This document shows positions 1 to 28,606 of a stretch of 28,606 bases of DNA, piece by piece. The notes under the pieces are model-generated. The model did no database searches and was not told where the DNA came from. It was given only the letters and a program-made list of their open reading frames with translations. A program made the translations under genes and the position numbers. Within the stretch, counting starts at the first letter, position 1; every line of letters starts with the position of its first letter. Source of the DNA: a virus; the IMG/VR virus record IMGVR_UViG_3300024923_000002, positions 1 to 28,606 of that record; one strand, given 5' to 3'.

Positions 1-101
1 TGATGCGCCGCGCGATATTTGACATGGGTTTAGTGAGATATTTGCCCTGCTAGCGGATTTCGTAATTATATATTTAATTGCGCATTACGAAACAATCTAA
101 A
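1..101. other. Left-edge intergenic DNA with direct and inverted repeats
   Basis: No complete gene is seen downstream of the last late gene. GATATTTG occurs twice (14-21 and 37-44), and a 9-bp perfect inverted repeat TTTCGTAAT/ATTACGAAA lies at 58-66 and 84-92 with an AT-rich 17-nt loop. It lacks a GC-rich stem and a U tract, so it is a poor intrinsic terminator. Repeated short motifs near a late-operon end would suit transposase binding sites at a Mu-type phage end, but this is inference and no phage/host border can be placed. A leftward ATG at 25 opens a reading frame that runs off the edge after eight codons. It has no clear ribosome binding site. Confidence 0.35.
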
Positions 102-320
102 TCAAACCGACTCAACCACACTAGCCTTTGGTGCCAGCATGGCCACTCCGTTTACTACAGTGACCTGATCCCCTACCGACAACTTAACGGTAGACACCGC
201 ATCAATACCCCCAGCTCTTGTAGCCAGCTTTACCGATAGACCGTTAACCGCCGTCACCACCGCCAGCCCATCAGGCCTTGGAGCTAATGCAGCCTTGATA
301 ATCTCTAATGCGCTACTCAT
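102..320 (-). CDS. Small late-operon protein, 72 aa
   Basis: This is the last complete gene of the leftward late operon. The 72-residue product has no signal peptide or membrane segment. Short alternating hydrophobic segments with many Val, Ala and Gly suggest a small beta-rich domain (for example the segment LSVGDQVTVVNG). Its start overlaps the end of the preceding gene by four bases, so translation is probably coupled. Position after the tail-tip genes suggests a tail or fibre accessory, but I do not recognise a family. Confidence 0.6.
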   Translation of the reverse strand: MSSALEIIKAALAPRPDGLAVVTAVNGLSVKLATRAGGIDAVSTVKLSVGDQVTVVNGVAMLAPKASVVESV

Positions 321-634
321 AGAGACTGCCTAAGTTTGACTTGGCAATCCATTGTCAGTGTAGGATTAGCGCCTTCAGACAATTTAATCGAAATCGATAT
401 ACCGGTTAGCTTCGACCGGACAGGCGCTGACGCCGTAATGTAGGGCGAATCAACCAACTGCCCAAGCATCATACCCGGCCTAAATATAATCTCACCGCTA
501 TGCTCAGTGACGGCGTGGGCACTGGCATTCATCTCGGCACGGCCACGGACTATCAGCATATCGTCTGATAACAGTGGAGACACAATAGGCTGGCCAGTAC
601 GATCACCAGGGCCACGGTAAACTTCAACGTCCAT
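317..634 (-). CDS. Putative phage tail-associated protein, 105 aa
   Basis: The product is 105 residues, beta-rich, without signal peptide or transmembrane helix. The C-terminal half (YITASAPVRSKLTGISI and following) resembles small structural proteins I recall near tail-tip genes of Mu-like siphophages, but I cannot name the family. It shares its first base with the end of the upstream gene and overlaps the downstream gene by four bases. This tight packing marks it as part of the late operon. Function is inferred from position only. Confidence 0.6.
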   Translation of the reverse strand: MDVEVYRGPGDRTGQPIVSPLLSDDMLIVRGRAEMNASAHAVTEHSGEIIFRPGMMLGQLVDSPYITASAPVRSKLTGISISIKLSEGANPTLTMDCQVKLRQSL

Positions 635-1143
635 TACGCCGCCACCTCACCTTTAATTAGAACCAGGATGCTGAAATCCACCTCGCCGTTAACCGACATA
701 GGGGATGCCAGTGCGCCGATTGTAGCAGTGGCATTATAAGTAATGGATAACACACCAACCCCCATCGTTGGCACTGAAACGGTCTTGCCGTCGACACCGA
801 CAACAGGTGCTCCAAGATCTCGCCCCAGCCATTTGTACGACACAATACTATCAGCAGGTACATTGAGAGTGGCCGCAGCTACATCGGCAAAACTTAGCTC
901 ATCCGTATGTTGAACAGATACAGTGCCACCATAGCTAAAACTACCAGCCGAGGTTTGCGCTGGAACCAGTGCGACATTGGCCGATTTATAAACCAACACA
1001 TAAGCAATCGAGCCAGGGATAAATGAGCTTCTCCCTGAGTTTAATCCAGCTGCTCTTGAATCAACCTCTGCGGACAAATGCGCGTTTGCGGCCGCTGCTG
1101 CATCCGGATTAGTAAATTTTACCGTAATCGTTGCCGATGTCAT
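634..1143 (-). CDS. Putative tail protein, beta-rich, 169 aa
   Basis: The 169-residue product is rich in Ser, Thr, Val and Ala with regular alternation, suggesting an all-beta fold such as an Ig-like or fibre-associated domain. There is no signal peptide, and no catalytic motif is visible. It begins one base after the preceding tail-hub gene stops and ends on the first base of the next gene, so it belongs to the leftward late operon. A role in the distal tail or fibre is inferred from position. No family is recognised. Confidence 0.6.
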   Translation of the reverse strand: MTSATITVKFTNPDAAAAANAHLSAEVDSRAAGLNSGRSSFIPGSIAYVLVYKSANVALVPAQTSAGSFSYGGTVSVQHTDELSFADVAAATLNVPADSIVSYKWLGRDLGAPVVGVDGKTVSVPTMGVGVLSITYNATATIGALASPMSVNGEVDFSILVLIKGEVAA

Positions 1144-1144
1144 A

Positions 1145-2164
1145 TTATGCGTCTACCAATAAAAATTGAACTTCCTCAGCCAGCGCCAGGGACACATCCC
1201 AATCCGTTGTCTGCACCGTATAAGTTACGGCAGCTAGACTATAGCCGCCGTTTGATGCTGTGGCGCTTGTGCCATCGACAGTAATTATGCCTAAATCGGT
1301 ATGTTGCCAAACGTAACCGGTCAGCGCCAACGCCGGATATTTCAGCGTAGCCTTACCGTCGATAAACTCAATCACATCTGACTCAGTGCGAATAACCACA
1401 CCCTTGCTGACGATAACTGTTTCGGCCGCGCCGGTATGCACTAGACCGACGGCTCTTTGTGTTGACAAATACGCCCGGATTAAAGCCTTTTCCGGGTTAG
1501 TCTTATCAGCTATCCCCTCAAGCCGGTCAGCGTTGCCCGACTGCGCCACCGTAGAATTACTAATAATTACCCGGTTGAAGCCTTTAGCCGGTGCATCGAT
1601 AGAGCCGACCGTCACCCAATCATTATCAGTAAAATACTGATCGACCGCAGCCGTTGCATAATCCGGCACGTTGACAGGATCTCGTAACCGACAATTTATA
1701 TCGCCATTCGGAAAACTCTCGATCACCCCACCAACTGCTTCGACAATCGCCTTTGCAGCCTGCAGCGGCGTTACATTTGCCATTGATAGCGCACCGGCGG
1801 GAATTATCCAGGTTGGCAGGCTCCAGGTCACAACACTACTTAGAATGGCTTCTACCGCCGTACACGCATCAACCGCTCCTGCGTAATGGAATGTTTGCTC
1901 TGCCGCCCAAGGGGCATCCATAAAGCCCAACGGCGACATGGCGCTGATCGTGTAATCTTCTACGCCCGATTCCCGGTGAATGTTACGGCTGTCGACGCGT
2001 AATTTGTAAACCTCACCTAAGACTTCAAGCTCTATTGCGTCGCCCTTCAAGATACGCGCATAACTGGCCCGGTCCGCTAAGGTAAAATCGGCCAGCCAAA
2101 CCGATTGACCCTCATCACAGCTAACACGGGCGGACGTATAGCCCGTGGGGATTAAATTAGCCAT
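1145..2164 (-). CDS. Putative tail hub / tail-tip protein, 339 aa
   Basis: The N-terminal third (about residues 10-85) has the look of tail hub proteins of Mu-like siphophages, with a conserved-looking run around LADFTLADRASY and YTISAMSPLGFMDAPW. Such proteins close the distal end of the tail tube and organise the tip. The middle region (about 110-170) contains a helical segment ending in IVEAVGGVIESFPNGDI, reminiscent of gp27/gpD-type hubs. The gene starts inside the end of the upstream repeat-protein gene (8-base overlap). Family assignment is from pattern memory, so the hub role is probable rather than proven. Confidence 0.55.
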   Translation of the reverse strand: MANLIPTGYTSARVSCDEGQSVWLADFTLADRASYARILKGDAIELEVLGEVYKLRVDSRNIHRESGVEDYTISAMSPLGFMDAPWAAEQTFHYAGAVDACTAVEAILSSVVTWSLPTWIIPAGALSMANVTPLQAAKAIVEAVGGVIESFPNGDINCRLRDPVNVPDYATAAVDQYFTDNDWVTVGSIDAPAKGFNRVIISNSTVAQSGNADRLEGIADKTNPEKALIRAYLSTQRAVGLVHTGAAETVIVSKGVVIRTESDVIEFIDGKATLKYPALALTGYVWQHTDLGIITVDGTSATASNGGYSLAAVTYTVQTTDWDVSLALAEEVQFLLVDA

Positions 2165-2609
2165 GCGTTGTTCTCAAAGTGAAAGTACCCGTCTGCACAT
2201 GACCAGCCTGATCCTGTAACTGTCCGTAAACGATACTACAATGGGCCGACAGTTGAACGGGGGTATCTATAGCGTAGACGATACTGCGCCTGGCTGAAAT
2301 ATCAGTAATCCCGCCGTAGACAATACCGCAGCGGGCCGATAGCGTAGCGTAATCACTGTACACTATGCGGCATCGAGCCGACAACTCGACAACGGGCATG
2401 GAGCCACCAACAACCTCGCATCGGGTTTCGAGTAAATCCCCATGACTAACGCCACAGCGAGTTTCCAGTAAGTCACCGTAAGCAAAACCACAGCGAGTTT
2501 CGAGTAAATCACCGTAATCTACTCTACTCCTAGACGACAAGGGTGTCGTCGTTGGCGCTGATGAGCCATTGATAGCAACAGCATTGATCAAGTGGCCATT
2601 AATCAGCAT
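2157..2609 (-). CDS. Repeat protein with 12-14 residue ARC/TRC repeats, 150 aa
   Basis: After about 28 leader residues the protein is almost wholly short repeats. Three copies read as YGDLLETRCG variants and four diverged copies follow the pattern LSARCGIVYG, spaced 12-14 residues. The regular period, the near-invariant Arg-Cys and the Tyr-Gly turns suggest a solenoid or stacked beta structure. The first three repeats are nearly identical in DNA as well, so they were duplicated recently. It lies between a fibre-like gene (stop immediately before this start) and the hub gene (8-base overlap). A tail-tip or host-contact role is inferred from context only. No family is recognised. Confidence 0.6.
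   Translation of the reverse strand: MLINGHLINAVAINGSSAPTTTPLSSRSRVDYGDLLETRCGFAYGDLLETRCGVSHGDLLETRCEVVGGSMPVVELSARCRIVYSDYATLSARCGIVYGGITDISARRSIVYAIDTPVQLSAHCSIVYGQLQDQAGHVQTGTFTLRTTHG
2417..2524 (-). repeat. Three tandem 36-bp coding repeats
   Basis: Three 36-bp units with a common core (GCGAGTTTCGAGTAAATC on the plus strand, with variants) lie in tandem. Each encodes one 12-residue YGDLLETRCG-type repeat. The second and third units are closest, and the first is more diverged. Copy number could change by slippage or recombination. Confidence 0.75.
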
Positions 2610-3650
2610 TTAGAGGTGATCCGGCAGCTCAACAAAAAAACCGCGAACAAAAAACCTGCCAACACAGCGCCCGGTCGTTGATGCTGTCGTCAATGTGAAT
2701 CGTAACGACTCCGCATTAGTGACGGCAAGATTTACCGCCGGCGGCCATGTACAAAACTCGTTGGGGTTTGACACATCTACGACAGCATTACTGACGTATC
2801 TATCGACTTCTGCTGCGGTGCCTACTGATACATTAATTAAAGTTAAGGGACCCACAACGGCAATGTGGCTAATGAAACCAAATAATGTGGGCACAAAAAT
2901 AGACCCCGCTGGTGGGCTTTGCATAAAGTATCCCACTGAGGGATCTTGCTGTATCCATGTGATATCTTGATCGTAAATTACTTCCCCCCAAGTGGGTTCT
3001 GTCATCCCAGAGGCGCAAACTTGCTTACGTGTAAGAATGCTGGGGTTGTCCGGCATAACGGCTCTATACTGATACCCATCGGGGGTTGTTGGCTGCACAA
3101 TGGAGCCATGGGTATAATCCGCATCGGCTAACCACGTAGCAGGTATCCCCAAGTCAAAATAAGGGGAGCACATGACCGTTTCGGGGGCTTGACTATACAG
3201 CTCATCCGCATCGTTCCAATCGTCCATTTTTACACAGGGGAATGCGCCGATCATGATAGTCGACGCTATCCTGTTCGCGCCCGCATTCAACGATAGGGAA
3301 TCTGCAGCGATTGAACCTGACGTATCGATGCCGTGCCCGAATACGCTCAGCGCCCCTGCTGTAATGCGCATCTCTAATTTTGTGTCGGTAATCCAGGAGC
3401 GGGCAGCAGTGTCCTCGACATCGAACCCTCTTACTACTATCAAAGTCCCCGATGCCGTATCATTGCTATTTACACGTATTATTTCTACAGTTTCCGGGGT
3501 TTGCCCGTCAGTTAATGTCGCTAAAAAATATTGCCCGATTGAGGGGGTAGGAAACTGACTTGAATCCACTAAAACTATTGACGTATCGACGGGGGTAATG
3601 GCCCCGTCTAAATACCCCAATGCATTATTTTTAAATAATAGTGTATCCAT
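2610..3650 (-). CDS. Putative tail fibre or tip protein, 346 aa
   Basis: The N-terminal about 110 residues match the pattern of a domain common at the start of phage tail/fibre proteins. It has a short strand-rich segment that introduces a value, then a motif resembling VEIIRVNSND...TLIVVRGFD, followed by an Arg-rich turn. The C-terminal about 200 residues are aromatic and Pro-rich and may form a receptor-contact or jelly-roll-like domain. This is inference. The start codon overlaps the preceding stop (TAATG) and the stop abuts the repeat-protein start, showing coupled translation in the late operon. Confidence 0.55.
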   Translation of the reverse strand: MDTLLFKNNALGYLDGAITPVDTSIVLVDSSQFPTPSIGQYFLATLTDGQTPETVEIIRVNSNDTASGTLIVVRGFDVEDTAARSWITDTKLEMRITAGALSVFGHGIDTSGSIAADSLSLNAGANRIASTIMIGAFPCVKMDDWNDADELYSQAPETVMCSPYFDLGIPATWLADADYTHGSIVQPTTPDGYQYRAVMPDNPSILTRKQVCASGMTEPTWGEVIYDQDITWIQQDPSVGYFMQSPPAGSIFVPTLFGFISHIAVVGPLTLINVSVGTAAEVDRYVSNAVVDVSNPNEFCTWPPAVNLAVTNAESLRFTLTTASTTGRCVGRFFVRGFFVELPDHL

Positions 3651-4669
3651 TACGCGCTCTCTCCTCTAATAGCAATGCCACCCACATTATTTGCGAGCGT
3701 GCCGGTCCCGGCAGGGATGCGCTGCCGGATCAAGATAGGCAAACAGGCCTGCGTGGTATTAAACGTGATGGTGTCCCCCGCGGTGAAAGTGCCGCCCCAA
3801 GCAGACGATAAGATGCTAAAAAATGGCGTTGATGTTGATGGGTTACTAGCCGAGTAATCCGCCCCCACCGTGCCAGAGCTCGCCAGGCCCCCAGTGACCG
3901 CCCCTGATACCGAAAAGGTTGTAGCGTTACTAAATGTTAACGTCCACGCCTCGTTGACAGAACCCTTGCTGGGGACAGTAAGATTCCCCGTTATGCCGTA
4001 CGCCAGCGTCCCTGCTGCACTTGTCACGACGGCTGTATTGAAAGCACCGGCAACCTGGGCAACTTCAAGGACCCCACTGACAACCGTTGGTGTAGCCGCT
4101 AAATAGGCATTAGCCAGGGGGTGCCCTGTAAAGGTCAGTGTAGCGGTTGCGCCGGTAATCGATACCGCACTTAACGGCGCAAACTCCTCCGTACCCACCC
4201 CTCCGCCTACCGGTATGTTTGAGACGCGTATCATCATCCCGACACGGAACGGCAGCAATGTAGCGTAGTCGGCGTGTTCGCAGGCTACAGTGATGGACTC
4301 CGCCCCTGCTGATGCGTCACCAGCCAACACGCCGACCCCATACAATAGCGCTTCGTTCTTATCGGTTGCTTCCGTGCCTGTCGCTGTCGCCGCCTGGAAC
4401 AACAAGTAGTCATCCTGGTTAGTTTTTTGGTCCAGGTACACCCTGACGTTATTTACCAGCGTCACGGTGTTCGAATTAATAAACCAAAACAGCTTACGCC
4501 AGCGTGTGCCCCCCGATAATCTCTCGGCGACGCTGGAATCAGGGAATACGTTGTTCTTAACCCCGCTGACAGCCTGGGTATGCGCCATCCTGCCCCCATT
4601 TTGCGCGGGCACGGTATCAGAATTTAGGGTGGATCGATTGAGTATGAGATCTGTGCTGGCTAAGGCCAT
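3650..4669 (-). CDS. Conserved Mu-like siphophage tail protein, 339 aa
   Basis: The N-terminus includes GGRMAHTQAVSGVKNN followed by a SVAERLSGGTRWRKLFW-like stretch. I recognise this pattern from structural proteins encoded after the tape measure gene in Mu-like siphophages, although no functional name is established in my memory. The rest is Gly, Ala, Ser and Thr-rich and beta-like, ending in RGESA. It starts 13 bases after the preceding gene and its stop overlaps the next start by one base. A distal tail component is the most likely role. Confidence 0.6.
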   Translation of the reverse strand: MALASTDLILNRSTLNSDTVPAQNGGRMAHTQAVSGVKNNVFPDSSVAERLSGGTRWRKLFWFINSNTVTLVNNVRVYLDQKTNQDDYLLFQAATATGTEATDKNEALLYGVGVLAGDASAGAESITVACEHADYATLLPFRVGMMIRVSNIPVGGGVGTEEFAPLSAVSITGATATLTFTGHPLANAYLAATPTVVSGVLEVAQVAGAFNTAVVTSAAGTLAYGITGNLTVPSKGSVNEAWTLTFSNATTFSVSGAVTGGLASSGTVGADYSASNPSTSTPFFSILSSAWGGTFTAGDTITFNTTQACLPILIRQRIPAGTGTLANNVGGIAIRGESA

Positions 4670-4682
4670 GATATTTCCCTTT

Positions 4683-5063
4683 TTAAACAGTAATTAAATT
4701 AAGCGTAATCCGGTAGAGATCATCCGGTGCCGGGTTGGCAATATCTTTGACCGGCTCAGCGGCGAACGCCTGGCCGTCGTGATGTCTAAACATCACCTGA
4801 AACAATTCATCACGCAATACCAGCTGCATAACCAACCCAGCCTGTTCGGCGGAGGCTTGTAACAGCAACACTGTAGCGCGGGTGACAAATGCCCCGTCAT
4901 CCCAAGATCGCAAGCTGATTGACAAACCCTTACTGCGATTGATCGCGATGATGTGCGGCGCTGCATCCAGCGTAGTTTTCAGCTGCTGAATGACACGCGG
5001 GGCGAACTCATCGAGCCATTGCAGGTCGTTCGGGAGCGTGATGGTGTTTAGGGTTATGGCCAT
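4683..5063 (-). CDS. Small late protein, 126 aa
   Basis: The 126-residue product has no signal peptide or membrane segment. It combines an N-terminal helix-prone part (residues 15-35) with a beta-rich remainder ending in YRITLNLITV. Seven bases separate it from the preceding large gene and 13 from the next, so it belongs to the late operon. Its position directly after the 676-residue post-tape-measure protein suggests a tail-tip assembly component. I do not recognise the family. Confidence 0.55.
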   Translation of the reverse strand: MAITLNTITLPNDLQWLDEFAPRVIQQLKTTLDAAPHIIAINRSKGLSISLRSWDDGAFVTRATVLLLQASAEQAGLVMQLVLRDELFQVMFRHHDGQAFAAEPVKDIANPAPDDLYRITLNLITV

Positions 5064-5070
5064 TCAGATA

Positions 5071-7101
5071 TTAGAAATAGTACTTCATACGGTTATCGGG
5101 GTTATTCCCTACATCAGTGGGCGCTATGGCTCCAACATCTGCCAGATTTGATGGATTTAATTTAAATGGGTTCAGGTAGGTGCCAAACCGTACCTGATCG
5201 CCGATGCTAATAGAGGTAAAGAACGGGACATGCGGATCATAAGGAGGCACTGCCACAGCCATACTACATCTAGTGTTAAACACATTGCGCATACGGTCCT
5301 CATCTATTACAACACCAGTCGGAGAATAAAAAGTGTCAACCCACAGCTTACCCGAGTGGGAGTAAATATCAGTTATATCAATCAATAGGTGGTCGGTAAT
5401 CTGTAGTTCATCCAAGATACCTACAAACACATTTCCTTGCATCACGGGGTAGTACGGGCTTGAATTATAGATATAATAATTACTATTAGCCCATGAAGAC
5501 CCATCCGACAATGTCCCTGATGATCTGAAGATCCCTATCAGGAATGTGCCCGGTATAAGCGGGGAAATATAGTTACTGAGCGCATCTGGATCATCAACTG
5601 TAAAATACCCGTCAGGGAGAGGGGGAAAATCGTGTTGCCCGTAATTGAGCCCACCGCATGATTTAGCCATTGGCGTAAACCCGCTAGTTCCAGGGTACTC
5701 ATACTGGTTACTAATAGAGTAGGTTTTAATATTTCCGGTCATCGTCACCTCTTTCTCAGCTAAGTACCCAAGCGTCGTTACAGGCGCAGAGGGGGCAGTT
5801 ACCTGAACAGAAAATGCACCGGTGAATAGGCCTCGCACCACCCAGCTATAATACTTAGTGGTTGGGAGAATGTCCCCGCCAACACTGGTAGCTGCGGGTA
5901 ACCTAACCCACGCCCAAGGTACTGTGGTGCCTGACTGCGGGGAGGAAAGACGGACGACCACGCCAATATCGGTGGGTAGATAGTTGACCAACCTAAAGAC
6001 CGCTCTCGATACAGTAAAGGATAGCCAGTCAAAAGAACAGTCAATAAACAAATGCCCCAGAATATCCGGAGTGTAATAAAACGACTCATGCAACGATTTA
6101 AGACCTGGCGGCCCATAAGACGGAGGAACGCTGCCCATTGCATTAGCCGGTACCGTAAAATCGTAATCCACACCATCCACTCGCACTTGTTGCATCTTAT
6201 CGAGCAGCTTATACAGCGTACCAAATGCGTAGGCGGTAATAAAATGATACACATCTACCGTACCGCTGACATTACAACTTGCCTCTAGCCCAGGTAGCTC
6301 CACCGTTGCCTGGACATCAGAGAGAATGCCGTTATTGGACCCATTATCGTACTCAAATTCCTCTTGAATGACCTGCCCATCCGGTAAAACAACCCGACGC
6401 TGTAACGTGAACGAGAAGAAGGATTGAACTGCTGTAAAGTCGGCTATCAAGTTGTCCGGCGTTGTCGCGGACATACCTGCCGGCACATCAATATATTGAA
6501 CTAAATCAGCCGATATTGAGACCAAGTTTTCGGCGTCAACATTTATACTGGGTATCATTGGCAACGTCGTGTATGAGGGTAAGGTGTAGCCTCCGCCAGA
6601 TGGGTACGACATCACCCAGTTCGTAGCATAGTTGTAGCCCAATTGGATAGATCCCAGCCTATAAAACGCTTTCCAGTCCAGTACTTGATCTTGTTCGGTA
6701 GCCGCGGGACTGAACGGTACGCTCAGTTGCGCGGACGGTCCGGCGCTGACTGGGGTTATTCCTCCTGATGAGCTACCGCCGTCGAGTTTAGTCTGTACAA
6801 CCAGCTTAAAACTCGGTTCAACCACCGGCGCAAGGAAAGCTGATGCGCCACCGGCCATGCAGACAGCATAGGCTGATTGTGCGGCATTACTGATTGAGTT
6901 ACTGCGGCCAACCGTATACGCTTCGGCGTAGCCATTGATTAAACCGCCGCCTTGCTGTGCCCAGTAAGCCCGCTGTGCGATCGTAAACGGAGCAATCCAT
7001 GCTGTTTGCGGGTCTGAATCATACGCAGCCGTTGCCTTGGCGAAATCCTCGCCAAAGTCGCAGTGTTTGAAATTGATTAAAGCGGTGACTTGCTGAGCCA
7101 T
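5071..7101 (-). CDS. Large putative tail-tip protein, 676 aa
   Basis: This is the first gene after the tape measure, and its start overlaps the tape-measure stop (TAATG). The product is rich in Tyr, Ser, Gly and Pro with many aromatic beta-like stretches and no transmembrane helix or signal peptide. In siphophages this slot usually holds distal tail or tip proteins, and length and composition fit. Residues about 115-135 are Ser/Gly-rich and look like a linker. I do not recognise a named domain, so the role is inferred from position. Confidence 0.6.
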   Translation of the reverse strand: MAQQVTALINFKHCDFGEDFAKATAAYDSDPQTAWIAPFTIAQRAYWAQQGGGLINGYAEAYTVGRSNSISNAAQSAYAVCMAGGASAFLAPVVEPSFKLVVQTKLDGGSSSGGITPVSAGPSAQLSVPFSPAATEQDQVLDWKAFYRLGSIQLGYNYATNWVMSYPSGGGYTLPSYTTLPMIPSINVDAENLVSISADLVQYIDVPAGMSATTPDNLIADFTAVQSFFSFTLQRRVVLPDGQVIQEEFEYDNGSNNGILSDVQATVELPGLEASCNVSGTVDVYHFITAYAFGTLYKLLDKMQQVRVDGVDYDFTVPANAMGSVPPSYGPPGLKSLHESFYYTPDILGHLFIDCSFDWLSFTVSRAVFRLVNYLPTDIGVVVRLSSPQSGTTVPWAWVRLPAATSVGGDILPTTKYYSWVVRGLFTGAFSVQVTAPSAPVTTLGYLAEKEVTMTGNIKTYSISNQYEYPGTSGFTPMAKSCGGLNYGQHDFPPLPDGYFTVDDPDALSNYISPLIPGTFLIGIFRSSGTLSDGSSWANSNYYIYNSSPYYPVMQGNVFVGILDELQITDHLLIDITDIYSHSGKLWVDTFYSPTGVVIDEDRMRNVFNTRCSMAVAVPPYDPHVPFFTSISIGDQVRFGTYLNPFKLNPSNLADVGAIAPTDVGNNPDNRMKYYF

Positions 7102-10100
7102 TAGCTTGCCCGAGCCAAACTGCGCAGCTCTACAGCCAAATCGCGAGCTGCACTTCTTGAGCCTTGTAGCGTGACAGTTTTGCCGGCGAAGTTGAAATTC
7201 AGATCAACCACATCGCGCTGGTGTTCGGGCGACCGGCTGGTCGTCCCTACGGGCACGTTTGCTTCGCCTATGGGCCCGCCGATGGAATAGCCAGGCGCAA
7301 CCGGGAGCTGCTTGTTGTTCAGGGCATTCATAAAATTAACGCCATAATGCTGTACCGCTTCGGTTTTAACGACAAACTCGCCATTGCTAGCCATGACCGG
7401 TACATCGTCGGAGGTGCCGGTTCCGGGGCCGGTGATAGCTCCTACCATGCGCCGGAACAATACTTTGCCGCCAGTCGCCAAATGTTGAATTAATCCGCCA
7501 TTAGCGCGGTGCTGGATCGGTCCACCGGTGGCGTGTTGCTGAACCTCGTTGACGTAGACAGTGTGCGTGCTGAAGGTATTTCGTTTAATCTCATTGATGT
7601 CTCTAAAAACAGCCTCAAAATCAGGGTTGACGGTGTGGACGGCTTCGGTCGGTGCTGATAATTTGGCGTCGATATCGACCTTCATTGACTCTAACGAGGC
7701 AACCGCATCCGACGTATCCACACCCACCGGTACCGCCGTTAAAAACGCGATCGATTTACGCAATTCTTCCTGGATTTTTGCCAGATCCTCATCGCGCATC
7801 TTGTCGAACGCGACCACAGCCGGAACAGTGATCTTAGCCTCAGCCAGTTTGGCCTGCAGGGCGGCGATTTCGGCATCGGCATTAAGCGGATCCGCTTTGA
7901 TCTTGACCGTCAGCTCTTTAGCCGCTGTCAGTGCGGACAGCTTGTCCATTTCGACTTGCGCAGCAGTCGCATCGATCGATAACTTTACCTGAGCCTTGCT
8001 GTTTACATCCGCAATCGTCCTATCCAGTTCGCCTTTAAAATCGGCCAATCCTGACTTAGCGCCATCCAGCGATGCCGCGACGCTTTTTGCCTGCGCCAGC
8101 TGAGCATTACCCAGTCCTGACAGCGCGCTATCGGCCAGCGCCGCCGACTCCTTGATCTGCTCAATGGATTTAGCAATAGCAGTATTTTCGCTAATCGCCT
8201 CTTTACGCTGGGTTTTACCTTGCCCGTCTTTGGACACATTATCGACCGCATGAGCTGTGCTCTCGGCCAGACGTATTGCCTCATCTGCAAACTTTTTGGC
8301 ATCGGTAAAGTTGCCTTCCAAAATGGCTTTTTTTGCAGCGGCTTGTTTTTCGTCGATCTGTTTTTGCTGGTCGGCGTAGGCCTGTACGTCGCCCATGCCC
8401 TTTTGTTGCAATGCTCGGACTTTGTCTTCGACGCTGCGAGACAGGTTCTCGCGCTCTTCGGCAGTATGGCGAACGGCATCCAGTAATCGATGCTCCTCGC
8501 TGATCATGTTATCAACCGAGGACTGATAGGCGTTGACGACCGTTTGCAGACTGCCGATGCGCGCCTCAGCGCCTTGTTTTTCAAGCGCCGAAATATCACC
8601 ACCCGCCTGGCGTGCTAACTCGATCGCGCGGCCATAGGTTTCATCCCAGGTTTGATCCAACTGGATTTTGGTATTCAGGGCCGCGGCGGTTTTTTCAAAC
8701 TCGGCAGCAATGACCGCCTGGGTAGTTTCGGCTATTTTTTGTTTTTCGCTGGTGGCCAAGTAGTCGATCGCATAAAGACGGTCTTTTAGAGCGGCGTCGA
8801 TCTGTGTGCTTTGCACCTCGAATGCAGTAGTGATGGCCTTGGCTGCATCATCATAGGGCTTGACCATAGCTTCAGAGTGGGTAATTGCTGCGCCCTTCGC
8901 TTTGGTCAATGCCGCATCAATGCCTTCGGCCATACTGTTGGCGGATGTTTTCAACCGCTCAAATATAGTTGGTACCGGCGCAGTGTCGACCCGGCCTATA
9001 GCTGAACGAGTCTCTTCAAAACTCGCATTTATCTTATCTAATTCCGCCCAAAACTTTGCCCAATTTTCAAACGATGGATGAGCCAAAGCCTCACCCAACG
9101 CGACAATCTTAGCGATATTGTGGGCGGCATTCGCACCTGCGACCTGAACCCATTCAAACTGCGTTGCCCATTCGCCGATAGCGACGCCTATTTCACCCGC
9201 CGCGACCAACCAGCCGATATAAGGAATCGCCTTTAGTGCCTTTGAAAAAATTCCGACCCCAACAGCGGCCACCGCAGCAGCCTCGCCTTGTGCCAAAGTA
9301 GCGGCCGCTTGCGCCTCTTGCGCGGCGGCCAGCTCGGCATTAATCCGCGCATTACTGGCACTCAAAGCAGCCAAGTCTGTAAGGATAGCCGCGCGGGCGA
9401 TCTCAGCCGCTGTCAGGCTGGTAGTAGCTTGTGTTAGTAACCAGGTTGTAGTGGTGGTTTGAACGGTCGCCTCAAGAGCCGCTATGGTAGCGCGGGTCTG
9501 TGCTATAGAGGCATTGGTTGCCGCTAATTTAGCCAGCGCCTCGCCCCTGGCTAAAACGATGACCTCCTGAGTGGCGATTATCTCCGCCTCTCGGGCCGCT
9601 GTTGACGTAGCTATCGCCGCCGCTTCTGCACTTGCCGTAGCTACTGCCGTTGCCGCGGCCTCAGTCGCCGCTATGGTTGCGGCTCTTGCTGCAAACATGG
9701 ACTCGGTATAAAGGATCAGGCCTTTGAGCTTATTGGCACCGAACGCGACCAGCAGCACCTCACCGGCGCGGACGGCCAAGGTAACCAGACCGTCTAAATG
9801 ATCAGTGACAAAACCTATGCTGTCAGCAATGCCGTGCGTAGCCTCTGATGCATCTTTAGACTGACCGATGTATTTTAAAAACTGGTTTGTGAGTTTTTGC
9901 CAGGCGCCGGCAACAGTAAGCGGCAACTGCGCATATTCAGCGGCCAACACCTCTTTTTGCGATAGCAATGCAGCAATAACACGGTCTGAGGTTAACTCGC
10001 CCGCTGTGGCCATACTGCGTAATGCAGCGATAGGAACGCCAAGACCATCGGCCAGCGCCTGCGCGAGACGCGTGCCGTTTTCCATGACGGAATTAAATTC

Positions 10101-10595
10101 CTCACCGCGAAACACGCCACTGGCAATAGACTGGGTAAACTGCTGAATACCGCCGGATGACTCTGCCGCGGTAGCGCCGGATATCTTAAACGCCTGGGTA
10201 ACCGCCTCTGTAGCGTCGAACGCCTGCTTTTGCGTTCCACCCAGGCTTTTGATGCCGATCTGTAATTTTGTATACAGCCCAATGACTGTATCCAAAGCTG
10301 ACCGGGTGCGCTGAGCGATATTGAATAACTCGCCCTGGGCGGTGTTGAACTCTTGCTCTGATGAAGTGGCGAGTTTGATGCGCGCCGTTAAATTGGCGAA
10401 TTTGTCAGATAGGCCGACTAAATTTTCCAGCCCTTCTTTGATAGCGACAAAGCTGAATAGCCCGATCATCAACGTCTTAACGCGATCGATCTCTTGGCCA
10501 ATGCCGCCGATACGTTGACGAGCGGTATCTATCCCACGGCTGGCTTCGTCTTGCAGCCTTAGTATGATCTTAGCAACGAGTGAAGTGTCAGCCAT
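7101..10595 (-). CDS. Phage tail tape measure protein, 1164 aa
   Basis: The longest gene in the window encodes the protein that sets tail length and is threaded through the tail tube. The N-terminal about 250 residues fit the tape-measure domain seen in Mu-like and siphovirus proteins, including a segment of the form GGIQQFTQSIASGVFRGEEF followed by ALADGLGVPIAALR. Residues about 300-440 are extremely Ala-rich helical heptads. A hydrophobic stretch at about 460-490 may be a membrane-interacting helix. Long coiled coil follows to about 990, and a Gly/His-rich C-terminal part contains ATGGPIQHRANGGLIQ-type repeats. It sits after the tail tube gene, as expected. Confidence 0.92.
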   Translation of the reverse strand: MADTSLVAKIILRLQDEASRGIDTARQRIGGIGQEIDRVKTLMIGLFSFVAIKEGLENLVGLSDKFANLTARIKLATSSEQEFNTAQGELFNIAQRTRSALDTVIGLYTKLQIGIKSLGGTQKQAFDATEAVTQAFKISGATAAESSGGIQQFTQSIASGVFRGEEFNSVMENGTRLAQALADGLGVPIAALRSMATAGELTSDRVIAALLSQKEVLAAEYAQLPLTVAGAWQKLTNQFLKYIGQSKDASEATHGIADSIGFVTDHLDGLVTLAVRAGEVLLVAFGANKLKGLILYTESMFAARAATIAATEAAATAVATASAEAAAIATSTAAREAEIIATQEVIVLARGEALAKLAATNASIAQTRATIAALEATVQTTTTTWLLTQATTSLTAAEIARAAILTDLAALSASNARINAELAAAQEAQAAATLAQGEAAAVAAVGVGIFSKALKAIPYIGWLVAAGEIGVAIGEWATQFEWVQVAGANAAHNIAKIVALGEALAHPSFENWAKFWAELDKINASFEETRSAIGRVDTAPVPTIFERLKTSANSMAEGIDAALTKAKGAAITHSEAMVKPYDDAAKAITTAFEVQSTQIDAALKDRLYAIDYLATSEKQKIAETTQAVIAAEFEKTAAALNTKIQLDQTWDETYGRAIELARQAGGDISALEKQGAEARIGSLQTVVNAYQSSVDNMISEEHRLLDAVRHTAEERENLSRSVEDKVRALQQKGMGDVQAYADQQKQIDEKQAAAKKAILEGNFTDAKKFADEAIRLAESTAHAVDNVSKDGQGKTQRKEAISENTAIAKSIEQIKESAALADSALSGLGNAQLAQAKSVAASLDGAKSGLADFKGELDRTIADVNSKAQVKLSIDATAAQVEMDKLSALTAAKELTVKIKADPLNADAEIAALQAKLAEAKITVPAVVAFDKMRDEDLAKIQEELRKSIAFLTAVPVGVDTSDAVASLESMKVDIDAKLSAPTEAVHTVNPDFEAVFRDINEIKRNTFSTHTVYVNEVQQHATGGPIQHRANGGLIQHLATGGKVLFRRMVGAITGPGTGTSDDVPVMASNGEFVVKTEAVQHYGVNFMNALNNKQLPVAPGYSIGGPIGEANVPVGTTSRSPEHQRDVVDLNFNFAGKTVTLQGSRSAARDLAVELRSLARAS

Positions 10596-10675
10596 GAAAA
10601 AACCTGATATACATGCTTACATCCCTGTATTCTGGACACCGGCAATCCCTGCCGGTATGACGGATTAACTACGGA
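10596..10675. repeat. Intergenic palindrome resembling a dispersed host repeat
   Basis: The gap between tail tube and tape measure genes holds a stem-loop, ACCGGCA (10638-10644) and TGCCGGT (10650-10656) with loop ATCCC, followed by ATGACGGATT. This arrangement resembles short palindromic repeats scattered between genes in many proteobacterial genomes, which I recall from general knowledge. On the minus-strand transcript it could act as an RNA hairpin that tunes expression between the two genes. Confidence 0.55.
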
Positions 10676-11440
10676 TTACGCAGACTGCCACTTCTTAATG
10701 CGATAAGGATTGTTGCTGCCCGGTTGTGTCACCATAAAACCAGACAAGTCCAACTCGGAGAATTTATCCGACATAAAATCAACCGGTGAACTGGGCGTCA
10801 GATGCGCCTCGTCAATTTCGATTTCGACATTTTCGCCGTCTGCCTTATTAACCCCATCAATCAGAATATAGGCGACAACCTCGGTCGTAGTCGCCGCGAC
10901 GGTTGCAAACCCTGAATAAGCCGCACAGGCATAATCAATATGCAATGACTCGGCGTTGGTCATAGACCCTGTTGACAGCGGCTGAATCATGCCCACCGCG
11001 TAATTTACGGTATAGTCCGTGCCTTCAACATAAGTCACCAAATCAGTAGCCGTATCGGTTACCACCACGGATCCGGCGGTAATATTGCGGTTAACCAGTT
11101 TTACAAAGCAATCCAGCTTTGCCGCAATAACCTCATTAGTCACCGTTTGCGCACCGCCGCTTAATACCGACGATTCGCCCATCATGGCGATGGCCATCAT
11201 TTTTGAGTTAAATGCCGAGAATTTCAGCTTTAGCTCTGCCGGTTCCTGCGTTGATGCCACAGCGGTTACCTGTCCCTCGGTTGCCCGATCCTTCGAGATT
11301 TGCGTAATCACTTTTGCTTTAGGCGTGACATTAAAATCGATCACCCCCGGCACTTGTTTTAATCCCTGGAATACGCCATTGATTTTAGTGTTGATATAGA
11401 CGGTGCCCTTGATCTGTAGTGCGCCAGTTACTTCAGTCAT
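10676..11440 (-). CDS. Major tail tube protein, 254 aa
   Basis: The product is a 254-residue beta-rich protein. It starts with a segment of the type ALQIKGTVYINTKING and ends with SDKFSELDLSGFMVTQPG, patterns I associate with tail tube proteins of Mu-like siphophages. It would form the hexameric rings around the tape measure. A GGAG motif lies about 11 bases before the start. The position between the tail terminator/short connector genes and the tape measure gene agrees. No contractile sheath gene is found beside it, which favours a non-contractile tail. Confidence 0.72.
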   Translation of the reverse strand: MTEVTGALQIKGTVYINTKINGVFQGLKQVPGVIDFNVTPKAKVITQISKDRATEGQVTAVASTQEPAELKLKFSAFNSKMMAIAMMGESSVLSGGAQTVTNEVIAAKLDCFVKLVNRNITAGSVVVTDTATDLVTYVEGTDYTVNYAVGMIQPLSTGSMTNAESLHIDYACAAYSGFATVAATTTEVVAYILIDGVNKADGENVEIEIDEAHLTPSSPVDFMSDKFSELDLSGFMVTQPGSNNPYRIKKWQSA

Positions 11441-11442
11441 AA

Positions 11443-11625
11443 TTATTTAACTCCAGCTGATTTAGGCGTTACAACGCCACGGTTGCGCAACCAGTTAGCT
11501 TGCGCCTCAGTTACGTTGATCTTGTCGCCCTGCTTGCAGGGCTGGCCGCCATGCGTATGTGGCATTAACAGCGTCACCTCAAGGGTGGTCGCAGGTTTTT
11601 CGGTTTTTCCGGGTAGTTCAGCCAT
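11443..11625 (-). CDS. Short conserved late protein, 60 aa
   Basis: I choose the ATG at 11625 because AGGAG lies seven bases upstream. A longer in-frame start at 11664 has no such signal. The product is about 60 residues with a segment HTHGGQPCKQGDKINVTEAQANWLRNRGV-like in layout: a small domain with a C-terminal helix-turn ending in Gly-Val-Val. Proteins of this pattern are common between the tail terminator and tail tube genes of Mu-like phages, but their role is not known to me. Confidence 0.65.
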   Translation of the reverse strand: MAELPGKTEKPATTLEVTLLMPHTHGGQPCKQGDKINVTEAQANWLRNRGVVTPKSAGVK

Positions 11626-11660
11626 TGGGCCACTCCTGATGATTAATGGATTGTTGAATT

Positions 11661-12131
11661 TCACAGCGGCAAGGCGCTGCCGGTAGTGATGACTTTCGTT
11701 GAAAACAGCGCTGGAAGATGTGCAAACCCGTTATCGTCCGTAGCGCGGTAGGGGGCTTTTTGCCGGTGCAACTCGCTGTGATCCGGCGATAATAGGAATC
11801 CTTGCAACGCAACCAACGCGTTCAGAAGAATCAGCCCGGCATCCTGTCTAGCCGCATTACCGGCATCGGCGACATTTTTTGCGGAGACGATGATCAGCCA
11901 AAATTGCTCGCTGCTTTGAACCTTGCCGCGCTGAGACTGGCCGCCTGGAGTAAGGTCGGGCACATCGTCAAAAAAAATCACATTGACCGAGCCGTCCAGG
12001 GCATTTTTAGTTACCCACGCAGGAGACGGCGCAGGGCGGATTTTATTCGCGGCGGCAACCTGCTCATCAATCAGACGCTGAATAATCAGCCCGGATGCAG
12101 AGAGAAAATTACCGAGCACAGCGCAGCTCAC
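11661..12131 (-). CDS. Gp37/DUF1834-like tail terminator protein
   Basis: The product resembles the gp37-like (DUF1834) family of Mu-like phages, thought to act at the head-tail connector or tail terminator. Features are an N-terminal helix (LIIQRLIDEQVAAA), a central strand pair with FWLIIVSAKN, and a C-terminal part that includes DNGFAHLPALFSTKV. No ATG is available at the N-terminus. The start is GTG, either at 12131 or at 12119, and the latter has GGTGAG seven bases upstream and may be the real one. Expected neighbours (gp36 upstream, tail tube downstream) are present, but here a lectin module intervenes. Confidence 0.72.
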   Translation of the reverse strand: MSCAVLGNFLSASGLIIQRLIDEQVAAANKIRPAPSPAWVTKNALDGSVNVIFFDDVPDLTPGGQSQRGKVQSSEQFWLIIVSAKNVADAGNAARQDAGLILLNALVALQGFLLSPDHSELHRQKAPYRATDDNGFAHLPALFSTKVITTGSALPL

Positions 12132-12177
12132 CGCAAAGGCGTATAGCGCCTCTGTTTAAGTAAGATTGATTAGAGAT

Positions 12178-12212
12178 ATTATAAAATTTCATGCTGCCAG
12201 TTTATGACAGCA
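12178..12212 (-). promoter_or_regulatory. Candidate leftward late promoter with operator-like repeat
   Basis: On the minus strand a consensus -10 hexamer TATAAT occupies 12183-12178. Upstream, at 12212-12192, is a 21-bp imperfect inverted repeat, TGCTG-TCA-five bases-TGG-CAGCA, overlapping the expected -35 position, where no good -35 hexamer exists. This layout suits an activator- or repressor-controlled promoter serving the tail terminator, tail tube and tape measure genes. It is inference from sequence pattern. Confidence 0.4.
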
Positions 12213-12227
12213 GAGGGGGGCTGGGTA

Positions 12228-12246
12228 TCCGAAGCAGTTCGGAAGA
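12228..12246. repeat. Palindromic repeat ATCCGAAG-NN-GTTCGGAAG, left copy
   Basis: A 6-bp perfect palindromic stem TCCGAA/TTCGGA (12228-12243) with flanks lies just after the end of the tail-fibre-chaperone gene. The same sequence, apart from the two central bases, recurs at 17334-17352. The two copies bracket the lectin and head gene block. Confidence 0.7.
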
Positions 12247-12263
12247 CAGGATGATAGAAGCGG

Positions 12264-12668
12264 CTAAAGCGCCGCGGCAGACAAAAATAACGCATCCAAC
12301 TGGTCGGCCGACCAGCCCATTTCGCCCGCAACTTCCAAAACAAGCGCGTTATCGCGCAGCAATACTACAGCGTATTCCCACTCGATCTGGGCCGCCGGCG
12401 ACATTGAGGACACTGCATCAGATACCGCGTTCAGCAGCCCCGCCTGGAGCAGCGCCAACCGAGCCTGCCGCATAGTGATCGATCCAGGAGCTACCTCGCT
12501 CATATCGACCGCGACGGCATCTATAATGACCCACGCACCATCCTGCCAAAAACACCCTGAAACAGCTCGATCATAGTCCGGCGCAGGTATTCCGGCTCGC
12601 ATCATCCACGACGACGGCGTGTCAATAACTATATGCTCACCCGTATAGGGGCTGTAAATATCATTCAT
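12264..12668 (-). CDS. Tail-fibre-associated (chaperone-like) protein, 134 aa
   Basis: The C-terminal half has the pattern of a short domain often found in genes directly after phage fibre genes. It has ITMRQARLALLQAGLL, then a helix with AAQIEWEYAVVLLRDN, then a final helix LDALF. Such proteins are usually annotated as tail-fibre assembly or attachment proteins. The N-terminal half holds GCFWQDGAWVIID, a small beta segment. It follows the lectin-type receptor gene by 17 bases, which fits a chaperone or partner of that protein. Confidence 0.55.
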   Translation of the reverse strand: MNDIYSPYTGEHIVIDTPSSWMMRAGIPAPDYDRAVSGCFWQDGAWVIIDAVAVDMSEVAPGSITMRQARLALLQAGLLNAVSDAVSSMSPAAQIEWEYAVVLLRDNALVLEVAGEMGWSADQLDALFLSAAAL

Positions 12669-12685
12669 ATTAGACGCCTAAATGC

Positions 12686-13750
12686 TCAATTAAATTGCAT
12701 GTGATCGCATGCGGCTCGCAAGCCGTAGCCCCAGCTAGATGTCGACGGTAGGCTGCTCCATACCGACGTTCGAGATCCGCAGTTGGCGCCTCCCGAACGC
12801 ACGCCGCCCAACACGACACGCGTGTTACTGTTGTTGAATATCTGACCACGCCCACCATTGCTGGCCCACGCAAACGCCGCTGCCGCTTGGGTGCCTGTAT
12901 TGCTGCCCCACACATGGATGTGCCCGCTTGCTTGTTCCACACCGTATTTGCTGGTAAATCCAGCATTACGCCGCGTTGTCGGATATGTTGCGTTGGTCGA
13001 GTCAATCGATTGGTTTTCGGTCACGCCAAAAGCTGCGGTAACAAACTCGCTCTCTAGCAGTAGACGCTTACCGTGCGCTCTGGCAAGTTCGTTCGCCACC
13101 CACCAATTTAGCGACGCATAAGTGGCGGTGCCATCGCCGCCAAACACAGCCGGTATTTTCGGTAGCACAGTACCAGATGCCATATTCGATCCAGCGGCAC
13201 TGGTGCCGTTGGCATCTGTGTCGCTGTTGCACAGATATATATCTACCCAGACGTTATTAGCCAGCGTCATACCTTTCGCGCTGCCGGCTATAGGCCTAAA
13301 TTTTGCGTCGTAAATGCTGTATTGATTGATCCCGGCAATCCGGTCAACATCCGCTTGCGTCCATATCATGCCGTCACCGGATGTCGTAAATAATCCGCCT
13401 GCGACCGTTTCTCCAACCGCAACCAGTCCGTGGTGGAACCCGCCGATTAAACGACTATTGTTCGTCGTGTATCCGGTCGGGCTAGTAAAATTAGAGTCCG
13501 CCCTGACACTACCGTCAGAGCACACATAGATAGCGTAATCGATGCCACCGTTAAGCGCGGGCATAACGACAGCGGTGTCGGCCCTAAATTTAACCAGATC
13601 ATTCCCAACAGCCAGCCATGTGTCCGCTTTTATGCTCAATGCGCCCGCGGCGGTTTTGGTGAAAACAGGGCTAAATGAGTCCGCCTTATCAAACACCAGA
13701 CGACTATTGGCCTGGCGACCGCTCGCGCTCGTCAATATAGTCACACCCAT
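12686..13750 (-). CDS. C-type-lectin-fold receptor-binding protein, DGR-target type, about 354 aa
   Basis: I place the start at 13750 (sequence MGVTILTSASGRQ), because the longer frame to 13828 would overlap the upstream gene. The C-terminal about 110 residues carry hallmarks of the formylglycine-generating-enzyme/C-type-lectin fold used by diversity-generating retroelement targets: WWVANELARAHGKRLL, then GGRGQIFNN, then the final block LGGxxxGG..GSR..W...PS.S.G.R..CDHM. In such proteins (Mtd of Bordetella phage is the classic case) the last block is the variable ligand-binding surface. Residues 1-200 are probably a virion-attachment or beta domain. A chaperone-like gene follows. No reverse transcriptase, Avd or template repeat is recognisable in this window. 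Confidence 0.72.
   Translation of the reverse strand: MGVTILTSASGRQANSRLVFDKADSFSPVFTKTAAGALSIKADTWLAVGNDLVKFRADTAVVMPALNGGIDYAIYVCSDGSVRADSNFTSPTGYTTNNSRLIGGFHHGLVAVGETVAGGLFTTSGDGMIWTQADVDRIAGINQYSIYDAKFRPIAGSAKGMTLANNVWVDIYLCNSDTDANGTSAAGSNMASGTVLPKIPAVFGGDGTATYASLNWWVANELARAHGKRLLLESEFVTAAFGVTENQSIDSTNATYPTTRRNAGFTSKYGVEQASGHIHVWGSNTGTQAAAAFAWASNGGRGQIFNNSNTRVVLGGVRSGGANCGSRTSVWSSLPSTSSWGYGLRAACDHMQFN
12689..12811 (-). other. Variable-region-like 3' end of the lectin gene
   Basis: This 41-codon segment encodes LGGVRSGGANCGSR, then TSVWSSLPSTSSWGYG, then LRAACDHMQFN. Framework positions (LGG, GSR, W, PS, G-x-R, CDH) match DGR variable regions I know, and the residues between them are where adenine-directed variation normally falls. 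No second, adenine-rich copy (template repeat) of this segment was found on either strand of the window. Confidence 0.55.
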
Positions 13751-13752
13751 CG

Positions 13753-14100
13753 CTATGCCCCTAACGTTACAGTGACCGCCGCCGAAGCGCCGGAAATAGC
13801 CGTCAATTTGGCATACATGTAAGGCCACTCGGCGCTAATGTAGTCGCCCGCGCTGTCAGACGCCGTTCCAGATAGAGCCATCGTAAGCAGTAGCGCGCCG
13901 CCGCTAGAAAATGAATTGTTTGAGCCGTATACCTCAACTGTCGCCGTCACAACGCCGGTGCCGCTTACGACCGACTGAATCGTGCGTCCTCCGGCACCGA
14001 CAGCAACAAGCTCCCCTGTCTGCGGCGCATTTGCCGCGTCAAGCATCTTGACGACCGTTTTGCGCCGCTCGGCCTTAATGTCATAAGCGAGATGTGTCAT
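13753..14100 (-). CDS. Small head/late protein, 115 aa
   Basis: The 115-residue product is beta-rich and Gly/Ala/Ser-rich, ending in an AEWPYMYAKLTAISG-type segment followed by VTVTLGA. This ending recurs in phage structural proteins I have seen, without an assigned role. It begins eight bases after the gp36-like gene and ends two bases before the lectin start. It may be a small capsid-decoration or attachment protein. The function is unknown. Confidence 0.6.
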   Translation of the reverse strand: MTHLAYDIKAERRKTVVKMLDAANAPQTGELVAVGAGGRTIQSVVSGTGVVTATVEVYGSNNSFSSGGALLLTMALSGTASDSAGDYISAEWPYMYAKLTAISGASAAVTVTLGA

Positions 14101-14108
14101 GTTTGCTC

Positions 14109-14540
14109 CTAAAAATCTGCCAGTCTCTCACGGGTAAATACCCGGTCAGCGCTGGTTTTAGTAAATTCAACATCGCCCACACCACTTGCAGCAGTCGTAG
14201 CGGGACTACCTAAGTCAAGATCGACCAACCCTTTGACATAGTTATCGAGCTTTTTAATCTCCCGCTCGAATGCTTCTTTAACCGGTTCCGGCGCTACATC
14301 GACGTGCAGCAAAAAACGCGTGATGTTAGCGGCAATGCGTGTCAGATCGGTTGATGATGTTGCAAGAGGCACTGTCCAACCCTTAGCGCGTAAGCGTTGA
14401 TTAATCTCGGCATCGGCGGCATCAATAGCCGCATCCAATACGGCGTCATCGACCACGCCGGCGTTTTGACGGTCGGTGAGCTGAATTAGCTCAGCGTCAC
14501 CGAATGCCTTCTTTAAATCTGCATATGAGCAATAGGGCAT
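14109..14540 (-). CDS. Gp36-like protein (DUF1320), 143 aa
   Basis: The product matches the gp36/DUF1320 family of Mu-like phages, probably a head completion or connector protein. Family features visible are the N-terminal YCSYADLKKAFGDAEL, the LTDR...VDDAVLDAAI segment, the helix DAADAEINQRLRAKGW, and the RIAANITRFLLH helix. Length is normal for the family. It lies after the gp35-like gene, as in Mu relatives, but separated from it by an 87-bp gap with two hairpins. Confidence 0.88.
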   Translation of the reverse strand: MPYCSYADLKKAFGDAELIQLTDRQNAGVVDDAVLDAAIDAADAEINQRLRAKGWTVPLATSSTDLTRIAANITRFLLHVDVAPEPVKEAFEREIKKLDNYVKGLVDLDLGSPATTAASGVGDVEFTKTSADRVFTRERLADF

Positions 14541-14557
14541 TGTTTGATGTCCGGTTG

Positions 14558-14584
14558 CATAAGGTGCGCACTGCGCACCTTATG
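14558..14584. repeat. Perfect 13-bp stem hairpin between gp35- and gp36-like genes
   Basis: CATAAGGTGCGCA (14558-14570) and its exact complement (14572-14584) flank a one-base loop. The sequence resembles dispersed GGTGCGCA palindromes in bacterial genomes, so it may be a host repeat that entered the phage. On either strand it would form a very stable RNA hairpin just before the gp36-like gene. Confidence 0.75.
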
Positions 14585-14597
14585 AAGAAAATATTTC

Positions 14598-14620
14598 GGA
14601 CGGGACATCTTGCCCCGTCC
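14598..14620 (-). terminator. Possible attenuator/terminator hairpin
   Basis: GGACGGG (14598-14604) pairs with CCCGTCC (14614-14620). On the minus strand the stem is followed by GAAATATTTTCTTC, which is T-rich but not a clean U tract. It could partly terminate or slow the late transcript after the gp35-like gene. Confidence 0.35.
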
Positions 14621-14627
14621 AGCGCAA

Positions 14628-14927
14628 TTATTTCTTTCTGGCTTTTGCTGTGGAATTGTCACCGGCATCAAGTTCGTTACCGGTATCGGCTTTGTCACCT
14701 GCATCAGGTTCGTTACCGGTATCGACTTTGTCACCGGCATCAGGTTCGTTACCGCTATCGGTTTTATCAACGCCTACCATACCCGCAACAATAACCCCGG
14801 CCGCTAGAAGCTGCTCAAGCTGCTGTTCGGTAAAATCTTCAGCATCCAACTCATCACCGGGCTCATAATTAACGCCGTCATGGCATATATTATCCAGCGC
14901 CACCCAACCCGCTATTTGGGTGCTCAT
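14628..14927 (-). CDS. Gp35-like protein with acidic repeat tail, 99 aa
   Basis: Residues 1-50 resemble the small N-terminal domain of Mu gp35-like proteins (HI1506/FluMu type), with GVNYEPGDELDAEDFTEQQLEQLLAAGVI. Residues 55-90 are three copies of a 12-residue acidic unit KxDTGNEPDAGD, and a basic STAKARKK tail follows. It starts with a four-base overlap on the end of the major capsid gene, so its translation is coupled. A head-associated role is likely. The repeat tail is not part of the family core and has probably expanded recently. Confidence 0.7.
   Translation of the reverse strand: MSTQIAGWVALDNICHDGVNYEPGDELDAEDFTEQQLEQLLAAGVIVAGMVGVDKTDSGNEPDAGDKVDTGNEPDAGDKADTGNELDAGDNSTAKARKK
14658..14765 (-). 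repeat. Three tandem 36-bp coding repeats
   Basis: Three in-frame 36-bp units encode KTDSGNEPDAGD, KVDTGNEPDAGD and KADTGNELDAGD. The plus strand shows the alternation CATCAGGTTCGTTACCGGTA and variants. The units are nearly identical, so copy number may vary by slippage. Confidence 0.85.
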
Positions 14928-15895
14928 GACGCCACCGCATTATGGAAGTGATAGCCCGCCTCTTTAGCGATAATCAACTCGTCCAATTGCTCGACGACTT
15001 TAACGACTTGACCGCCCTTGACGCCTGTACCGGATTCCTGCCGCGTACTGGTTTGGCGATTGCCGAATTCCGCAGTCAAGGCAAAAAACGGCTCAACGAA
15101 ACCTTGCACAGACTGTACATTCCGTGAAACGCGCAAAAACGACGCATGATTACCCCACAATGGGACTTTACTGGCGGCTTGGCCTTTTTTAGCAGCATTG
15201 GCAAAGGTCTCGCCGACATGGATTTCATCCAGTTCCAGCAGATCGGCGACCGCTTGTTTGGTCAATACGCCTTTAGCGGCCATTCCGCCTGCACCACTGG
15301 TACGGTTTAAGGCCATCGCCACCGCTTCAGGATGCATGCGTAAAAACCGCCACACACGCTTGTTAAAAACCGCCACATTGGGCCTGACGATCATGCTGTC
15401 CAGCACCTCCAAAATCTGCGTAATGGGCGTAGAATTAGTATGATCAGACCATTGGTCGGTGCCGCTTAACGTCGTCCGCAATCCCGCCTCATAGCTGTTT
15501 AAATCCTGATACAGATTGCTTACACGGCGCTCACGGCCAAGAGAGATCAAGATTGACAAGCCTGTTGTTGCGATGCTGAGCGGATCGAAGTTCGCACCGG
15601 CCGCCCGCGCAACATCAATATCTTTTTGCGGGATAAAATCCTCCAAGCCCCAGTCTTTTGTTCTCGCCGGTACATCATGTGCACCGAATTCCACCTGATT
15701 CGCTGCCGATTTACGGCCGATATGGGTATCAACCTCGGTAAACAGCACATCCGAATCCAGCTGCGTGTACATAAACAATTCGGCCGGAACGGGAACCCGA
15801 GGGCAAACCTGATCGGCAATCATCCCGGTGGGGGATGTGGCCAGCGCGATCTGACTAAGCCGCGGTTGTACTTCAAAGGGATAATTAGTAGCCAT
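14924..15895 (-). CDS. Major capsid protein, 323 aa
   Basis: The 323-residue product has the layout of HK97-fold capsid proteins of B3/D3112-type Mu-like phages: an N-terminal arm with Pro-rich strands, an IGRKSAANQVEFG...DWGLEDFIP segment, a helix with GRERRVSNLYQDLNSY, a P-domain-like strand with RPNVAVFNKRVWRFLRMHP, and a C-terminal LDELIIAKEAGYHF. It is flanked by the small capsid-associated gene upstream and the gp35-like gene downstream, as expected. It contains two EFG tripeptides (QVEFGAH, AEFGNRQ), a motif also repeated in the protease/scaffold. Confidence 0.82.
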   Translation of the reverse strand: MATNYPFEVQPRLSQIALATSPTGMIADQVCPRVPVPAELFMYTQLDSDVLFTEVDTHIGRKSAANQVEFGAHDVPARTKDWGLEDFIPQKDIDVARAAGANFDPLSIATTGLSILISLGRERRVSNLYQDLNSYEAGLRTTLSGTDQWSDHTNSTPITQILEVLDSMIVRPNVAVFNKRVWRFLRMHPEAVAMALNRTSGAGGMAAKGVLTKQAVADLLELDEIHVGETFANAAKKGQAASKVPLWGNHASFLRVSRNVQSVQGFVEPFFALTAEFGNRQTSTRQESGTGVKGGQVVKVVEQLDELIIAKEAGYHFHNAVAS

Positions 15896-15904
15896 GATAT
15901 GTCC

Positions 15905-16276
15905 TTAACCTTGCATAACACTGGGTGCGATGCGCATCCAGATGACATCGTTTAAAACGCCGGATACGGTTGCGTACCCAGCAATATGCGTATTAACACC
16001 CGCCGCCGGAGCCGCCGTAACCGCCAGCCCGTTAGCATCGGAAGTCAATTTGTCGCCGCGCGTCACCGTGCCGCCTAAACGCACCTCGACACAATCGTCA
16101 ACAATAATGTCGGCACGATCGCCCAATACGCCGCCGATATTGCCATTACCGCCGATAATCAAATCAGTTGGGCCGGCGGCTGGAACAACAACCCCGTCCG
16201 CTGCTCCGAATTTAATCAGCTGATACGGATCAGTATCTGCCCCCAGTGCATAATTGATAGATTCGCCTTCTCTCAT
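15905..16276 (-). CDS. Small capsid-associated (DUF2190-like cement) protein, 123 aa
   Basis: The 123-residue beta-rich protein has the pattern of capsid cement proteins (DUF2190-like). Gly-rich strands include VRLGGTVTRGDKLTSDANG and a C-terminal IAGYATVSGVLNDVIWMRI. These coat the outside of the capsid. The ATG overlaps the protease stop as ATGA, so it is translationally coupled, and the capsid gene follows nine bases later. The order protease, cement, capsid supports the call. Confidence 0.72.
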   Translation of the reverse strand: MREGESINYALGADTDPYQLIKFGAADGVVVPAAGPTDLIIGGNGNIGGVLGDRADIIVDDCVEVRLGGTVTRGDKLTSDANGLAVTAAPAAGVNTHIAGYATVSGVLNDVIWMRIAPSVMQG

Positions 16277-16791
16277 GACTTCACCTTGTCCACATTGGCA
16301 GTAACGGCATCGACCGCATCAGCCGTGCTGATATGGATGCCGAATTCAAGTTGCTTGGCTTGATAAGCGACGGCCCGTTGCGCAATCGCTTTATCGCTGA
16401 CCGCCTGGGCTTGCTTGTCATGACCGGCAATCTCGCCGAATTCCACTTGTTTAGGCAGCTTGGCTAAAAACTCTTTCCGGAACCAGTCCAGTCCGTTGAT
16501 TTTAGTTTTAGCGTCGCCCTCGCCGAACTCGATCACATCGGCCGGTTTTTCAGCGGCCATAAAAGCCACCAAGCCGTCTTTATCGCGCGGCAATATCTTG
16601 CCTTCGGTGATCAGTGATTCTACAAAGGCGCTCGTGGCGCTCAATTTTGTAGCAAACTCGATTTGCGCAAGCTTGGCTTCGCGCTGGCCGAACTCGGCTT
16701 CTTTGGCCGTCAGCTGCTCTTGTTGTGCAGCAATGTCTTGCTGCTTTTTATCTAGTTCCGCCTGTTTAGCGGCGATTTCTTCGGGGGTCAT
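16273..16791 (-). CDS. Z: Nested scaffold protein (Mu gpZ-like), 172 aa
   Basis: An in-frame ATG at 16791 begins MTPEEIAAKQAELDKKQQ, exactly where the coiled-coil scaffold starts, and GGAG lies five bases upstream. In Mu the scaffold Z is made from an internal start within gene I, so this is very likely the equivalent. It would build the prohead shell and then be removed by the protease. It overlaps the protease gene in the same frame. Confidence 0.7.
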   Translation of the reverse strand: MTPEEIAAKQAELDKKQQDIAAQQEQLTAKEAEFGQREAKLAQIEFATKLSATSAFVESLITEGKILPRDKDGLVAFMAAEKPADVIEFGEGDAKTKINGLDWFRKEFLAKLPKQVEFGEIAGHDKQAQAVSDKAIAQRAVAYQAKQLEFGIHISTADAVDAVTANVDKVKS

Positions 16792-17298
16792 AGTGGCTCC
16801 AGGGTTTGAGGGGGTAGCGGTATCGGCCTGCGCTGCGCTGCCGGTTGTTTCGGATTCGCCGAATTCGATAATGATTGCATCGCCGCCATCTGCAAATTCC
16901 GGCGCAGCCAGCCCTTGTACGGCAGGCGGGTGCGCACCCAGAAAGCCCACATGACGCAGGTAATACACGCCGGGGACGGGGTTGTTAGGACTATCGGGAT
17001 GGTAAAAAGCGGCGGAGATTTTTGGGAACAACTTATCGTTGACCATTTGCCCGAAGGCCGGATAGACATCTTTGGGGATCGCCGACAAAATGCCGTCGGC
17101 AAACGCCAACGAGGCTACCCAGCCAAATGCGGGGCTATCGGTCTGGGGATGACCGACCACCAACGGCGCATCTTTCAGCGCTGGGTCATAGGCCGTTGCG
17201 GTCGCAACAACATCGGCTTCGGAAAACGTCAGCGCATCACCACTCATCGTAGTGTGCGTGCCGGGCTTAAAAATTTGGATGAGGTTATTTTTTTTCAT
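16273..17298 (-). CDS. I: Mu gpI-like prohead protease/scaffold
   Basis: The N-terminal about 140 residues fit the Mu I-type head maturation protease, with an IFKPGTHTTMSG opening, LVVGHPQTDSPAFGWV, and YYLRHVGFLGAHPPAVQGL. The C-terminal part (about 170 on) is a Glu/Lys/Gln-rich coiled coil typical of the scaffold. Two ATGs are possible: 17319 gives 348 aa, but 17298 fits the usual family N-terminus (MKKNNLIQIF). Neither has a strong ribosome site. EFG motifs recur at five places in the scaffold half (152, 209, 264, 293 and 325 by the longer numbering). It is the first remaining gene of the late operon. Genes that should precede it are absent. Confidence 0.85.
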   Translation of the reverse strand: MKKNNLIQIFKPGTHTTMSGDALTFSEADVVATATAYDPALKDAPLVVGHPQTDSPAFGWVASLAFADGILSAIPKDVYPAFGQMVNDKLFPKISAAFYHPDSPNNPVPGVYYLRHVGFLGAHPPAVQGLAAPEFADGGDAIIIEFGESETTGSAAQADTATPSNPGATMTPEEIAAKQAELDKKQQDIAAQQEQLTAKEAEFGQREAKLAQIEFATKLSATSAFVESLITEGKILPRDKDGLVAFMAAEKPADVIEFGEGDAKTKINGLDWFRKEFLAKLPKQVEFGEIAGHDKQAQAVSDKAIAQRAVAYQAKQLEFGIHISTADAVDAVTANVDKVKS

Positions 17299-17333
17299 GG
17301 CGCTCAGTGTAGCGGCCATGAATGAACGGGGGC

Positions 17334-17352
17334 ATCCGAAGTCGTTCGGAAG
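17334..17352. repeat. Palindromic repeat ATCCGAAG-NN-GTTCGGAAG, right copy
   Basis: Same palindrome as at 12228-12246, differing only in the two central bases. It lies just upstream of the first late gene and directly beside the foreign-looking cassette region. Confidence 0.7.
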
Positions 17353-17377
17353 GGGATTTTAGCGGGGGACGTGTGAC

Positions 17378-17401
17378 ACTATAGCAAAATACAACCTGAG
17401 C
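17378..17401 (-). promoter_or_regulatory. Possible leftward promoter before the head genes
   Basis: On the minus strand TATAGT at 17383-17378 can serve as a -10 element, with a poor TTGGTT-like -35 about 18 bases upstream. The predicted transcript would begin about 50 bases before the protease start. Without it, the late operon has no visible promoter after the packaging genes were lost. Confidence 0.25.
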
Positions 17402-17540
17402 AACCAACGCAAATAAGGGTTCCGACCATTTATAAACGCGCAGACGGGGCGTTTAATCAATTAACGATGCGATACAAGCGTTGAGGTTGATTTGCAGCTG
17501 TACGCGGTTTTACTTAGACCCAACCAACCCAGGAGACACC

Positions 17541-17762
17541 ATGACTATCCCATACGTTTCAGAACAAGTCGCTCATGAAAAAGCTCTGGCGCTGGCTGCC
17601 CAACTGGAGGGCTTAGCGATTAGCCAAGCGCTTTACATCCTCCAGGAACTCACCCCGCAGTTAATCACCAATAGCCATCGTATTACCAAAGACGCCATTA
17701 TCGCTGCTGGAGAGCAATTACTTTCTGGCGGCAATACGTGTCGGCGCATAACGCCCTGGTAA
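17541..17762 (+). CDS. Small cassette-type ORF A, 73 aa
   Basis: AGGAGA lies just before the ATG at 17541. The 73-residue product is helix-rich (HEKALALAAQLEGLAISQALYILQEL) with no signal peptide or known motif. Its stop codon lies inside an attC-like structure that begins at 17746, as is usual for integron gene cassettes. It runs opposite to the adjacent late operon. A longer in-frame start at 17481 has no ribosome site. The function is unknown. Confidence 0.6.
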   Translation: MTIPYVSEQVAHEKALALAAQLEGLAISQALYILQELTPQLITNSHRITKDAIIAAGEQLLSGGNTCRRITPW

Positions 17763-17832
17763 AGGGCGCGCATGAATGAAACCGAACAACGCGCTGAACT
17801 TTAGGCGCGTCCCGTTGACCAGAGAGTTATAC
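17746..17832 (+). other. Candidate integron attC site A (87 bp)
   Basis: GCATAAC (17746-17752) pairs with GTTATAC (17826-17832) at six of seven bases. CTGGT (17756-17760) pairs with ACCAG (17818-17822), and GGGCGCGC (17764-17771) pairs with GCGCGTCCC (17805-17813) with one bulged T. The right end, G^TTATAC, keeps the core-site GTTA start but departs from the strict GTTRRRY consensus. The stop codon of ORF A falls inside the left arm. Paired boxes, a bulged base and length all agree with an attC recombination site. Confidence 0.6.
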
Positions 17833-17853
17833 CCAATACGCACAGGCAGAACT

Positions 17854-18003
17854 ATGAATAGAATCATCAACTGGATAAGAACCGGCGACGCAGAGTTAAA
17901 TTATCCGCTGGACGATTATGATAGAGAACGTCATAAATTCCACTGGATCGCTCTGGTAGTGACTTTAGCGGCTTGGTTTTTTACTATTTACGCAATTGTA
18001 TAA
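17854..18003 (+). CDS. Small membrane protein, cassette ORF B, 49 aa
   Basis: The ATG at 17854 is preceded by AGGCAG and gives a 49-residue protein. It has a charged N-terminal part (INWIRTGDAELNYPLDDYDRERHKF) and one C-terminal transmembrane helix (HWIALVVTLAAWFFTIYAIV). It sits 21 bases from the core site that opens cassette B. Its TAA stop lies in the left box of the next attC-like site. It is probably inserted in the inner membrane. The function is unknown. Confidence 0.62.
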   Translation: MNRIINWIRTGDAELNYPLDDYDRERHKFHWIALVVTLAAWFFTIYAIV

Positions 18004-18117
18004 CGCCATGTTCAGGCGACCGCCTGAGGAAAGACCTTAACAGCAAGATGAACTTTGAAACGCACATATTTTAAACAGCGCTCGCGTCGGCGGGTCGCCT
18101 GCAACTAACTGTTAGGC
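17998..18117 (+). other. Candidate integron attC site B (120 bp)
   Basis: Left box GTATAAC (17998-18004), six-base spacer, TTCAGGCGACC (18011-18021), long variable centre, GGTCGCCTG-C-AA (18093-18104) with one extrahelical C, six-base spacer, and right box GTTAGGC (18111-18117), which fits the GTTRRRY core. The left box is the exact complement of GTTATAC, the sequence that opens cassette B at 17826. That is expected if cassette B was once a free circle. This is the strongest attC candidate in the window. Confidence 0.75.
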
Positions 18118-18123
18118 TTAACA

Positions 18124-18291
18124 ATGTCTCCAGAAGAATTTATTAAAAGAGCAAATAAGGCAAATAATAACTTGGAAGAAATTGACCAGCTCTGCTATTT
18201 GTGGCTTGAGCAAAAAGCGGCTCAATGGCAAAAGAACGGCAGAATAGCTGTAGATGCGCTTCAAATATTTAAACGCCTTACCGAAAATTAA
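18124..18291 (+). CDS. Small cassette-type ORF C, 55 aa
   Basis: The ATG is six bases after the core site GTTAGGC, a spacing typical of integron cassettes, and there is no clear ribosome site. The 55-residue product is Asn/Lys/Glu-rich and helical (EEFIKRANKANNNLEEI, then WLEQKAAQWQ). The gene is clearly more AT-rich than the phage genes on both sides. No family is recognised. Confidence 0.6.
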   Translation: MSPEEFIKRANKANNNLEEIDQLCYLWLEQKAAQWQKNGRIAVDALQIFKRLTEN

Positions 18292-18300
18292 AGCGCAAGC

Positions 18301-18307
18301 CCCTAAC
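18301..18307 (+). other. Remnant left box of a third attC-like site
   Basis: CCCTAAC matches six of seven bases of the complement of GTTAGGC, the sequence that opens cassette C. No matching right box was found downstream, so the site appears truncated. Confidence 0.35.
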
Positions 18308-18376
18308 GCGAAATAGGCACACAAACCGGCGTCTATCACAACAAACACACCGTTTTATGCAATAGTTGAAACGTTT

Positions 18377-18424
18377 GGGACGGGGTTGCAAACCCCGTCC
18401 CGCCCAGCCAACGCTGGAGCGTTG
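18377..18424. repeat. Two consecutive hairpins, host-repeat-like
   Basis: GGGACGGGGTT (18377-18387) and AACCCCGTCCC (18391-18401) form an 11-bp perfect stem with loop GCA. It is followed by CAACGC/GCGTTG (18409-18424) with loop TGGA. These resemble intergenic repeats of host chromosomes and could also act as a bidirectional transcription block between cassette ORF C and the next gene. They lack an adjacent U tract. Confidence 0.6.
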
Positions 18425-18470
18425 CGGGATGCATACGATACAACGATACATATTTTCTTTAGGAGACACC

Positions 18471-18647
18471 ATGAACACACTCACCCCACAAGACAAACTC
18501 GAACTGGCTACACGAATCAACCAATTGATGGATGATTTCTTTGCCGAAAAACAATGTCGGCCGGATGAGGATGTATTGCTGCTGGCATTTCATGCCCGCG
18601 CTGACATCAGTACCCGACGCTGCCTATTAAGCAACCGGTTCGATTAG
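18471..18647 (+). CDS. Small hypothetical protein, 58 aa
   Basis: A clear AGGAGA ribosome site precedes the ATG, and the 14 bases AGGAGACACCATGA are identical to the leader of ORF A at 17531. The N-terminal about 45 residues look real (LTPQDKLELATRINQLMDDFF). The C-terminal end overlaps the convergent leftward gene by 21 bases and may be a truncated tail. No family is recognised. It is possibly the upstream edge of the foreign block. Confidence 0.5.
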   Translation: MNTLTPQDKLELATRINQLMDDFFAEKQCRPDEDVLLLAFHARADISTRRCLLSNRFD

Positions 18648-18827
18648 CCTCTTGAAAAGCTGATACAAATAATTCACCAGCATTTCATAATCCGAGGTCT
18701 CCTTGTTAACGCAGGCGGCCTTAGCTTTGTAGGTAAGATCGCCCAACATCGCACTCTTGTTATGCGCCAGATCAGCGGCCGTCTGCGCCGCCAATTTCAA
18801 TAGTTCAATTTGCGTTTGTTCGTTCAT
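18627..18827 (-). CDS. Small helical protein, 66 aa, leftward
   Basis: GAGAGA lies seven bases before the ATG at 18827 (a second in-frame ATG at 18833 is directly adjacent to it and less likely). The product is all helical: QTQIELLKLAAQTAADLAHNK, then YEMLVNYLYQLFKRLIEP. It is transcribed in the same direction as the repressor, just after it, so it may be in the lysogenic transcript. It overlaps the end of a rightward gene. The function is unknown. Confidence 0.6.
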   Translation of the reverse strand: MNEQTQIELLKLAAQTAADLAHNKSAMLGDLTYKAKAACVNKETSDYEMLVNYLYQLFKRLIEPVA

Positions 18828-18895
18828 TATCATTCTCTCGGTTTGGGTTTGGCGGCAATGACCACTATTGAATTAACAAGTGCGCTAGTTAAACG

Positions 18896-18908
18896 CTTAA
18901 GTTAAGTT
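18896..18908. promoter_or_regulatory. Possible second repressor operator
   Basis: CTTAAGTTAAGTT shares CTTAAGTT with the palindrome in the early promoter. It lies between the repressor end and the start of the small leftward gene. It could be a secondary operator. This is inferred from the short match only. Confidence 0.3.
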
Positions 18909-18923
18909 GCTTAGTGGGGCGTT

Positions 18924-19316
18924 TTAAGCCCTTTTTTTCCTCCCTTGTTGCGTCTCATCCTTGTTGTCCGCTTTAGCGGCTATAAAGGCCATGCGTTTGA
19001 TGGCCTCCTGATCCTCCTTGGCGCAATGCTCGACGTTATCCAGTAGCGCGGCTTGGTCGGGTCTGAGCACCCGTGCCCCGGGCAAGGTTCCTGAAGAGAT
19101 ACCAGTCAGGATGTATTGCACGTCGGCACCGGCTGCGGCAAATGCGAACAAAACTTCTCCTCCTGGAACTGCTATTCCTCTCTCGTATTTACCCCACATT
19201 TCCCTGCTAACACCACATAACTCGGCGGCCTCGGCCTGATTTAAGCCAAGATCTTTCCGTGCGGTTTTTAAGCGTTCAGCAGAATGCGATAAAAAGTTCT
19301 CATCAATATTTGACAT
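18924..19316 (-). CDS. Cro/CI-type HTH repressor, 130 aa
   Basis: Residues 13-70 form a typical XRE helix-turn-helix: RLKTARKDLGLNQAEAAELC followed by GVSREMWGKYERGIAVPGG. The remainder is helical with a basic tail (GRKKRA). It is transcribed leftward, divergent from the early operon, and its ATG overlaps the -35 of the rightward promoter. This fits a lysogeny repressor that shuts off the early genes. No clear ribosome site precedes the start, so translation may be weak or nearly leaderless. The length (130) is shorter than lambda CI and lacks a protease domain. Confidence 0.8.
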   Translation of the reverse strand: MSNIDENFLSHSAERLKTARKDLGLNQAEAAELCGVSREMWGKYERGIAVPGGEVLFAFAAAGADVQYILTGISSGTLPGARVLRPDQAALLDNVEHCAKEDQEAIKRMAFIAAKADNKDETQQGRKKRA

Positions 19317-19338
19317 AGATAACTTAAGTTCTCATAAT
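19310..19338 (+). promoter_or_regulatory. Rightward early promoter with internal operator
   Basis: TTGACA (19310-19315), a 17-bp spacer and CATAAT (19333-19338) form a near-consensus promoter reading toward the gp16-like gene at 19392. The spacer contains the perfect palindrome AACTTAAGTT (19321-19330), a natural site for a dimeric repressor that would block RNA polymerase. The -35 overlaps the repressor start codon on the other strand. Confidence 0.75.
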
Positions 19339-19391
19339 TAACACAACACGAACACAAACCAAACGCTGACCAACTTTAACCGGAGCGAGTC

Positions 19392-19604
19392 ATGACAACA
19401 CAAACACAAAAAACACCCGACGAGGTCAAAGCCGACTTTCTGGCCAAGGGCCTCACCATTTCCGGCTGGGCGCGATCCAACGGCTATAAGCCGCGCGAGG
19501 TCTCCCTAGTCCTAAACGGCCAAGTCAAAGGCCGTTACGGCAAAGGCCACGATATAGCCGTGGCCCTGGGCATTAAACCGCACCCCGACCAAGCCGCCGC
19601 TTAA
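19392..19604 (+). CDS. BcepMu gp16-like DNA-binding regulator, 70 aa
   Basis: The 70-residue product fits the BcepMu gp16 family of small phage-associated DNA-binding proteins: DEVKADFLAKGLTISGWARS, then NGYKPREVSLVLNGQVKGRY, then GKGHDIAVALGI. It is the first gene of the early operon and faces the repressor, the slot taken by Ner in Mu, so it probably turns down the early and repressor promoters. GGAG lies about eight bases before the start. Confidence 0.82.
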   Translation: MTTQTQKTPDEVKADFLAKGLTISGWARSNGYKPREVSLVLNGQVKGRYGKGHDIAVALGIKPHPDQAAA

Positions 19605-19658
19605 TACGTATCCCTACTTACGTCACTTTACCTAAATAAAACTACTGAGGACACCCCT

Positions 19659-19988
19659 ATGAGCACTACCGATCAATCCCTAAAAAACACGCAGCTTTCC
19701 CCAGTGGATGCGAAAGCTATCTCCGATGCATTGATGCCTACTTATTTAGTAAACGCAAAGCGCCTGCAAGCTCTGCGTGACCAGATTGCCAGCCTTCGTC
19801 AGGGTGCGAGCTGCCCAGCTGATCCAGGTCTTTTGCCAGGGCTTCAAGGTTTACGTAGTCTTGCGCGGCCAGATGGTGCGCTAACGCCGTATACGCACTG
19901 CTTTGCACCGCCTGCGCCAGCGAAATTCGCGACATTTCGGCAAGCAGTTGTTCGGCTATGTTCGCGATTTGTTCATTGGCATTCATAA
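19659..19988 (+). CDS. Early-operon ORF, 109 aa, 3' part doubtful
   Basis: GAGG precedes the ATG and the first 26 residues (STTDQSLKNTQLSPVDAKAIS) look coding. From 19738 onward the frame overlaps, on the opposite strand, a well-formed leftward gene with its own ribosome site. The rightward C-terminal part is Pro/Cys/Arg-rich and probably not natural. A 5' fragment of an early gene interrupted by the leftward gene is one reading. Confidence 0.35.
   Translation: MSTTDQSLKNTQLSPVDAKAISDALMPTYLVNAKRLQALRDQIASLRQGASCPADPGLLPGLQGLRSLARPDGALTPYTHCFAPPAPAKFATFRQAVVRLCSRFVHWHS
19738..19986 (-). CDS. Small helical protein, 82 aa, leftward within early operon
   Basis: GAGAGAG precedes the ATG by about six bases on the minus strand. 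The product is a plausible helical protein (NEQIANIAEQLLAEMSRISLAQ, then LEALAKDLDQLGSSHP). It is antisense to most of the adjacent rightward frame and points toward the repressor. It resembles in size, composition and orientation the leftward genes at 18627 and 20655. The function is unknown. Confidence 0.6.
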   Translation of the reverse strand: MNANEQIANIAEQLLAEMSRISLAQAVQSSAYTALAHHLAAQDYVNLEALAKDLDQLGSSHPDEGWQSGHAELAGALRLLNK

Positions 19989-20031
19989 AGCTCTCTCATT
20001 TTTTAAAAGTTAATTTACCGAGGATTTAGCC

Positions 20032-20361
20032 ATGCCCCAACAACACAACACCCCAAGCCTGCCCAAAGTAATGCATGTCCGATTTCTGGAGATTATCGCC
20101 AGCGACATCAACGACCTGATCAACCGTAAAGCAGATAAACCGCTGTTAAAAGCCAATCTCCGTGTATTGCGCGGCCTAATCAGTAGCTTGGCGCTCGCTT
20201 ACGCCGATCAATACTGCGAGCGTTCTCAGTATTTTTCGCCGCAGCTTGAACAACTCAGATCGCTCTTGCCCAACGCCATCGATGACCAGGTGGACTGGCT
20301 GAGCGCCCTACTTGCCGCGCAGCAATTTGTAGCTCGCGAATTAGACCAGATTAAGGAGTAA
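20032..20361 (+). CDS. Early-operon helical protein, 109 aa
   Basis: GAGG lies eight bases before the start. The 109-residue product is largely helical (VMHVRFLEIIASDINDLINRK, then LLKANLRVLRGLISSLALAYADQY) without recognised motifs or membrane segments. It is followed by a small gene whose ribosome site AAGGAG lies in its last codons. It is part of the early transcript. The family is not recognised. Confidence 0.6.
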   Translation: MPQQHNTPSLPKVMHVRFLEIIASDINDLINRKADKPLLKANLRVLRGLISSLALAYADQYCERSQYFSPQLEQLRSLLPNAIDDQVDWLSALLAAQQFVARELDQIKE

Positions 20362-20366
20362 TCAAC

Positions 20367-20522
20367 ATGCCCCAACCCAGCGCAACCCCATTACAAACTG
20401 CCCAAGCCAAGCAATTGGCCGCCCGGCGCAAAATCCAGAATCTACCCCAACAGCCGCCAAGAGCCGCGCTACCGGATACTATCAACTGGCACGACCACTA
20501 CCTAAAACGGGTGGCGAAATGA
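20367..20522 (+). CDS. Small basic protein, 51 aa
   Basis: AAGGAG precedes the ATG at 20367. The 51-residue product begins MPQPSATPLQTAQAKQLAAR and ends INWHDHYLKRVAK. It is Gln, Ala and Pro-rich and basic. Its stop overlaps the start of the next gene as ATGA, so the two are translationally coupled. The function is unknown. Confidence 0.55.
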   Translation: MPQPSATPLQTAQAKQLAARRKIQNLPQQPPRAALPDTINWHDHYLKRVAK

Positions 20523-20950
20523 GCACAGCGCATAATGCCTTAGGCTTTTCGCCTGACGATGCCGTTATTGGCAATAACGCTAAAGCCAGCCCTGATGTTA
20601 TGGATATGGTAGAGCGCATGGTTCAAGAGGGCACGCGCAAAAATGGACGCCGGATCACGAGTCACCGGGAGGCTTTGCGAGTTGTGCAAGACGTTTTTGC
20701 CATGACACAACATCCATCTCACGAAATCCCTTGGGTTCACCCTTCGAGTAATCATCAAGCCACTCCTGTAGCTCACGAATCGCCATCTCTGCATGCTCAG
20801 CCGGAAAAGCCTGCATTAGTACACCGACCAGTGCATTTAGCTTCCAGATATAGCCTGAGTCGCTTTCCTGTACCCGCTCCAGTTCGTCGATTCTATCGAG
20901 CAATGGCTGCTGGGCTTTTTCAATTTCGTGCTGTATGGCGGCAAGAATGA
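20519..20950 (+). CDS. Early protein sharing a transposase DNA-binding motif
   Basis: Residues about 33-54 (EGTRKNGRRITSHREALRVV plus QD) align with residues 80-101 of the transposase at 23114 (EGYRKNNRKITSLKEAIQVL plus RD). That is about half identical, within the N-terminal DNA-binding part. The first about 60 residues therefore look like a small DNA-binding domain. From about 20655 the frame overlaps a convergent leftward gene, and its C-terminal Pro/His/Arg-rich part may not be natural. The start overlaps the preceding stop. A regulator that competes for transposase or operator sites is a possible role, as inference. Confidence 0.5.
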   Translation: MSTAHNALGFSPDDAVIGNNAKASPDVMDMVERMVQEGTRKNGRRITSHREALRVVQDVFAMTQHPSHEIPWVHPSSNHQATPVAHESPSLHAQPEKPALVHRPVHLASRYSLSRFPVPAPVRRFYRAMAAGLFQFRAVWRQE

Positions 20951-20960
20951 TCGGATTCAT
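20655..20960 (-). CDS. Leftward coiled-coil protein within early operon, 101 aa
   Basis: GGGGA lies six bases before the ATG on the minus strand. The product has an N-terminal coiled coil (AAIQHEIEKAQQPLLDRIDE) and an acidic helical middle (AEMAIRELQEWLDDYSKG), a convincing protein sequence. It is antisense to the 3' half of the preceding rightward frame. A minus-strand TTGCAT-17-CACAAT pair upstream could be its promoter. The function is unknown. Confidence 0.65.
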   Translation of the reverse strand: MNPIILAAIQHEIEKAQQPLLDRIDELERVQESDSGYIWKLNALVGVLMQAFPAEHAEMAIRELQEWLDDYSKGEPKGFREMDVVSWQKRLAQLAKPPGDS

Positions 20961-21071
20961 CGTGTTTCCCCAAGTTGATTTAAGTCGGGGTTATTTTCGC
21001 ATTGTGCAACGCCGTCGCGATATATGCAAGATTGGTTTTTGTTTGGAAGCCGCTCAGGAGTGCTATCCCCA

Positions 21072-21548
21072 ATGAGCCAGCGAAATTGGAAACGGACGCA
21101 ACCCCGCGATTTACGGGACGCGATGGACTTATGCCTGGAATACGCGAAGGTCAAGCATAACCGTTCCGTTGACACCGTTGCTGACCTGATGAGCTTAGCC
21201 AGCAAATGGACGCTGTATAAGTGGATACAGGAAGCCAGCATGCCGGCCCGATCGATAAAAGGCTTTGAACACGCCTGCGGCATTGATTACGTCAGCCGCT
21301 GGTTGGCGATGAGCGGCAATAAGCTGGTGATCGATATACCCAAAGGTCGCAAAGGCGGGCCGGAGGACATTCAGGCACTGCAATCCGCCAGCCATGACGC
21401 GATCGGAGCCCTGATGAAATTTTACGAGGATAAAAGCAACGCCGAGGAAACTTTGGCAGCACTACAAACCGCCTTGGAGCGCATGGCTTGGCACAAGGGC
21501 AATGTTGAAAAATATAGGCAGCCAGAGCTGCCGTTTGATGAGGAGTAA
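21072..21548 (+). CDS. Putative DNA-binding early protein, 158 aa
   Basis: I prefer the ATG at 21072 (MSQRNWKRTQPRD), with AGGAG 13 bases upstream. A longer frame starts at 21024. Residues about 35-75 look like a helix-turn-helix (VDTVADLMSLASKWTLYKWI, then SIKGFEHACGIDYVSRWLA). The C-terminal half is helical and acidic, ending QPELPFDEE. Similar proteins occur in early regions of transposable phages. A regulator or replication accessory is likely but not proven. Confidence 0.65.
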   Translation: MSQRNWKRTQPRDLRDAMDLCLEYAKVKHNRSVDTVADLMSLASKWTLYKWIQEASMPARSIKGFEHACGIDYVSRWLAMSGNKLVIDIPKGRKGGPEDIQALQSASHDAIGALMKFYEDKSNAEETLAALQTALERMAWHKGNVEKYRQPELPFDEE

Positions 21549-21553
21549 TGGCT

Positions 21554-21730
21554 ATGAATAAAGATGATTTGGCATACGCACTCGCTAAACAGCTACCGAG
21601 CATGGAGCGGGGCTTTGAGATCGCTACTTCTTACGGCACGTTTACCATTGAAGCCGAGGATTCCGCCCCGGTCATTAAAGCGCTGACCAAAATACTGGCA
21701 CGCAAACTGGCCACATTGGCAAAGGCTTAA
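21554..21730 (+). CDS. Small early protein, 58 aa
   Basis: AGGAG (in the last codons of the preceding gene) is eight bases before the ATG at 21554. An ATG at 21548 is too close to it. The 58-residue product contains a short beta segment GTFTIEAEDSAPVI between two helices. It lies tightly in the early operon. The family is not recognised. Confidence 0.6.
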   Translation: MNKDDLAYALAKQLPSMERGFEIATSYGTFTIEAEDSAPVIKALTKILARKLATLAKA

Positions 21731-21732
21731 GC

Positions 21733-22032
21733 ATGGCTACGCAAGATATTAAAAGCGCGGTCAAAGTGTTTGCGGTGCTGGATGTACTGCTACGCAACTT
21801 CGCGCACGGGTTCAGCCCTAAAGAATTGATCGAAGCCACCTGCTTTAGCGGCACCGACATTACTCGCTATGTCAATACACTGGTACAGGTGGGGTATGCC
21901 GAACGCATTCAGGACACAGGCAGAATTAGGCCGAGCGAGCGATTGGCGAGGCAGGCGGTACTGATATTGAATTCACTTAATGCCGCCGAAAAACAATTGG
22001 CGGAACTCAATCAACGTATTAACAGGATGTAA
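21733..22032 (+). CDS. Winged-helix (IclR-type HTH) regulator, 99 aa
   Basis: The product fits an N-terminal IclR-like winged helix without the ligand domain: VFAVLDVLLRNFAHGFSPKEL, then TDITRYVNTLVQVGYAERI, then a beta wing TGRIRPSERL. A C-terminal coiled coil (AAEKQLAELNQRINRM) may dimerise it. Two bases separate it from the previous gene, and its last base overlaps the next start. It is probably a DNA-binding regulator of phage genes. Confidence 0.72.
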   Translation: MATQDIKSAVKVFAVLDVLLRNFAHGFSPKELIEATCFSGTDITRYVNTLVQVGYAERIQDTGRIRPSERLARQAVLILNSLNAAEKQLAELNQRINRM

Positions 22033-22034
22033 TG

Positions 22035-23111
22035 ATGAGCAATACCACCACGCCCGATAATGCATTAACACCTACGCAAGAGGCCAATGTTCAGCAACTG
22101 GTTGAAGCCGGTAACCAGATGTCGCTTGCCAATGCCGCAGTTATGCAGAGTTTTGATGTAATCAAGTCCCTGGGCCGTATTGAGGCCGCTAACTTTTTTA
22201 CGACCGTCGGAGATAAGTTAATTGCAGAAACGGCCATAAATATCCGTGATGGCAAGCAATACAAGGGGTTGCCGTACAAAGACGAAAACGGAAATCTCCG
22301 ACAGGTCGGAGATTTCCCAGAATTTTGTAAAGTTTTCCTGGGTAAATCATACACCAGAACAATGGAGTTAATTGGTAATCACAATTTATTGGGCGCTGAT
22401 TTATACGAGCAAGCAGAACGCCTCGGCTTTCGCCAACGCGACTACAACGCGCTCAAGACATTACCAGCCGATGACCGCCAAATCATCGCCCTGGCAATAG
22501 AAGCCGAAGACCTGGACAAAGCCCTAGACCTGATGCAACAACTCGCCGCCAAGCACCAGCGCGAGAAAGAGGCGGCAGCCAATGAGCTGGCAAAAGCGAC
22601 AGCATCGCTGGTGGATCTTGACCTTATCGTCAAAAATAAAAACGAATTGCTCAACCAAGCCACGGACAAACTGGTTTTGCTGGAAGCCGCCAAACGCACA
22701 GAAATCTCTGAAGTGTATATGCCGGGGCATGTTCAATTGACCGCCCTGCAAGATTATACGCGGCGTCTGACATCGATGATTACCGCCACGCTAAACAGCG
22801 AAATTATCAAGCTGTATAAAGAATTTGAAGGCCAGCCGCCCAAGCATATCGAACTGGCGGCACGGCAGTCGGTTGGGCTGATTGTTACCGCCGCTTACGG
22901 TGTCGCCGAAAACATGGGTTTTGAACCGATTATGGAGCCTGAACAGGCGGCAGACGAACCCGGCAGGGCTGAAGCCAAGGCATTTGAAGCGTATATGGCG
23001 ACACAGTGCAATACGGCAGAGGATTTTGATGATTTTTTTGACGATGCCCCCGCTAAGGTAAAACCGACGAAAAGGGCGCAACCTGTCGCCGATACTGACA
23101 CTGGCGAATAA
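22035..23111 (+). CDS. Early protein with coiled coil, 358 aa, before transposase
   Basis: AGGATG lies five bases before the ATG at 22035; an adjacent ATG at 22032 overlaps the preceding stop. The product begins with a helical N-terminal domain with RIEAANFFTTVGDKL and a middle segment with KVFLGKSYTRTMEL. A long coiled coil follows (about 170-235, rich in Lys, Glu and Ala) and the C-terminus is acidic. I recall related proteins in early regions of transposable phages but no proven function. It is separated from the transposase gene by two bases. Its coding sequence includes a perfect 13-bp hairpin at 22290-22317. Confidence 0.6.
   Translation: MSNTTTPDNALTPTQEANVQQLVEAGNQMSLANAAVMQSFDVIKSLGRIEAANFFTTVGDKLIAETAINIRDGKQYKGLPYKDENGNLRQVGDFPEFCKVFLGKSYTRTMELIGNHNLLGADLYEQAERLGFRQRDYNALKTLPADDRQIIALAIEAEDLDKALDLMQQLAAKHQREKEAAANELAKATASLVDLDLIVKNKNELLNQATDKLVLLEAAKRTEISEVYMPGHVQLTALQDYTRRLTSMITATLNSEIIKLYKEFEGQPPKHIELAARQSVGLIVTAAYGVAENMGFEPIMEPEQAADEPGRAEAKAFEAYMATQCNTAEDFDDFFDDAPAKVKPTKRAQPVADTDTGE
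22290..22317. other. 13-bp perfect inverted repeat inside a coding gene
   Basis: GGAAATCTCCGAC (22290-22302) and its exact complement (22305-22317) are separated by two bases, AG. In RNA it would be a very stable hairpin. In DNA it is a symmetric site for a dimeric protein. It encodes the stretch around GNLRQVGDF of the upstream gene, so coding sense is kept. Confidence 0.85.
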
Positions 23112-23113
23112 CC

Positions 23114-24877
23114 ATGCATCCCGCCTATATACAGCAGTTGGTAGGCATTGCCGACGCGGTGGCGGCGGCAGCTCACGGCGAGAAAGAAACGATTTATCAA
23201 CGCGCTTGTCAGCAGCTTAGCACGAGCCGAGGCACGCTACTCAGGCACCTGAAACAAGTCGCCGTCAGTAAGCCGCGCAAGCGTCGGGCCGATGCCGGAA
23301 CGGTTACGTTGAGTCAAGCCGATGCTGACATTATTTCGGCCTATTGCATGGAGGGCTACCGTAAAAACAACCGCAAGATAACGTCACTAAAAGAGGCGAT
23401 CCAAGTGCTGAGAGACAACGGGGAAATTATCGCAGCGACGTTGGATACGGCAACGGGTGAACTGGTGCCGCTGTCCGATTCGGCGATTGCTCACGGCTTG
23501 CGCACCTATAACCTGCATCCCGAGCAGCTGCGCCAGGCAACACCGCATACTAATTTGCAATCGCTGTACCCTAACCATGTGTGGCAGGTCGATGGCTCTG
23601 TGTGCGTGATTTATTACCTGCCCGACGGCGGCAGCGAGCTAGTGGAGCTGGACGACGCTGTGCATTACAAAAACAAGCCGCAAAATTTAAAGGCCATTGA
23701 GCAATTCCGGGTGATCCGCTATGTGGTCAGCGACCATGCCAGCGGGGTGATCCGCTACCGCTATTACCCGCACTCAGAGAGCGGCGAGCATACCGTGCGG
23801 TTTTTAGCCTGGGCGATGGCCCCCAAGCCCGGCAATGATCCGTTTCACGGTGCGCCAATGATTGTGATGGTCGATCCGGGCGCGACTTCAGGCGGCTTGG
23901 TGCGGCGGTTCTGCCAACGGATGGGTATTGAGCTGATCGTCAACAAGCGGCGCAATCCACGGGCCAAGGGCAGTGTGGAAAAGGGCAACCATTTGGTGGA
24001 AACATCGTTCGAGCAGGCATTGCGCTTTATGAAAAAACGCCCAGCCGATTTCGATCAGCTTAATGCCCTGGCGGAAACCTATCAGCTTTGGTGGAACGCG
24101 ACCAAGGAGCACAGCAGGACTAAACGCACCCGGTTTGCGGTGTGGCTGACCATTACTGCCGAGCAGTTGCGCATTACCCCCAGTGCCGAGGTGTTGCTGA
24201 GTCTGGCAACGGATGAGCCGATTAAGCGCCAGGTACGCGGTGATTTAACCGTATCGTTTAAAAACCGGACGTGGAAAGTCGACCACGTCCCTGGCGTGTA
24301 CGTAAAGAGCGACGTGTTTGTGCATTGGCACCCGTTTATGGTCGATACCGCGATGGCGGTGATCTGGGGCGAGGATGGGCAGGAGCAGCATATTGCGCTG
24401 TATGAAGATAATACCACTGCGCTGGGGTTTAGGCAGAGCGCGGCGGTGATCGGCCAGGAACACAAGGCCAAGCCGGACACGGTTGCGGACACCAACCGCA
24501 AGCGTATTCATCAGCTGTCCGCCGGTACCGACACGCTGGCCGCAACCGAGAAGAAGCGCGACAACAAGCATTACACGCCGTTTGATGGCCGGATTGATCC
24601 GCTGTTGGCGTCTAAGCAGGAACTGCCGACGTTTATGGCTAAGCGCGGCACGGCGCTGGGCATTCAGACCCCGACTGTCGAGTTGCTGCGCAAGAATATA
24701 GTGCAGTCAGCTGTATGGCTAAAAGGGCGACTGGGCAGCGAATATCAGCCGGAGTTGCTTGCGGATGTGCAGGCACGGTTTCCCGAAGGAGCGACTGATG
24801 AGGATTTAGAAACGATGTTGGCTGATCTGGCGGCGGGTAGAGCTGCGACCGGTCGGGCTAAATTACAGGTGGTTTAA
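23114..24877 (+). CDS. A: Mu-type DDE transposase (A), 587 aa
   Basis: The enzyme cuts phage ends and joins them to target DNA during replicative transposition. N-terminal DNA-binding region: a helix-turn-helix (STSRGTLLRHLKQ, about 36-49) and a second segment EGYRKNNRKITSLKEA (80-95). The RNase H-like catalytic core has D160 (HVWQVDGS), D254 (IVMVDPGATS) and E289 (GSVEKGNHLVE), with 34 residues between the last two, in rve-like arrangement. The C-terminal part (about 380-450) has the Mu-type beta-barrel pattern (TVSFKNRTWKV), and the tail is basic/helical. Length is normal for BcepMu- and Mu-type enzymes. The AAA ATPase lies downstream. Confidence 0.93.
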   Translation: MHPAYIQQLVGIADAVAAAAHGEKETIYQRACQQLSTSRGTLLRHLKQVAVSKPRKRRADAGTVTLSQADADIISAYCMEGYRKNNRKITSLKEAIQVLRDNGEIIAATLDTATGELVPLSDSAIAHGLRTYNLHPEQLRQATPHTNLQSLYPNHVWQVDGSVCVIYYLPDGGSELVELDDAVHYKNKPQNLKAIEQFRVIRYVVSDHASGVIRYRYYPHSESGEHTVRFLAWAMAPKPGNDPFHGAPMIVMVDPGATSGGLVRRFCQRMGIELIVNKRRNPRAKGSVEKGNHLVETSFEQALRFMKKRPADFDQLNALAETYQLWWNATKEHSRTKRTRFAVWLTITAEQLRITPSAEVLLSLATDEPIKRQVRGDLTVSFKNRTWKVDHVPGVYVKSDVFVHWHPFMVDTAMAVIWGEDGQEQHIALYEDNTTALGFRQSAAVIGQEHKAKPDTVADTNRKRIHQLSAGTDTLAATEKKRDNKHYTPFDGRIDPLLASKQELPTFMAKRGTALGIQTPTVELLRKNIVQSAVWLKGRLGSEYQPELLADVQARFPEGATDEDLETMLADLAAGRAATGRAKLQVV

Positions 24878-24901
24878 CCGTCATTAAACGAAGATAAAAC
24901 G

Positions 24902-25078
24902 ATGGACAAAATTGATAAAAACAAAATTGAGCAATACATGCTGAATCATGAAATCAAAAGTGTTGATGCAATGCTAAGGATGTTTACTGCAATGCAAAAA
25001 GCTTTACGGAATATTTCAATCGATATACAAAAATTACAGGAAAACGAGTGTTTGGAAGATGACTATGAATGGGATTAG
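24902..25078 (+). CDS. AT-rich small protein, 58 aa
   Basis: The ATG at 24902 opens a 58-codon frame between the transposase and the next gene. The product is helical and charged: DKIDKNKIEQYMLNHEIKS, then LRMFTAMQKALRNISIDIQK, with an acidic end. Base composition is clearly more AT-rich than the neighbours, so it may be a recent arrival. The ribosome site is weak (GAAGATAAAACG). The function is unknown. Confidence 0.55.
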   Translation: MDKIDKNKIEQYMLNHEIKSVDAMLRMFTAMQKALRNISIDIQKLQENECLEDDYEWD

Positions 25079-25107
25079 TAGCACGTAGGATGTGCTGAAC
25101 AGAGTGA

Positions 25108-25133
25108 AGCGCATCAATCGCGACCGATGCGCT
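25108..25133. repeat. AGCGCATC/GATGCGCT hairpin, host-repeat-like
   Basis: An 8-bp perfect stem (25108-25115 and 25126-25133) with a 10-base loop lies after the AT-rich gene. It is preceded by GTAGGATGTGCTGAACAGAG, a sequence style I associate with dispersed proteobacterial repeats. It could modulate the early transcript between the transposase and downstream genes. Confidence 0.6.
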
Positions 25134-25161
25134 AACCAATCAATACGAAAGAGATAAGAAC

Positions 25162-25392
25162 ATGGCTGAAAAGATAAAACCTCTATCGGAACACGCCAGA
25201 ACGGAGCTGCGGCACATTAAAGCAAATCCGATGCCTCGTAACTCAGTTAATCCGGGCGAAGTAGGTCGGCTATTACGGGAATCGTTAGTCGAATCGGTGA
25301 TGATGACTTCCCCGTTTCCTACACATAAAGGACGAGACATCGAGCATTTGAGGATTACCGATGCTGGGCTAATCGCTTTGACACACAACTAA
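25162..25392 (+). CDS. Conserved small phage protein, 76 aa
   Basis: AGAG lies eight bases or so before the start. The product has the pattern of small early proteins in BcepMu-like phages: LSEHARTELRHIKANPMPRN, then NPGEVGRLLRESLVESV, ending HLRITDAGLIAL. The layout suggests a compact winged-helix-like fold and possibly DNA binding. It is set between the transposase and the ATPase genes. The role is not known to me. Confidence 0.65.
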   Translation: MAEKIKPLSEHARTELRHIKANPMPRNSVNPGEVGRLLRESLVESVMMTSPFPTHKGRDIEHLRITDAGLIALTHN

Positions 25393-25425
25393 CAACAACC
25401 CCACCTCAACCAAAGAGATAAGGCA

Positions 25426-25638
25426 ATGGCAAAAACAATCATCATCGAAGACCTCGATAAAAAGACAGAAAGCTTTGAAGTCAAGGTGCTTAAGTTTCAA
25501 ACACCGGATGAACAGGATGCCGCTGACACGTCGGCAATATTAATCGGCGACCATCTCGCTGCCGCATTGGCTCATAGCATTTCGAAGATGCAACCAAAGA
25601 CGACAGCGTTACCCATGCAATCAGCGTCTCGACACTAA
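25426..25638 (+). CDS. Small early protein, 70 aa
   Basis: An AAGAGATAAGG leader precedes the ATG. The N-terminal part is a beta-type segment (KTIIIEDLDKKTESFEVKVLKF), followed by a helical region (LIGDHLAAALAHSISKM). It ends one base before the MuB-like gene, so translation is likely coupled. The family is not recognised. Confidence 0.55.
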   Translation: MAKTIIIEDLDKKTESFEVKVLKFQTPDEQDAADTSAILIGDHLAAALAHSISKMQPKTTALPMQSASRH

Positions 25639-25639
25639 C

Positions 25640-26800
25640 ATGCTGGCGCTAAAAAACCTACTGCTAAGCAACGGCATCAGCCAAGCGCAACTGGCCCGCG
25701 ATCTGATGGTATCGCCCGCTTTGATAGCACAGCTGTTGAATCATGAGAAATGGCCGACCAGCCTCGATAAAAATAACCTGAAAGGCGTGATTACCGAAGT
25801 GCTGGCCAACCGAGAAATTGCCGTTGACGCGGCAATGTTTGAAGCGGTTGCGGATTCCGAGTCCGCGGCCTTTGTCACCCCCAACCCAGAGAGTATTGAT
25901 ATGTTACTACGCAAGCAAACCCTAACACCAGCGGCAAGAAAACATTTCGCGTTATTTCGCGATCCTTTTAATGAAGACGTGAACGATGCCGAGGATGTGT
26001 TTACCTCGCCGGACATCCGCTATGTGCGCGAGTATTTGTGGACCACGGCCCGGCATGGCGGCTTTGTCGCGGTGATCGGGGAAAGCGGTTCCGGCAAGAC
26101 CACCTTGCGCCGCGATTTAAACGACCGCATTGCCCGCGAGGAAGCGCCGGTGATTGTAATCGAGCCGTATGTATTGGGCATGGAAGACAACGATGTGCGC
26201 GGCAAAACGCTAAAGGCTTCGGCGATTGCCGACAGCATTATCCTGACCTTGGCTCCGCAGGAGAAGCCCAGGATGTCGATGGAAGCCAAGAGCCGCCAAT
26301 TGCATCGCATTCTGAGAGACAGCAAGCGGGCCGGATTCAACCACTGCCTGATTATTGAGGAGGCGCACGGGCTGCCTATTGCCACGTTGAAGCACCTGAA
26401 GCGCTTTTTCGAGCTGGAGGACGGCTTTAAAAAGCTGCTGTCTATTGTGTTGATCGGCCAGACTGAGCTGAAAATAAAACTCAGCGAACGCGCGCCCGAG
26501 ATACGGGAAGTGGTGCAACGCTGCGAGGTGGTCGAGCTGCCGTCCTTGGATGCGCAGTTGGATCAATACCTGGCATTTAAATTCCAGCGTATCGGTAAGG
26601 CCGTTGATGAGATATTGGACAAAGACGCGCTGGATGGCATCCGCGAGCGGCTGATTTTTTCTAAATCGACCAAAAACATGCGGGAATCGGTCAGCCTGAT
26701 GTATCCGTTGATGATCAACAATCTGGTGACCGCATCGCTGAATATGGCGGCCACGCTGGGCTTACCTAAGGTGAGTTACGATTTGATTAAGGAGTCTTGA
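25640..26800 (+). CDS. B: MuB-like AAA+ ATPase, target capture, 386 aa
   Basis: In Mu-type transposition this ATPase coats target DNA, stimulates the transposase and directs insertion away from phage DNA. An N-terminal HTH spans about residues 13-33 (ISQAQLARDLMVSPALIAQLL). Walker A is GESGSGKTT (147-155, Lys153), Walker B is LIIEEAH (237-243), and a sensor-1 region is near IVLIGQTEL (269-277). A C-terminal helical domain follows. Length is within the range of MuB/TniB-type proteins. It starts two bases after the preceding stop. Confidence 0.9.
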   Translation: MLALKNLLLSNGISQAQLARDLMVSPALIAQLLNHEKWPTSLDKNNLKGVITEVLANREIAVDAAMFEAVADSESAAFVTPNPESIDMLLRKQTLTPAARKHFALFRDPFNEDVNDAEDVFTSPDIRYVREYLWTTARHGGFVAVIGESGSGKTTLRRDLNDRIAREEAPVIVIEPYVLGMEDNDVRGKTLKASAIADSIILTLAPQEKPRMSMEAKSRQLHRILRDSKRAGFNHCLIIEEAHGLPIATLKHLKRFFELEDGFKKLLSIVLIGQTELKIKLSERAPEIREVVQRCEVVELPSLDAQLDQYLAFKFQRIGKAVDEILDKDALDGIRERLIFSKSTKNMRESVSLMYPLMINNLVTASLNMAATLGLPKVSYDLIKES

Positions 26801-26801
26801 G

Positions 26802-26960
26802 ATGACCAGAGCGACATTAATTAAAGCCAAGTTCAAAGCCCGGCCAAAGCTTGAGCTGCCGGCCAATAAACGGTTTTTCAGGCGTCTTGGTAAACGTTTC
26901 GCGGCGCATCGACGTCTTTATATCGGACTCCAGGCCCCGCAGTTTGCCTGGATCAAATAG
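26802..26960 (+). CDS. Small basic protein, 52 aa
   Basis: AAGGAG lies seven bases before the ATG, inside the end of the ATPase gene. The 52-residue product is strongly basic (KAKFKARPKLELPANKRFF, then RLGKRFAAHRRLY) with no membrane segment. It could bind nucleic acid, but this is speculation. It sits between the ATPase and the next early gene. Confidence 0.6.
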   Translation: MTRATLIKAKFKARPKLELPANKRFFRRLGKRFAAHRRLYIGLQAPQFAWIK

Positions 26961-26978
26961 TTTTTACCGGAGATAACG

Positions 26979-27308
26979 ATGAAAAGCTATGAGCTCATCG
27001 GCACACACCACGATCCGGCAGCCGTTGAACAGGTTCGGCGGGTTGTTAACAAACTCGCTTTTCTGGGGCTGGTCATCATCAATGCGCAACCGGGCCGAAC
27101 GCCATCCATCCAGGTGCAGCCTAATGCGGCCACGCGCCTGCTGGAGTCGGCCTATACCGGCCAGGGCAGCAAGGCCGGACAGATGTACCGGTCTTATGCG
27201 GCGGTGGTCGATGGGATAAAGATCGTTTGGCATAAGCCGATGCGGGCGCCGGAAGCATCGAAAGTCATCCGCTGGCCGGGGCAAGGCTATCGCCGGGCTG
27301 CACGTTAA
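26979..27308 (+). CDS. Early protein, 109 aa
   Basis: GGAG lies eight bases before the start. The product has an alpha-beta opening (HDPAAVEQVRRVVNKLAFLG, then LVIINAQPGRTPSIQV) and a C-terminal basic/Trp segment (VVDGIKIVWHKPMRAP, IRWPGQGYRRAAR). Similar small proteins occur in early regions of transposable phages, without a known role. Confidence 0.6.
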   Translation: MKSYELIGTHHDPAAVEQVRRVVNKLAFLGLVIINAQPGRTPSIQVQPNAATRLLESAYTGQGSKAGQMYRSYAAVVDGIKIVWHKPMRAPEASKVIRWPGQGYRRAAR

Positions 27309-27340
27309 CCCTACCTACATTTTTTTAACCTGAGGAATAC

Positions 27341-27961
27341 ATGATGTCAGAACAACACGAAATACCTGTCGGCTATCTAAAAAACAGTCTGGGCCATCTG
27401 GTGCCGCTGCAACTGGTCAGCGAGATCGATAAACTCCGCAATGATTTAGTGATGGAGATTATCGGCAAGGTCGCCGATTTGCGCGAGCTGCTGGGCGGGT
27501 TTAAGGCGGATACCTTCGGCGAAATACAGGCGTTTGCCGAATTGTCCGCCGAAAAATACCAGGTCAAGCTGGGCGGTATCAAGGGCAACGTCACGCTGTG
27601 CTCGTTCGACGGACGCTATCAGATCAAGGTGTCTCAGGCGGACATCAAGATATTCGATGAGCGCCTGCAAGCGGCTAAGAAGCTGGTCGATGACTGTATT
27701 CACCGCTGGGCTGAGGGCAGCCGGGTGGAGATTATCGCGTTGGTTGAGCACGCCTTCCAAACCGACCAGGAAGGCAAAATCAGCCTGGGCCGGATTTATA
27801 CGCTGTTGCAATACGATATTCAGGATGCGCAATGGCAGTTGGCTATGCAGGCGCTGCGCGATTCCATGCAGGTGGTCGGCACTAAAGCCTATTTGCGGAT
27901 TTATGAGCGGAATACTGAGGGCAAGTTTGACCAGTTGGCGCTGGATATTGCGGGGGTATGA
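27341..27961 (+). CDS. DUF3164 family protein, 206 aa
   Basis: The product fits DUF3164, a family found almost wholly in Mu-like and related phage early regions. It opens with GYLKNSLGHLVPLQLVSEIDKL, then LVMEIIGKVADLRELLGGFK, then a core AELSAEKYQVKLGGIKGNVTL and a helical C-terminal half with ALRDSMQVVGTKAYL. Two adjacent ATGs (27341, 27344) compete for GAGGAA. The biochemical role is not established. It may aid replication or bind DNA, as inference. Confidence 0.88.
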   Translation: MMSEQHEIPVGYLKNSLGHLVPLQLVSEIDKLRNDLVMEIIGKVADLRELLGGFKADTFGEIQAFAELSAEKYQVKLGGIKGNVTLCSFDGRYQIKVSQADIKIFDERLQAAKKLVDDCIHRWAEGSRVEIIALVEHAFQTDQEGKISLGRIYTLLQYDIQDAQWQLAMQALRDSMQVVGTKAYLRIYERNTEGKFDQLALDIAGV

Positions 27962-28377
27962 GCATGATCAATCAAAAAAATATAACCCGCCCGGAAATCG
28001 CAAAACTGTTGGGCATTTCCGCTCCCTCGCTGTGCAAACTGATCTCGATGAGTGATTTTACTATGCCTGGCCCCGTGGGTCGGCGCGGACGCGCGTTGGC
28101 ATACAGCGAACCGGACATTATTGCCTGGATTGCGACTAAGCCCCTGTCCACGGTGCGCTGGCCGCAATCGGAAAAAGCAGAGCCTGCGCCGCCATTGGAT
28201 GCAGGCTGCGTCAGGCTGTTTTTGTCCGGGGGCGTGGGGGTATCAAAAGCGCAATACAACCGCAACCGGCTGCGCAAAATTGCCGCCAAACACGGCCGGG
28301 GTAAAACCCAGCGTGTCGAGGTAACCGGCAACGACGATTATCACGGCACACGCGATGCCTGGGCGGGGCTGGTGTAA
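27958..28377 (+). CDS. HTH protein, AlpA-like start, 139 aa
   Basis: The N-terminal 60 residues form an AlpA/MerR-like helix-turn-helix: NITRPEIAKLLGISAPSLCKL, a wing GPVGRRGRALAYSEPDIIAWI, then a Pro-rich linker. The C-terminal part (residues 80-135) is basic (YNRNRLRKIAAKHGRGKTQRV). The gene starts four bases before the end of the DUF3164 gene, so translation is coupled. It is probably a DNA-binding protein of the phage. Confidence 0.65.
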   Translation: MSMINQKNITRPEIAKLLGISAPSLCKLISMSDFTMPGPVGRRGRALAYSEPDIIAWIATKPLSTVRWPQSEKAEPAPPLDAGCVRLFLSGGVGVSKAQYNRNRLRKIAAKHGRGKTQRVEVTGNDDYHGTRDAWAGLV

Positions 28378-28606
28378 TGTCCAATAACTGTTCGGTGTCA
28401 TGCCCGTACTGCGGCAAGGACGTCGACATCATCCAATCCCTGGAGCTACAGGCGGGCAATGGTTGGGCGGCGCTGTTGTCAGAATTACCGATTAGCCTGA
28501 TCGGTGCGCTGTTTCGCTACCTGGAGCTGTTTAAGCCGACTAAACAGGCGCTGCGCATGTCGCGGCGGCTGGCGCTGACCGAGGAGCTGATGCCGATGAT
28601 CCGGTC
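28377..28606 (+). CDS. CxxC protein, partial, at window edge
   Basis: The ATG overlaps the previous stop (TAATG). The visible 76 residues start MSNNCSVSCPYCGKDVDIIQ, with a C-x-x-C zinc-ribbon-like pair preceded by another Cys, then a helical segment SLIGALFRYLELFKPTKQALRM. I recall proteins with this start in early modules of transposable phages, perhaps replication related. The gene runs off the right edge, so the length is unknown. Confidence 0.6.
   Translation, partial: MSNNCSVSCPYCGKDVDIIQSLELQAGNGWAALLSELPISLIGALFRYLELFKPTKQALRMSRRLALTEELMPMIR

Follow-up and report, generated by a model that had tools for sequence, protein, structure and literature searches.

A tandem-repeat protein encoded beside a phage tail hub gene as a candidate arm joining adhesins to the hub

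The window analysed here is the whole 28,606-nucleotide stretch of the viral record IMGVR_UViG_3300024923_000002. Open reading frame 2157–2609, on the minus strand, encodes a repeat protein of 150 residues and is part of a series of genes on the same strand. The order on that strand is tape measure protein, a 676-residue protein, a 126-residue protein, the products of 3650–4669 and 2610–3650, the repeat protein, the tail hub protein and three small genes. The repeat protein is called the arm below, after the role that we propose for it. The features of the locus are as follows.

7101–10595, minus strand: tape measure protein, from its PHROG match
3650–4669, minus strand: conserved protein of 339 residues, upstream of the arm in the window-type relatives L004 and L019 (phrog_6128/9261/24675)
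2610–3650, minus strand: tail-fibre-like protein of 346 residues, with which the arm may pair (its residues 6–112 match phrog_8469 'tail fiber protein' at E 5e-10)
2157–2609, minus strand: tandem-repeat protein of 150 residues, the putative arm (open reading frame list, self-similarity and relatives)
2157–2164, minus strand: 8-base overlap ATGGCTAA of the arm stop and the hub start, which L004 and L019 also have
1145–2164, minus strand: tail hub protein of 339 residues, the first 165 or so of which are predicted to adopt a gp27/Mu gp44-type fold (AlphaFold, fold matches and PHROG tail protein)
634–1143, minus strand: conserved gene after the hub (phrog_24905), which aligns with L004 and with Vibrio phages

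The 676-residue protein (5071–7101, minus strand), which lies between the tape measure and fibre genes, gave no PHROG match and only one sub-cut-off match in Pfam.

An AlphaFold model of the 1145–2164 product, based on an alignment of 12 sequences, had a pLDDT of 74.7. The model superimposed on Mu gp44 (1wru) with a Z score of 13.0 and an rmsd of 2.2 A over 157 residues (model residues 1 to 190), and the same structure was also among its Foldseek matches. Fold matches lay mainly in residues 1–209, with residues 163–211 modelled at a pLDDT under 50. By its predicted fold the protein is a hub of the gp27/Mu gp44 type, and its PHROG families were phrog_24698/6079. The gene order of JBD30 had prompted assignment of this product as a distal tail protein; this candidate was rejected, as the model matched hubs instead.

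The arm contains eight tandem units of 12–16 residues that span residues 24–130, with spacings of 12, 12, 12, 16, 14, 14 and 16 residues. Its N-terminal head was identified by alignment with L019, and the units were located with a PSSM built from L019 units only.

2565–2609, minus strand: N-terminal head MLINGHLINAVAING, common to L019 (MLINGAAINGVSING)
2508–2540, minus strand: repeat unit 1, LSSRSRVDYGD, which has no Cys
2472–2504, minus strand: repeat unit 2, LETRCGFAYGD, with a DNA copy at 2491–2513
2436–2468, minus strand: repeat unit 3, LETRCGVSHGD, with a DNA copy at 2455–2477
2400–2432, minus strand: repeat unit 4, LETRCEVVGGS, with a DNA copy at 2419–2441
2352–2384, minus strand: repeat unit 5, LSARCRIVYSD
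2310–2342, minus strand: repeat unit 6, LSARCGIVYGG
2268–2300, minus strand: repeat unit 7, ISARRSIVYAI, in which Cys is replaced by Arg
2220–2252, minus strand: repeat unit 8, LSAHCSIVYGQ, in which Arg is replaced by His

The self-alignment score of the arm was 113, whereas 500 shuffles averaged about 25 and did not exceed 46, indicating that the repeats are real. An earlier note made from the sequence alone had counted at least seven repeats of 12–14 residues; the tandem array stands, with the number raised to eight and the upper length to 16. That note had also described a near-invariant Arg-Cys pair, which overstates the pattern. Column 4 of the unit is Arg in seven of the eight units and column 5 is Cys in six, the other two being Ser and Arg, but the dipeptide itself is found in just five. 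At the DNA level, three near-identical 36-bp repeats had been reported. We found identities of 31/36, 25/36 and 24/36, so that two of the copies are close to identical and the third is less similar; the 23-nt core of the copies is 78–87% identical. A recent duplication within the window arm is at best weakly indicated.

Searches with the arm gave no family at E ≤ 1 in Pfam or PHROG, nothing but one sub-cut-off match in NCBIfam, and a single match among PDB sequences (E 0.06). Neither the window arm nor the L004 arm matched phage records, and the window array was absent from the TRF list at a score of 30. Within this limited search the arm has no name in the Pfam, PHROG and NCBIfam libraries, and a limited open-access search of the literature found no description of a repeat arm of this kind. 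An AlphaFold model of the arm, made from three sequences, had a pLDDT of 39 and contained one strand per unit.

Relatives at the same locus were compared with the window. In L004, L005 and L006 the hub is 85% identical to that of the window, and the repeat units are carried by a 477-residue protein composed of a Laminin_G_3 domain (residues 56–200, Pfam E 3e-20), a linker and nine units. The Laminin_G domain is present only in these L004-type relatives, the window arm having no such match in Pfam. L019 has a hub that is 71% identical and a free-standing arm of 171 residues with nine units. In the window, L004 and L019 the arm and hub are separate open reading frames that overlap by the eight bases, not one chain. 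The arm shares 37% identity with its counterparts in L004 and in L019, while identity is 71–85% for the hub, 72% (L004) and 74% (L019) for the 3650–4669 product, and 77–91% for the two genes after the hub in comparison with L004. Of the genes compared, that of the arm diverges fastest (37% versus 71–91%). Two scans of genome contigs confirmed no relatives, and viral contigs rescanned with the L019 hub and arm yielded L019's own contig only.

A tblastn search with the hub matched 46 phage records, 32 from Vibrio and 14 from Pseudomonas, from which ten (nine Vibrio and one Pseudomonas) were examined. All nine Vibrio records contained an extra N-terminal stretch within the hub polypeptide, and in six of them this stretch consists of five units with spacings of 15, 14, 14 and 16 residues. 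The spacings in the L016 arm were 15, 28 and 16, and no clear unit array was found in the arms of the Vibrio records L009 and L010. The Vibrio SIO-2-like siphophages (for example vB_VcaS_HC and HC033; phrog_24698, hub of about 430 residues) have the same gene position as the window, a homologous hub (25–28% identity), and tandem units with final spacings of 14, 14 and 16; they differ from the window in having five units with Phe/Tyr columns, no Cys column and an arm fused to the hub. L022 encodes one protein of 673 residues with at least 16 units ahead of the hub. In L032, ten G-V/I-D-L-P units precede the hub, spaced by 14, 16, 12, 14, 16, 12, 14, 14 and 16 residues. The final spacings of 14, 14 and 16 before the hub are common to the window, L004, L019, L032 and six Vibrio arms. 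Spacings were even in 7/7 cases in the window, 8/8 in L004, 8/8 in L019 and 12/15 in L022, with steps mostly of two residues.

Self-repetition was scored for 17 arms. Fourteen beat all 100 shuffles, narrowly in the case of L014 and L010, and the remaining three (L025, L016 and L009) did not. An offset of 14 residues ranked first in nine of the 17 arms, and in 16 it was one of the four highest. For L023 and L031, the self-score of the arm lay above those of the shuffles, with no clear match to the L019 or L022 matrix. The hub protein of L031 (2480–5425, 982 residues) carries several different repeat blocks before its hub domain and had no Pfam match. The hub homologues of L009, L010 and L011 are annotated as 'LamG domain-containing protein'; as the L007 hub homologue has no LamG match in Pfam, this name may be wrong.

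The L019-only matrix recognised eight units in the window, nine in L004 and nine in L022, a result reached by none of 300 shuffles. It gave four matches in 6179 residues of 17 other open reading frames of the window, and none in eight of the nine Vibrio arms. The matrix built from L022 recognised 13–23 units per protein in the tail proteins of five Aeromonas phages, counts that none of 200 shuffles reached. The window arm had no match with either the L022 matrix or an Aeromonas matrix, and therefore the link between the window and the Aeromonas phages runs only through L019 and L022. Convergence of short units can also give rise to unit likeness.

The Aeromonas phages are Chi-like Casjensviridae, and their 14-residue units (QAELLAPYNLRSSV) lie at the C-terminus of a tail protein of 1396–1526 residues that adjoins a further gene of about 460 residues. 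We counted 20 units in BUCT552, 15 in PhAER-6, 25 in vB_C4, 16 in phiA034 and 19 in BUCT551, after removal, in BUCT552 and PhAER-6 alike, of a single spurious match that lay 5 residues from its predecessor. In contrast to the window, the units are C-terminal on a different tip protein, are 15–25 in number and are without Cys. The BUCT552 arm had no match among PDB sequences. In the same five phages (L033–L037), aligned columns 700–1400 before the arm are 65–92% identical with 15–25 units following, and the vB_C4 arm contains many near-identical unit copies.

Copy-number variation, which the earlier note had expected, was thus found between relatives: eight units in the window, nine in L004, nine in L019, five in six of the nine Vibrio phages, at least 16 in L022 and 15–25 in the Aeromonas phages. 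It was not found among near-identical sequences; L004, L005 and L006 are mutually identical at the repeat-protein DNA, and contig 3300004261_000007, which shares 8164 identical bases with the window, added no variation.

The hub neighbour, the hub fusions of the Vibrio phages and L022, and the LamG fusion of L004 bear out the tail-tip location and the link to host contact that had been proposed for the protein. The same observations make it most likely that the protein is a fast-evolving arm split off from the N-terminus of the hub, and the fusions to both hub and LamG place it between adhesin-type parts and the hub. We therefore favour, with moderate confidence, the interpretation that the repeat protein acts as the N-terminal arm of the tail hub in free-standing form and joins adhesins to it. 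The arm would then consist of eight short units in a chain, each comprising an amphipathic, beta-strand-like L-x-A/T-R-C-x-I/V-x-Y segment and a turn. Because small or hydrophobic columns alternate along the unit, each unit presumably forms one strand. On one side the arm would adjoin the hub and on the other the variable adhesins, namely the fibre-like 2610–3650 product in the window and the LamG domain in L004; each or several of its units may dock fibre subunits. Its product is probably present in the virion, and the number of units might tune how many adhesins are carried or how long the arm is.

The nearest structural parallel is gp49, the distal tail protein of JBD30, whose extended N-terminal domain I is reported to form a loop that wraps around the tail fibres (PMC11445458). 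Its gene, too, follows those of the fibres. However, the JBD5 homologue of gp49 (JBD5_052) belongs to phrog_1082 and the window neighbour to phrog_24698/6079, and the N-terminus of the JBD5 homologue is not repetitive (self-score of 32, shuffle maximum of 38). Because of the different family and the absence of repeats, the comparison is an analogy only. The fibre genes upstream in L025 and L032 were considered as homologues of JBD30 gp47/gp48 and set aside, the matches being too weak (E 0.002 in a single comparison of L025 with JBD5_051, and E 0.17 for L032 against L025).

An alternative that we regard as unlikely is that the repeats fold on their own into a rigid beta-solenoid or beta-meander spike, itself the fibre or a spacer, with no partner docked along its length. 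Such a spike would fit the strand in each unit of the low-confidence arm model and the regular 12–16 residue units with one hydrophobic face, but the confidence of this model is too low for use and no sequence match in Pfam, PHROG or the PDB connects the arm to a known repeat fold. The two-residue steps in unit length are compatible with a spike and with docking alike.

It is less likely still that the arm is itself the receptor-binding protein, with repeats that touch the host and duplications that shift host range. Although the rapid divergence of the arm and the range of 15–25 units among the Aeromonas phages could be read in this way, L004 has a lectin-type LamG domain on the far end of its arm and a fibre-like gene adjoins the arm gene in both the window and L019, so that another part is available for binding. 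The identity of the repeat DNA in L004, L005 and L006 also argues against this possibility.

The suggestion that the periodic cysteines are metal ligands, or disulfides that harden a fibre, is highly improbable: all six Cys of the 150-residue arm lie in one unit column that is also Cys in six of nine L004 units, but this column lacks Cys in 2/8 window units, is Ile, Val or Leu in the other 3/9 L004 units, Phe or Tyr in 9/9 L019 units and Phe or Leu in 16/16 L022 units, and there is no Cys at all in the five Aeromonas arms. Cys is thus not kept in every unit (6/8 in the window, 6/9 in L004, 0/9 in L019 and 0/16 in L022), and since L019 has an aromatic residue throughout, a metal-binding or cross-linking role is no feature of the family. 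The regular Cys appears replaceable in relatives and, on this comparison of sequences, a metal site is probably not present. Relatives have Phe, Tyr, Leu, Val or Ile in this column, and as these residues are aromatic or aliphatic we read it as a buried position. A metal or cross-link role for the cysteines, a plausible but weak lead, is thereby removed.

Returning to the arm that joins adhesins to the hub, a much bolder extension, which we consider doubtful, is that it belongs to a widespread modular 14-residue 'bead-string' that occurs free-standing, as an N-terminal hub arm or as a C-terminal arm of a tip protein, with one adhesin subunit docked per unit and the unit number setting adhesin copies or arm length. 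If the favoured interpretation of a joining arm is right, it would account for the attachment of variable adhesins to a conserved hub across several groups of phages, would provide a sequence mark for adhesin genes in poorly annotated phages, and would make unit number a testable dial of side-fibre length or valency.

Two other features of the window were observed. The 380-residue product of 12686–13828 (minus strand) matched the Pfam 'Mtd second domain' (E 9e-21), resembling a target of a diversity-generating retroelement; no template repeat corresponding to its C-terminus turned up in the window. A 36-bp tandem array of 3.2 copies with 89% matches is present at 14656–14769, inside a 99-residue open reading frame (14628–14927, minus strand) with PDAGDK-type repeats.

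Follow-up and report, generated by a model that had tools for sequence, protein, structure and literature searches.

A putative Mtd-type receptor-binding protein with a frozen variable region and no diversity-generating retroelement in a Mu-like phage fragment

Introduction

How does a phage gene come to end in what looks like the variable region (VR) of a diversity-generating retroelement (DGR) target when the other DGR parts are missing beside it? This question is raised by a 28,606-base IMG/VR record, here called the window, which is a fragment of a Mu-like phage and carries as Mu-like traits Mu Gp36, head genes, a transposase and a MuB-like transposition ATPase. An initial annotation had placed a VR at 12689-12811 and offered three accounts of the missing retroelement: that it was lost with a deleted block, that it acts in trans, or that the segment is a frozen relic. 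We compared the window with 33 related IMG/VR loci and one genome-contig locus, designated by L numbers. The latter comes from a Sideroxydans MAG, and the phage host is only hinted at by this single match, which would point to Gallionellaceae. When the first 25 kb of the window were compared at the DNA level with 50,697 phage records, no match was obtained.

Results

The open reading frame (ORF) at 12686-13750 on the minus strand encodes a protein of 354 amino acids, which was recognized as an Mtd homologue by profile, homology and structure-chain matches. It matched Pfam mtd_2nd in a profile search (E 8e-21) and the tail protein phrog_11262 (E 2.5e-92), and Mtd of phage BPP-1 aligned with it at 42% identity across 94% of the protein (E 8e-59). 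The solved Mtd chains 1yu0-1yu4 and 2iou matched with E values of about 1e-61 (best 6e-62). Judged by these alignments, the ORF belongs to the Mtd receptor-binding protein family, and its homology makes receptor binding the most likely function. An AlphaFold2 model built from 18 sequences reached a mean pLDDT of 41 and was discarded. The gene is a mosaic: the N-terminal stalk (about 13400-13750, minus strand) is partly L003-type, with 13400-13700 common to the L003-type alleles, and the C-terminal lectin-type head (12686 to about 13400, minus strand) has its only close match in L002.

The protein ends in LGGVRSGGANCGSRTSVWSSLPSTSSWGYGLRAACDHMQFN. The framework LGG..R..G...GSR....W...PS...W..GLR..CDH, which the initial annotation had taken for a VR on a lectin-type protein, is indeed present at 12689-12811 on the minus strand of this ORF, where the homology to Mtd goes far beyond chance, and it aligns with the BPP-1 VR (1yu0) and with 17 relatives. 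The annotated span holds for the framework, but alignment of the template repeats (TRs) of the relatives narrows the VR-equivalent core to 105 nt at 12704-12808 (minus strand; GGVRSGGANCGSRTSVWSSLPSTSSWGYGLRAACD), and 11 of its codons line up with variable codons that contain adenine in these TRs. By themselves, the framework letters are no proof of DGR action at the window VR.

The mtd homologue is preceded by an ORF of 115 amino acids (13753-14100, minus strand; about 95% DNA identity with L007) and followed, after a gap of 17 nt (12669-12685, minus strand), by an ORF of 134 amino acids (12264-12668, minus strand). The latter has no annotated family function and is called chaperone-like from its position and character; its product is a probable tail-fibre assembly or chaperone partner. 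Elsewhere in the window, a 36-bp tandem repeat in 3.2 copies (14656-14769) lies within ORF 14628-14927 (minus strand) and gives a repeated D/G-rich tail, EPDAGDKVDTGN, and a tail-region ORF at 2157-2609 contains the repeated peptide motifs GDLLETRCG and LSARCGIVYG.

As already read from the letters, the window contains no reverse transcriptase (RT), Avd-like gene or TR. Across the 28,606 bases of this fragmentary record there was no RVT_1 match, a cognate RT protein and the RT of L007 found nothing, and avd, RT and the 19 TRs of the relatives gave background-level matches only. The same was true of the bAvd of L007; in the window, the chaperone-like gene adjoins mtd instead. The record holds no second VR copy, and hence none of the kind proposed in the initial annotation, differing at adenines and lying near an RT. 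Rfam gave no match, and no TR with the window VR framework was detected in IMG/VR, where framework patterns retrieved the L002 VR only. About 15 kb of L007 lie outside the part covered by the window, and the one RVT_1 match of L007 is that of its own cassette.

Among the 34 relative records, 19 have an RVT_1 match, and the RT-bearing relatives show the gene order mtd, avd, TR, RT. The L007 cassette, which sits between mtd and the chaperone-like gene, contains bAvd (E 1.4e-28), TR and RVT_1. Adenine-directed diversification is direct and clear in this family, because in RT-bearing relatives with an identified TR the own VR differs from the own TR at 9-15 adenines and at only 0-1 other sites (4 in L024). 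Five further loci (L018-L020, L022, and L023) have an RT-less mtd on contigs of up to 39.5 kb without RVT_1, and their VRs match the TRs of relatives at nearly all non-adenine sites; they probably represent recent, independent DGR losses. The mtd of L006 (8001-9065, near the contig end) equals that of L007 outside the VR, but its VR is the one found in L003-L005, which have a different stalk; either VRs and heads have been reshuffled among alleles, or the assembly is responsible. A T7 record matching Mtd (L044, LR745708.1, 121-2178) was set aside, as its annotation describes an artificial chimaera of gp17 and Mtd and it represents no natural relative.

The backbone of the window (head genes, repressor, transposase, and MuB-like ATPase; 14091-28606) is identical to L007 at every base, and L007, L008 and L009, which come from three IMG datasets, all show 100% identity with the window at 14091-21751. 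Position 14090 is the first difference from L007 after 14.5 kb of perfect identity. From there, identity is about 95% at 13.7-14.09 kb, falls to about 65% across mtd and into the chaperone-like gene for its first 100 bp, and returns to 99-100% at 11300-12078 (minus strand, tail terminator region) before dropping again in the tape measure gene. L007 carries another mtd allele (68% amino acid identity with that of the window) with avd, TR and RT behind it; the L007 homologue of ORF 12264-12668 sits after the RT and is 79% identical; the 5' end of this ORF lies inside the swapped island, where identity with L007 rises from 65% to 94%. The replacing island measures about 2 kb (about 12.1-14.09 kb) and comprises the mtd head and the start of the next gene.

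The same island of divergence appears between L002 and L003. L002 combines a window-type mtd (95% amino acid identity, no RT) and chaperone-like start with a backbone that resembles that of L003, a locus with the cassette. The window-type allele is known from two contigs only, the window and L002, and the 14090 junction was seen in one contig, the window; its exact upstream pattern occurs in no other IMG/VR contig. Since the island is flanked on both sides by near-identical DNA, for which a single false join is insufficient, these comparisons mark the DGR difference between the window and L007 as a module swap confined to about 12.1-14.09 kb. The proposal that the retroelement went with a deleted block therefore stands as regards the missing cassette and fails as regards the block. 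L007-L009 share the protease-repressor junction of the window in the same order and at 100% identity, so no deletion is needed to account for the gene order; the window simply stops, and the terminase, portal and minor-head genes of L007 sit past its right end.

Over the 480 bases that precede the VR, 11 differences separate the heads of the window and L002 (dN 0.013, dS 0.057), and none of the 11 variable codons differs. Their VRs are separated by three base changes, all synonymous (dN 0, dS 0.11). In the matched control pair L025-L027, 10 of 11 variable codons differ at 16 of 480 head differences, and the RT-bearing pairs L003-L007, L017-L021, L017-L026 and L021-L026 have distinct VRs (4-8 of 11 codons) on heads without any difference in 480 bases. 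The identical VRs of L003 and L006, considered as a counter-example, proved uninformative, as the heads of this pair are also identical (0/480). Because the VR has accumulated synonymous changes of its own at a rate like that of the rest, the identity between the window and L002 is not accounted for by a recent transfer of just this segment. Thus, adenine-specific variation, which the initial annotation had suggested looking for among relatives, is absent between these two loci, and the window VR is frozen.

The framework has also drifted. The window VR shows 22 non-adenine mismatches in 81 sites to its nearest TR, whereas the VRs of RT-bearing loci show at most 15 to foreign TRs. Relative to the head, the non-adenine divergence of the VR is 0.71 in the window and 0.69 in L002, compared with 0.21-0.37 in RT-bearing loci; the rate of drift of the window framework is about twice that of its RT-bearing relatives. 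Three of the eight codons that are AAC in the TRs of relatives end in A in the window, which is unexpected from an AAC template, and such A-ending codons at adenine-derived positions (GGA, GTA, and ACA) fit drift and also a different TR. The window Mtd is under purifying selection, so a functional receptor protein of fixed specificity is a likelier reading than debris. Both observations by which the initial annotation would have rejected its proposal, no DGR-type RT and no clustering of differences at adenines, hold for the window record; of its suggested frozen relic, "frozen" survives and "relic" is the less likely part.

In BPP-1, an inverted repeat just past the VR is needed for efficient homing, and disruption of this hairpin cuts tropism switching over 1000-fold (PMC3240598). 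The motif GCGNAAGC, which was picked after viewing the sequences and is thus descriptive, lies 3-5 nt past the stop codon wherever the mtd end of an RT-bearing relative is readable. It occupies, together with avd, TR and RT, the place of the 17-nt gap of the window, and is absent after mtd in the window, in L002 and in the RT-less L018-L020, L022 and L023. A generic hairpin scorer placed the best window hairpin at shuffle level; it was too noisy to separate the loci. Since the motif is absent and only 17 nt separate mtd from the next ORF, action on the window VR in trans is unlikely. Perfect post-mtd hairpins (GGCGGC-GAAA-GCCGCC) were also seen at the Mtd homologues of L025 (4918-5952) and L027 (5488-6510), the pair whose variable codons differ at about 3% head divergence. 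L027 has no RT within its 17-kb contig, and both genes are candidate targets of a remote DGR.

Discussion

How, then, did this VR arise? We consider it probable that the window encodes a fixed-specificity Mtd which stems from a DGR-bearing ancestor, lost the DGR and spread by module exchange. The Mu-like phage would thus encode an Mtd-type receptor-binding protein minus its retroelement. Its lectin head would descend from a DGR-bearing Mtd by loss of RT, Avd, TR and the target hairpin after the VR, and the VR would have become an ordinary binding surface kept by selection. The RT-less head, together with the 5' end of the chaperone-like gene, would move between backbones via homologous recombination, and the island would have taken the place of an active mtd-avd-TR-RT cassette in a phage that is almost the same as L007 in all other respects. 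The predicted effect is a fixed host tropism without tropism switching, so that tropism could change only via slow mutation or via head swaps through recombination. In this account, the homology, the absence of the DGR parts from the record, the replacement island, the frozen VR and the missing hairpin are observations; from these we infer the direction of change (loss), the fixed receptor-binding function and recombination as the route.

The direction was addressed with a tree of heads from which the VR had been removed. In this tree, the window and L002 nest inside the RT-bearing heads (93/94; moderate support) as sister to L003/L007 (93/81), and the RT-less state needs about four changes, at least two of them forced by strong branches. 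On this basis, loss is favoured over ancestral absence of the DGR. It is unlikely that the lineage never had a DGR and that the protein is an ancestrally fixed lectin-type protein whose VR-like framework is demanded by the fold. RT-less Mtd proteins of complete cultured phages (S-CBS1, S-CBS3, and P12026) would agree with such a history, as would the strong drift of the window framework and its "PS", which is shared with BPP-1 while close relatives have "PW"; the nested position of the window and L002 heads speaks against it, and the RT-less S-CBS phages keep a perfect hairpin after mtd, suggesting past DGR use.

Could the pairing of mtd and backbone instead be an artefact, the window being an assembly chimera of two phages? 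The window is a single metagenome-derived record, its perfect identity with L007 ends abruptly at 14090 in a junction pattern absent from other IMG/VR contigs, and several contigs of relatives (L028, L030, and L031) terminate inside mtd. We nevertheless regard a chimera as quite improbable, as 99-100% identity resumes for about 800 bp on the far side of the island, unlike in a single mis-join, and L002 independently has the RT-less mtd-chaperone junction in another backbone; moreover, the RT-less state holds whether or not the 14090 junction is genuine.

One of the accounts first offered, action in trans, would have the window VR still diversified by an RT and TR in another part of the phage genome, in its host or in an L007-type phage infecting the same cell. 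In its favour, DGRs can have remote targets, which fragmented metagenomes fail to show (PMC8144416), part of the phage genome lies outside the window, and RT-bearing sister phages with the same backbone exist. We regard it as very improbable: the variable codons of the window and L002 are identical despite their head differences, without any adenine-specific change, the nearest TR mismatches at many non-adenine sites, the post-VR hairpin is absent, the searches of IMG/VR for the window framework found the L002 VR but no TR and nothing else, and the sister genome L007 has no second RT.

A fixed Mtd derived by DGR loss thus remains our preferred reading. A broader proposal is possible, if on balance doubtful: within a single natural population, active DGR modules and fixed RT-less heads may be exchanged between nearly identical genomes. 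If this holds, exchange via recombination in mtd and the chaperone-like gene would make host-range hypermutation a swappable on/off trait at the population level. The comparison of frozen and diversifying pairs at similar head divergence offers a simple way to examine other orphan DGR targets.

RT-less Mtd and incomplete DGR cassettes are already known. The Synechococcus phages S-CBS1 and S-CBS3 and the Marinomonas phage P12026 have an Mtd homologue in complete genomes without RVT_1, with only 32-33% identity to the window Mtd. Unlike the window, S-CBS3 (L039, after 6002) and S-CBS1 (L042, after 3954) retain a perfect hairpin, CGGCGC-GACA-GCGCCG, one base past the mtd stop, possibly as a relic or as a mark of a remote DGR target; nothing on the S-CBS3 mtd was found in the literature. 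Incomplete cassettes have been described in crAss-like phages (PMC7290462), which are unrelated to the window, have a tail-collar fibre target and lack a Mu-like backbone. Mtd of Bordetella phage BPP-1 (1yu0) is homologous to the window protein at residues 18-352, shares the lectin-type VR framework and likewise sits among tail genes, but the window protein has a shorter N-terminal part and its gene has no avd-TR-brt behind it, no post-VR hairpin and no adenine-specific variation. The sister Mu-like cassettes of L003 and L007-L009 have mtd in the same position, encode an Mtd 68-74% identical to that of the window and, in L007-L009, share a nearly identical backbone; unlike the window, they possess bAvd, TR, RT and hairpin, and their VR/TR mismatches fall almost only at adenines. 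We found no description of a near-isogenic pair with and without the cassette in the literature searched. The window and L007 form such a natural pair of a frozen receptor protein and an active DGR, with a second pair in another backbone, and with pairs of this kind it can be tested when phages keep hypermutable host recognition and when they give it up.
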